Assembly: GCF_025698545.1 (NCBI RefSeq)
Contig: NC_068565.1
Span: 3,534,001 to 3,598,000 of the forward strand
Origin: Gossypium raimondii
Taxonomy: Eukaryota > Streptophyta > Magnoliopsida > Malvales > Malvaceae
Reading direction: 5' to 3'
Length of the DNA: 64,000 bases
The notes beneath the pieces are model-generated. The model was not told where the DNA came from and searched no databases. It was given only the letters and a program-made list of their open reading frames with translations. Shown one piece after another: positions 1 to 64,000 of the stretch. Position 1 is the first letter of the stretch, and each line of letters opens with the position of its first letter. The position numbers were made by a program, and so were the translations under genes.

Positions 1-283
1 TTTTCGTAAAAGATTTGTTGGACAGAGAATTTCCCTCCTCTCTCAACCAAAGTGGTGCGATTATGGTTCTCACACTAAAATTCAAAGCCATAATGACCAC
101 ACTGGGAAGGTTAGTTTTTTAATCGGAATGAAAAACTGATATTCAAATTCCCACAAAAAGTAGAGCCACAATCTTGGTTAATAAGATGCCGAGCAAAGCA
201 AGCACAGGGAATAGATTTACAGATGAAGCAAAAGCGGCCATTAGGTGAACAAACAATGGTAGTATTGCTTTTAATTTTGGCAT
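1..283 (-). pseudogene. LRK10L receptor kinase exon 1, frameshifted, cut by window edge
   Basis: Minus-strand copy of the first exon (signal peptide plus start of the GUB_WAK_bind cysteine-rich ectodomain) of the LRK10L kinases found intact at 15456-16207 and 48007-48791. The start MPKLKA is at 283. Compared with the intact copies about one base is missing near 205, after the codons for LFP, so the frame leaves the conserved CFAR segment and ends at a stop shortly after. Downstream of the shift the DNA still matches the ectodomain coding sequence up to position 1. Any remaining exons lie outside the window to the left. Most likely a dead copy; a sequencing error is the alternative. Confidence 0.8.
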
Positions 284-1850
284 GCTAAAATTTTGGGTAG
301 GATTGAAGAACAACAATGGGAGCAAGGAAATATGTAAGAAAACTTTATTGTGAGAGGAAGCATTATTGAGGACTGAAGACCCCAATCAAAGCATATCAGA
401 TTCCAAGAACAGAGCCAGGATTACGTCACCAGGGAGACCAAGGGAGCAAGACTTTTCAATAACAAAAAAATCTTTTGTTTTAAGAATAGAACTTCATAAA
501 TAAAAAAGAAAACTTTTTCTTTTGTAATTTTTAAAAGGTACAAATACCAAAACTTGAATTTAAAAATAGATTTAGAGTTAGTTTCATTTTAAATGAAGTC
601 AATTTAGCATTGAATTGATCATGGATCAGGTTAGGCTGAAACAATATTTAATTCTAAAAAAAGTTTTAAGTCTTAGGCTTGTTTTCGACCCAACTCTCAA
701 GAGCACATTTTTTCTTATTCAAAAATAATAAAATATTTAAAATATTTTTAATTAATATTTTATATATACTTTATAATTAAATTTAAATTTAAAAAAATTT
801 TTTTACTATTTAAATTAAATTTGAATTGAGCCGATCTAGATACGAAAATACTTATCCAAGCCTAACTCAAATTGAATTGAGTTGTATGGGGTCACAGCTG
901 TAGTTTAGCAGAGTTTGTTGAAATTGAAGGTGTGTAAAGTTGAATGATCAGATAGGATTTATGAAAATGAAAACGAAGGTAAGTTTAATTTTGAACTAAT
1001 ATAAGATGTGATTGAAGCCCATTCTTTTACGAACTTTGGGCCCGATTCAGCACCCATTCATTTATTTTAATTCTTGGCACTAAATTTATTTTAATTCTAC
1101 ATACCTTCCGTATTGTTATTTAGGGATAATATAGTTAAGTGCACTTCAGTACATATTTGTTTTGGTCTATTTTCACACCTGAATTTAACTATTAGGTATA
1201 TTTTAATTTTTAAATTGAAAATATGAAAATTTTATGATGCGACTCTATGAGATTGTGCTACATCATCACTTAAAAATTAAAAAGTTATTTATATAAATTT
1301 TTAGAAGATGACGTGGTACAATCTCTAAGTGCCATGTCCATTATTTAATAATCGGATTGGTGGTTAAATCACTCAAACCACTAGTTCTCCATTCAACCAG
1401 TTTGATTAGTTTGATGCCGGACCAACAATAATTAAATAAATCATTAAACATTCATAAAAATCTAAAAACAATAAAAGAAATTTTTGTTAAACCGATTAAT
1501 CATGGTCAACAGTTGGGGTTTTCTCAATTTTCAATTTTACCAATTTCAAGCAATTTCTTATTAAATTGATTCAATTTCTTTGTTCAAACCATCATACCAA
1601 TCGAGTCTCAGTTCAATCACCGATCATTATTCCATGTGAGATATTAAAATAAAAAATTTACCCTCTTTCAAATCACTTGTAACAAAACTCTAAAAATTCG
1701 GGATAAAACACAAAAATTTAAGATCCCAAATAAAATAAACGCATTAAAAATATTATTTGTACAGTAGTAATGCAGCCAATTAGTCTAGATATGTTTCAAA
1801 TCAATTGGTTTGATTCAATACAAAGCCTAAATTATAGTAAATTTTATTTG
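284..1850. repeat. Duplicated upstream flank of an LRK10L unit
   Basis: Non-coding DNA that recurs, diverged, upstream of the other copies at 16240-18800 and 48830-50640. Shared landmarks include a segment starting near 610 with a block resembling a hAT-type terminal repeat (ATGGATCAGGTT), a run around 1130-1330 (dry reading 'tagttaagtgcacttcagtac'-like), and a final block near 1635-1850. No gene is seen in it. It shows that the duplicated unit extends well upstream of exon 1. Confidence 0.75.
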
Positions 1851-2600
1851 CTCGATTAATAGAATTTATTTAAAAAGAGCCAAATGAAAACCACTATACA
1901 ACTTTATGAAGTCGGCAACACATCCAACACTCAAAGCACAAAGAAACTAGATGTCAACAATAAAACAATAATGCCAACATTCTCAAACATGTCAACAAAA
2001 ATATTCTAAAAAAAAGGAAATAGGACATCCCACCTGGAGTGTTGAAATTCTTGGACTCAGTCGTTATAACAACAAAAAAGGAAATAAGACATCCAACATT
2101 CTCATCACAATGCATTTTCCTCTTACTCACCAACAACCTCTGCAGTGCGATAACACAATTAGAGGCTATTGTGATAGCAACTTTTATAAATATTCAAAAA
2201 TTAACTTTTAAACACATCTTGTCTTAATATAAGGTAAAGGGTTGATTCAAACATAAAAATTTTAACCAATTCATCTCACCTCAATTCAATTGATCACATA
2301 ACTAAATTGATACGAAAATCTATTCATACAATGTACATTTAATTTATATATGATTTCAATTATGGTTTAAATTTAAATATTTTTAACAAAAATTTTAAAT
2401 ATTTAATATTGAACAAATAGTCAAATTTCAAAATTATGAACAATAACTTAACACATAGGTAAAAGTTTTTTTTACTTAATAATATTATTAGCAATCGGAC
2501 ATTATTAAATTGTATATGAAAATAATTAAGCTTAAAATTAAAATTTAAAGGTAATATCATTGTGAAATTTACTCAAATTTTATAATATAGTTATTTATGT
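1840..2600. repeat. Duplicated downstream flank of an LRK10L unit
   Basis: This module contains the landmark AATAATGCCAACATTCTCAA and recurs at 4840-5530, around 30850-30883 with 36355-36850 (split by a solo LTR), and at 44340-45100. In the intact gene at 45155 it lies directly downstream of the kinase exon. Here no kinase exon follows on its right, so the coding part of this unit has been lost or replaced by the LTR fragment starting near 2629. Small open frames inside it are chance. Confidence 0.75.
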
Positions 2601-2628
2601 ACATATGTGACACACATAATAAGATAAT

Positions 2629-3560
2629 TATAACACTCCTAACTCGTATCTATCACTGAAACAAGGTTACGGAGCATTACCAGAGTTTACAAATCAAATA
2701 AACAGACATTTCAAACATTTCATATCATATAATATTCATGTCAGAAATCAATCGAAAACAAATATATTGTCATTTATACGAGCCCTCGAGGCCCAAAATA
2801 TGCGATAGAAACAAGTTGGGATACTCAAAGAATTTTTTAGAAAACATTGAAATTTTTCAAAGTTGTAAGGTCACACGCCCATATGGGCATTGAAATAGGG
2901 GCATACGGCCGTGTCCGGCCTCGTGTCTCGTGCTCGTGTAACTCTCGACTTGGGTCACACGGCCAAGCCACACACTCGTGTACTAGGCCGTGTGAGCATC
3001 TTGACTTGCATTATTAAGAAGATATAGGGGCACACGAGTGCCACATAGCCGTGTGTCACATACGGTTGAGACACACGCCCATGTCCCTACTATAGGTGTC
3101 CATGGGCGGGTGGTCTGCCCGACCCGACGGCCCGCCTGAAATATGGGAGGGTTCGGGCAAAATATAGGCCCAAATATGGGTTTAGGGAAAAAATGAGGCC
3201 GCCGGCCCGGGCACCACTTTTTGGCCGGGCCCGCCCAATATAATAAATATTTATTTTTTATTCTTTCAATTTTAAAATATTTTAAAATACTTTTTTAATT
3301 TTTATTTTAAAATAATTTTTGGTGTTTATTAAAAATGGGCGGGCGGACTTGGGCTTAGGAATTTTTCTTGGGCGGGCTGGACAAAATTTTATGCCCATAT
3401 TCCAGCTAGATCGGGCCTAGGCCTAGGTCACGGGCAAAAAATTTCAGGCCCAGCCCGCCCATGGACACCTCTAGTCTCTACCGTGTGGGACGAAAATAAG
3501 CCATTTTCCAAACCATATTTCTCATCCAATTTGATACTAACCTAAACACAACAATTTGCA
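2629..3560. mobile_element. Ty3/gypsy-type LTR fragment, interrupted by a MITE
   Basis: The left end (TAACACTCCTAACTCGTATC near 2632) is a decayed version of the terminus seen, inverted, at 27319 (TGTAACACCCCTAACCCG). The body is rich in CACACGGCC/CCGTGTG-type words, a feature I associate with cotton gypsy LTRs (recollection, not checked). It is broken at 3091-3473 by a hAT MITE. No second end or target duplication was found, so it is a fragment. Confidence 0.6.
3091..3473. mobile_element. hAT-type MITE, 383 bp
   Basis: Terminal inverted repeats of about 20 bp: the left end reads TATAGGTGTCCATGGGCGGG and the right end, reversed, TAGAGGTGTCCATGGGCGGG (one mismatch). Flanks are GTCCCTAC (3083-3090) and GTCTCTAC (3474-3481), an 8-bp target duplication with one mismatch, as expected for hAT transposition. 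The interior is GC-rich at both ends and AT-rich in the middle, with no coding capacity, so it is non-autonomous. It sits in the gypsy LTR fragment and is therefore younger than it. Confidence 0.85.
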
Positions 3561-3589
3561 TATAACCAAGTCATACTAAATTAGAAATG

Positions 3590-4060
3590 CTTTTTAGTTT
3601 TTAGTTTTTTTCATTTGATTGTTAGATTTTCATAAATTTTAGATGCAAAATCATGATACTTGATTAGTATCATAAAATTTAATTGTGAAAAAAAAAGTAA
3701 CATAAAATAAAAGAATAAAAAAACAAAGATAGATGTTGTAACTAAAAATTCGAGTCTGACACTTAAAATGCAAACTGAAATTATTAAAGGAACAGACACA
3801 TCTTTAAACCAAACTTTGTAATAGAAACACCCACCCATCTTATATCTTTAAACCAAACTTACACTAGTTTGGTGCACCAAACTTCCCATTTCTATTTGGG
3901 ATATCAATGGAAACACCCACCCATCAGTCTGATGCACACCAAACTAGTCTTTAGCTTTAATTGGGATTAATATTTTATTTTTGATCAATTTTTTACACTT
4001 TTTTTTTTTTGGGAAACACCTCAATCAAAGCACATCTGATTTTATAAAAATACTTTTGAT
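3590..4060 (-). pseudogene. LRK10L exon 1 3' end relic plus upstream-flank scrap
   Basis: About 3590-3800 matches intron 1 and the exon 1 donor region of the intact copies (compare 15250-15480), including a segment encoding the KVWFKD end of exon 1. It then jumps at short repeated words (AAACACCCACCCATC occurs twice, near 3824 and 3911) to sequence matching the region upstream of exon 1 (3950-4060 against 16330-16440). Nearly the whole ectodomain exon has been deleted. No function. Confidence 0.65.
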
Positions 4061-4559
4061 TGTTGTGTTCTGTCATACCCGTATCCTTATTTTTAAAAAT
4101 TATCATATCATGCCGTACCCTCATTACATATATGTATTTGTGCTTCATAAGTAGGTTTTAAATGTTATTTTAGAATAATTATATATGTCTTCATTTATTT
4201 TGCATGAGTTTAAAATAATAAAATTTAAATATAGGATATAAGTCCTAATTAATTTGTATAAAAATTATTTAATTAAATTAAATCCAAATCTAAAATCTAA
4301 ATTTTAATTTTAATTATCACAACAATCAACTTAAATTAATTCAAAAGCTTAAATTTGAAAATACATGCGTTTCATTTTAAATGAAGTCTAGCTTAGCACA
4401 GTTAAATATCAAAAGTCTATAAAAGTTGAATCATTAGATTGGATTATATGTGTGCTTCGAGTAATTACTTATTTTGCCTGACTTGAAGCCCATTTTTTTT
4501 GGAATTTCGAGTCTCTTTAGTTACTTTTTGAATATTAAATATTACAATTATTTAAATTT

Positions 4560-5634
4560 ATTTTTTTATCAAAAATATTTTTTTTTAGAATAAAACTTCA
4601 TAAATCAAAAAGATCCTAAGTCACAACGTATCACTAAGTCACAATGCATCAGGCTTACACTAATACACCTAGTACCGATTCTTAGTTATGTCTTTGAAAT
4701 ATCTTCATAAAAGCATGTGCTAAAACTTTTAGATTCTAAACAAATTCGATTGTCTCAATTTTATTTATTTAAAATCAAAATTATATATATATATATTTAT
4801 TTAGCTCATTTAAATGATATTTATTTAAAATGAATTAAATGAGAATCATTAAACAATTTTATAAAGTTGACAACACATCTAATATTTAAAGCACAAAAAA
4901 TTCGATATGTCAATTACAACAAAACAATAATACCAACATTCTCAAATACGGCAACAAAATTGTTCTAAAACAAAAGATAAGGCATCGCAACTAGAATGTA
5001 CAAATATTTGGATTCAATCATTATAACAACAAAAAAGGAAACAAAACATCAAACATCCTCATCACAATGGATTCTTCGGTGACTCGCCAACAACCTCTGC
5101 AATGCAATAATACAAAAGGAGGTTATTGTGATAGCAACTCTTACAATTATTCAGAAATTAACTTTTAGATGCACTCAATCTAAGGCAAAGGGTTTATCCA
5201 AACATGAAAATTTTAACCAACTTAATTCAATTCAATTCAACTCAAACCTCAATCTATCTATGTAGTTTACTTTTAATTTATATATAATTTCGATTATGGT
5301 TTAAATTTAAATATTTTTTGACAAAAATATAAATAGAACAAATAGTGATATTAATGAAAATTTGTAATTATGAACAATAACTTAACGCATAGGTAAAAGC
5401 TTTTTCTTTAACTGAATAATATTATTAGCAATAGTACATTATTAATTGTATGTGAAAATAATGAAGCTTAAAATTAAAATTTAAAGATAATATCATTGTC
5501 AAATTTACTCAAAATTTATTTTTAACTATAGTTATCTATGTACATATGTGACACACATAATAAGATACTTATATATAATAATAATAATAATAAGGCAAAA
5601 TAATACAAAACCAAAAGGTAAGACAATGAAGTGA
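4560..5634. repeat. Downstream flank module of a decayed LRK10L unit
   Basis: Same module as 1840-2600 and 44340-45150, including the AACAATAATACCAACATTCT landmark near 4925 and the block after 5520 preceding the kinase stop. It carries a short ATA trinucleotide run near 5575-5593. No gene is seen. Confidence 0.7.
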
Positions 5635-5700
5635 AATATTTCTAACCTTATGCAATATTTGAAATTGTTATAATAACAGTATCCAACGAAAATTAGACAT
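5635..5700 (-). pseudogene. Relic of LRK10L kinase exon C-terminus
   Basis: The stretch matches the last codons of the intact kinase exon (compare 45150-45205: tail encoding TVTITSSN-like residues). Homology then stops abruptly; the rest of the kinase exon is gone and unrelated AT-rich DNA follows to about 6540. The flank module to its left shows it is the end of a once complete unit. Confidence 0.6.
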
Positions 5701-6560
5701 CAATGTAATGATTACGTAAAACTTAAATCCAATTGTTACATAATATGAAAAATAAAATAATTATATTATGTAAATAGATCATTCCTGATTACAATGAATA
5801 ATAATCCTTACAAAAAAATTAATAATTCAAAACTATAAACAATAATTTATAAACGATATTAAAATAAAAATATTAGAATTTTAATATACAAAATTTATAT
5901 AGAAATATTTTTGAAGTTTTACATCAATTTAAAAAATTGAAATTGGTAAACGTCCACACTTCAAAAATCATTTTGATTTTATCCTTGTTAATAATTTTCT
6001 ATCGATTTACAAAAAATAATAATGAAAATACAGACAATATCTCACAAAAACATTTTGTATTAAAATAAAGATTTAATTCTTGTTTTCAAATCAGAACGGG
6101 TTTGTTTGATCAAATACCATTAAAGTATCGGTTCAAAGAGAGGTAAAATTTGATTGACTCGTGAGTCAAGATGAACTAGTTGAATCAATTTAAAATCAAT
6201 TGAATAGATGATTGAATCAGTTGAACTATATTTTATAATTTTAATAATTTTTAATTATTTAATTTGAACCAGATTTAATTAAATGGTTTGACTAGTTTGG
6301 CCAAGGTTGCTCAAATGGAACTAAACAGATTAGTCATATCAATTAAATTGAAACTTATATAGTGTTGATTCAAAAATAAAATATTGAATCAATTAATTTG
6401 AGAACTGATACAAACCTATTGAACCAAATAAAAAATTAATTAAACTTAATTTTAGTATTTTTATTTTAATAATTTATTTAATCATTAAGATTAATTAGAA
6501 CAATGAACCAATGATTTAAATTTCGTCATAATCTAATTCTAAAATTGTGGATTTGACCGC
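5701..6560. other. AT-rich intergenic DNA, nothing identified
   Basis: No open frame, terminal repeat or recognisable element. Repeated words of the TTGAATCAATT/AACCAGTTTGAC type resemble dispersed sequence also found at 1380-1620 and 17580-17880. Confidence 0.5.
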
Positions 6561-7237
6561 TCCCAAATTTCCTTCGCTTTCTCTCTCTCTCTGTTCTTCA
6601 ACATCGTGTTTAGATCCGTCCTCCCATCCTTGAAAGATTCCGTCTTTGACCCTTCTTCGTTGAATCTATCAAACAAATTAGGGTTCCGATCTGTTACTTG
6701 TTGTGTTCGTTTAAAAAAATTTTCTTTGCCTCAAAATTTCATCTTCAGAAAAGAAAAAAAGAGAGAGAGAGAGAGAGTTTTCGATTTTCCTTGATTTTGC
6801 TTGAGATTTATGTTCTAATCTGAAATTCATTACCTTAATGATTTGCTATATCGGTTCGATCTCCATTACGATTGCTTGATTTTGTATCGGATTTGGGGTT
6901 AAATCCAAGCTTGGGCGTTTTTACATTAAATCAGTAACCATCGGCCCAAACTCTACGCCTCTTTCTATCTGGAAAATTTTTACATTAAAACAAACGGAGT
7001 TTGAAAGTTAAAAATTGACATTCCATTGAGTTTAAGTTTGAAAGTTTGGCTCAACTCACCGATTACACCCGCTTACATGAAGTAGAAGCCCTTATTACAT
7101 CGATACATCTGTGTGTGTGTGTGTTTTCCGCTTCCTCTTCTTTCTTTTGGCCCTTTTTTATTTTTCTCAAAAATCCTCACCTACAGCTTACTCCATTCCC
7201 TGACATTTTCTCTTAAAATTACACTGAAAAAGCTCAC
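6561..7237 (+). promoter_or_regulatory. Probable promoter and 5' leader of the mTERF gene
   Basis: Pyrimidine-rich tracts (CTTTCTCTCTCTCTCTG near 6578), a GA microsatellite near 6758-6778 and a GT run near 7109-7124 precede the mTERF start. C/T-rich leaders and GA repeats are common around plant transcription starts. A 5' UTR intron is possible (candidate donors after 6780) but I cannot fix one. No competing coding exon is evident. Confidence 0.4.
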
Positions 7238-8356
7238 ATGTTCCCCAAACTTCATCTATTACTCAAGTTTCGATTCCTTGTCTCCGCATCGAACCGCCAG
7301 TCAAACTCTGTTTTTCGAATTACCACCACCTATTCGACGATATGCCCAAACCAAGTTGAAAGCCCGAATGAAGAAGCTATAGAGCATCCGAGAGACTCCA
7401 TCGAGATTTTCAAGCAATGGGGTTGCTGTGAAAACGATTTGTTGAAGATCTTTTCACGCCAACCTTCTTTGCGCAACGCTCAAGCTACTTCCCTTTTATC
7501 CAAACTCAACTTGCTGAGTAGCTTGGGACTCAGCGGTTCCGACATTGTCAAGATGGTCAATTGTCGTCCTCGTTTCTTTTGTTCTCGTATCAATAATTGC
7601 TTCGACGAGCGGATTGAGTTCCTAATTAACCTGTTCGGGTCGCGAGAAATGCTTCGTAAAGCACTTGTTAGGAACCCTTCACTCTTGACCTATGATTTTC
7701 ACAATACCATGAAACCAGTCATTGCATTGTACGAAGAGATTGGCATTAGTGGAAGTGATTTGATTGCTATGCTCATCTCACGTCCCACATTGATCCCAAG
7801 GACTTCTTTCAATGAGGAGAAGATGGAATACATAAAGAAAACAAGGGTTTCAAAAGGTTCCAAAATGTACAAGTACGTAGTTTCACTCATCGGAATATCG
7901 CGGATCGAGACTATACGTGAAAAGGTGACTAACTTGGAGAAATTCGGATGTTCAGAGGAAGAGATTTGGAGTTTGTTGGGACGTTCTCCTCTTATTTTGA
8001 CACTCTCGGTTGATAAGGTTCAAAGGAACATGACATTTGTTTTGGGAACCATGAAGCTGTCTCCAAGAGTGGTTCTTGAGCACCCGTTTTTGTTGTTCAG
8101 CAACCTCGAAGCCGTATTGAAACCGCGGATATCGTTGGCTCGGAAACTAAAGGAAATGGAGCTTGATCCGCAGATTAAAGGATCGATCATGTTGACAGCA
8201 TTGAGGATGACGGAAAATCGATTCTTGAATGTGTTTATTAAATGCCATCCACAAGATGTGGCAAATGAACTCTTGGAGTTCTATAAACATGCCAAAGGTC
8301 TCAAGCCATTGGCCGAATCATCGAAAAAAATACTGCGTAAAGGATTTCCATTTTGA
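7238..8356 (+). CDS. mTERF-family organelle protein, single exon
   Basis: Uninterrupted 372-residue frame. The N-terminus is Arg/Ser-rich with few acidic residues, like a mitochondrial or plastid transit peptide. From about residue 55 on there are repeated ~30-residue helical motifs with the mTERF pattern of a hydrophobic helix followed by Pro (for example the RNPSLL, SRPTLIP, GRSPLIL and EHPFLL segments). mTERF proteins bind organelle nucleic acids and act in transcription, splicing or ribosome assembly. The intronless form and ~370-residue length are typical of the plant subfamily with many tandem copies. The start chosen is the first Met in frame; it lies inside a longer overlapping open stretch in another frame that is chance. 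The specific family member cannot be decided from sequence alone. Confidence 0.92.
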   Translation: MFPKLHLLLKFRFLVSASNRQSNSVFRITTTYSTICPNQVESPNEEAIEHPRDSIEIFKQWGCCENDLLKIFSRQPSLRNAQATSLLSKLNLLSSLGLSGSDIVKMVNCRPRFFCSRINNCFDERIEFLINLFGSREMLRKALVRNPSLLTYDFHNTMKPVIALYEEIGISGSDLIAMLISRPTLIPRTSFNEEKMEYIKKTRVSKGSKMYKYVVSLIGISRIETIREKVTNLEKFGCSEEEIWSLLGRSPLILTLSVDKVQRNMTFVLGTMKLSPRVVLEHPFLLFSNLEAVLKPRISLARKLKEMELDPQIKGSIMLTALRMTENRFLNVFIKCHPQDVANELLEFYKHAKGLKPLAESSKKILRKGFPF

Positions 8357-9066
8357 ACATTTTCGTTTGTTTGTTTGGTGCTGTCTTCGTTTTCTTTTTG
8401 TTCATCCATGTCAAGGGATATTTCGGTTAAATTTTCAGATTTATAACTTTTATTCTCGAAGGGATAATGTGAGACTCAAAATTTTGGGATATAAAAAGGG
8501 ATGCCTCTTCGTGTTTCATTGGTGTTCTCTCTCTGCCTATATCCCTTGTACTCCTCGTGATGAAGAGTTGAAATTTTTTCTATGTATAATTGGCTGGAGG
8601 GAATATAGATTATGAAACTCCACCATTATTAACTTTGTACGCTCAATTGGCACCGGTTAAAGCGTGTTTAAAGGCGTATTTTCTTTTTATTTAAGAGTTT
8701 AAAAGAGATTATGATTTGTGAACAATAATTTTTAAGGTAAATCTAATTCTATATATTTTGACCGATGATTATTTTTATCCTTAAGGTAAATTTGTGTTAA
8801 TTTTGGTTTGGATGATGTTTATTATTTTATTAATTACTTTTCAACACGGATAAAATCTTGCACCAATTAAAATTCATATATTATTATTAATAAAAGATAA
8901 ATAAACAAATTAAATCTTTTAAATGTCTTTTATAAATTAGTTTCTTATTTATTTTAAAGTTTATTAAATAATATTATTTTATTTTATAACTAATGTAAAG
9001 TAATATATAAGGTAAAATAATATAAAGCTAAAATGAAGTGAAATGTTTCTAACCTCGTACAATATT
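8357..9066. other. 3' UTR of mTERF gene and short flank
   Basis: About 8357-8640 is probably 3' UTR. From about 8980 the DNA matches the sequence just downstream of the kinase stop of other LRK10L copies (compare 45090-45154), so the duplication edge lies between about 8640 and 8980. Confidence 0.45.
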
Positions 9067-9665
9067 TCAACTTGTTGTAATACCAGTATCCAGTGATTTA
9101 CTTGACTCGTCATTAGAGTTCTCACAACTATGAACCTCCATTGATGTTTCAAGAGGAAGTTGATGGAATGGCTTAGGAGGCATCTCAAGGAGTTTAACAT
9201 CAGATTCAAGCATCTTCAAGACCTTATTCATTGAAGGACGATCAGAAGGAAGTAATTGTATACACCAAAAGGCTGTTATTATCATTTTCTTTATTATTAC
9301 TTTTTCATCGTCAGAAACATCTCCAAACTACAAGTCCTCTCCTTGATCCAATCGGTCATAAATCCAAGATGGAAAATATATTTGACTAGTGTGGTCAGCA
9401 AATGCATTCACATTCTTTCTCCTTCCAACTATTTCCATCAATAACATTCCAAAACTATAAACATCGGCTTTGTATGAGATGCCTCCAAGATTTTTGTAAA
9501 CCAATTCAGGAGCAATATATCCTATTGTTCCTCGTGCTGCAATGAGAGAGACAATGCTATCATCTACTGAATACAATTTAGCAAGGCCAAAATCGAAAAC
9601 TTTTGGATTAAAATTCTCATCAAGAAGAATATTGTGTGGCTAGTTATCAAAATGTAGAACTTACC
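9067..9665 (-). pseudogene. LRK10L kinase exon, 5'-truncated with a nonsense codon
   Basis: The minus strand encodes the C-terminal half of the kinase: subdomains from near the DFG region (changed to DFSKF-like by a G-to-A type difference), the GTIGYIAPE activation-loop end, the [12 protein letters not shown] segment and the [12 protein letters not shown] tail. A TAG stop interrupts the frame after GEDL (near 9330), and the glycine loop, catalytic lysine and HFD loop are missing. At about 9663 the exon is joined directly to DNA that normally lies far upstream of exon 1 (CCCAAAAGCTCGTTTTTTAT), so a deletion removed the gene's 5' half. Confidence 0.9.
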
Positions 9666-10128
9666 CAAAAGCTCGTTTTTTATTCGAAAATATTAATAAT
9701 GTTTTTAATTGATATTTTACATATTTCTATAATTAAATTTAAATTTTAAAATTTTTGTATTATTTAAATTAAAATAAAAATATTTATCCAAGCCTAACCC
9801 AAATCGAGTTGGGCCGGGTGGGCGATCCGGTCATGATAGGAAAGGAAAAAAAGGAAAGACGAAGCCTAAACAGGCAGTGTGCAGCCCACTAAATTTATTT
9901 TAATTCTACATACATTCCATATTATTATTTAGGGATAATATAATTTTTGACCCCTAATCTTGATAGTTAGGTGGACTTTAGTACATATGTCTTTTTTGTT
10001 CTACTTTGACACTTGAACTTCACGATTAAGTATATTTTGGTTCCTAAACTTGAAAAATTTGAAAGTTTTATGATGCAACTCTCTGAGATTGTGTTACATC
10101 ATCACTTAAAAATTAAAATATATATATT
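9666..10128. repeat. LRK10L upstream flank
   Basis: Matches 17068-17525 and 49585-50020, including GGCCGGGTGGGCGATCCGGT near 9812 and the block that ends in ATCATCACTTAAAAATTAAA. No gene. Confidence 0.75.
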
Positions 10129-10628
10129 TATATATCATCTATTGAGCCTGCCCAATCATTGTCAACAAAACCAAGGAGCTTCATGCTGTCAACCTTGATA
10201 AACATCATCCCAAAGCTTAGAGTACCTTTGATGTACCTGATAACTCTCTTGCCAGCTTGAAAATGGCTCACATTGCAGCAATGCATGAACCTGGACAGGA
10301 GGCTGACTGCAAACATTATGTCTGGTCTTGTGGCTGTCAAGTACAGAAGGATACCTTCTCGAAATCACCCTGGCTGGTCAACTTTTCTCCAATAGCAACT
10401 GGTGTGCTAGTTGCTTTACTGTTCAACATGGAGAACCTGTTTAGAATTTTCAAGGCAAAAGCCTTTTGGCTTGGGAAAATCCCTTGTTTATTCTGAGATA
10501 CTTCCATACCAAGGAAATAGGTCATTTCTCCTAAGTCTGACATCTCAAACATGCTCTCCATTTTTCCTTTAAAGTCTGTCAACATAGCATTGTTACTTCC
10601 TGTCACTAGCAAATCATCCACATTGCTT
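10129..10628 (-). mobile_element. Ty1/copia reverse transcriptase-RNase H fragment
   Basis: The minus strand encodes the end of a copia reverse transcriptase (VDDLLVTGSN, DLGEMTYFLGMEV, KILNRFSM) followed by the RNase H entry (TATRPDIMFAVSLLSRFMHC). The two pieces are nearly contiguous. No LTR, primer site or target duplication flanks it; each edge abuts LRK10L-related DNA, so it looks like filler captured at a rearrangement and not a transposition. It is a different copia lineage from the element at 22269-29847. Confidence 0.9.
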
Positions 10629-11075
10629 TTTCATCGTCAGAAGGCAATAATTGTATACACCAAAAGGTTGTTATTATCATCTTCTTCACCATTGCTTTTT
10701 CATCGTCAGAAACATCTCTTAACTCCATGTCCCCTCCTTGATCCAATCTGTCATCAATCCATGATGGAAAATATATCTGACTAGTGTCGTCAACAAAAGC
10801 ATTTTCATTCTTTCTCCTTCCTATCATTTCCATCAATAACATTCTAAAACTATAAATACCGGCTTTGTATGAGATGCCTCCAAGATTTTTGTAAACCAAT
10901 TCAAGAGCAATATATTCTATTGTTCCTCGTGCCACAGTGAGAGAGACAATGCTATCATCTATAGAAAACAATTTAGCAAGATCAAAATCGAAAACTTTTA
11001 AATTATAATTCTCATCAAGAAGAATATTGTGTGGTTTAATACCAAAATCAAAAACTTTTGGATTATGTTGATAAG
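10622..11075 (-). pseudogene. LRK10L kinase fragment with terminal mini-duplications
   Basis: The minus strand encodes the middle of the kinase (activation loop [46 protein letters not shown]) with substitutions of conserved residues (APE changed to ALE). At its left edge a ~20-base copy of the SDDEKAM coding stretch is repeated after LLPS and runs into the copia fragment. At its right edge (10985-11065) a short stretch around ACTTTTGGATTA is duplicated. The catalytic core N-lobe is absent. Non-functional. Confidence 0.9.
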
Positions 11076-11895
11076 TATTAGTCCCATATGCATGGGAGAG
11101 TATTAAGTTGAAATATTAAATTTAGAGTTTATTATAATAATTTTATATTCAAACGGTTTATTCTAACAAGAGCGGAAACTTTTATAATTTAATACAATTA
11201 ATTTTATTATTTTATAATGAAAAGCAAAAGAAAAGAAGATTTTAAATTGTAAAAAAATATAAATAAATTTGGACCTTATACTTGTAGATAAACCTTTATC
11301 AATTTAATAAATTCCAACTATAATGTGGATGACCAAGAGAATGCACGTCTTAAGTCTTCATTGAAACACAAAAGCATTTAAGTCTTTGAGTTTTTATATC
11401 ATCGCTTTGGTCCTTTTGTGTTATGTAAGTCGAGCTAGGCATATTCCACCCAACCCATGGATCACGCTAGACGAGGTTTCATGTCTAATTGTATAGATCT
11501 TTTATTTTAGTCGACAACTACTCAAGTATTTTTAAAATATTTTTTAATATAATTACATAGGTTGTTGATTTTATTTTATAATCTCTTTTATTTTGCTTAA
11601 TTTTAATTTTATTTTTCAATTCTAAACTCCTTTATTTTTATTTTACATGTTGATTAAAGAAATAAAATTATCGCCTTTCTTTATGGATATGACCTTACTT
11701 GTTGCTATCTACTAATTTTATATTTTTTAAGTAGGTTTTTATTGTTATAGATCTCCACAACTTAACAAATAAGAATTTGAGCCTAAAGAGATATTGAATT
11801 TGGTGGTGCAATAGAATATTTTCATTGCTTTTGTGCAATTCTAAACATTCATAACACTACTACGCCTATTAGGAACATAAAACAAAAATAAAGAG
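11076..11895. repeat. LRK10L-associated flank
   Basis: Diverged relative of 43320-43860 and of 16500-16760, with shared landmarks near 11083 (CCCATATGCATGGGAGAG) and 11340 (caagtctt/AAAGCATTTAAGT). No coding sequence recognised. Confidence 0.6.
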
Positions 11896-11899
11896 ATCC

Positions 11900-12130
11900 C
11901 ATTGAAAAATCCAAGTCCATGGAACAGAGAGTAGATTTCTTGGATATTCTCATATTCAAGTTCACACCTACAATAACCACACTGGCGAGATTGTTTTTTC
12001 AATCGCACGGCATAAATGTTAATTAAGTTCCCAAGAGCGGCAAAGCATGAAAGAATAAATTTAGAAACAAATCAAAAGCGGCCATTAGGTGGCTAAACAA
12101 AGGGAGTTTTTTCCTATAATTTGGGATGCT
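11900..12130 (-). pseudogene. Heavily decayed LRK10L exon 1 relic
   Basis: About 11950-12015 matches the segment encoding the ECENNN...CG.YGFE region and the SFPFRL motif of the intact exon 1, and 12050-12130 matches the signal-peptide region (GCGGCCATTAGGTG is shared with the copy at 1-283). Multiple small indels break every frame. It probably belongs to the same dead unit as the kinase fragment at 10622-11075. Confidence 0.65.
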
Positions 12131-12270
12131 CGCTGCAAACTTTGATAGGGAACAAAAATATAAATCTGCCGACATATACAACACACATGATAAGATACTA
12201 CATACGTATAAAAGAAAATTAATATAAAACTATAAAGGTGAGATAATGAAATGAGATATTTCCAACCTCA

Positions 12271-15200
12271 TTAGACATTTGAATTAATTATAGTAACAGC
12301 CGAGGATGATGTACTTGGCTTATCAACAGAGCTCTCACAACCATGGACTTCCATCGATGTTTCAAGAGGAAGTTGATGGAATGGCTTAGGAGGTATCTCA
12401 CAGAGTTCAATATCTCCTTCAAGCATCTTTAGTACTTTGCTCATTGAAGGACGATCAATAGGTAATAATTGTATGCACCAAAAGGCTGTTATTATCATCT
12501 TTCTCACCATTACTTTTTCATCATCAGAAACATCTCCCAGCTCCATGTCCTCTCCTTGATCCAATCGGTCATAAATCCATGATGGAAAATATATTTGACT
12601 AGTGTGGTCAGCAAATGCATTCACATTCTTTCTCCTTCCAACTATTTCCATCAATAACATTCCAAAACTATAAACATCGGCTTTGTATGAGATGCCTCCA
12701 AGATTTTTGTAAACCAATTCAGGAGCAATATATCCTATTGTTCCTCGTGCTGCAGTGAGAGAGACAATGCTATCTTCTACTGAATACAATTTAGCAAGGC
12801 CAAAATCGGAAACTTTTGGATTAAAATTCTCATCCAGAAGAATGTTGTGCGGCTTGATATCAAAATGTAGAATTTGCATGTCACATCCTTGATGCAAGTA
12901 GTGAATTCCTTGAGCCACACCAAGCACAATATCAAACAATTTTTTCCAACCCAAAGTGTTCTTATTTTCTTCTGTAAATATGATTTTATCTAAAGATCCA
13001 TTAGGCATGAAATCATATACCAAAGCTTGCTTTGATCTCCCTACGCAAAATCCAATAAGTTTAACCACATTAGCATGATGAATTCTCCCGATAGAAGCAA
13101 CTTCATTTATAAAATCTTGGCCGTTCCCCTTTGACTTATCTAACAGTTTTATAGCCACATGATGTCCACTACGAAGCTTTCCCTTAAACACCGAACCATA
13201 GCCCCCTTCACCTAGTTTATTTTTAAAATTTTTAGTCATTTTTTTAATTTCTTTGAAAGAATAGCTAATTGGTGCTAGATTGTGGCTTTGAAGAAACTCT
13301 TCAATCTTATCATCCATGGATAAATGTCTTCTTCTCCATTTGTAGATAACAAGGCCAGACAAACAAAGTATCCCAGGCAAAACCCTCAATATGATGACCC
13401 CAACTTCAAAAACAAGAAAGTATTGTAGAACATTAGTACTTTGTGAGGTCAAAAACGAATTATCTACATTCTCAAAATGTCTATACACGTGACAATCGCG
13501 TGCTCCCTTAAAAGATAAAATTAAGATAGATTTAAATTTTTTAAAAAGTGGTTTGTAGTTTTTATAACTTAAAATCAAATTATTAATATAAAGAATCTTT
13601 CATTTTTTTCTCAAATTAAATGTGGATATATATTTAGTTTTTTTCCCTATTTCTCAATGTCTTGGATATATATAAAATTGAGGCCATAAGTATACCTGTT
13701 ACAACAAAACAAGTATGATCAGTATCTGTGGAAACACAAAAACAAAAAGATACATCAATATTACCAGAGAGTAAAAAGTTCAAAGATCAGTAAAAAACAA
13801 ATAAAACCTGCAAATCACACCATCTCATCAGCCGACCCAAAAAAAAAAAAAACCATACCATGATAGTAATCAATTACATCTGAAATGCACCAAAAATAGA
13901 CACTGATGCGATATGACACCGCCCACAATCTGCAGTATTCAGCACACCTAAATAAGCCAAGCTATTGTAGATGGGACCAATGAGTTAAACATAAGAGTAA
14001 ATTTTATGCAACACTGTATTAACATTTCTTTTTAATGTATTTTATATTAAAATTACAATATATATAAAGTTACAAATTTTATTATATATTGGCACACCAA
14101 TTATGTGTGAAAAAAAAAAGTAAAAGGGATCAAATTAGCTTATTATAAAAGTAGATTATGTTATATGTACCCAAAAGAAATTTTGGCAGATTGTCTTCTA
14201 AGATTATACAAAATTATTAACAACTGAGTATTAATAACATATCAAATATTACAACAGTTAATTTACGTATTTTTATAGTAAGAAGTATGCAACATCTATT
14301 GCATACAAATTTTTGTGTTTCGAAAATAAAAGATATTATCTAAACTAAAATTGTAAAAGAAAGAAATGTTTGTTTATAATTTAAAAATTAATTATTTTAA
14401 GTAATTTAAATAAAGCTAAATTAAGTTGGAGAAGATAGTAAATATAATTGAATGTATAATAATACTTTGTTATTTTTAAAATTTGTTGATGTGACATTAT
14501 TTTACTGGTGCATAAAACTATACTTTTAGAATTGTCCTAATATTTAAAGAAAGTATAATTACCAAATAAGTTAATAGAATAAAAGAAGACAAAACAGCAG
14601 AGGCAGTTGCATTCAATTTAAAGAAAATGTTTTTTAATAAAATTTAAATTTACAAATTTAATAAAATTATATATTTAATTTTTATTAATATATATAGTGA
14701 AACAGGCCATTAAATTTCTATTAATAAAAGTTGTTGCCGTAATTATAGTAATTACTACTAAAAAGCTATGAAGGTATTTTTTCTATGATTGGGAAGTGCA
14801 CAGATTTTACGAACAAAAACATCATCTTTAATTAGCTAATAAAATTTAATTGCGAAAAAAACATAAAAGAAATAGGTAGGTCATACAAAAGCAGAGGCAG
14901 ATACTAAATTAGAAATGCTATTAGGTTTTTTTTTTTTCATTTGATTGTTATGTCTTAATAAATTATAGGTAAAAAACATGAGAATTAGCATGATGAGATT
15001 TAATTGTGAAAAAATAATAACATGAAATAAAAGAAAAATAAGTAAGTCATACAAAAAGCAAAGGCAAATGTTTTAACTAAAAATATCAGTTTGATGATGT
15101 AAAGAGCGATGCACACTCAGAATATAATTGAAATCGTTGAAGAAACCTACACTTCTGTAAACCAATTTTTGTTTTCATTGCACTGGTAGTCATGCCAGTA

Positions 15201-16207
15201 TCTAATTGTCCAAAAAGAAGACAAAACAGCAGAGAAAGCAGAGGCAGATACTAAATTAGAAATGCTTTTAGTTCATTTGATTGTTAGATGTTGATCAATT
15301 TTAGATGCAAAATCATCATACTTAATTACCATCATAATATTTAATTGTGAAAAATGTAACATAAAATAAAACAAAACAAAAAGTAGATGTTGTAACTAAA
15401 AATTCCAGTATGATTCACACTCAAAATGCAAACTTAAATTATTAAAGAAACTTACATATCTTTAAACCAAACTTTGTTTCTAGTACAACTCTGGTAACGG
15501 CATCTCCATTGGACCCAAAAACCCTCTGATAGTTTTTTGTAGATATCCAGCGTAGACATGCCTGTTATACTATTAACCATAATTGGAACCTCTGCTTTGA
15601 TAGTGCAAGCTTGATTGATATCAGATGGGTGGGTGTTTTCATTTAAAAAATAAAAATAGGAAGTTGGAATGGAAGAGGAGGTATTGGATTTGATGGTACA
15701 ACGAGAAGCCTCAATATAAAGTGATGATTTTATAGGTTTCGTACAATTCATAACATAAATAGTGCTACCCTCTAACCTCATATCATTATAATATTTATTA
15801 TAATAATAATAATAATTATTAGAAAAAGAAGAAGAATAACTATAAGTATAATAAGAAGGATATACAGAACTAAGAGGAAGGGAGTTGCAATCATCAGTGT
15901 CCAAGCTCGCATCGACCATTCGTATTGTATAATCTTCGTAAAAGATTTGTTGGACAGAGAATTTCCCTCCTCTCCCAACCAAAGTGGTGCGATTGTTATT
16001 CTCACACTCAAGTTCAAAGCCATAAGGACCACAGTGGAGAGGTTGGTTTTTTAATCGGAATGGAAAACTGATATTCAAATTCCCACAGAAAGTAGAGCCG
16101 CAGTCAAGATGCCTAGCAAAACAAACAGCAGGAAATAGAATTACAAATAAAGCAAAAGCGGGCATTAGGTGACCCAACAATGGCAGTTTTGCTTTTAATT
16201 TTGGCAT
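12271..16207 (-). CDS. LRK10L-type receptor-like kinase, complete four-exon gene
   Basis: Proposed exons on the minus strand: 16207-15456, 13929-13859, 13725-13696 (30 bp) and 13403-12271, each bounded by GT-AG. Phases chain perfectly (2, 1, 1), giving about 661 residues; an in-frame Met at 16237 would add 10. Order: signal peptide (MPKLKA...CFA), cysteine-rich GUB_WAK_bind ectodomain ([15 protein letters not shown]), a Tyr/Ser-rich variable tract, WAK-associated-like segment, transmembrane helix ([11 protein letters not shown]) and kinase. Kinase motifs seen: [11 protein letters not shown], catalytic Lys in [22 protein letters not shown] and [12 protein letters not shown] in place of HRD makes it a non-RD kinase, a class linked to pattern recognition and immunity. 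Family members act at the plasma membrane; the ligand is unknown. No inactivating change is seen. Confidence 0.85.
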
Positions 16208-18800
16208 GCTAAAATTTTGGGTAAGGAAGAAGAACAATAATGGGGGTTAATGATTAAGTTTCTAACTAAATCAGGGAAATATATAAGAAAACTTCAGTGG
16301 GAGAAGAAGCATTAATGGGGACACAAGATTTTGACTACTCTTCAGCTTTATTTGGGATGAATATTTTATTTTCAATAAATTGTTTACACCTTTTATTCTT
16401 TTATCTTTTTTCTGGGAAACACCTCAATCAAATCACATCTAATTCCAAGAACAGTGCCATGCAAGCAAAAGAAAAAGAAATTTTAATATTATTGAAAAAA
16501 TTTTAAATAAATTTGGACCATATGCTTGTAGATCAACCTTTATCACCTTAATAAACTCCAATTACAATGAGGAGGACCAAGAGAACGCAAGTCTTTAGTC
16601 TTTTTTGAAGCACAAAAACATTTAAGTGGCTGGGACCAACCTTTTGTGTTATGTAAGACAACTATTTGTTGCATCTTTCTAAAAAGTAAGTTCATAGTTA
16701 GAAGTGTCAAGCAAGGCGGCTCAATGCCCAATTGTATAGATTCTTTTTATTTTATTCCACGAATACTTCACTACTTTTCAAATAATTACTTGAATTTAAA
16801 ATAAAACAAATTAAATATAAGATATAATTTCTATTTATTTAAGTTTAAATTCAAAACTAAATTCTATTTCTAAATTTTAATTTTCTAAAACAATCTACTT
16901 AAATTAATTTAAAAACTTAAATTTGAAAATACATGAAGAGACTTCAAATTCCGTTTTATTTTAAATGAAATCGGTTTAGCATAGAGGTGTCTATGGATCA
17001 GGTCAAGTCGAACCGAAGTTCAGCTTCAAAAAATTTCTAAGTCCTAGCCTGTTTTTGATCCAACTCACCCAAAAGCTCGTTTTTTATTCGAAAATATTAA
17101 AAATGTTTTTAATTGATATTTTACATATTTTTATAATTAAATTTAAATTTAAATTTTAAATTTTTTTTATTATTTAAATTAAACTATAAAAATATTTATC
17201 CAAACCTGACCTAAATCGAGTTAGGCCGGGTGGGCGATCCGGTCAACACAGGAAAGGAAAAAAAGGAAAGACGAATCCTAAACAGGCAGTGTGCAGCCCA
17301 CTAAATTTATTTTAATTCTACATGCATTCCATATTATTATTTAGGAATAATATAATTTTTGACTCCTAATCTTAATAGTTAGGTGCACTTTAGTACATAT
17401 ATCCTTTTTGCTCTACTTTGACACTTGAACTTCACAACTAAGTATATTTTGGTTCCTAAACTTAAAAAATATGAAAGTTTTATGATGCAACTCTCGGAGA
17501 TTGTGTTACATCATCACTTAAAAATTAAAAATATATATTTTTAGAGAATGGCGTGGTACAATCTCTAAGTGTCACATTCATTATTTTAATAATCAAATTG
17601 ATAATTGAACCAGTCAGACCACTACTACTCGATTCAACTAGTTTGATCAGTTCGACTGTCGGACCAATAATAATTAAATAAATCATTAAACATTCATAAA
17701 GTTCGAAAAAAATAGAAAACAAGATTTATTAAACAGATTAAACATCGTCAACAGCTGGGGTTTTTCTTAGTTTTTTTTTACCAATTTCAAGTTTTTTTTT
17801 ATTTAATTGATTCAACCTCTTTGTTCAAACCATTATATTGATCGACTCTCAATCCCATCAGTCTAACCATCCAATCCACTCCTATACTAGTAACACTGAT
17901 CACATTATCAAATCTTAATAGAATTCAAGTTTAAGAGACCATAATAGACTTGGTTGCCAAGTCTAGATGCCACAGTGGACCAAAAGATTTACAAGTACCA
18001 AAGTAAACCTAATTGTCAAGTTCAGGGCCAAAATTTATATTATCCTTTATTTTTATTAGTTACACTACAAAAATTATAAGAGTTTTACAAATTGCACAAA
18101 AAGAAAACCTGAAAAACAGAATAGGTGCTTGAGGTAGAGTTTATATATAATTGGTAAAAATACTAAGGAAGCTCCTGTACCTAGTGGTAAATTGTATTTC
18201 GGTTCATCTACTGAAAAATGGAAAATTTAGTTTTTATACATTTTGAAATGTGAAAATTCTATTAAATGATGACTTGGACAAGTGGAAAATTATTATTTAC
18301 TAGTAAACTATAAAATGGTCACCCAACTATTAATTTTTTGATTTAGTCGCTAAACTTTTCAAAATTAAATATTTTAATTACCTTGAGCTTATGTGGTTTT
18401 TTTATTAGTCTAGTAACAAAATTATCCCACTAATATTTACATATTTTATCAATTTGGTCTTAAACATAAAAAATTAATAAATTTGGCCTCCATATTTACA
18501 AAATTGACCAATTTAATCCTAACTATAAGATTTTCTTAAATATTTCTTAAAAAAAATATTTTAGCCATTTATAACACATCCCATGTGAGATATTAAAATA
18601 AGAAAAAAATTATCCTCTTTTAAATCACTTGTAAAAAATTCAAAAATTCAGGATAAAACACCAAAAATTTAAGATCCAAAAGAAAATAAATGCATTAAAA
18701 CGTTATTTGTACAGGTAGTACTATAGCCATTTAGTCTAAATAGGTTCAAAATCAATTGGTTTGGTCCAATGTGAAGTATAAATTATAGTAAAAGAAATTG
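16208..18800. repeat. Upstream region and duplicated flank of the LRK10L gene
   Basis: 16208-16500 is presumably promoter and 5' UTR of the gene ending at 12271. It matches 48792-49010 upstream of the other complete gene. The rest matches 284-1850, 9666-10128 and 48830-50640. A segment from about 16983 (TAGAGGTGTCTATGGATCAG) to about 17255 may be an old hAT-type MITE that spread with the duplications; its right terminal repeat is poor. No other gene. Confidence 0.65.
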
Positions 18801-19471
18801 TTACAAGTGACATGAAAGAGGATACTATTTTTCTTATTTTAATATCCGACATGGATTATCCCGTGAATTATAAAAGACTAATAATGATTTTTAAAATATA
18901 TACATTTAATTTTTAAATATATATAATAAATTTTCTAACTGCAAATATATATATAAAAAGTCAACAACATTAAAAATACCAAATTAAGGGAAAACTTTGC
19001 AATTTTATGAAGGTTGAGGTGTAGCATGCTATGTTCCTAGCATTTAAAACAAGTACTTGAACTTCATACCATGGTATGTTCCTTATGATATTGCAAACAC
19101 CGTCTTAATTATATTTATGGCATTTGTGGTATAATATGATACCAGGGAAGAAAGTTAGGTAAGAAATTAAAATTTTATATAAAAATTAAATAATACTTTA
19201 ATTGAAATGGTAATATTAAAATTTTGATATGTATATGTTTCGGTTCAAATTTTATCATAGTATTATTTTATTAAAAAGATATGAAAAAATAAGAACACTC
19301 TCATATTTAATATTTCTTACTTTGTATATGAAATGATATTTTAGTAATATCTCAATTGATTTCATGACTAATTGACTCATGATACGAACTCAACCAAAAA
19401 TTTAATTTAAGTATAGATTTAACAAGTACTTAATAGTAATATCCCTAACTATGTAACTTGAAACCCAATAA
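18801..19471. other. AT-rich intergenic DNA
   Basis: No coding potential or element ends recognised. Confidence 0.5.
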
Positions 19472-19479
19472 ATCAAACC

Positions 19480-20046
19480 TAGACCTGCCCATGGGTCGGG
19501 GCCACTAAGCCTAGTCGAAGCCCTACCTGAAAAATGGGTTTGGGAAAAAATAATGCATGTTTAGAAAACAAGTCGAGCCTTAAGTAAGACTTTTTTGTTT
19601 AGGCTCAGCCCAAATTTGTAAAAAAAATTGTTGTTTTCTCACTGCCTTACTGTCATTTCACTATTATGTTGCTACTATTTTATTATTATTGTTTGGATAT
19701 TGTATAATTCTTATTTTATTGTTAATTTTGCTACTATTTTAGAGGCATTTTCTTGTCAAGTTGCACATATTTTAGTGTTTTTTAAGTACAAATATTTTTA
19801 ATTTATTTTCAATTTGTTGAAAAACATTTGTTTTAATGTTTTTAGTGTTCTTGATTAATTATATATTTTTAAATGATATAAAAAAATTTTAATACGGGTG
19901 AGCCGGTCTTGACTTGGGTTTTATCATTTTTATTTAGGTTAGCTTGAACAAAATTTTAGGCTCATTTTTTAGGTCAAGCCGAACCCGAACCTATCAAATA
20001 GGTCTAAAATTTTGTCAAAACCCAACTTGACTCATGGACAGATCTA
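19480..20046. mobile_element. hAT-type MITE, 567 bp
   Basis: The left end reads TAGACCTGCCCATGGGTCGG and the reversed right end TAGATCTGTCCATGAGTCAA, an imperfect terminal inverted repeat related to the MITE at 3091-3473. Flanks ATCAAACC (19472-19479) and ATCAAACA (20047-20054) form an 8-bp target duplication with one mismatch. No coding capacity. More diverged termini suggest it is older than the 3091 element. Confidence 0.8.
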
Positions 20047-20634
20047 ATCAAACATACGTAATTTCCATTTCTTTAAAAAAATCTTTCATTAAAAATTTTA
20101 ATTTTACTAAATTCAATTTAAAAAAAACAAGTTTAATTTAATCTCATTCATCATTTCCTTTATAGAATAATAATTAATATATTATTAGAATATGAGTCTC
20201 AGACACTATAAATGAATAGTAATAATAAAATAGATTATTATTGGGTAAAATAATAATGAAAAATTTATAAATAAATATTAAAAATCTTGTTAATATTAAA
20301 TAAGAAAAATAATATAACAATTATACTACATTTGATTGGAGTATTATTTTCTTTCACATGTTTTAGTCATCTGTTAGATATAAATTAATCACAATTGGTA
20401 ATTTTTAAGGGTAATTATACCAACAGTCATTCAAATTTGATACAGCTGACAAAACAGTAACTTAGGTTTTAATTCAGTCACTCAACTTTCAAAAAATGAC
20501 AAAACTGTCCTTTTAACCATTTTTTATTATAGACATAACAGAAAAGTGACATGGCAGTTGACGGCTTCCTTGTTGTCATTAACCAACCAGTTGGACACTA
20601 AGCAACAATTTAAACAACCCCTTTTAGCATCACT

Positions 20635-20940
20635 TTAGGGTTTAGGCAATAGAAGAAGAAGAAGAAGAAGAGGAAGAAAAAATAGAAAGTTGCACCAATT
20701 TGGGGACCTAAGTAATACCAGAAATCCATTAGAATTTCTGGACTTGGCATCATGATGACTGAAGCTCCTCAAAGTTGCAAAGTTCCTTTGCCTTCCTTGA
20801 CTAGGAAAGTCCCTTTCCAGTAGCCGCTTTATTTCAAGCTTGGATTTTGCTTCGCCTATATCAATAGATGCAAACTTGAGCAGAGTGGAGATAAAAATTT
20901 GGGTTTGTGGGCATTGTATTAAGACCTTGGTTGACTCCAA
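20635..20940 (-). other. Open frame of 101 codons inside the Mutator-like element
   Basis: The minus strand encodes a peptide beginning MESTKVLIQCPQTQIF and ending in a Leu-rich run made by the AAG/GAA microsatellite. A second, diverged copy of its start lies at 21210-21240 because of the internal duplication. No domain recognised. It may be part of a captured exon or chance. Confidence 0.25.
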
Positions 20941-21788
20941 CTCAGTTTAAATAGGAAAGACACCACGGTAGGGATCGAGAATTCGACAGCTTAAGGTTGT
21001 AGTCAATGCAACAAGCATTTGAATGCTTATCAAGGGTCTAAGTAACCTCTTCATGAGAACAGTCACATTGGAGGGACGATAAATAAAGTTTGCTAAGTAT
21101 GGCCAAAATAAGAAAAAAAAGTACAGATCTTGGATAAATTTGTATCAGATTTAGACCTATCTTCAGGTTTAGTAGACCTATCTTCATATTTAGACCTATC
21201 TTCAGGATTAGGACCTTGGTTGACTCCAACTCAGTTGAAATAGTAAAGACATCGTGGTGGGGATCGACAATCCGACAGCTTAAGGTTACAGTCAATGCAA
21301 CAAGCATTAAGAAGGAAAAAAGTACAGATCTTGAATAAATTTGTATCAGATTTAGACCTATCTTCAGGTTTAGTAGATTTTGACATCCCAAATAGAGAAA
21401 GGGGTTTAATCACAAAAAAGATGTTCTCTCAGTATTGGATTTTACAGGAAATGAAGAAAAAAATATCAGATCTTCCTCATGAAATGAGAAATAATTTCTT
21501 ATTTTTGAATAAAACCTAGAAAGATGAAAAGATGAAATCTTGAAGTGAGAAATCTCGCAACAAAGTGAAATGAAAATTGCAGATGAAAAATACCAATCAA
21601 TTTCTAACCCTTAACCCTGTTAATCGATTTTTAATTTGATTTTTTAATCCTTAACCAATCTTGAACCTGAAATTGATTTCTAACCCAACACTCTGGTTTG
21701 TTAACTATTGTTTCTAATCCACAATAGCAACAACTAAAGGAAGAAGAAAAAGTATATCGGGGAAAAAAACGTTAACGGTTTTACAGTC

Positions 21789-21837
21789 TCTTCTTCTTCT
21801 TCTTCTTCTTCTTCTTCTTCTTCTTCTTCTTCTTCTG
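21789..21837. repeat. (TTC)n microsatellite
   Basis: About 16 uninterrupted TTC units near the right inverted repeat of the Mutator-like element. The left side carries a (GAA)n run near 20649-20676 in inverted orientation. Confidence 0.95.
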
Positions 21838-22268
21838 TTATTAGGGTTTTTTTCTATTTCTTCTTAAATTGGGAAGGTTTCCACGTGGACATATCCAACG
21901 TGGGTAGTTCGTTGGCCATGTTAGCTAGTTAACTGGTCACATCACTTGTCTCCTTAGGTCTGTAACGGAAAATATTAGTAGGTGACTGATTTGTCACTTT
22001 TTGGTAACGTTAGTGACCAGTTTGTCAATTTTTAAAGTTGAGTGACTGAATTTAAACCTAAGTGACTGTTTTGTCAACTGCATCGAAGTTGGATGATTGT
22101 TGGTGTAATTTACCCAATTTTTAACCACTCTGTGACTTGTTTATGATAAAAAAGAGCAAAATTTTTTGCTTATTTTGAAGGGATCTTATTTTTTAAGTTT
22201 TTACTCTCTTTTTTAATTCCTATATAATTTGTACTAATTATTTTAAAACATGTGTTAAATAATTTTTT

Positions 22269-22621
22269 TGTGAAAATAGAATGTTGGTAATGACAATAAA
22301 TCACAAAGAAAAGAGAAATAAAAATAAAGAACACATAGATTTTTACGTAGAAACCCTTTCGGGAAAAAACCACGAGCAGAGGAGAAGAAAGTTTATTATG
22401 TCGAATTTGAATGATTTACAAAAGGAGTTTCGACTACATCTATTTATAGGTTGAAAAAAAACTAATTCTAATCAAAGTCAAATATATTATGCTAATAAAT
22501 GCTAAATATATTATGCTAATAAATGCTAAATATATTATACTCATAAATACTAAATTTTCTAAAAAGAAGATATATTTTGTTTAACTCGACTTGCAAGCAA
22601 TCTCTTAGAATTTGGGTCACA
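22269..22621 (-). repeat. 3' LTR of the copia element
   Basis: Ends TGTGAAAATAG and GGGTCACA on the plus strand. It is 353 bp, longer than its partner because a ~25-bp unit (GCTAATAAATGCTAAATATA) is duplicated near 22490-22540. Confidence 0.93.
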
Positions 22622-22734
22622 CAACTCTAGTAATCTCCACCTTGACACGAATTCTCAATGAACAATTTCTTCATCGAGAACTCTCAACAAACAAGTTTTT
22701 CACCTCTTCTATAAAACCCCTTAAAGGTTTAACT

Positions 22735-23810
22735 TCAACAAAGAACACTAATCAAGTCTAAGCAATGCTCAAACTTGGTTATAGGAAGTGACTTAGTCAT
22801 CATATCTACAGGATTTTCATGAGTACTAATTTTGCTCACAACAATATCATCACGAGCAATAATATCACGAACAAAATGATACCGAACATCCATGTGTTTT
22901 GTTCTCTCATGGAGCATTTGATCTTTTGTAAGGAAGATGTCACTCTGACTGTCACAAAATACTATATTGATTTGAAGGTCTTCATTGAGATCACTAAAGA
23001 GTCTCTTCAGTGGTTGACAAAGTAACTGTAGTTTGCAAAGTGGCTTTCCAATTGATTGCACAACCTCCAATTATAAAGACATAACCTATGAGAGATATTC
23101 TTCTATCAAGGTCTTCAGCAAAATCAGCATCAACATACCCAATGACTCCATCTCTAGTTCTTCCAAACTGTTAGGAAACATCAGCAATACCTCGTAAGTA
23201 TCTTAAAATCTACTAAATTGTTTTCCAATATTTTTTACCGAGATTCACCATGTATCTGCTAACTGCACTAACTGCATATGATAAATATGGACATGAACAA
23301 ACCATAACATACATGAGAGATCCTACTGTACTAGAGTATGGAACATGTGACATGTACTCAATCTCATCATCTGATTGTGAAGACAAAGCTGATGAAAGTC
23401 TGAAATGGGCTGCTAAAAGAGTACTAGCAGGCTTAGCATTCTGCATATTGAATCTGCTAAGAACTTTCTCAATTACCCCTTTTGACTTAGGTACAATTTA
23501 CTTACTTTTCTATCTCTGAGAATCTCCATACCAAGTATCTTCTTTGTTGGTCCCAAATTTTTCATCTTAAATTCTTCACTTAGTTAGGCTTTGACCTTTC
23601 TTATCTCTCCTTTATCTTTTGTTGCTATCAACATGTCATCAACATAAATGAGTAGATACACAAAAGAACCATCACTGTTTTTCTTAAAGTAAACACAACT
23701 GTCAAAGCTACTTTTTTTAAAATCATGAGAAGTTATAAAGGAACCAAACCTTTTGTAACACTGTTTTGCTAACTGTTTCAAACTGTAAAGGGATTTTTTT
23801 AGCAAGCAAA
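22735..23810 (-). pseudogene. Copia reverse transcriptase and RNase H coding relic
   Basis: Pieces visible on the minus strand: SLYSLKQLAKQCYKRF and the catalytic YVDDM motif (near 23640), MQNAKPASTLLAAHF and the VPYSSTVGSLMYVMVC segment (23213-23446), then the RNase H end with [19 protein letters not shown] and [14 protein letters not shown] (22735-22950). Several stops and shifts separate them. Part of the element spanning 22269-29847. Confidence 0.9.
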
Positions 23811-24503
23811 CATAGTCCTCTTTTTCTGAGACTGTAAAACCCTCTGGTTGTTACATGTAAATATCCTCCTCAAGTTCTCCATACAAAAATACAGTTTTTA
23901 CATCTAACTGTTCAAGCTCTAAATCATGTATAGCCACAATGCCAAGCAAAGCTCGAATCGAACTATGTTTCACAATTGGGGAGAACACATCTGTGAAGTC
24001 CACTCCTAAAATTTGACTGTAACCCTTTGCAACAAGTTTTGTTTTGTATCTAGGTTCTTCAACTCCTGGAGTCCCTTATTTCTCTTTAAACACCCATTTA
24101 CAATGAACAACTTTTTTACCGTTAGGAAGTTTCACAAGATCGTATGTTTTGTTTTTGTGGAGTGATTCCATCTCCTCTTGCATAGCAAACATCCACTTTT
24201 TTTTAGTCTTCATAGCTAAACGCATCAGAATAATTAGATGGCTCTTGATTTGCATCTATATCTTCAGCCACATTTAAAGCATAAGCAACTAGATCAGTCT
24301 TAGCATACTTCTTTGGAGGTTTAATTTCTCTTCTAGTTCTGTTTTTAGCGATAGAGTATTATGGTGAAGAAGCAGCTCTATTTTAAATTTTTTTGTACTG
24401 GCTTGAGGAGTAGACTCTGTTGTAGATTCTAGATTAATCTAATGCTCTACCTGCTTTTGATTTTCTTTATTTGAAGAGTCTTTAAGAGATAAGTTAGGTC
24501 ACA
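23811..24503 (-). pseudogene. Copia integrase end / reverse transcriptase start, broken
   Basis: Diverged coding sequence of the integrase C-terminus and N-terminal reverse transcriptase, read on the minus strand in several frames. No frame exceeds 60 codons. It is interrupted at 24503 by the nested element. Confidence 0.6.
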
Positions 24504-27319
24504 TGTAACAACCCGGTTTGACTCTAATCGGAATAGTGGTTTTGGGACCACAAATCTGAGTCCTAAAAATATTTCAATATTATTTTGTGTGTTTACTTTG
24601 TGTGCATTTGATTGTGTGAAATTTTCGTGTTTTAATTTTGTTGTTTGAGTGTCCGATTAAATAAAAGGATTAAATCGCGAAAAATAAAAATTTAGGGGTT
24701 AATTATAAAAGCACCTAATTGTTGTTGTCTTTTTAAATGGAAGGACTTATGATGCAATAAGACCATAAAGTAGTGAGTGGGTGATAATGGTCAAAAATGA
24801 CCTTATATTATAAGGTTTATATAATTTGTATTAAAGGTTAATATAGTAAACTAATAATTAAATAAACATATGATATAATAAATCAATTGAAGCCATTATT
24901 TTCATTCTTCCTTTGCCGAAAGTTAGAAAAACAAATAGGGTTTAAAAGCTTTGAGGCATCCGGTCATTAACAAGCTTAATTCAAGGTATGTTTTACTTCG
25001 GTTTTTGATAATTTTTACGTTTTTGAGATCGTTGCTTCGTGTTCTTCAAAACCCATATCTTAATTTTGTGAATTGTGGATGATTTTGAAATGTGCCATTG
25101 ATGAATGCTTGAGTTTTATGATGTTAGTAGGTGAAATATGAAATATATTTGTTAGATTAATATATTTTGTATTGGAATTTTTAGTGAAATTGAGTAAATA
25201 GGGCTAAATTGTGAAATTAAATTTTTGGGGAACTAAAGTGTGAAATAAATGCAATGTGTGGACTTGTATGAGAACCATGAATATTCGGCCCTTGTGTGGT
25301 ATGGGCAAATTTTGTATAAATTGTGTTTTATGCAATAGGGACTAAATTGCAAAAAGTGTAAATATTACGGGCAAAATAGTAATTTGCCAAATTATGTGTT
25401 TTTGGATTAAATTGAATGTGTTAATAAATAAATTATCTTATTTTGAATATATTTAGATCGAGAACCAAAGAAATCGGAGTTAGATCGGCGAAAAGCCAAA
25501 TTAGTCGAATAATCGTCCGACTTCGATTTTCCATCGTCCGAGGTAAGTCTATTAGCTATTTAATGTTATTAAATCAATATATATATATGTATGAATATCT
25601 ATTATGTTGTTGTTGAGCTATAATTAAAAGTAATTTAATTGAATAAATTCAAATTATAAATGGTATAAATATGTATATACAATGTTCAAATATATAGGTA
25701 TATGCTTATATAAATTTTTGAACTAAGTTAAAGTTTGAATGGTATAAAGTTATATATATATAAATTCAAATAATTATATATGTATCTATATGTATACATA
25801 TACTTGAATTTGGTTGGTTGTATGAGAGTTATATATATGTGCACTTAAGATTCAAATATATGTAAGTAAAACATGTATAAATTCTTGCTTAAATTAAAGA
25901 TATGTATAATACATATGTATACATAAGTTTCGAACATATAGATGTATGTAAAAACATTTGGGTTTGATTAAAAGTATGTATGTTGTAATTGTACGATAAT
26001 TTGAATAAGTAAGTATATGGAGTTGGAACATCTATATATATATATGAATAAGTCTTGATTATATTTTAAGGTATAAATGTTAAAACGTACTTGGGAGTTC
26101 GAATATATCTAAATGTATATTTGTGTATGATTCTTGAATTGAATCGAATGTATGATTCATAAACTCTTTTGTGATTGAATATGGACTACAATGAATGTGT
26201 GTTTTTGTTAATAAGTATTTGAGGAAATTATTCTATATATGGGAAAATTGAGATTTTCAAGCATAGCGCTTAGCGTGCTTATTGCGGTGAAACACTTGAG
26301 ACTATATGTCTAGCGTGCTTAATGGGTGAAATATTTCAGACTATATGTCTAGCGGGCTAAGTGCTTGGTGTCTTGAATCGAGCTTAAAGCCTAAAGGTGC
26401 TAAATGCTTAGGTGAATCTGCTTTTAAGTATGTGATTAGGTGTACAATTATATGATTTTGGATATATTTAATTGATAAGTATATTTATATATATACATTT
26501 GGCTAAGTGCGTTTGATGATTATATATATATATATCCGCTTATACAATTGAGAAATATATATATGCTCGGGATTATGCATTTGATAAATATATACTTTTA
26601 AATATTCGTACACATATTTGATTAGTAACTATATATGCATTCGAGATATATATATATACCTTGGTTTATAAGTATTTGATGAAAATGAATGCATTCGTTC
26701 ATATGTATTAGATTTGTATTGGTTTAAAGTTTAAAATGAGTATTCATACACATTCGGTTATGATATGTGTATAATATATATATGCTCGATTGTATACATT
26801 CGTTGTAATGTTGTTTGGTATAAAATATATATTCAATTGATCGCTTTCGACGTGTATGCATATCGTCTATAAATGAAATGGTCTCGAGTACAATAATATA
26901 TAAATATTAGTTATTCGTGTTAATTGAAATCTCAATGAAATAGATTAAAAAGTAACTTTATTTATATATTTATATACATTTAGTTATGTTGTAGACTTAC
27001 TAAGCTATAAAAGCTTACTTTGTTTGTTTTCGTCCATTTGCTTTTATAGATTTTGGAGACGCGTTTGAGCTCGGGATCATCAAGATAGTCCATCACACTA
27101 TCGACTTCTTTTGGTATTTTGTTAAATATTTGAACTCAATCTTATGGCATGTATAGGTTTGAGTATGATGTTAATTACATTTTGATTGTAAATTATAATA
27201 GCTATGCGAAAGTAATTAAATTTTTACGTTGTGATCAGTTTGGTTTTAACATTGTTGAATTTGTTCGGTAATGCCTCGTAACCCTAATTCAGCGACGGAT
27301 ACGGGTTAGGGGTGTTACA
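24504..27319. mobile_element. Solo-LTR-like element, 2.8 kb, nested in the copia element
   Basis: Ends TGTAACAACCCGG and GGGGTGTTACA, framed by the perfect 5-bp duplication TCACA (24499-24503 and 27320-27324). It has TG...CA termini, no primer site, no polypurine tract and no coding frame, so it is best read as a large solo LTR of a gypsy element, or a non-autonomous derivative. It holds AT dinucleotide-rich stretches (25560-26900) and short direct repeats with AGACTATATGTCTAGCG near 26300-26355. The fragment at 2629-3560 has a related terminus. Confidence 0.8.
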
Positions 27320-27324
27320 TCACA

Positions 27325-28360
27325 TAACAGTTTCATAAAAAACAACATCTCTACTAATCACAACATTTCTATTTTTAGGACACCATAACTTATACCCTTT
27401 TACACCAGCTTTATAACCAAGAAAAACATATTTAATGGATCTCAATTCCAATTTTCCATTATCAACATGAGCATACGCAGGACACCCAAAGATCTTTAAA
27501 TCAGAATAGTCAGCAGGATTACCAAACCATACCTCTTGTGGAGTCTTTTTCTCAATGGCAACGGATGGAGATCGGTTGATCAAAAAACATGCAGTAGAGG
27601 CTACTTCGGCCCAAAATGACTTTGGTAAGTTGGCATTTGACAACATACATCAAACCTTCTCCATGATCATTTTGTTCATTCGTTCTGCAATGCTATTTTG
27701 CTGTGGAGTATAACGAACTGTCAGGTGTCTCACAATCCTTTCTAACTTGCACAATTTATTAAACTCATCAGAGTAGAACTCTAAGCCACTGTTTGTGTGG
27801 AGGTATTTTATTTGTTTTCCAGTCTATTTTTCAACCATAGTTTTCCAAGACTTAAATGCAAAAAAGACATCGCTTTTCTGCTTTAAAAAGAACTCCCAAA
27901 CTTTTCTGGAAAAACCATAAATAAAAGTTAGCATATAATTAGCTCCATCTCTCGAAGGCACTCTGGATGGCCCTCACAGATCAAAATGAATATACTCTAA
28001 TGTTTCTTTCGTGTTATGGATTCCTCTAGTGAATTGAATTCTCTTTTGCTTCCCAAAAACGTAATTCTCACAGAACTTCAGTTTGTAAAATCCTTGCCCA
28101 AGAAGAAGTCATCTTTTTCCCAATTATGCCATGTCATTCTCACTCATATGCCCTAGGTATATATGCCAAAGTTTAGTAATATCATCATCTGACAAGGAAG
28201 AGGATGCGACAGCTGTATCACCAGTAACAATAAAACTTTGCAAAACATATAACTTTGCAGTTTTTCTCTGCCATTTCATTACAACGAGGGAACCTTTGGA
28301 AATCTTTAAAAACTCCACTTTCAGTTGTGTATTTGTACCCTTTTGAATCAAATGCACTCA
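27325..28360 (-). pseudogene. Copia integrase region relic
   Basis: The minus strand carries the GAG-pre-integrase zinc-type segment (LWHIYLGHMSENDMA, 28124-28200) and, nearer the left, the integrase segment MLSNANLPKSFWAEVASTAC with NRSPSVAIEKKTPQE and IFGCPAYAHV (27320-27646). Stops divide them. Confidence 0.9.
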
Positions 28361-28549
28361 ACGAAATTAACTTTCTCTTCAATTTTGGAACATGTCGTAC
28401 GTCACTAAGTGTCTGACAAGTCCATCAAACATCTTAACTTTAATTGCTCCAACACCTACAATTCTACATGAAGCATTATTTCCCATCAAAACAACACCTT
28501 CAAACACTGTTTCGTAAGTTGTAAACCAATCCTGATTGGGACTCATGTA

Positions 28550-29480
28550 GAAGGTGTAGCCCGAATCAATGACTCACTCCTCGCTCACTTTAGAATTGTA
28601 GATAGAAACGACTAAAAGTTCACCATCGCTGTAGTCTTCTACAACATCAATTTTACCAAAATTTTCTGGTTGTTTTCCATTTTGATTCGCAACCTCCCTT
28701 TTGATATTGTTTTGTAGCTTATAGCACTCAGATTTAATGTGCCCTTTCTTCTTGCAGAAGTTACAAGATTTACCTCTGTTTGAAGACTTTGATCTACCTT
28801 TAGATTTACCGTGAGGATTCCATTCTTGTGTCGTTCCATGATCATTATCAACATTCCGATCTTATCTTCTATGAACAATGTAACCCTCTCACTGAGAGTT
28901 AGTTTTAACTACAAGATGTTTCATCTTATCATATAAGGTTAAAGAATCATAAACCTCATCAATTGTGAGAGACTCAAGGCTATATAAAATGGCATCTCTA
29001 AAGGTTGAATAAAACGGGGACAACAAACAAAGTAGAATCAACTCTAGATCTTCCTTATCATACTGAACCTCCATGGCTTCCAAGTTTGAGAGAATTTCTT
29101 TAAACATTGTTAAGTGTTCGTGCACAGACGCACCTTCCTCCAAACGATGAGCATAAAAACGCTGCTTCATATGCAGCTTGCTAGTTAGAGTTTTTGACAT
29201 AAATATTTGTTCCGACCTCTTTCATAATCTAGCGGTGGTATTCTCCTTTATCACATCCTGTAAAATTTCATTAGACAAGTGCAGATGTAACTGTGTTAAC
29301 ACGTTTCGATCCTTGCGGTTCTTCTCTTCCACCGTCAATGTTGAAGGCATCTTATCTATCCCTAGCAGGGTTTCCTCTAAGTCTATCTGTGCAAGAACTA
29401 CCTGCATCTTTATCTACCACAACGCGAATCTGGTTTTGCGATCCAACAGCGAAATTTCATACTTCAAATACGCCATTACC
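28550..29480 (-). pseudogene. Copia gag and protease relic
   Basis: The minus strand encodes the gag core (ILSNLEAMEVQYDKEDLELI, 28889-29200), a CCHC zinc knuckle (CNFCKKKGHIKSEC, about 28715-28760) and the protease active-site region (WVIDSGYTF near 28575). Stops at several places. Confidence 0.9.
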
Positions 29481-29504
29481 GTGATTGAGATGAACAAATC
29501 GAAA

Positions 29505-29516
29505 GCTCTGATACCA
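29505..29516 (-). other. Primer binding site, initiator tRNA-Met type
   Basis: On the minus strand TGGTATCAGAGC follows the 5' LTR after a few bases, the usual complement to the 3' end of plant initiator tRNA-Met. Confidence 0.9.
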
Positions 29517-29519
29517 ATT

Positions 29520-29847
29520 TGTGAAAATAGAATGTCGATAATGATAATATATCACAAAGAAAAGAGAAATAAAAATAAAGAACACACAGATTTTTACGTG
29601 GAAACCCTTTCGAAAAAAACCACGGGCAGGTGAGAAGAAAATTCACTATGTAGAATTCGAATGATTTACAAGAGGAGTTTCGACTATATCTATTTATAGG
29701 TTGAAAAAACCCTAATTCTAATCAAAGTCAAATATATTATGCTAATAAATGGTAAATATATTATACTCATAAATATTAAATCTTCTAGAAAGAAGATATA
29801 TTTTGTTTAACTTGACTTGCAAGCAATCTCTTAGAATTTGGGTCACA
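29520..29847 (-). repeat. 5' LTR of the copia element
   Basis: Plus-strand ends TGTGAAAATAG and GGGTCACA; 328 bp. Adjacent to the primer binding site at 29505-29516. Confidence 0.93.
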
Positions 29848-29884
29848 AAATAACATTTTTAACCATACTGAAAACCATTTTTAA

Positions 29885-30840
29885 TCAAATATAAGTACTT
29901 AATATTTAATTAAATTAAAAGAAAAGAGATCAATTCTAAAATTATGTATGGACTTTGATTTAATTTGCAATTGTATATATAAATTTTAATTTGGTGTAAT
30001 TATACACGTGTAACTCTAATTGTGGTTCAAATATATACTTGAAACTTTAATTTTAATTTAACCATAAACATTTAAAGAAATAAAACATCAATTTATTTTT
30101 ATATTGAATAAATATAATTATTTAAGTGTGCAATATATAAATATAAAATGATGTTATATCAATAATTGTGTTAATAATTTATAAGAATTGGATCATATCA
30201 AAATTTCATATATAAAATTATTAAAATTTATATATAGAATTGTACATTAAACCCAGTGCATGTATACATAATTAATAGATTGTACATAGGAAGTAAGTTT
30301 TGCTTAGTGTAATATAACTGTCATTCAAGATTACGCATTCATTTCAGACAAAGCACACCATTTGAAATTCAAGTTTTGATTCAGATTCTTTCTTTTCTTT
30401 TTTTAATAAAATCTCTATGAAAGTTTTTATTTCTTTAATTCCTTAACGGTAGTGATTTTAGGTTATGGAGAAAAGGAGTGAAAAGTTGTGATTTTTGTGG
30501 AAGTGGGTATTTTTCTGTTTTAATAGTTTTAGAAATGGGTTTGATGGAGATTTCAATAATGCTTCATGTTGGATTAGTTTTGTTGCTGCTTTGGATGCTT
30601 TCTCAATTCAATCTTTGCCATCCACTTGCTTATTTCCTGTCTCTCGTCTACCTCTATTTGGTAATTCATTCATCTTCTACTAAGAATAAAAATTGAATCT
30701 TTTTTTCTTTATTTTTGAACTTGGATTGAACTTTTTTGTATTGTTTTTGTTACAAAAATTCCTTTTATTTCTTTGTTCATCAAAGGTTCATGAAATGTAT
30801 GTGACGAGATTGAGGAAGAAATTGGAGTTGGAGGAAATGC
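29885..30840 (+). pseudogene. Truncated duplicate of the SMP/C2 gene, promoter plus exons 1-2
   Basis: Diverged copy of 57410-58045. It includes the 5' leader, exon 1 (30544-30660, MEISIMLHVGLVL with a transmembrane segment) and the start of exon 2 from 30786 (VHEMYVTRLRKKLEL). Homology stops inside exon 2 near 30840, where the DNA switches to LRK10L downstream flank (ACAAAGAAACTAGA). Splice sites are preserved, so a short transcript is possible, but the SMP and C2 parts are missing. Confidence 0.9.
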
Positions 30841-31314
30841 ACAAAGAAACTAGACATGTCAACAACAAAACAATAATGCCAACTGTAATGGGCCAATTTT
30901 GGCCTAGACCTAATAAACCAAATTAAAATAAAAAAATAGAAATCCAATTTTAAATGTCCATTTACATTGGGCCAGCAAGGCCCAAATCATAACCCAAACC
31001 AACATTAGCCCAATACCCAATTACAAACCCAAGCCCAAAACAAAACTAAAAATTAAAAACCCCTAGGCTGCAAGCCTTAGCCGCCGCCTCCAACTACCTT
31101 CAGCCAAACCGACTGCCGCCACTCCCCACGCGCAGCAGTCACGCACAACCTCCCCCACGTACACCTCGCCTCCAGCTAACCTGCGCAACAAATGGCAAAA
31201 CAGACGCAAAAAAATTGCGAAAATTACAAACAGAAAAGTAGCGAGGCAACAACAATCGCAAATAACAGAATGTAAATAGCTTTTTGATTTTATTTTATTC
31301 GGCTATATAAAGCC

Positions 31315-31591
31315 TAATAAGAACTGAAATCGAGCAGAGAATTTGGAGGAAGAAAGAGAGGAGAAAACAGATAACAAAATTCTTCTGTAATTCGATAACC
31401 TCCTTCCCATGCAGCACTTGCATATTTCAAGCAAAAGAAAACATAACAAACAGTAACTAATACTCACCAAAACGCACCGTCCAATTAACAACTAAAACTC
31501 ACCGTTTAACTAATACCCAAAACTCCCCGTTTTCAGTAACTAAATCAATTTTAGCTAATTCTTTTTCCTGCTATTATTCTATCCCGTAACA
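31315..31591 (-). repeat. 3' LTR of the host-gene-carrying retrotransposon
   Basis: Plus-strand ends TAATAAGAAC and ATCCCGTAACA; the expected TG-type end is changed to TA by one substitution. It lacks the ~18-bp purine insert seen in the right LTR near 34060. Confidence 0.9.
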
Positions 31592-31604
31592 ATACTCCCT
31601 CCCA
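31592..31604 (-). other. Polypurine tract
   Basis: On the minus strand GTGGGAGGGAGTAT lies directly before the 3' LTR. This is the plus-strand DNA primer site of LTR elements. Confidence 0.75.
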
Positions 31605-31639
31605 CAAACACATCCTTGACCTCAAGGATGAAGATGAGG

Positions 31640-32781
31640 AAATTTGGACTGAATAGCAGATAAAGGCTCCCATGTTGCATCTTCCAGTAACTTGATCAAA
31701 TTCTTGTTGCCACACATCTGGGCTTCATCAAGTGGAGTGTTTCCCCATCTGTCTTTGGAAAAAAAACACTAGCCCCAGCCTCTACCAAAAGCTTTACCAT
31801 GATATATAAGCCTTCAGAGGCAGCTACATGAAGGGGGGTTCAATGGTCGTAATCTCTAGAGTTAGGATCAACTCCATTAGACAAAAGCCTTCTCAAAAAG
31901 TTTGAGTCCCCCTTTGCCACTGCCGTACACAGATAACTACCAGTATCATCTATGTTTAAGGAAGCTCCTTCTTTAATTCGTAAAGCAGCAAGATTGTCGT
32001 GACCATTTTTTATTGATTCTAGCAAGGGTGTATTTCTGAACTTATCTTTAAGATTGATATCTACCGAGTGTCGAATAAGAAAACTTGTAATATCTTCATA
32101 TCCTTTCGATGCAGTAAGATGCGAGGGAGATTTTCCATCACAATCGGTTTTGTTAGGATCAGCTCCCACTCGTATCAAAATTTTGAGCTGATAAAAATCT
32201 CCATTATATGCAACACCATTCACCCTCAAAGCTAGCTCAGCTTCTTGTCTTCCGATGTGAAATGAAATGTTCGATTCCAGTTGCTTAACTCAGAGATTGG
32301 ATTCTTTTCCCTCCAACACACCATGACAAACAAAATAGAGTTGATCCACAACATTTCCCTGTTCCATTATTACTTCTCCTGAGAGAAAAAATTCTTCATG
32401 GAGTCTAATAACAATCTGATTAATAAAATCTAAAGAGCATTCCTTGAAAAGAGATGCATTTTCAATGTATGGCAGGTATTAAGATTGGGAAATCTTAGCT
32501 CTGATAGAGATGGGAACATCCTGAAGAACGACAGCCTCAGTTCATGTGCTTTCGTACTGTAAACGCAAGTGGCCTTTGATCTGATTGCGGTGATCCCTTT
32601 CAAGTTTATTTCTATTCATATACTTAATAACATCTGCCATTTTATCTCTGAACTTCTCTTTCTTGGATCCTTTTACGATTAATGCTGTCATGTTACCAAT
32701 GAGATAGGCACCAAGAATCATGTCAAAGGAGACATATATCATAATGAATATCATTTCCCTCATATTGACTGCATGTATGTC
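31640..32781 (-). pseudogene. Captured cDNA of a SKOR/GORK-type outward K+ channel
   Basis: Intron-free. In order: residues just after the pore (DIHAVNMREMIF), the last membrane helix (DMILGAYLIGNMTALI), the C-linker (FRDKMADVIKYMNRN), part of the cyclic-nucleotide-binding-like domain (YLPYIENASLFKEC ... EQGNVVDQLYFVCHG), an internal deletion, then ankyrin repeats (RVGADPNKTDCDGKSP, HSVDINLKDKFRNTPL, LLSNGVDPNSRDYDH) and, past a TGA, a last repeat with a shift near 31765. Voltage sensor and pore filter are absent. Stops lie near 32540, 32480, 32290 and 31840. SKOR/GORK channels release K+ to xylem or from guard cells; this copy cannot form a channel. Confidence 0.92.
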
Positions 32782-33335
32782 TTCATATTCCATGTCAAAT
32801 GCCAGAGCAGCATTTCCCGCAACTGTATGGCCATGGTCCCCAGAAAGTCCAGATGCAATAAAAATACCCTGCTATTGTGCCCTTTGAAGCTCTTGCTCTA
32901 GTTCTGTAAGCCTGAGTCGACTACTCTCAAGCTGCTGGACATAGGTTTTTTTCCTCAATCTACTATTCCTTGCAGCTTCTCGATTCTGAGCAAGCCTGCG
33001 AAGTGTCTTTTGATCATTACTTTTTGACTTGGATTGATCTATCGTTTTCACCATTACAGCTCCATGTTGAACTCCATGAAGCTGGTTTTTATGGTTAGTG
33101 TCAACATCAGTCGAAGTGTCAGTCTGTTGGCTATAATCGGCAAGGCCAGAGTCAGCCCAGTTCTTAATTTGGCCATTTCCCAAGAAGGCACCCAATGTTG
33201 CACCCTTCTGGTACATGAATTGCCCTGTATCTAAACACCCCATTCCACTTGAAACTGTCGCTGTTGCACCAATGCTCGTGTTCAAGGCACCATAGTGCAA
33301 GGTATTAGCAACAACACCAACATTGTTGGATTTTA
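32782..33335 (-). pseudogene. Captured cDNA of a TGA-type bZIP transcription factor
   Basis: Intron-free, in frame with the gag before it and the channel after it. An N-terminal region with SNNVGVVANTLHYGALNTS and DYSQQTDTSTDVDTNHKNQL leads to the basic region NREAARNSRLRKK (N-x7-R preserved) and a leucine zipper (YVQQLESSRLRLTELEQEL). After a TAG near 32874 the frame continues with QGIFIASGLSGDHGH and ALAFDMEY, typical of TGA factors just before their DOG1-like domain, which is missing. TGA factors bind TGACG and act in defence and development; the long N-terminal part suggests the TGA9/TGA10 side. Such genes have introns, so the copy came through RNA. Confidence 0.92.
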
Positions 33336-33996
33336 AACTAGAAATGGAGCCTTCTTGTTTCAAGTTGACCAGCTCCCTTATCGAATCCCAAAACGGCTTA
33401 CATCCAAAACGATCTTGAAGGCTCTTTATATACGTCGGCCAAGACGGCATTTGCAAGCCTCCATTCCTCTGAGAATAGAAATGATGCCATTCTAACGCTT
33501 TGCCTTCTAAGTTCAACATCACCATGCGGACCTTACTCACTTCAGGTATGCCTTCCGCTTCAAAATACTATTCCAATTTGGTCCACCATACTCGAAAATC
33601 ATTTCCATCGAACTTAGGACACTCTAATCGACTGGTTTTAGTAAAAACTCCTACTTCATAAGAAGGATCTCGCACATGCACACTACCTCCATCCGTGACA
33701 AAGGGTTCCGTCTGTCCTTGTGGTAAGTTAATGGTTTTAGGTAAGAACCCAGGAGGAGCTCCCAAAACCCTCTTTCCTTTAACAACTGCAGCATTTACCG
33801 ATGAACCAGTTGGTGGTGGCCCGAAATACTGAACCAACAACGACTGTAAGTCACCTCGAAACTTCGTTTTGAACTCCTGTAGTCGAGATTCCATCTTGGC
33901 CTCCAGATGCGCGATTTCCTCTTGGATTTTTGAGATTTCCTGCTACATATTGCCCACCTCTTTCTGCAACCTCGTAGAAACACCATCGCCGGCCAT
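33336..33996 (-). pseudogene. Gypsy-type gag fragment with internal stops
   Basis: The frame starts with MAGDGVSTRLQKEVGN at 33996. It holds a coiled-coil-like stretch (EEIAHLEAKMESRLQEFK), a Pro-rich spacer and a retrotransposon gag core (CPKFDGNDFRVWWTKLE, LEGKALEWHHFYSQ, KSLQDRFG). In-frame TAG codons occur near 33945 and 33565, where Gln would fit. The gag sequence passes into the bZIP segment after LKQEGSISSL without a frame change. Confidence 0.88.
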
Positions 33997-34013
33997 CAAA
34001 AGGGATCGTGAAA

Positions 34014-34026
34014 GCTCTGATACCTT
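34014..34026 (-). other. Primer binding site, initiator tRNA-Met type
   Basis: On the minus strand AAGGTATCAGAGC immediately follows the 5' LTR, one mismatch from the usual TGGTATCAGAGC. Confidence 0.8.
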
Positions 34027-34321
34027 TGATAAGAACTAAAATCGAGCAGAGAGTTTGAAGGAAGAAAAGAGAGAAAAGGAAGAAAGAGAGGAGAAAACAG
34101 ATAACAAAATTCTTCTGTAATTCGATAACCTCCTTCCCATGCAGCACTTGCATATTTCAAGCAAAAGAAAACATAACAAACAGTAACTAATACTCACCAA
34201 AACGCACCGTCTAATTAACAACTAAAACTCACCGTTTAACTAATACCCAAAACTCCCCGTTTTCAGTAACTAAATCAATTTTAGCTAATTCTTTTTCCTG
34301 CTCTTATTCTATCCTGTAACA
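34027..34321 (-). repeat. 5' LTR of the host-gene-carrying retrotransposon
   Basis: Plus-strand ends TGATAAGAAC and ATCCTGTAACA. Nearly identical to 31315-31591 apart from a purine-rich ~18-bp indel and a few substitutions. Confidence 0.92.
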
Positions 34322-36359
34322 AAGCCATTACAGAGATTGTAAATGAGGGGACGGGAAATAAAAAAGAGTTCAGTCATTCAAACAAAAAATAACCAAACAG
34401 ATCGAAGAAAAAAAAAACAAACGTGCAAAGGTCCTCTTTATTTTCTTTTTTTTCCTCTCCTTATTTTTCCGTTTTTGAAACTGTTTATACATACAAATAT
34501 TTCTTTTTTTAAAATTGTTTATACATGCAAAGGTATTTCAAAAGTGCATGAAAAGAAAAAACTTACCCCTTCTCTTTGATTTCACAAAAAAAGCCGACTT
34601 TTGACATTCAGGCCACCATAAATGGCGGCACCGACGCCGGCAATTGGTGGCCAGCACGGCGGCGACTAGCCGGGCCGACAACCGGAGAAGGGGATGGTTT
34701 AAAGAATGGGAGAGAGCTTCTCGAGTTTTTTTTTTTGAAACAAGAGACTAAATGATTATTTTTGGAAAAATTCTGAGTTAAATAGGCATTCAAAACGACG
34801 CCGTTTTGACTTGACCCGCGCGCGACCCGACCCGTTCCAGGGGGAATCCGCGTGTTTTTGCCTTTTGGGATATTTTGCTTCTAGTCCTTCCGCCTTGTTG
34901 AGTTGTTTTAATCTAGTCCTGATTTCACCTTTTTACTTCTTTTAATTTTACCCCACGAATTTCGTTTTGTTACATGACAGTTCATTGTGAAATTGCGCGC
35001 ATAAGGACCAGGGATAGTTTCCCTTTCGGACCCCATTGTTTTACCGTGTTGTATTTTTTATCCTTGTCAGCCTTTTTTATCATTTACAATTTATAGCCTT
35101 TGATTTCACTTAAACTTTAATTAAATCCCTTACTTATTTAATTTAGCTTTGTACTGTTTTATCTTATTATTATTTTATTACTTATTTCGTTATCAGCAAT
35201 TCAGCATTGCGTTTTATTTTAAAATTTACATTACTCATATTAGTTTTATATATTGATTTATTTATTATTCTTTATTTTTTAAACACTTAAATTTAATATT
35301 ATTTTTTACTTTTTTATATTTATGTACTTCTTAAATACCTAAATGAAGTATTGTTTATATCTGCTGTATTGGTTTTATTCATCTATTTATTTATCATTCT
35401 TACTTCTAAAGTACTTACGTTTTATGTCATGTATATTCATTTTATTTATTTGCTTGTTTATTTATTATTCTTGTGCTTTTTCAAATATTTAGATTTAATA
35501 TTATTTTCACTCCCTTTTCATTAGGCACCCTTTGTCTTTATTTTTATTTTTACTTTCGAGTTACTTTGTCGTTAATGGCATAAATTAATTTTCTTATTAT
35601 TGCTATTTCATATTATTATTACTATAGTATTTACCCATTTATTTGTTATTTATCGTTCTAATATATTTGTTCTCCTCATATAATCTTTTTAGATAAAAAG
35701 AAAAATTTAAATCGAAACAATGTTCATTGTTTTTGGAATTAGAAAGGTCGTACCCTAATTTACGGGGTTTCGATTTTCTTGATAAATCCACATACACGAA
35801 TCTTTTCAAACATAAGTTTTTAAGAGATCTCGGGAATTAATAAAATATCGCGTTTTAACTTAGGAGACATGATTTCTTTTCCAAACCCAAGATAATCGAA
35901 TCAAATATCTGTAAAAAAAATAAACTTTTCGGTATTCATTTCTCATATTGGGAATTCAAGACATTGTGTCCTAACTTACGAGACATAATTTTTTTCTCGA
36001 TTAACGTAAAATATGCCCTGTTCTCGAAAAAGGTTTCATTTTAACAAGGGATCGTATTTTAAAATCTTTTCCAAAATTTCAACTTTCGACACTAAGACAC
36101 TAATTAATCAACTAGGTACCAATTTTCGGCGTTACGAGGGTGCTAACCCTTCCTTGTACGTAACTGACTCCCAAACCTGTCTTTCTTAATTTCGTAGACC
36201 AAAAAGCGTTTTAATATATCAAATTAAAATAACCACTATTCGAGGTGGCCTGATCACACCTCATTAATAAGGATTGGTGGTCACTCCCATACTCATTTTT
36301 TTATTTTTTGTCAAAATCTAAATCGATCCCGTTTTACAAAAAATGGTGTCAACACCAAC

Positions 36360-36909
36360 ATTCTCAAACGCAACAACAAAAATGTTTTCAAAAAGGAAAT
36401 AGACATCACACTTAGAGTATAGAAACACTTGGATTGTAACCATGAAAAACGAAATAAGATATCCAACATCCTCATCACATTGGGTTTCCCTCTGATTCAT
36501 TAGTAGCCTCTGCAATGCAATAACACGATTAAAAGTTATTGTAGCAATAACTTTTATAAATATTAAAAAATTAACTTCCAAACACATTGATCACGTCTAA
36601 ATCTAATCTAAGTCAAGGTTGGTCTAAACATGAAAATTCTAACCAACTCATCTCAATTCAATTCAACTAAACCTAAACTAAATTGACACAAAAATCTATT
36701 TATATAATTTACTTTTAACTTATATATAATTTTAGTTATGATTTAAATTTATACATTTAATATTGAACAAATAGTCAAATTAAAGAAAATTGGTAATTAT
36801 GAACAATAACTTAACACATAGGTAATTAATGAAAATAATATAATATATATACGTAGGCAAAATAATATAAAGCTAAAAAGTGAGATAATGAAGTAAAATG
36901 TTTCTAACC
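36360..36909. repeat. LRK10L downstream flank, right half
   Basis: Continues the module interrupted by solo LTR A (ATTCTCAAAC matches 1977 and 44448) and runs to the kinase stop at 36910. Probably contains the 3' UTR of the kinase copy. Confidence 0.75.
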
Positions 36910-39195
36910 TTATGCAATATTTGAACTCGCTATAGTAACACTATCCAATGGTGTACTTGGCTCATCATTAGAGTTCTCATCAAGAGGAAGTTGATGGAAT
37001 GGTTTAGGAGGCATCTCAAGGAGTTCAACATTAGATTCAAGCATCTTCAACACTTTATTCATTGAAGGACGATCAGAAGGCAATAATTGTATACACCAAA
37101 AGGCAGTTATTATCATCTTCTTCACCATTACTTTTTCATCGTCAGAAACATCTCCTAGCTCTATGTCCTCTCCTTGATCTAATCGGTCATAAATCCAAGA
37201 TGGAAAATAGATCTGACTAGTGTGGTCAGCAAATGCATTCACATTCTTTCTCCTTCCTACCATTTCCATCAGTAACATTCCAAAACTATAAACATCGGCT
37301 TTGTATGAGATGCCTCCAAGATTTTTGTAAACCAATTCAGGAGCAATATATCCTATCGTTCCTCGTGCCGCAGTGAGAGAGACAATGCTATCATCTACTG
37401 AATACAATTTAGCAAGACCAAAATCGGAAACTTTTGGGTTAAAATGCTCATCAAGAAGAATATTGTGTGGCTTGATATCAAAATGTAGAATTTGCATGTC
37501 ACATCCTTGATGCAAGTAATGAATTCCTTGAGCTACCCCAAGCACAATATCAAACATTTTTTTCCAGCTCAAAGTATTCTTATTTTCTTCGGTAAATATG
37601 ATTTTATCTAAAGATCCATTAGGCATGAAGTCATATACTAGAGCTTGCTTTGATCCCTCCACACAAAATCCAATAAGTTTTGCCACATTAGCATGATGAA
37701 TTCTTCCAATAGAAGCAACTTCATTTATGAAATCTTGACCATTACCCTTTGATTTGCCCAACAATTTTATTGCCACGTGATGTCCACTACGAAGTTTTCC
37801 TTTAAATACTGATCCATAATCCCCTTCACCTAATTTATCGTTAAAATTTTTTGTCATTTTTTTAATTTCTCTATAGGAATACCTTATGGGAACAAAATTA
37901 TTTTGACTTTGAAGGAACTCTTCAATCATACCATCCATAGATAAGTGTCTTCTTCTCCATTTGCAAATAATAAGAGCAAGCAAACAAATGATCCCAGGCA
38001 GCGACCTCAATAAAATAACTCCAACTTTAAAAAACACAATGTAAGTCGTCAGTAGTTGTGAAATTAATCAAATAATATATAACTTACATTCTGAAAAAAA
38101 GGTATATACTGTGATAGTTTGATGCTCTTTTATAATTAACTAGTACTTGAAAGAGTGTCATATTTCACTACTTTATGGAGTTAATTTAGAAATAGCAGTT
38201 AAGACTATTAAATAACATAGTTGATACCTTGTGTTTACTCTTCTATACCAAAAATGAAAAACTTTGAAGGGCCATTCAGAACCCAAGCAAAATAAATCTG
38301 AATTATATGTTATGTTTTTGTCAATAGCAGCTACACCTCAACAAATTCAAACTCAGAACTTTGCACACAAAGGAGTAAATCATGCAAAGTGAAGACCAAT
38401 TATTCTACCCTCACACATTCGAATATATTTGACTGGTCGGGTCATGAAATTCACCCAAATCAACACATTCATAACCCCACCTAATTAGCAAATTGCAAAG
38501 AAAGAAAATGAATCTGAACCATGAATTTTCATAAATGATAAAAAGATGCAAGAGAACCCCCGCAAAAAAAAAAAAAGAAAAAGAAATGATAAATTCAACA
38601 ACTAACTTAGTTGAATGTTTTAGCAATATGAATATTCACCGAAGTTAGAACCTGTGAAAGTTCTGTAGATTGTATTCTACTTGACAAAAGAAAATCCATT
38701 CATACAAGAGAAGAAGATTGTATTCTACATCCCAACTCCTTAAAGAGTTCTGTAGATTTTTTAGTTTTGCAGTGAAATTAAATATAAACTTGTATAATAT
38801 GATAGGCTCGTCGGTTTTTTGTTTTTTTCCAGAGTATTGTTTATTGTTGTTTCTCTACCAAATCTAAATTTGTATCTGAAATTAAAGTACCTGTTATTCC
38901 AAAAACATCCCAATAGTCTCCTGTAAAAGAAAAGCACGAATAAAAACAAAATATAATTATTTCGACAACGGAATGAAGTAATAAATCCAAAGCATTACTA
39001 ATCAATTTTGGGTATAGCATACCGATATGTGCAAGGCTGTTCATATAGCTTGTGAAGAGGTCTCCCAATCCTGACAATCTGGATTATATATTCAACAAAT
39101 CAAACTAAAATTAATAAAGGAAAATAGGTGTAAAAAAATCAATTGAATTTGAAGCAAAACTCTGTATTTTGTTTTGTGGTATATCTTATTCTAAA

Positions 39196-39424
39196 TATTC
39201 CTTTTTTTCAGCCAATAAATTTTATTAAAACCGCAAGAGGAAACTGACCAAAAGGCCATTCATACACACCTAAATCACCAATAACTCGACAACAAGTATG
39301 AAAGTTAGAATCCCAAGAAACATAAGAAAACAAATGAACAAGTCAGCATAGAAGAAAACTCCACCCAAAACCCAACATTGAAGAAGAAACAAATCGCATC
39401 ATCTATCCCATATTTTTAACCAAC
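39196..39424 (-). mobile_element. Short non-LTR retroelement insertion (truncated LINE or SINE)
   Basis: A 229-bp segment is flanked by the 11-bp direct repeat CTTATTCTAAA (39185-39195 and 39425-39435). On the minus strand it ends AATAAAATTTATTGGCTG plus seven A, i.e. a polyadenylation-like signal and A run. The equivalent place in the intact paralogue (about 47425-47470) lacks it. These are marks of target-primed reverse transcription of a 5'-truncated element. The family is not recognised. Confidence 0.8.
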
Positions 39425-39719
39425 CTTATTCTAAAAAACATTATACTAATTATTTACATAATTTTTTTGTTTGTAAAAAGTATGCAGCATCTTTTACGGT
39501 ATAATAATTTTACATAACCAAAGTTATTTTATATGATGAAAGGTGAGACAAATTTTATTCAAATTAACTAATCCAAAAATATATATTATAGCATTAAAGG
39601 ATGTAACAGTGAATCATATTCAAACATAATATTATGTTTTTTTAATCATGCTGTTGTTTATATTAAGCACTTTTAAAACATTTTTTCTTTTATTTATCCT
39701 TCTGAAAAGAAACTTAAAT

Positions 39720-39852
39720 TTTAAAAATCTGGATTATATATTCAACAAATCAAAGCAAAATTAATAAAGGGTGTAAAGAAAAATTCCAAATTTGTTTACA
39801 CAAATCAATGGAAGGTAATTTAAAACATTATATCATGTTTTGTGGTGTATAC
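39720..39852. repeat. Duplicate of intron 1 sequence
   Basis: Repeats the stretch beginning at the exon 2 acceptor (ATCTGGATTATATATTCAAC) that also occurs at 39075-39180 and 47313-47450. It is evidence of a local duplication inside this unit. Confidence 0.7.
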
Positions 39853-40107
39853 TCATTGAAGGGCGATCAGAAGGTAGTAATTGTATACACCAAAAAGCAA
39901 TTATTATCATCTTCTTTACCATTACTTTTTCATCGTCAGAAATACCTCCGAACTCCAAGTCCTCTCCTTGATCCAATTGGTCATAAATCCAAGATGGAAA
40001 ATATATTTGACTAGTGTGGTCAGCAAATGCATTCACATTCTTTCTCCTTCCAACTATTTCCATCAATACATTCCAAAACTATAAACATCGGCTTTGTATG
40101 AGATGCC
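39853..40107 (-). pseudogene. Kinase-exon fragment fused to an exon 1 fragment
   Basis: Encodes the segment from near [10 protein letters not shown] through [18 protein letters not shown] to [11 protein letters not shown] on the minus strand. A one-base deletion near 40068 shifts the frame relative to intact copies. Its right edge (GATGCCTC near 40105) passes directly into exon 1 sequence at a shared CCTC, reversing the normal gene order. Non-functional. Confidence 0.85.
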
Positions 40108-40276
40108 TCAATGTAAAGCGATGATTTTATAGGTTTCGTGCAATTCATAACATAAATAATGCTAACCTCTAACCTTCTATCATAATAATTACCATAAGGA
40201 TAAATATAAGAATAAGAAAAGAATCTACAAAAGTAACTAAGAGGAAGGGAGTTGCAATCATCCGTGTCCAACAATC

Positions 40277-40829
40277 AACCCCTCCCAGAGTAGGCTGTCG
40301 AGGAGCCTCCTGCACATCATAAATAGCACGAGTTGTACGCCCCAAAGCATTTGCCAAGGACCATCAAGATGAAGGTCAATAACATTTGTGTAAATTTGGA
40401 GTGCTACCTTACAGCCAAAACTAACAGAATAGTGACTGTTTGGATTGAAATGCCAATTATGAGTCAGTTCGGAGTCGGATACAAGCAAAGTAGCATTCGA
40501 AGCATCCGTTGCGCATCATAGGAGATAGAAGACCGTGAGTTACATGATTTCATTTTGAGTATTGAAAATTGAAAATAGGATAAGTACCAACCACTAATAT
40601 ATTATCAGCAAAATCTCCCAATTGAAAGAACAATAGATGCATCTATACTATGTTTAAAAGTTTAATAGAGTTTATGGTTATCTATCAATGAGGTATCAAC
40701 TCAATTGTAAAATCATTAAAATCTTATTATTTTTAAAAACAAAAAATATTATATTGAGAGTATTTTTATTTTTTATTAAACTTTATAAAAATACATCAAT
40801 TTAATAGAATTTGAACCCAAAACATCATA
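40277..40829. other. Unidentified segment, then AT-rich DNA
   Basis: 40277-40520 is less AT-rich than its surroundings and open on more than one frame on the minus strand for 60-76 codons, but I recognise no domain. It abuts the exon 1 fragment and may be filler from another gene or element. 40560-40829 is AT-rich and featureless. Confidence 0.35.
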
Positions 40830-40834
40830 ATCCT

Positions 40835-43230
40835 TGTACAGACCCAATTTCTGCCCGGCCCACTAACAAAAAGAACCCAAAACCCACAAACCCAATAACC
40901 CACCTAAACACTAACCCATACCAGCAGACCCAATTACAAGGCCCAGTGGCCCAAAATTTTAAAATCATTTCAGAAACCCTAATCCCCCTAACCCTAGCCG
41001 CCTCTTCTGATCTTTCTGCTACTACTGCCGCCATCACCTACCCTCTGCCACCGCCACTGTTTCGCCCACTTGCACCACCTGCTCCACCTGCAAAACAAAG
41101 GAGAACACGCAAGCAAAGAAGGACAAAACAGTAGAAACAATAATAAAATAAATTGTGTAAAAATGGCTATATAAAGGCCATTCAAACGAATTGTAAGGGG
41201 TTCGGCCCCTCTTTCACTATTTCAAGAAATAAAAAGGGCAAAGAAAACGGATTCAAGAAATTTTTCTTTTGGTATAAACTCTATTTTCTTTTATTTATAT
41301 TTTTCTCTTTATTTTTCTTCCATCCGAAACTGTTTGATTCTTTATTCTTATTTTTATTTTTCTTTTATTTTTAAAAACATATATGGCCAAGTTCGTCGGA
41401 TTCTGGGCAGTGCTGGAGAGGGGGAGAGGATATTTTTGAGAAGAAGAGTTTTTTTTTTTTTAATGAAAGCTGAAAATGATTTTTTTGGGGGAAACCTTGA
41501 CTTTTATAGGCCCCCCAAAACGACGTCGTTTTGGGCAAGCCTCTTAGGTACCAAAACGGCGCCGTTTTAAGGCCGGCCCGAAAACCGACCCGACCCGCCT
41601 GAAGGATCCGCGTGTTTTCGACGGAAGGGATAATTGCGTTTTCAGGCCTTCCGCTTTTAAATAATTTTGCAATCAAGTTCTTTCCTTTTTTTAAAATTCG
41701 CCCTATATTTTATTTTCATTCACAATCTGGTCCACTTTGAAATGCAGTGTTTTGGAGGGTGGGGATTATTTCCATTTTGGTCCCCCTCTTTCCGCGCGTG
41801 TCACAATTTAGTCTTTTCAGTCTTTTTTTATTTGAAATTCGCTCAGTATTTTTATTTTTACTTCGATTTAGTCCCTTTTTTAGTAGTATTATTATTATTA
41901 TTATTAATTATTGCTAGTTTTATTTTCCTTAAACCTATTCGTCACTGCTTTGATTAGTATGTTAACTTGTTTCATTATTATTATAGCTTTCTTTTTTATA
42001 ATATATGTACATGTACCTATGAATATTTTTTATATATATATGCATACATAATTATATACATATATATACCTTATAATATTAATGCGTACATACTTTTATT
42101 TATTAAATATTTTTATACTCTATATTTTTATACACTTGTATATATACAAACATCTATGTTTCAATTCATATAAATATATGTACGTATACATAGTTATGTG
42201 CTTTATGTACCTATTATAATTTGTTTACATGTTTATATATATCTATACATATATTTTTATATTTCGTGATAGTTATATGTACACATATACATGTAAATAC
42301 TTATATTTTATGCCTCATAATATATATTTTCATATTTTCATATTTTATGATTTTCATCTATTTTCCTTTATTGTTATTGTAATTTTCATGTGTATTTGTT
42401 TATTTATTTATATGTCTATTTTTTATGTTTTAGTTTTTTTTTTATTTGTTATGATATATGCACAATTAATTTAGTTTATTATTTGTTTTGTTTTGTTTTA
42501 TTCACACAATCATGTTCAATATTCCATTATGCATATAAATATCATATTTCAAAAGGAAAATATTTCTAAATGAGGCAATGTTTTGCGTTTGGAAGTTCGA
42601 GAAAACATGTCCTAAGGTGCTGGGTGTCGATTTTTCTCGTTCAACCAAATAGCTTAATATCCTTTTAAATTTTTAAAATAAGGCAATGTTTTGCGTTTGG
42701 AAATTCGAGAAAACATGCCCTAAGGTCTTTGGGTGTTGATTTTCTCGTTCAACCAAATGGCTTAATATCCTTTTAAAATTTTTAAAATAAGGCAATGTTT
42801 TACGTTTGGAAATTCGAAAAAACATGCCCTAAGGTGCTGGGTGTCGATTTTTCTCGTTCAACCAAATAGCTAAACATCCTCTTGAATTTAAATTCATGCC
42901 ATTCGAGTTTTTAGGATCGTATTTTAAATTTTTTTGAAGTTTTCAGTTTTTTGACACTAAGACATTAAGTAATCAACTAGGTACCAATTTTGGGCGTATC
43001 GAGGGTGCTAATCCTTCCTCGTGCGTAATCGACTCCCGAACCCGTTTTTCTGAATTTCGTGGACCAAACTTGTTGTTTTAATAAAATCAAATCGTTTATT
43101 AAAAACAACCACTTTTTGAGGTGATCCGATCACACCTCATCAAAAAGGATCGGTGGCGACTCCCGTTTTCGTTCTCATTTTTCAAAACCCAAGTCGACCC
43201 CATTTTCCATCCAAAAAAATGGTGTCAACA
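40835..43230. mobile_element. Solo LTR of a gypsy family (copy B), 2.4 kb
   Basis: Begins TGTACAGACCC, ends GGTGTCAACA, and is framed by the perfect 5-bp duplication ATCCT (40830-40834 and 43231-43235). Its TATA-like GCTATATAAAGGCC (near 41166) is followed by two palindromes, AAAACGACGTCGTTTT (near 41516) and AAAACGGCGCCGTTTT (near 41553). At 42570-42890 there are three tandem copies of a ~105-bp unit. Short open frames in it are low-complexity. Same family as 30884-36354. Confidence 0.88.
42570..42890. repeat. Three tandem ~105-bp units within solo LTR B
   Basis: Each unit contains GGCAATGTTTTGCGTTTGGA and TTCTCGTTCAACCAAATAGC. Copy A of the LTR has no comparable triplication. Confidence 0.9.
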
Positions 43231-43235
43231 ATCCT

Positions 43236-45154
43236 TATTACCTAAATTTTACCATACCAAACAAAGCCACATTTAGCTTTTGTATCATTTTTTAAATAAT
43301 CTAATATATCTTTATTTAATAAGTAATAATCCCATATGCATTAGAGAGAGTATTAAGTTGAGTTATTAAATTTAGGGTTTGTTATATTCTAACGGGTTAT
43401 TTTCAATTCCATTGAAATGATTTATAGGTGATAACTTTTACAATTTAATACGATTAATTTTATTATATTACAATGAAAAACAAAAGAAAAAGAAGAATTT
43501 AATATGGTTCAAAGTTTTTAAATAAATCTGGACCAGACAAACCTTTACCATTAATCTATTCCAACTTCAGTGAGAACGACCAAGACAATGCAAGTCTCAA
43601 GTCCTGTTTGAAACGCAAAAGCATTCAAGTGGTTGGGAGCAGCAAGCCTGATCCCTTTTGTCCTTTTGTGTTATGTAAGTCAATTGTAGAGAACGATTGT
43701 TGGAATTTTCTAAAACGTAAGTTAATAGTTAGAACCCTTGAGCAACGCACATTCCACCCCAACCCATGCATAACGTTAGACGAGACTCAATGTCTCATTG
43801 TATACATTTTTAATTTTATTCAACAACTACATAAGTATATTTTTAAATGATTTTTAATATAATTACATGTATTTTCATCTATTTTATATGAATTTAAAAT
43901 ATTACAAATTAAATATAATTAATATAAGATATAAGTTCTATTTAATTAAATTCAAATTCAAATTCAAATTTTAAATTATCCAATAATATAAATAGTAGAC
44001 ATAAATTTAAAGAAAAAATTGGGGTTTAGTTGAGAAATTACCTCTCAAATTCAACTAAAATAAATAAAGAGAGTTTAACTGGAAAATTACCTTTCAAATT
44101 TAACTGAAATATGAAACATACTCAATAATAAGGGTATCAATTCAAAGGTATAAAGCTACATAAATTCTTAGTTATGTCTTTGAAATATTTTCACAAAGGC
44201 ATGTGCAAAACTTTTGATTCTAAGCAAATTCATTGTCTCAATATTACTTATTTAAAATCAAATCCACATTTATTTTTAAACAAAATCCAACAATGTATTT
44301 GGCTCATCCAACAATTTATTTTTAAATGGCATTTATTTAAAAAGAACCAAATGAGAATTATTATACAACTTTATAAAGTCGATGACACATCCAACATTTA
44401 AAGCACAAAGAAACTAGATTGGCCAACAACAAAACAATAATGCCAACATTCTCAAATACCGCAACAAATTTGTTCTAAAAACAAAAGATAGCGCATCGCA
44501 CTTAGAGCGTAGAAATACTTGAATTCAATCATTGTAACAACGAAAAAGGAAACAAGACATCCAACATCCTCATCACAATGGATTCGCCTCTCACCCGCCA
44601 ACAACGTCTGCAATGCAATAAAACAAGAAGAGGCTATTGTGGTAGCAACTCTTATAAATATTCCAAAATTAACTTTTAGATGCATCAGGTCTTAATCTAA
44701 GGTAAAGGGTTTATCCAAACATGAAAAATCTAACCAACTCAATTCAATTCAACCTAACCTCAACCTATCTATATAGTTTACTTTTAATTTATATATAATT
44801 TCTATTATGATTTAAATTTAAATATTTTTAACAAAATTTTAAATACTTAATATTGAACAAATAGTCATATTAATGAAAATTTGTAATTATGATCAATAAC
44901 TTAACACATAGGTAAAAGTGTTTTTTTTTTACTTAATAATATTATTAGCAATAGTACGTTATTAATTGTATATGAAAATAATGAAGCTTAAAATTAAAAT
45001 TTAAAGACAATGCCATTGTCAAATTTACTCAAAATTTATTTTTAACTATAGTTATCTATGTACATATGTGACACACATAATAAGATGCTAATATATATAA
45101 GGCAAAATATTATAAAGTTAAATGGTGAGATAATAAAGTGAAATGTTTCTAACC
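43236..45154. repeat. LRK10L inter-unit flank and 3' region of the next gene
   Basis: 43320-43860 is related to 11076-11550; 44340-45154 is the downstream module (landmark AATAATGCCAACATTCTC near 44437) ending at the kinase stop of the intact gene. No gene is seen. Confidence 0.7.
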
Positions 45155-48100
45155 TTATGCAATATTTGAACTTGTTATAGTAACAGTATCCAATGATGTA
45201 CTTGGCTCATCATTAGAGTTCTCACAGCTATGAATCTCCATTGATGTTTCAAGCGGAAGTTGATGGAATGGCTTAGGAGGCATATCAAGGAGTTCAACAT
45301 CAGATTCAAGCATCTTCAAAACTTTACTCATTGAAGGACGATCAAAAGGCAGTAATTGTATACACCAAAAGGCTGTTATTACCATTTTCTTTACCATTGC
45401 TTTTTCATCGTCAGAAACATCTCCCAACTCCAAGTCCTCTCCTTGATCTAATCGGTCATAAATCCAAGATGGAAAATAGATCTGACTAGTGTGGTCAGCA
45501 AATGCATTCACATTCTTTCTCCTTCCAACCATTTCCATCAGTAACATTCCAAAACTATAAACATCAGCTTTGTATGAGATGCCTCCAAGATTTTTGTAAA
45601 CCAATTCTGGAGCAATATATCCTATCGTTCCTCGTGCCGCAGTGAGAGAGACAATGCTATCATCTACTGAATACAATTTAGCAAGACCAAAATCGGAAAC
45701 TTTTGGATTAAAATTCTCATCAAGAAGAATATTGTGTGGCTTGATATCAAAATGTAGAATTTGCATGTCACATCCTTGATGCAAGTAGTGAATTCCTTGA
45801 GCCACCCCAAGCACAATATCAAACATTTTTTTCCAGCCCAAAGTGTTCTTATTTTCTTCTGTAAATATGAGTTTATCTAAAGATCCATTAGACATGAAGT
45901 CATATACCAGAGCTTGCTTTGATCCCTCCACACAAAATCCAGTAAGTTTTGCCACATTGGCATGATGAATTCTCCCAATAGAAGCAACTTCATTTATGAA
46001 ATCTTGGCCATTACCCTTTGATTTGCCCAACAATTTTATTGCCACGTGATGCCCACTACGAAGCTTCCCTTTAAATACTGAGCCATAACCCCCTTCACCT
46101 AATTTATCTTTAAAACTTTTAGTCATTTTCTTAATTTCTTTATAGGAATACCTAATGGGAACAAGATTGTTTTGGCTTTGAAGGAACTCTTCGATCATAT
46201 CATCCATAGATAAATGTCTTCTTCTCCATTTGTATGTAACAAGAGCAAGCAAAAAAATTATCCCAGGCAACGACCTCGATGATATAACTCCAACTTTAAA
46301 GAAATACAATGTAACACGTCAGTAATTGTGAAATTAATCAAATAATTTTTAACTTACATTCTCAGAAAAAAGTATATAGTGTGATAGTTTTATGTTAACT
46401 AGTATTTGAGATATTTCACTAGTCTATGGACTTAACCGAGAGTAGTCCGAATTATATGTTATGTTTTTGTCATTAGCAGGTATATCTCAACAAATTAAAA
46501 TTCAGAATTTCAAACACAAAAGGAGTAAATCATGCAAAGTGGATACCAATTCTAACCTCACACATTCCAATAGATTGACAGGGTCATGACATTCGCCCAA
46601 ATTAACACATTCGTAACCCCATCCAATTAGCAAATTCTAAAGAAAGAACAGGATTCTTAACCATGAAGGATACTCAACTGTTGTCTCTATTAAAAATAAA
46701 CTTGAGGAAGGACAAATTAAAAATATAATAACCTTCAAATTTCATAAATGAAACAAAATCTAGAACCACCAAAAGATGCAAGAGAACCCCCCAAAAAAAA
46801 GATTTGATAAACTCAAGAGCTAACTTTCTTTACTTGACAAAAAAAATATTTTTTCGTATAATAGAGGAAGATTGTTTTCAGCATTCAAACTCCTTAAAGA
46901 ATGCTATAGATTTCTTAGTTTTGCAGTGAAATTAAATATAAACTTGTATACTATGATAGGCTCCTTATTCTTCCCCCCCCCCCCCAAAGAATATTGCTAA
47001 TATCTTTTCTTAACTAGTGCTAGAATTTGTATCTGAAAAAATGCAAATCTGCAAATCCAAAATTAACAATACCTGTTATTGCCAAACAGAGAATATAAGT
47101 TCCTGTAAAAAAACCACGAATAAAAACGAAATATCATTATTTCAAGAGAGCAGCGAAATAGTAAAATCAAAGCACTTCTAAATTCTAATGAATTTTGGGA
47201 ATCATACTTCTTGGCATAGAATCGTTGATATCGTAGTAGACATGGGGGCCGTGGAAAAGGAAATATACAAAGCTGTCCATATAGTTTCTGAAGGCAAATT
47301 TCAAGTTTGACAATCTGGATTATATATTCAACAAATCAAAGTAAAATTAATAAAGGGGTGTAAAGGAAAATTCCAAATTTGTGTAAAAAAATCAATGGAA
47401 GGTAATTTAAAACATTATATAATGCTTTGTGGTATATACTCAAAAAAAAAAAAATACAACAATTCTTTACATATGTTTGCTTGTAAAAAGTACGCAACAT
47501 GTATTACAGTATAAGAGTTTTAGGTAACTAAAATGATTTAATATAATGAAAGGTGAGACAAAATTTATTCAAATTAATTAATCCAAAAGTATATATTATT
47601 GCATTAATAGAGTTTTGCCAAAAAATAAACTCATCCTCAATGGTGGAATATTTACGTACTACCAACTAAATTGAAAATTCATCAAAATTTAAAAAGAAAA
47701 TAAAAGAGAGACATTATGTTCGCAGAATTTAGAAACATTGTGGTTGTAAAAACATAATCAAATATAATTGTCCAAAAGAAGACAAAACAGCAGAGGCAGA
47801 TACTAAATTAGAAATGCTTTTAGTTCATTTGATTGTTAGATGTTGATCAATTTTAGATGCAAAATCATGATTCTTAATTACCATCATAAAATTTAATTGC
47901 GAAAAAAGTAACATAAAATAAAACAAAACAAAAGTAGATGTTATAACTAAAAATTCCAGAATGATGCACACTCAAAATGCAAACTTAAATTATTAAAGAA
48001 ACTTACATTTCTTTAAACGACGAAACTTTAACTTTATTTTTATAACAACTCTGGTACCTGCACGTATTCCATTTGACCCAAAAACCCTCTAATAGTTTTT

Positions 48101-48791
48101 TGTAGATATCCAGTGTAGACATGCCTATTATATTATCAATCATAATTGGAACCTCCGCTTCGATAGTGCAAGCTTGATTGATATCAGATAGGTGGGTGTT
48201 TCCATTTAAAAAATAGAAATGAGAAGTTGGAAGGGAAGAGGAAGTATTGGATTTGATGGTACAACGAGAAGCCTCAATATAAAGTGATGATTTTATAGGT
48301 TTGGAGCAATTCATAACATAAATAATGCTACCCTCTAACCTTCCACCATAATAATTATAATAATTATAACTAGAAGAAGAAGAAGAAGAAAGAAAAAGGG
48401 AAACAGATGATTGATCATAATGGTAATGATAAGGAAGTACAGAACTAAGAGGAAGAGAGTTGCAATCATCCGTGTCCAAGCTCGCATCGACCATTCGTAT
48501 TGTATAATTTTCGTAAATGATTTGTTGGACAGAGAATTTCCCTCCTCTCCCAACCAAAGTGGTGCGATTATTGTTCTCACACTCAAATTCAAAGCCATAA
48601 TGACCACAGTGGGGAGGTTGGTTTTTTAATCGGAATGGAAAACTGATATTCAAATTCCCACAGAAAGTAGAGCCGCAGTCTTGGTTAATAAGACTCCTAG
48701 CAAAACAAACAGCAGGAAATAGAATTACAAATAAAGCAAAAGAGAGCATTAGGTGACGGAACAATGGCAGTTTTGCTTTTAATTTTGGCAT
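45155..48791 (-). CDS. LRK10L-type receptor-like kinase, complete four-exon gene
   Basis: Proposed exons on the minus strand: 48791-48007, 47314-47208, 47102-47073 (30 bp) and 46293-45155, all GT-AG, phases 2, 1, 1, giving about 686 residues (a Met at 48821 would add 10). Signal peptide, GUB_WAK_bind region ([15 protein letters not shown]), variable Ser/Tyr tract, then exon 2 with [15 protein letters not shown] before the transmembrane helix ([11 protein letters not shown]). Kinase, roughly residues 367-640: [11 protein letters not shown] (about 373), Lys 394 in [14 protein letters not shown] (about 488), DFG (about 508), [12 protein letters not shown] in place of HRD marks a non-RD kinase. 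C-tail rich in Ser/Thr. Predicted plasma-membrane receptor in perception or defence; ligand unknown. This is the best-preserved copy. Confidence 0.88.
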
Positions 48792-50640
48792 GCTAAAATT
48801 TTGGGTGAGGAAGAAGAACAATAATGGGGGTTAATGATTAAGTTTCTAACTAAATCAGGGAAATATATAAGAAAACTTGAGTGGAAGAAGAAGCATTAAT
48901 GAGGACAGAAGACTTTGACTAGTCTTCAGCTTTATTTGGGATGAATATTTTATTTTCAATAAATTGTTTACACCTTTTATTCTTTTATCTTTTTTCTGGG
49001 AAGAGCCATGGTTATCACAAGCAAAAGAAAAAGGAATTTTAATATTATTCAAAAAAAAAAAAATTTGGACCATATGCTTGTAGTCGTAGATCAACGTTTA
49101 TGACCTTAATAAATTCCAATTACAATGAGGAGGACCAAGACAATGCAAGTCTTTAGTCTTCTTTGAAACACAAAAACATTTGTTGCATCTTTTGTAACTA
49201 TTTGTTGCATCATTCTAAAAAGTAAGTTAATAGTTAGAAGTGTCAAGCAAGGCGACTCAATGCCCAATTGTATAGATTCTTTTTATTTTATTCCACGAAT
49301 ACTTCACTACTTTTCAAATAATTACATGAATTTAAAATAAAACAAATTCAATATAAGATATAATTTCTATTTATTTAAGTTTAAATTCAAAACTAAATTC
49401 TATTTCTAAATTTTAATTATCCAAAATTAATTTAAAAACTTAAATTTAAAAATACATTAAGAGACTTCAAATTCCGTTTTATTTTAAATGAAATCGGTTT
49501 AGTAAAGAGGTGACTATGGATCAAGTCAAGCCGAATCGAAGTTCAGTTTCAAAAAATTCCAAGTCCTAGAGCCTATTTTTGATCCAACTCACCCAAAAGC
49601 TCGTTTTCTATTTGAAAATATTAAAAATATTTTTAATTGATATTTTACATATTTTTATAATTAAATTTAAATTTTAATAAAAATTATTATTTAAATTAAA
49701 CTATAAAAATATTTATCCAAATCTGACCCAAATCGAATTAGGCCGGGTGGGCGATCCGATCATGACAGGAAAGGAGAAACAAGAAAGACGAAGCCTAAAC
49801 AGGCAGTAAATTCATTTTAATTCTACATACATTCCATATTATTATTTAGGGATAATATAGTTTTTGACCCTAATCTTGATAGTTAAGTGGACTTTAGTAC
49901 ATATATCTTTTTTGTTCTACTTTGACACTCGAACTTCAAATATTTTGGTTCCTAAACTTGAAAAATATAAAAGTTTTATGATGCAACTCTGTAAGATTGT
50001 GTTACATCATCACTTAAAAATTAAAAAAATATATAAATATTTTTAATTAATATCTTATATATCTCTATAATTAAATTTAAATTTAAAAAATATTTTTTAT
50101 TATTTAAATTCAACTGAGATTAAATCAAAATAAAATGTAAAAATACTTATTCAAATCTGACCCAAATTGAGTTGGGCCGGGCAGGCTACCCAGTCATCTC
50201 AAGTCTACTTTAGCACAGGTAAGTAAAGTTGAATCATTAGATTGGGATATATGTGTGCTTCGGGTAAATACTTATTTGGGCTGAATTATTTGGACTTCAA
50301 TTATGAATTTAATTTTTTACTAATATGTGTGAGAAGCCCATTCTTTTATGAATTTTGGGCCACTTCGGTTTCGTCTTCAGGAATTAAACATTCATAAAAA
50401 TCTAAAAAAATTTATTAAATTATTATTTATTAATTAAACCAGTTGATTATTCAATCGGTTTGACCACTAGTTCTTGATTCAACTCATTTGATCGGTTCAA
50501 CTACCCAACTAACAATAATTAAATGAATGATTCAACATCCATAAAAATCTAAAAAAGAATATTAAATCAATTACATATGTTCAATAGCCAAGTTTTTTTT
50601 TACTAATTTCAAACAATTTTTTAATTTAATTGATTCAACC
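48792..50640. repeat. Promoter region and duplicated upstream flank
   Basis: 48792-49010 is near-identical to 16208-16420 and probably holds the promoter and leader of the kinase gene. 49100-50640 matches 16500-17880 and 284-1620. A local repeat is present: the block at 49605-49760 recurs diverged at 50035-50200. Confidence 0.65.
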
Positions 50641-53199
50641 ATTTTGTTCAAACTAGGGTGTTCGCAAAAGTCTCGACTCTCCTAAAATGGAAAAGTTTTT
50701 ATTTAAGTCATTTAAAATTTTAAAATTTTAAATTAATAAAGGTAAATTACACTTTGGCCCCATAAAAATATAAAAATTTGATTTAATCCTTTAAAATTAT
50801 AAATATATAGGCTATTAAAATGATGAAATTATATTTTTGCTTCGTAAAAATTATAATTTAATTTTGACCCCCTTTTTTTTTGATTTCACCCCTAATTCAA
50901 ACCATTATACTAGTTGGTTCTTAGTCTAATCAATCCAACCAACCAATCCACTACTATTCCAGTAAAATTGGTCATATCATCAAATCTTGATAGAATCCAA
51001 ATTTAAAGGACCAAAATGGATCTAACTTGAAAGCAGTATTGAAACCTGTCTTTCTTGTTTTCTCCGTCTCTTAAAACCCCCGACCTTCGTTTTTTTTTTT
51101 AGTCTTTGAGTTCCTTAGAGAGTTGGTTCATATTTTAGGATATTGTTTCATGCTTTTGGCTTGCGAGTTCTTTGTATTGTAATGGTATTTTTTGTATTAG
51201 TGTGAGGAGTATTGTGGTGTTATTTTGCTATCCATTGATTCGTTTTGGGTGAAGGTTTATTTTGAGCCTTTGTGTTTATATGGAATACCTTATCTTCGAG
51301 TTCTGGGTTTTCCTTTATATATTTCTATCAGTTCGAAAAAGATGGAATTCTAGATTTGATTTGGAGATAAAATTGTGTTTTATTTTTGTGTACTTTCCTG
51401 ATTTTTCTAAATAATATTTTTTTCTGCTTCAATCCAACTACAATACTTGCATTATAAACAACTATTTCATTGAATTTCTTTTTATTTTAAAATACTTTTA
51501 AACTGTTTTTTCTAGAGATTCTCTAAAATTTTCTATTAAAACTTTATATATTTGGTAAAAGGATTAAGAAAATTCCTGGACTTAGTGATGGATTGCATTT
51601 CAACCCTTTTATCGAAAAAAATTGACAAATTAATTTTTACACATTTCAAAACATGTAAATTTGTCGCTCGTTAAAATTTTTCTACATTTTAACCCATTCA
51701 TCATTTCCTTTGCAGAAAAATAGTTGATATACCATTAGAACATGAGCCTCAAGCATTATAAATGAATAATAATACCTCGGTATATGAAGTAGTTATGTTA
51801 CATTTGATAGGAATATCAAAGGAAAATTTTCCGTTTATTTTAAAAAGATTTTATTCATTTTCTAATTGTATATATAATTTATATTAATTATTTTTATTTT
51901 AAGTCTAATTATTTTAAAACATATTTATGAAATAAATTTTTTGGTGTTATTAATTAAACATCAATTGGAGCATTAATATTGTAAGTCTTCCGTTATTTAA
52001 TATTTAAATAATATGAAATTGAACATTTAAACGTAAAATATAAAATCATTCTTAATAATTTATAATAAAGGGAATAATAAAACAGATGATTAGATGAAAT
52101 CAAGAATCAGGTTAAATTCACACCTGAACATGGAAATATTTGTGTCGATATGATTTATAAACAGGGTTTAGCCATGAATACTTTTTTGTGAGAGGCAAAA
52201 TCAAAATTTTTCTTTTCACTTAAAAACTTAATATTTTAATTTTTCCTTAATTTTGTCCATTCAAACATGTTAAGACTGTTTGGTTTGGTTTGCCTGTCGG
52301 TACGTAAGCTTATTCATGCAAAAGTGTGCTTTTATCAATTAAAAAAAACAGCGATAAGGTAAAATGTCAGTTTCTAATAGGGTCTGACTGCAGCATCGAC
52401 AAACGAGAGCAATAGGATGCTATCCTATTTTCCTCCAATAGCATATTTATTTGTCATTAATAATTAATTTTATTTTAATTGTAATAAAAAGTTAATGACA
52501 TAATTCATCGTTTACAAACACCATCTTCATATAATGTTTAAATTTTCTTTTAGATCATTTATGATTGTAATTCTTGAACACATATGACATAATGGATGAT
52601 TATTTGGTATTGCTGATAGTAAAATTTTTAATTTCATATATAGATTTGAAAGTTTGATATATATTTTAAGTTGTATTTAAAAAATAGGATATATGAAAAT
52701 TTTCAATCTCACTTATTGAGTTAATTAATAATCCATAAAAATATTACTTTGTATGTTTTAATTATTAATTAATTTTAGATATTTGACTTCTATTAATTTA
52801 AATGTTTTAATGTTTTTTGAAAAGGTGACTTGTTAAAAAAGTGTGTATTTAATTTTTCATAAAACAAATTATTTGTACATAATCATAAATTGGTATAAGA
52901 AGACTGTACAATCAAACCTAAGACATCAAAGCAATTAAGCGGATTGATTGTTAATTTCAAATGTTTAAATTTGATAGTCAATCAATTTAAAGATATAATG
53001 AGATGTAATTTTGTAAATTAGATATCTCAATCTTAATATTAAGTGATTGATGACTCTAAGCTACTTAAAAATAAGAAGACAATCAATCTTCACTTTAATT
53101 TGTATGACGCAAAGTTCTTAAAACCATTTCAAAGAATGATCAAGAAATAATAGATACAAGATCTAATTAAAACATCAAGTAACAACCCGACCAAAACCC
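50641..53199. other. Intergenic DNA, nothing firmly identified
   Basis: AT-rich. 50940-52000 partly resembles 17860-18260 and 20100-22270 (for example AATTATTTTAAAACAT near 51905 against 22228). 51010-51400 is less AT-rich and pyrimidine/G-rich but lacks an open frame. Confidence 0.45.
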
Positions 53200-53428
53200 A
53201 CCAAAGAGATATCCAAAGTCTCAAATCTGGAATTAAATGATACGAGCCAAGGAGGTGACACTCAAAGGTTTGTCTTTCCTAGTGGTCCAATCATTCGAAG
53301 TAAGGCACGACAATTAAAATTAAAGATGAATGCTTTTGTCCAAGACTTTATTGCTACAATTTTAATTCATCATATTTGTGACATTGACAAATACGGGAAT
53401 GCAATTCACTGGACCAATCTTAGAATAG
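53200..53428 (+). pseudogene. Gypsy polyprotein C-terminal relic
   Basis: The plus strand encodes FVFPSGPIIRSKARQLKLKM followed by NAFVQDFIA. This fits the conserved GP(I/M)TR(S/A)-type end of gypsy polyproteins just before the 3' LTR. The frame soon ends; everything upstream is unrecognisable. Confidence 0.6.
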
Positions 53429-54040
53429 TGAAAGCCCATAAATTGGTGGATTAATCTTTTATCTATCTTATTATTATTATTATTATTTACTTAATTCTCA
53501 TTGGTTGGGACACATCATTTATGAGTTAAGTAATTTTATTGGTTAGGTTATTATTTATTTATTTTCTTAGATAATTTTAAAGAGTTTTATTAGGATTCAA
53601 TTACTCTTTAAAGAGTTTTTATTAGGATTCAATTACTTTTGAAAGAGTTTTATTAGGATTCAATTACTCTTGTAATTTGCCTATAAATAGGCTTGTAAAA
53701 AAGAAGAGTATTTGTTTTTTTTCAAATTTGTGTGAGGCAAATTTTTTTGTGAGTAAGTGATTCCTCTCTTACTATTTAAATTGGAATTTGTTACTTTCGA
53801 GGGTATTTCGGAGTTGCAAATATTCAAATTTCTTTCCTGTTCATCGGTGTTTCTAGAGGTTCTTCTTCTAGGGGTTTCGTAGGGAGCCGCTCAATCATTG
53901 GCGTTTTTGGTTACAAGTTAACCAAGGGTTCTATAGGGCAAATCTATCCTTTTTTTTATTATTTAACTAATTTTATTTATTCTCGTTTTTTTATTTCTAA
54001 TTTGTGTTTCTCTTGTATCTAGAACCGGGATTCCGCATCA
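53429..54040 (+). repeat. Putative 3' LTR of the same gypsy relic
   Basis: Follows the polyprotein end. It has a TATA box (CTATAAATAG at 53681-53690) and three tandem ~31-bp units (53578-53672). It starts TGAAAGCC; the CA end near 54040 is a guess. No target duplication or partner LTR was found. Confidence 0.5.
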
Positions 54041-55140
54041 TTAAAGGTCAACGTAACTACATCATACAAAGAAATGCTCCCACCACTCCACTTCGAGACA
54101 TGCACAAAATCTGATTTCTTCGATCACTACTTGAAAGAGTTGATAATTGTCATATTTAGAATTATTTTAATATAGTTTTTATAGTATTTTAGGAGTAAAA
54201 TATTTTTTTATTATAGTTTATAGTGTTTGAAATTAATTAAATTTTATTTAATTTTCCGGATTTATTAGCTATATTTTCTCCATTGTAAATTTGAGATCAA
54301 AAAAATGAAAGAGTTGAAATATAAAGTAAGAAACGATGAATCTTCTACTCCACTGGATCAACTTTACAGTGAAACATATTTTAAATTCAGAAATTTTGAT
54401 AGCAATTATTCCTTTCACCATAATTTTTCATTTGGTGGAGCTGCTAATAAAAGTAAAAAGAAACAAAAGAATAGAGAATGGGTTTGATCAATATTTTATG
54501 GTTGATTTTTTATATATATACTCGAATCTATGTTTCTAAAAGATCTCTTAAAATATTGAAAAAAAGTTTAGTTAGCAATAAATACGCATTTTTATTTTTA
54601 AATTATTGGTTCAATCGATTAATTTAATTAGAGATTCATATATTATTTATGATTTTAATATAAAAACAAACTTAGTTAACAGTTTGATCCATAAATATTG
54701 TAAATTAAAAATATAACATCATTTTCACTTTTTTCCATCATCACCCAAACTTAATTAAACACGAAAGAAATAATGGCATGTTTGCACATGATGTGTAAGG
54801 AAGAGTTAGATACAACAAAATACAAGAATGTCAACTTCCCCAACGTGATCCCCATGTGAGAACAAATTCTTCTAATCCGTCATGTTAATTATTACTTTTA
54901 TATTTTTGTTACACTTTAAAAAACATTATTATATTCTCTTATAATTTTTTTAAATTGTATCCAAATTGAAAATGCATATTACTCTTTAGAAAAGGAAAAA
55001 TTAAATTGATGATTATGGGGGGCATCAAATCACAGCTCCGACATAATTAAAGGGAGCCGACAGTCATTTTCCGACTTTATGTTCCCCCAGAGAGAAAATA
55101 TCCAGTGCAACTGATTCTATTACATCAACAATGACAGGAG
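54041..55140. other. Intergenic DNA
   Basis: AT-rich, no recognised gene. A 60-codon frame at 54305-54487 has no domain and ordinary base composition. Confidence 0.45.
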
Positions 55141-55330
55141 GAGATGTTGAAGTCATTCCACGTGGATCCCCATGTTGACGTCAGAAGATACGGATCCCAC
55201 AAGCCTCCGATATTTAATAAATGTCCCCAAATCTTATCCATACGTAACAAATGTAGCAACGCGTAACCTACACGTGATAGAAACGTGGCATCCAACCATC
55301 AAAGCTGCCAGTCCAAATGACGAGAAGTCG
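55141..55330. promoter_or_regulatory. Cluster of ACGT-core motifs resembling an ABA-responsive promoter
   Basis: Within about 130 bp: CCACGTGG (55158), TGACGTCA (55176), ATACGTAAC (near 55240), ACGCGTAACC (near 55258, CE3-like), ACACGTGA (55270) and AAACGTGGC (55281). Such clusters mark promoters of ABA- and drought-responsive genes such as LEA genes. No coding sequence of that kind follows on either strand within 2 kb, and the 87-codon frame at 55172-55435 looks like chance. Likely an orphaned promoter fragment. Confidence 0.4.
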
Positions 55331-56340
55331 TCGAAAAAGGGAGATTACAATAACACAATGGCATCCACTTGGAAAAATAGTCACAAAACCGTGTATCATT
55401 GGTGTGTAAAATATAATTTTTTTATTATCAAGTAAAAGTTTGTCTTATGAATGTGTTATTTTATTATATTAATAATTTACCAAATCCGGTTGTCAAAACA
55501 ACAAAAATACCTAATCCAATTCCAACCAATTATATCTTCACTAATCTTTTAGTCATACCTTAAAAATGCTCTCAACATTGATGAGGGTAAAATAGATTAC
55601 TTAAAGCACCGAATTAATAATCGGTGGAGAGAAAATAAAATAAAATTAATTAATTTTCCTATATAGATCCGAAATAGAAATCAACCAATTTTTCTGTATA
55701 GATCCAAAATAAAATACACTTCTAATAAGGTATTCTATTGAATCAAATATACTATAAATGTCTTAAAAGTTAAGATTTAAGACCATAAGTACTACTAACA
55801 AATCTGCTAGTATTAATTAGAAACGAGTAAAATGGTTAATCCTCATGTCGTTATGTACTTAGACAACCCAAAATCCGATAATATTTTTATTAAAAAATTC
55901 AAAAATATGCATTTTAAGGTATGAGCTCACATATTCCATATACTCTATTTGAATTCTATCTTTAAGCTTATCATTATCCTTTTATGTGTCTTAACCTTAT
56001 ATCTTGCAAACTTTTATTCACTTTCAATAAAAAATCATTTCAATCTATCACTGTGTTATAGTGACTGACAAAATTACTTATTTTGGTTAGGTATAAATAA
56101 GGTATATAGCATGAAATTACTAATATAATTTTATGAAGCACTGATGTCACCAATTAAGTGCTATATTGAATTTTGTTAGAATATTGTAGGTGTTACATAT
56201 TGTTATGTTGAGTGGTACAAGTATTTGTGTACACCATAAGAATTGTGATTATGTTGGTAATTTTATCTTATAATAATAATAATATTTTATTTGAAGATTT
56301 AGTAGTAACAAATATACAGACTATATTTGTATTGGAAATT
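55331..56340. other. Intergenic DNA, nothing identified
   Basis: AT-rich sequence without open frames or repeat termini. Confidence 0.5.
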
Positions 56341-56650
56341 AGATTATATAGAGTGAATTCTTGAAATGGACAATTTGAAGGACATTCAACTAATAGAGAA
56401 ACTTATGTCTAATACATCTCAGTTTGTAGTGGCTCGTGATGTGAAAATGTTGATTCATAAACAATGAAAAATTAAGGTTCAGCATGTTAACAAGGAAGGT
56501 AACAGAGTTGCAGATGCATTGACTAAACAAATTCTTGGTTGGGAGATATGTCTTTATAGTTTCCTACAACCATTCGTGTCTTATCTCTTGTTGATGATGA
56601 CTTAATCGAATATGGCAAGAACAATATGACTTTGATGTAATGAATCACAA
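56341..56650 (+). pseudogene. LINE-type RNase H domain relic
   Basis: The plus strand encodes fragments FVVARDVKMLIHKQ, a stop, then KIKVQHVNKEGNRVADALTK. This is the typical end of the RNase H-like domain of plant LINEs and related relics. In-frame stops show decay. No poly(A) tail or target duplication recognised. Confidence 0.65.
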
Positions 56651-57409
56651 CAATAATTAGTGTATTTACTGTGTAAATAATTTTTATGAGTTTATATATT
56701 TATTGTTTTATTTTTTATTTCAAAAGTGCAATATTTCAACACAAATAATTATGAACAACCACTCAAAAAGTTATACTAATTAAATATTTTTAATTGTAAA
56801 TTGTAATATAGTTAATGACAGCCCATTAAGAATATGTACTCTAGAGTCTTAGCCTTCACTAGATATAGTTGAAGAGTCATCTTATACATAAATGAAAGTG
56901 GAACTGAAAATTTATTTGTAGCTAAAATGGTCAATAATTTCTTACAATGCTCAAATTAAATGTATTACAACGTAAATTTATCTTTTATTATATTTTGATA
57001 TACTACCATAAATGTTTAAATCCAACTTCACTTATTTTCTTTTCCAAATAATTTTAAAAAATTTAAATTATTCAATTTACATAAAAATTTCAACTGACAT
57101 TAATTAACACGCCTAAACCTATATCTTTCAGATTGACAATAATACTAAAACTAATCGAGAGATCGACTATTAAGTTAAAATATTGATTCCAAAATTTGTA
57201 AATATTTAATTATTCTAAAGTAAAAAATAAAATATTAGCTCCCAACATTTTATCCCACAAAAGTAAAATAAAAATAAAAGATTACGTTTCCCCAAATACT
57301 TTTTACATTTCCCAACCAAAAATGCAATTAGTTTAGTTTGCTTCGGTAATACGGTAGCGTTTTCCTATAAGGAAATCAGTCAAACTCCATCACCATACTC
57401 AAAACGATT
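56651..57409. other. Intergenic DNA
   Basis: AT-rich, no features recognised; the distal promoter of the C2 gene may extend here. Confidence 0.4.
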
Positions 57410-57744
57410 TTTTTAATTAAATATAATTACTTAATATTTAATTAAATTAAAAAGAAAAACAACTCTGATCAATTGTATATAAGAAGAAAGTTTTGCTTAG
57501 TGTAATCTAACTGTCATTCAAGATTTACGCATTCATTTCAGACAAAGCAGACTCTTTTGAAATTCAAGTCTTTGGTTCAGATTCTTTTTTCTTTCTTTTT
57601 TTTGAAGAAAATCTCTATGAAAGTTCCTTTTTTAATTCCTTAACGATAGTGATTTTGGGTTATGGAGAAAAGGAGTGAAATGTTGTGATTTTTGTTGAAG
57701 TGGGGGTTTGTTTTTCTCTTTTAATAGTTTTAGAAATGGGTTTG
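57410..57744 (+). promoter_or_regulatory. Proximal promoter and 5' leader of the SMP/C2 gene
   Basis: Conserved in the truncated copy at 29885-30543 (landmarks GTTTTGCTTAGTGTAAT, TTCATTTCAGACAAAGCA). A short upstream ATG frame (57662) ends at once. The start codon chosen, 57745, begins MEISIMLHV, which matches the expected N-terminal membrane anchor; an upstream in-frame ATG at 57736 adds MGL. Confidence 0.6.
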
Positions 57745-60700
57745 ATGGAGATTTCAATAATGCTTCATGTTGGATTAGTTTTGTTCCTGCTTTGGACGCT
57801 TTCTCAATTCAATCTTTGCCATCCAGTTGCTTATTTCGTGTCTCTCATCTACCTCTATTTGGTAATTCATTCATCTTCTTCTGAGAATAAAAATGAATCT
57901 TTTTTTCTTTATTTTTGAACGTGGATTGAACTTTTTTTATTGCTTTGTTACAAAAATTCCTTTTATGTCTTTGTTCATCAAAGGTTCATGAAAGGTATGT
58001 GGCGAGATTGAGGAAGAAATTGGAGTTCGAGGAAAAACGGCAACAATTTAGGAGAAGGGTGATTCTCCAAATTCTTTTTTTTTTTTTTTGCTTTACTTTT
58101 AAGTTCATAAAAAATATTGATTTATGCTGATTGTTATTGTATTATTTATCAATCATTTTGGATGTATTTTTCCTTCTGGGTAATTTTAATTCTGATACTT
58201 ATAGTTTTTCTTGTGTTCTACTGTACCAGATCTTTTTTCTTCTTTAATGGATGTTTTAGCTTTCTTTATTTGGTTCAAATGGTTACTTTTTTTGCGGTCA
58301 ATTTTAGTCTTTTGGATGTTTGAGAGAAATGTTTAGAATCAACCTTTTTATGAAAACAAGAAAAAGCATATGCTTTGCAGCTTTTTATGTTGTTTTATTC
58401 TCTTTGTGTAGTAAATATAGGCAGATTGAAGTTTTAGAATCTTAATTTTGAATTCTGATCTTGTAAAGTCTGTACCTTTAATGCTTTGTTGGCCTTTTTC
58501 ATTAGGTACTTTCGGATTCCGAATCTGTTCGGTGGCTAAACCATGCTGTTGAAAAAATATGGCCTATTTGTATGGAACAGATTGCATCACAGAAGATTCT
58601 GCTTCCCATCATACCTTGGTTCTTGGCTAAGTACAAACCTTGGACTGCTGTATGAATTTTGCTTCTCTTAGTACTACTGTTTTATTGGCTTTCTCTGGAA
58701 AATTAGTACATAAAGATTCTGATTTAGTAAAATGTTCAATTTAGTGCAAGAATTATGAACAATTTGTACTTTTTCAAGACTTGCATTAGCTCCTATGAAG
58801 TTACTCTTTAATGACCATCAGATGATTATTTTTTGATCCATTTTGGGTGTGTTCGACTGAAATGCTGCTATACCTGCAGAAGAGAGCTGTGGTTCAGCAT
58901 TTATATTTGGGAAGAAATCCACCTTTGATCACGGAGGTGAGAGTTCTTCGTGAATGCTCTGATGATGACCACTTGGTATACCTTCTCCCTAACTCCTCTC
59001 TGTTGGCTATGATTTCTTGTTTCAATTTTGCGGATGATAGAACTTTCAATTTCTCGTTGCAGGTACTGGAGTTGGGAATGAATTTTCTCACTGCTGATGA
59101 CATGAGTGCGATTCTTGCTGTGAAACTACGGAAAAGACTGGGATTTGGGATGTGGGCAAAGTTGCATGTAACAGGCATGCATGTTGAAGGAAAGGTATTA
59201 ATAAAAGTGGAATGGTATTATTAGCTATATTCAATTTGCACATTAAAAGAGTTTGTAGTCAGTCCTAAGCAGTTGTTAATCGGAGGAATTTGCATGGCAT
59301 CGCATAGTTCGGGCCCCATCCTGCCCCCTGCAAATTCTCAACTTTATTGACTTACTGTAATTAACTGGCATTTACTCCGTGTTTCAGGTTTTGGTTGGGG
59401 TGAAGTTTATCCGGAAGTGGCCTTTCATTGGTCGTCTGCGAGTATGCTTTGCTGAGCCTCCATATTTCCAGATGACTGTGAAACCTATCTTTACGCATGG
59501 ACTTGATGTTACGGAACTTCCAGGGATTGCTGGATGGCTTGTAATAACTCTTTTTCCTGAAATAAATATTCAACTTATATTTTATCTTCTTTTCCTTCCT
59601 CTCAATCTTATTGTGTATCCTCTTTTGCTTGCGTAGGACAAGCTTCTCTCGATAGCATTTGAGCAGACACTTGTTGAGGTTAGTTTTCCTTAACTCTGTT
59701 TGCTATACCATGGCATAAATTCCATCTTATATTCCACAAATGCATATTGTAGTTTTAGAATGCACTTACAGGTTTAAGTTACCGGCAACTTGCTTCTCTA
59801 TCGAACTTTAGCTCCAAATATTTGTTTATTTTGCAGCCCAATATGCTGGTTGTGGATGTTGAGAAGTTTGCTTCACCCATTCCAGGTGATTTTTTCATTA
59901 TTTTCCAGTATTTTGTTGCTCTTATATTTTACTTATAGCTCGTTTCGGGTCATTAACTCACTACCAGTTCAGCTGTTTCCACGAGCCAATTTTTCTCATT
60001 CACCTTTTTGTTGGTTCTGTTCGACAGAAAACTGGTTTTCTGTCGATGAGAAGCAACCTATTGCTCATGCCAAGGTTGAAGTTATTGAAGGATCTGACAT
60101 GAAACCTTCAGATTTAAATGGTCAGTTTTAAATCCATTATCTTACTTTTTCCATCATGTAAAATGCATGGTTTTATGGTCATTGATTGGATATAAAATTT
60201 TCAGGATTGGCTGATCCATATGTGAAAGGGACACTTGGCCCATATAGATTCAGGACTAAGACGCACAAGAAAACTTTGTCTCCGAAATGGCACGAGGAAT
60301 TTATGATTCCCATCTGCTCCTGGGAGGCACCTAACGTACTGATTATTGAAGTTCGTGACAAAGACCATTTATATGATGATAGCCTTGGGTTTGTCTCTGA
60401 ATCTCTAAAATAACCATATTGCATGATCATGTTTGAAACCTTCAAACAAAATTTCTTTTCGTTTATGCCTATTTTGCTTTTTGAGCGCCACTGCATTTTC
60501 AGTTTGTGCACTATGTTGACAACCCTTTCCAATATGCATTAGCTCATCTTAGAAATAGTGCCCTTTTAGATGTTTTTGATCCGTGATATATGACACCACT
60601 ATTTGTTTTTCAAATTCCTTATGACTTGTTTAAGACTCTCAAATGGTGTACTGATTTGCTGTGTTTACAGTAAGTGCTCGGTAAATATTACTGAACTTCG

Positions 60701-62040
60701 GGGTGGCCAGAGACATGACATGTGGTTGCCTCTTCAAAATATTAAAATGGGAAGACTGCATCTCGCAATAACTGTTCTCGAAGAGAACGCTAAGGTAATT
60801 TATTCTATGATCCACAATAAACTTGGAAAGTTTTAAATTGTAACCTTGCGTGCTAATTATGATTATGAGTTAAAATGTGCCGAGAAACTTAAAAAGGATG
60901 TGTGGACAGTTTACGCAGGTAAGTGATGCTGCTGCAGTTGATGCTTTTGACGAGGAAGCCTTAAACACGGAAGATATACAAAACTCATTTGCAAATATAG
61001 ATGTGAATAATGGTTTATTCTCGCCTACATCTTCAAAGAAATCTCCAACCCTGCCGGATCATTTAGAACCGATAGATGTTGAAGGACAAGAAGAAACTGG
61101 GATATGGGTCCACCACCCCGGAAGTGAAGTGTCACAAACTTGGGAACCTAGGAAAGGGAAGGGTAGAAGCCTTGAGACACAGGTTCATAAAGTGCCTAAT
61201 AGTTCATTTGGCAGCACCATCTCAGCTGCATCTGGATCCTCTAAAAGTGATGACAGCAGCGCCGAGGAAAACCATAATCCTAAGAATCGAGTCAACAGAG
61301 TTAAGCAGGGTTTACGGAAGATCGGTTCTGTATTTCATAGGAGTCCCAAGAACGAGGGTCACTCAGGCAACCTCGGAGAAGTTCCATCTCCCCATGAAAA
61401 CCTCCGAGCAGTTAATGACAAGGAGATTTTGGTGAAGTTTGTAGTCGATGACAATCTTTCGGCTGATAAGGTCTCAAACGAAGGAAGCTCGAGTCCTGGA
61501 GCAGAAAGCCCTGGAAAGATGAAAGACATGGCGAAGAGTATTCTAAAACATGCCGAGAAATCTGCTCGTAGCATAAAACATGTTCTTTCTCGTAAAGGGT
61601 CGAAAAAATCACGCAATCTATCATCTGTGGAAGAACAAGAGTTTCCAATAGAATCTGACGACTCCTCCGATGATGATGAATCTTTGTCATCCCCCGGAGT
61701 CAAGGGAATACCAATTCTTTCGAATCACATGCCCGGCTCCATCGGCAACGACGATACTCAGGAGCATGTCATTTTGACAGATTCAAACTACCAGTTGAAC
61801 CCTGAAACAAATGTTAAGGAACAAGTAGAGAAAACAAGCGTTGAAGGACACAACAGCATAGATGACGAAGATGTGAACAATCCCATTAAGCTCGGTAATG
61901 GAACGAGCAACATAGATGACGAAGATGTGAACAATCCCATTAAGCTCAGTAATGGAACGAATGAACCACCCTTGAAACCAAATCCTTCGGAGAGTGGGAA
62001 AAAGGTAGAAGACACTCCTCAAACAGATACCAAAGTTTAG
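57745..62040 (+). CDS. SMP- and C2-domain membrane contact site protein (NTMC2T6 type)
   Basis: Twelve proposed exons: 57745-57861, 57984-58058, 58506-58649, 58880-58975, 59063-59194, 59388-59540, 59637-59678, 59837-59885, 60028-60120, 60205-60388, 60671-60794 and 60919-62040, giving about 776 residues. Order: N-terminal membrane anchor (LVLFLLWTLSQF), basic/coiled linker (LRKKLEFEEKRQQF), SMP lipid-transfer domain (SVRWLNHAVEKIWPICMEQI to the VVDVEKFASP end), one C2 domain (GLADPYVKGTLGPYRFRTK, LSPKWHEEFMIPI, VRDKDHLYDDSLG) and a long Ser/Asp-rich tail with basic patches. SMP proteins move lipids at ER contact sites; the family matches Arabidopsis At1g53590-like proteins. The C2 acidic residues (Asp in ADPY and RDKD) suggest Ca2+-dependent binding. 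Structure intact. Confidence 0.93.
61855..61965 (+). repeat. In-frame 54-bp tandem duplication in the C2 protein tail
   Basis: Two near-identical 18-residue units, each with IDDEDVNNPIKL followed by GNGT or SNGT, back to back in the last exon. Only a few bases differ, so the duplication is recent. Confidence 0.95.
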
Positions 62041-62822
62041 GTTCAGTGTTTGTATGTGCATCCATAATAGAAGACTTTGAAAGAGTTTTGAAGAACAGTG
62101 GGTATGGTCCAGCAATATAGAGTTTTAGATGGATAAGCAATACATAATACATTTATACGTGTTCCCTGTAAAAATCTCCTTTGTTTGATTTCTCATATTT
62201 GTTATATACAGCACATCATCTTTGTAGAGTTCCAAAATGAAAACAGTTTGTACAACTTGATGGTTTTTAAAACTTCTATTCAAGTTATTTTATTTATTTA
62301 TTTTAATTTAAAATTCATAATTTAATTGTCAATCATATGTCAAAATTGGGCGTTAATAACTGATTTTGATTTTAAGCAAGGATGACTGCATATTTTTACA
62401 TCCAAAATACAAGATAAATTAAAATAAAAGTTGGTAAAACTTGCCAAATATTGTCCCTAACACATGGGTTTCCGAATATTCCAACGAGATAAATTGAAAT
62501 AAAATTAATCACCTACTTTAGTCATCAAAATTTAATGAAATAACAATTAGATTTAATTATGTCGTTTAAACATTTTGCTACATTTGAGAATAATCCCTTA
62601 GTTTGAGCATTTCAGAGTTTTGGAGAACAATGTATATATTATCTTACAAGCTCAGAGATGAGACTGTACTTGCTCCCAGCTCGAAACCGAAATGATTTAT
62701 AACAGGTTGCAACCGGAAGCTTTGCTACTATCAGACTCCTTCAAACATTAATTCTTCTGAATTTCCGCATTATGTTGCATAAAAATGTTATTTCAAGAGA
62801 GCTAACATTTCCACCAATCGTA
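62041..62822. other. 3' UTRs of two converging genes
   Basis: 62041 to about 62270 is probably the 3' UTR of the C2 gene, and about 62600-62822 that of the ubiquitin-conjugating enzyme on the other strand. AT-rich spacer between; no other feature. Confidence 0.5.
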
Positions 62823-64000
62823 TTATGCACTGTTCGCATACAAACGGGTCCATTCCTTAGCTGCAAATAGTTAAGGAAACCAAGAACATCAATAGTAAGA
62901 AGCATGGCATATCATCTTTGATTCTAGTAGTCATCTAAGATTGCAACCACAGGGTTTTACCTGTCTCGACGGCTTCGGCCTCGTTTGTTTTCCAGTGCTT
63001 AGCAATGTTTTCCGAGAGTGGATCATCAGGATTAGGAGCACTCAAGAGTGCTTGAATGCTAGCAATAACGATAATAATTTCAGTATTAACCTAAAACTTG
63101 ATTAAGATACCGCAATAACTTAAATAACATCTTCAACCCAGACATTAATGAAACCTCTTTCCAAGTATTAATATGTACATACGAAAAAGCAGTGAAGTCT
63201 TTCATGCAGAACAGAAGCTACATAAATAGGGTTACGTTGCACAAAAACTTATAATACCTCAAAAGTACAGTTCGAATCTGGAGAGCCGGACTCCATTTGT
63301 CTTTAAGAATATCGAGGCATATTCTTCCAAGCTGCAAGAAAGCTCAATCCTTAGAAGCCAACAAAATACATCTTTAACACCATAAAACAAGGACAAAAGA
63401 AGGAACAGGTAGAGCTGACCTTATCGATGTTAGGATGATATATCTTTGTAAGAAACCGGACCTGTTATACCAAATTTGTTCAGGTGGATAAAAATACAGA
63501 ACATACCAAAAAGGGCAAAACCAATGGAAGATGAAAAAATTCTGAGAAACAAACAAGTCAATCACCATACTAGTAAACGTAAGAACAAGCAGTTTGAAAA
63601 GCCAGTGCATATAACATACTATTAAATGTTCATTTCCAATTAATATTTTCCTCTCAAATGTCATTAAAAGCAAATAATGATATAGAACCAAAACTTCACC
63701 ATGTTGAAAGGAGAATCATACATATTTGCCATACCAATAAAGTAAAAGAGAAATTCTGTTGAACCTGAAACTACTGGAACCGATAAAACAACGTTCTCTA
63801 CATGCAAACTAGTGCATCCCTAATTCATATTAAAATCCAATATATAACATTTTCAGATGAAGTCGATCAATATTGTATATCAAAGGAACATCAATCGAGC
63901 ATATCCCAACATATGCAAAAAAACATGAAGGTCATACTTGAAGAATAAGTCAACGTTGATTACCTTGGGAGCTGCCATGGGATATTCTTCGGGCAAAAAT
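62823..64000 (-). CDS. UBC13-type ubiquitin-conjugating enzyme E2, 3' exons (partial)
   Basis: Exons on the minus strand: 64000-63964 (cut by the window edge), 63461-63420, 63331-63258, 63058-62961 and 62860-62823, all GT-AG with matching phases. Visible protein: [26 protein letters not shown], the active-site Cys in [46 protein letters not shown] and the C-terminal [12 protein letters not shown]. This matches UBC13 (Arabidopsis UBC35/36), which works with a UEV partner to make Lys63-linked chains in DNA-damage tolerance, iron response and immunity. About the first 60 residues lie beyond the window. No defect seen. Confidence 0.95.

Follow-up and report, generated by a model that had tools for sequence, protein, structure and literature searches.

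The locus analysed here raises the question of how one small LTR retrotransposon came to hold coding sequences of two unrelated host genes. It lies in a 64,000-nucleotide stretch of Gossypium raimondii DNA, the whole of which is called the window, and sequence reading and LTR alignment place it at 31315-34321 on the minus strand. The interior of this 3-kb element begins with gag, continues with pieces of a TGA bZIP gene and of a SKOR-type K+ channel gene, both free of introns, and closes with an integrase/chromodomain tail. The parts are given below, with the basis of each in brackets and sequence borders marked by a slash.

31310-31314, no strand: target-site duplication AAGCC, left copy (sequence reading, LTR analysis).
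31315-31591, minus strand: 3' LTR of 277 bp, with a TG start and a TA end in place of CA (LTR alignment).
31595-31605, minus strand: purine-rich, PPT-like tract next to the 3' LTR (by eye).
31592-31685, minus strand: integrase C-terminal/chromodomain tail of gypsy chromovirus type, sharing about 10 nt with the SKOR match (95.7% identical to L018 and L019 across 93 nt).
31675-32787, minus strand: piece of a SKOR-type K+ channel without introns, beginning at the GYGD filter motif and reaching the ankyrin repeats (SKOR match, parent comparison).
32784-33350, minus strand: TGA-type bZIP piece without introns, covering 7 parent exons, its start exactly on the 5' border of one of them (Pfam, PDB, parent comparison).
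33351-33996, minus strand: gag fragment that opens with the ATG and ends at a presumed splice donor, ..CAAGAAG/ (profile matches, frame analysis).
34014-34024, minus strand: primer-binding-site-like GGTATCAGAGC (by eye).
34027-34321, minus strand: 5' LTR of 295 bp, TG...CA (LTR alignment).
34322-34326, no strand: target-site duplication AAGCC, right copy (sequence reading, LTR analysis).

The GGTATCAGAGC at 34024-34014 is a candidate initiator-Met tRNA primer-binding site. A preliminary description had proposed a 3-kb element with matching LTRs and a perfect AAGCC duplication, and this was borne out by an LTR pair that differs by 5 substitutions in 275 aligned columns and a gap of 16+2 nt; including the terminal CA/TA adds one more substitution. 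Its claim of two unrelated, intron-free host coding sequences within one LTR element was likewise confirmed by Pfam, PDB and comparison with the parent genes. At least two other full copies of this type, with 92% identity, were found in the genome among the matches listed, each with its own target duplication (L010 AAATA, L011 TAGCC); such duplications were sought by script at 17 loci and found in 11. The minus-strand frame through gag-TGA-SKOR has 745 codons, of which 7 are stops, whereas each of the other minus frames of the four pieces contains 8-18. A chance reading frame is excluded by this one frame together with the two further copies. The window copy is a decayed, non-autonomous LTR retrotransposon.

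By its gag and by an integrase tail with chromodomain, the element is classified as a Ty3/gypsy chromovirus derivative. The gag matches Pfam Ty3_capsid and Retrotrans_gag with E values of 7e-5 to 3e-4, below Pfam's cut-offs, and the L018 ORF, to which the tail is related, passes Pfam Chromo. The LTR is about 86% identical to those of L018/L019; the gag is 87-95% identical to that of L012-L015, and to that of L018/L019 72-73% over aligned pieces and 67-70% over the whole. No relatives were found in IMG/VR with the gag-bearing pieces. Gag, TGA, SKOR and tail cover the interior fully, and no protease, reverse transcriptase, RNase H or integrase core of its own was found.

Both parent genes are present in the same genome, each interrupted by introns that are absent from the element. 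The bZIP piece was assigned by Pfam and by PDB matches to TGA3/TGA7, and its parent on C12 is 90-98% identical exon by exon. The channel piece has solved SKOR as its best match (E 7.8e-167, with a 73-residue gap), and its parent on C5 is 94-98% identical exon by exon. The match begins at residue 291 of the 828 of the solved chain, a start that presumably leaves out the voltage sensor, and the 73 missing residues belong to the cyclic-nucleotide-binding region. At the DNA level, 219 nt are missing at about 32313/32312, between TGGAGGG repeats of the mRNA; clean exon skipping was ruled out for this gap, as the parent exon has 222 nt and GAG is kept. A frame shift lies near 31763. The comparison of exon junctions that the preliminary description had called for shows the introns of TGA and SKOR exactly removed, with GT-AG at all parent borders that were read inside the captured parts; parent introns within the segment, which would have spoken against capture, are lacking. 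A contiguous chimeric host gene, the other outcome held to be adverse, did not appear among the matches listed (40 of 187 candidates scored), where the only loci that contain both TGA and SKOR are element copies, all of which also have gag. Judged by the exact intron removal, the host genes were captured through reverse transcription of processed mRNA.

Relatives of the element bear on whether both genes were taken up at once. Four gag-TGA elements carry no SKOR (L012, L013, L014, L017), and in another copy, L016, TGA and SKOR remain separated by about 60 nt of a second gag, which matches L018 in 42 of 45 letters by eye. TGA and SKOR were therefore not captured together, and the proposed transduction of two mRNAs by one LTR element holds for the capture of two processed host mRNAs but not for their capture in one event. 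This damaged fourth copy looks like an intermediate; it is a damaged witness, since it lacks the LTRs of the window element family. A gag-SKOR element without TGA was not found among the matches listed (40 of 187 candidates scored). Sister elements carry GAPDH (L015), helicase-like and kinase pieces. As the helicase piece matched neither a PDB entry nor a Pfam helicase family, its SKI2-like identity is our assumption. For the kinase piece, presumably casein-kinase-like, Pfam reported Pkinase in L045, while the shorter L044 frame had no match. Across these sequences, the lineage to which the window element belongs as a single branch has taken up at least five host genes.

The gag-host joints suggest a capture route. 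TGA and SKOR join gag at the identical gag nucleotide, each at a host exon 5' border: the captured TGA begins at ..ttgtag/GCTCC of its parent, and gag of L016 passes into SKOR at ..gacag/GTTATGG. In L015, GAPDH begins at ..gtgaag/GATTCGG of its parent gene, behind a shorter gag remnant whose tail is reduced to 4 nt, CAAG. Exon 5' borders were thus found at all three testable joints (TGA, SKOR, GAPDH), each combined with a GT in the uncaptured element. In fact, GT follows the gag site in 14 of 15 uncaptured gag copies examined, although its presence alone is no proof of donor use because conserved Gly-Thr codons in gag produce it. Splicing is suggested because several joints share one gag spot and fall at host exon borders. 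Two other joints speak less for it: at SKI2, a gag tail of 10 nt remains, AAACAGCAAG or variants, and the AG border of the gene that comes next lies inside an exon as the gene reads, while gag-TGA sequence meets the kinase in the middle of an exon, where GGGAA overlaps. Exact-pattern searches, which miss diverged tails, found only TGA fusions after the gag tail, at five places with GA/GC/GG, and none with a non-G. Elsewhere short overlaps mark the joints: about 10 nt between SKOR and tail, TATG between TGA and SKOR, TGGAGGG at the 219-nt SKOR gap and the GGGAA between TGA and kinase. Where joints were readable on both sides, the frame is kept at 19 of 21. Two or three genes probably owe their 5' joint to splicing, and the remaining joints would be due to template switching.

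A route is proposed, and considered probable, in which a gag splice donor trapped host exons while reverse-transcription jumps gave the 3' ends and fused the units. First, an element of one gag lineage, presumably in sense orientation, would have sat in or upstream of a host intron and been transcribed into the host gene; its gag donor (..CAAG/GT) would have been spliced to the next TGA exon, yielding a gag-TGA RNA that retained the 5' packaging and priming region. Second, an element of another family would have captured SKOR independently at the identical gag nucleotide. For these steps the observed basis is the intron removal, the exact exon borders, the gag nucleotide common to TGA and SKOR, and the GT in uncaptured gags. 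Third, template jumps by reverse transcriptase at short shared stretches would have provided each unit with an integrase tail and a 3' LTR and joined the gag-TGA unit to the gag-SKOR unit, producing the L016 state, from which a later deletion between TATGG repeats would have removed the gag remnant and left the window type; the arrangement of L016 and the short joint overlaps are the observations here. Fourth, the chimera would have been mobilised in trans, traded stretches of gag with gag-TGA elements and then decayed, the separate target duplications being observed. Further gag exchange must be assumed and a simple tree fails, because the window gag is nearer to the gag-TGA elements (87-94% to L012-L015) than to its SKOR-bearing sisters L010, L011 and L016 (84-89% in the same comparison). 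We infer the splicing in cis at the gag joints, the order of steps and the mobility in trans. The frequent in-frame joining may mean that chimeras with long open gag-host frames were favoured, and we conjecture that they might, for example, have escaped NMD or met a need for translation of the fused Gag.

Two other origins of the joints were weighed. In an unlikely one, template switching onto mature host mRNA in the particle made all joints with no contribution from splicing, the exon-border matches being due to chance or RNA structure. The short overlaps at several joints agree with this, and template switching is a mechanism given for chimeric plant LTR elements in a review (PMC13317346). 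The exon 5' borders at three of three testable joints, two clearly at one gag nucleotide, count against it, because mature mRNA gives no reason to respect borders. Somewhat less probable again is trans-splicing, in which a free retroelement RNA contributed its gag donor and a host pre-mRNA the acceptor, with no insertion in the host gene. It predicts the same exact borders and accounts for the 2.2 kb examined upstream of the SKOR parent (L009) and the 1.3 kb upstream of the TGA parent (L032), in which no element remnant adjoining the parent exons was found; for that reason, insertion in a host intron was not seen. Against it, nuclear RNAs from unlinked plant loci are rarely trans-spliced. Selection keeping a TGA-SKOR product as a domesticated chimeric gene is very improbable: the in-frame joints, the frame open for 552 codons in the kinase-type L045 and L047, and a SKOR-to-parent Ka/Ks of 0.51-0.61, to which the parent's own constraint contributes, favour it, but the window copy has 7 stops and a frame shift, and copy-to-copy Ka/Ks is 0.66-0.94 for the SKOR part and 0.49-1.33 for the TGA part.

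The window copy itself shows little sign of selection in its sequence. That its product might act on K+ release or TGA-dependent defence, as was first supposed, is unsupported, with SKOR starting at 291/828, 73 residues missing and 7 stops. Against these 7, about one stop is expected from the LTR divergence (P about 2e-4 to 9e-4, allowing for uncertainty in the LTRs). Leaving out two gag stops, the host pieces hold five. Four of these are absent from every other copy compared, and the fifth, at TGA codon 159, recurs in L011 and L014; TGA codons 75, 121 and 123 carry stops in several other copies. That the stops predate the last jump was not adopted, as four of the five are peculiar to the window copy among those compared. 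The excess of stops may come from recurrent mutation of the same codons, from LTR conversion or from a source copy that had already decayed.

More broadly, there is about an even chance that a splice donor in the conserved gag of a plant chromovirus is a standing exon trap, having taken TGA, SKOR and probably GAPDH and perhaps the SKI2-like helicase in at least two families, with chains of up to three host genes, nearly always in frame with gag, the youngest of which (gag-TGA-helicase-kinase) would have been recently amplified. Spliced gag-host RNAs from one donor are its clear prediction, and frame retention rather than protein function is suggested as the filter on the spread of chimeras.

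LTR elements with several host genes are already known, as in maize Bs1, presumably another lineage, and the window lineage is a variant of that kind. Bs1 carries pieces of H+-ATPase, xylan endohydrolase and beta-1,3-glucanase as a chimeric gene (PMC13317346); the window lineage likewise joins pieces of several host genes but captured other ones. Plant LTR capture routes are usually inferred from end products. Unlike for Bs1, the parents, the intermediate, sisters with alternative captures and the common gag joint are all visible in the window genome, which also holds uncaptured elements, first-step captures and final chimeras, so that the route can be followed from one joint to the next. Intron-less host copies in LTR elements, often non-autonomous, are described for rice and sorghum (PMC3726574), and for pepper LTR-captured retrogenes with two or three genes in single elements (PMC5664825), which the window element resembles; a gag splice donor and stepwise unit fusion are not described in the parts of these surveys compared. 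A donor near gag is realistic because RNA of the plant LTR element BARE is spliced, giving a Gag-only RNA (PMC3735527); the splicing there is within the element, whereas the proposed partner here is a host exon. If the exon trap is true, it would be a general route of exon shuffling by LTR elements and the plant counterpart of retroviral oncogene transduction. In the latter, element RNA reads through into the host gene and its donor is spliced to host exons lying downstream, as in the first step proposed here, and the 3' end comes from recombination during reverse transcription. The window lineage differs in being a plant retrotransposon that chained several unrelated genes, with no known selected phenotype.

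The element at 31315-34321 on the minus strand is a genuine relic of host genes captured step by step. The preliminary description of an LTR element carrying bZIP and SKOR-type pieces was borne out by the LTRs, an AAGCC duplication outside both of them, and matches to Pfam (bZIP), TGA3/TGA7 and SKOR/GORK.

Features of the window element
34321-34027, minus: 5' LTR
between 5' LTR and gag, minus: PBS-like site
ATG at 33996, minus: gag
33350-32784, minus: TGA bZIP piece (Pfam bZIP, TGA3/TGA7)
32787-31675, minus: SKOR piece (solved SKOR/GORK chains)
31685-31592, minus: integrase/chromodomain tail
31591-31315, minus: 3' LTR

The LTR pair shows substitutions at 5 of 275 aligned positions and an 18-nt length difference. 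In this copy gag, TGA and SKOR share a single minus frame with 7 stops in 745 codons; every remaining minus frame of the four pieces has between 8 and 18. No sign of function was found in it, nor a second copy elsewhere within the 64-kb window.

The element sits between groups of duplicated receptor-kinase genes and fragments (about 9000-17500 and 36300-50000, many on the minus strand), presumably LRK10-like, with similarity that reaches about 92% across long stretches. An open frame of 379 codons lies at 7217-8356, plus strand, and we take it to resemble an mTERF protein.

The genome holding the window, which lies on contig C1, measures 750.8 Mb and contains both host parents: TGA at C12:47053279-47055113 (exon match to the element 90-98%) and SKOR at C5:8417870-8423194 (94-98%, exon by exon). 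The parent exon borders read within the captured parts are GT-AG, so the captured RNA was processed, and the claim that the host sequences are intron-free held. The SKOR piece of the window copy is without 219 nt around parent exon 4. Exon skipping was ruled out as the cause, for that exon measures 222 nt, its GAG is retained and TGGAGGG repeats flank the gap; the latter two features lead us to read the gap as a copying jump.

In gag-TGA and gag-SKOR fusions the host sequence is joined at the same gag nucleotide, and on the host side both joints are exon 5' borders (..ttgtag|GCTCC for TGA, ..gacag|GTTATGG for SKOR). GT stands next to this gag site in 14 of 15 uncaptured gags examined: in all six of a first set (L018, L019, L020, L049, L050, L051) and in eight of nine in a second, the exception being AT; the second set is part of the gag-only genome matches, counted without those ending before the site. 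By exact pattern, the gag tail is followed by GT at 18 places, including the SKOR joint of the damaged fourth copy, L016, by GA, GC or GG at five, all known TGA fusions, and by a non-G letter at none. The TGA, SKOR, GAPDH and helicase-like joints all split a codon after the first letter, as does the gag site, and are therefore in frame. From these sequences, the gag-host joints are read as splicing from a gag donor, as in the retroviral model of capture.

Further genes were captured by related elements. A gag-TGA-GAPDH-integrase sister element, L015 (C13:44337000-44344000, about 2437-2246, minus), carries GAPDH after TGA at ..CAACAAG|GATTCGG, an exact GAPDH exon border; CAACAA is also how the TGA piece finishes at this joint, which leaves CAAG alone to indicate gag. 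The parent has two exons (C11:57962981-57963521; Pfam Gp_dh_N). Seven copies carry a helicase-like piece, which we take to be SKI2, behind ..ATGAAACAGCAAG| or a form of it differing in one or two letters, and the parent of this piece (C2:39902881-39903914) reads ..TACAG|TTCAGG at the joint, within an apparent exon. A kinase piece, presumably casein-kinase-like, stands behind a TGA fragment in L043, L044 and L048, and ends a gag-TGA-helicase-pol bit-kinase chain in L022, L045, L046 and L047 (C5, C13, C9 and C9); Pfam Pkinase was matched in L045. L022 (C5:56472000-56479000) holds the chain twice in tandem, apparently with a shared middle LTR. Eight element copies carry the kinase piece, five at 98-100% and three at 94-95% to the L045 query. 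In the parent (C8:1272918-1274931) the kinase joint falls mid-exon, at GGGAA, and was thus not made by the gag donor. Among the loci seen, at least 19 places hold captured host sequence (nine with a long TGA piece, two more with helicase without kinase, eight with kinase, all lower bounds).

Two other full gag-TGA-SKOR copies, 92% identical, lie at C5:1053939-1056934 (L010; target duplication AAATA, LTR pair 93.0%) and C1:34956522-34959530 (L011; TAGCC, 97.6%). L016 is also gag-TGA-SKOR (C1:50361036-50363161), and no LTRs or PBS of the window element's family were found at its locus (C1:50358500-50365500). Its chimera lies directly between 850-bp direct repeats starting TGTAACACC (locus positions 1697-2543 and 4669-5513), perhaps the LTRs of another family, which possibly re-captured it. 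Here some 60 nt from a second gag (..CTGAAGCAGCAAG) separate TGA (..GGAATATGGTCG) from SKOR (GTTATGGAGAC), which begins exactly at its exon border; a deletion between TATGG repeats of this arrangement would yield the TGA-SKOR joint seen in L010, L011 and the window copy. L012, L013, L014 and L017 run from gag-TGA into pol sequence, with no SKOR.

Judged by eye, the L016 gag remnant agrees with L018 at 42 of 45 positions; L018 and L019 are chromovirus copies that resemble the window element in the tail (95.7%) and the LTR (about 86%). The main gag of the window element, by contrast, is 87-95% identical to L012-L015, which are gag-TGA elements, against 72-73% over the aligned stretches of L018/L019. 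It therefore seems that each of two families took up one gene and that the two then recombined. The window gag fits no simple tree, being 87-94% identical to L012-L015 against 84-89% to SKOR-bearing L010, L011 and L016, while for the TGA piece the order is reversed by a small margin, with 94% to L010/L011 and 91-92% to L012-L014. A later gag exchange is the likeliest cause. This departure slightly lowers our confidence, to the small gain of two rival readings; stepwise capture by gag-donor splicing, template jumps and fusion of units is, as a whole, still the best explanation and a probable one.

Native frame on both sides was kept at 19 of 21 joints readable in translations (small indels of single copies left out), against one third expected from joining without regard to frame. 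The count was made post hoc, and some joints share ancestry. Frame is lost at two: where pol meets the tail in L012/L014/L017, and at the gap private to L013.

Joints read
gag-TGA
L016: TGA-gag remnant; gag remnant-SKOR
Window copy: TGA-SKOR; 219-nt gap; SKOR-tail
L015: TGA-GAPDH; GAPDH-pol
L045: TGA-helicase; helicase-pol; pol-kinase; gag-TGA gap; TGA-TGA gap
L043/L044: TGA-kinase; kinase-tail; gag-TGA; TGA-TGA
L021: TGA-TGA gap
L012/L014/L017: TGA-pol; pol-tail
L013: TGA gap private to L013

Ka/Ks was 0.66-0.94 copy to copy and 0.51-0.61 against the parent for SKOR, and 0.49-1.33 between copies for TGA; protein-level selection after chimera formation looks weak or absent. L045 and L047 each have 552 open codons, and their branch is young, as their LTR identities are 98.4% and 98.7%.

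A plant gag splice donor trapping host exons was not described in the titles and abstract openings of the literature searched, nor in the portions consulted of PMC13317346, PMC3726574, PMC5664825, PMC4290129, PMC7264820 and PMC3735527. What makes the element of interest is its capture route, together with a lineage that captured genes repeatedly.
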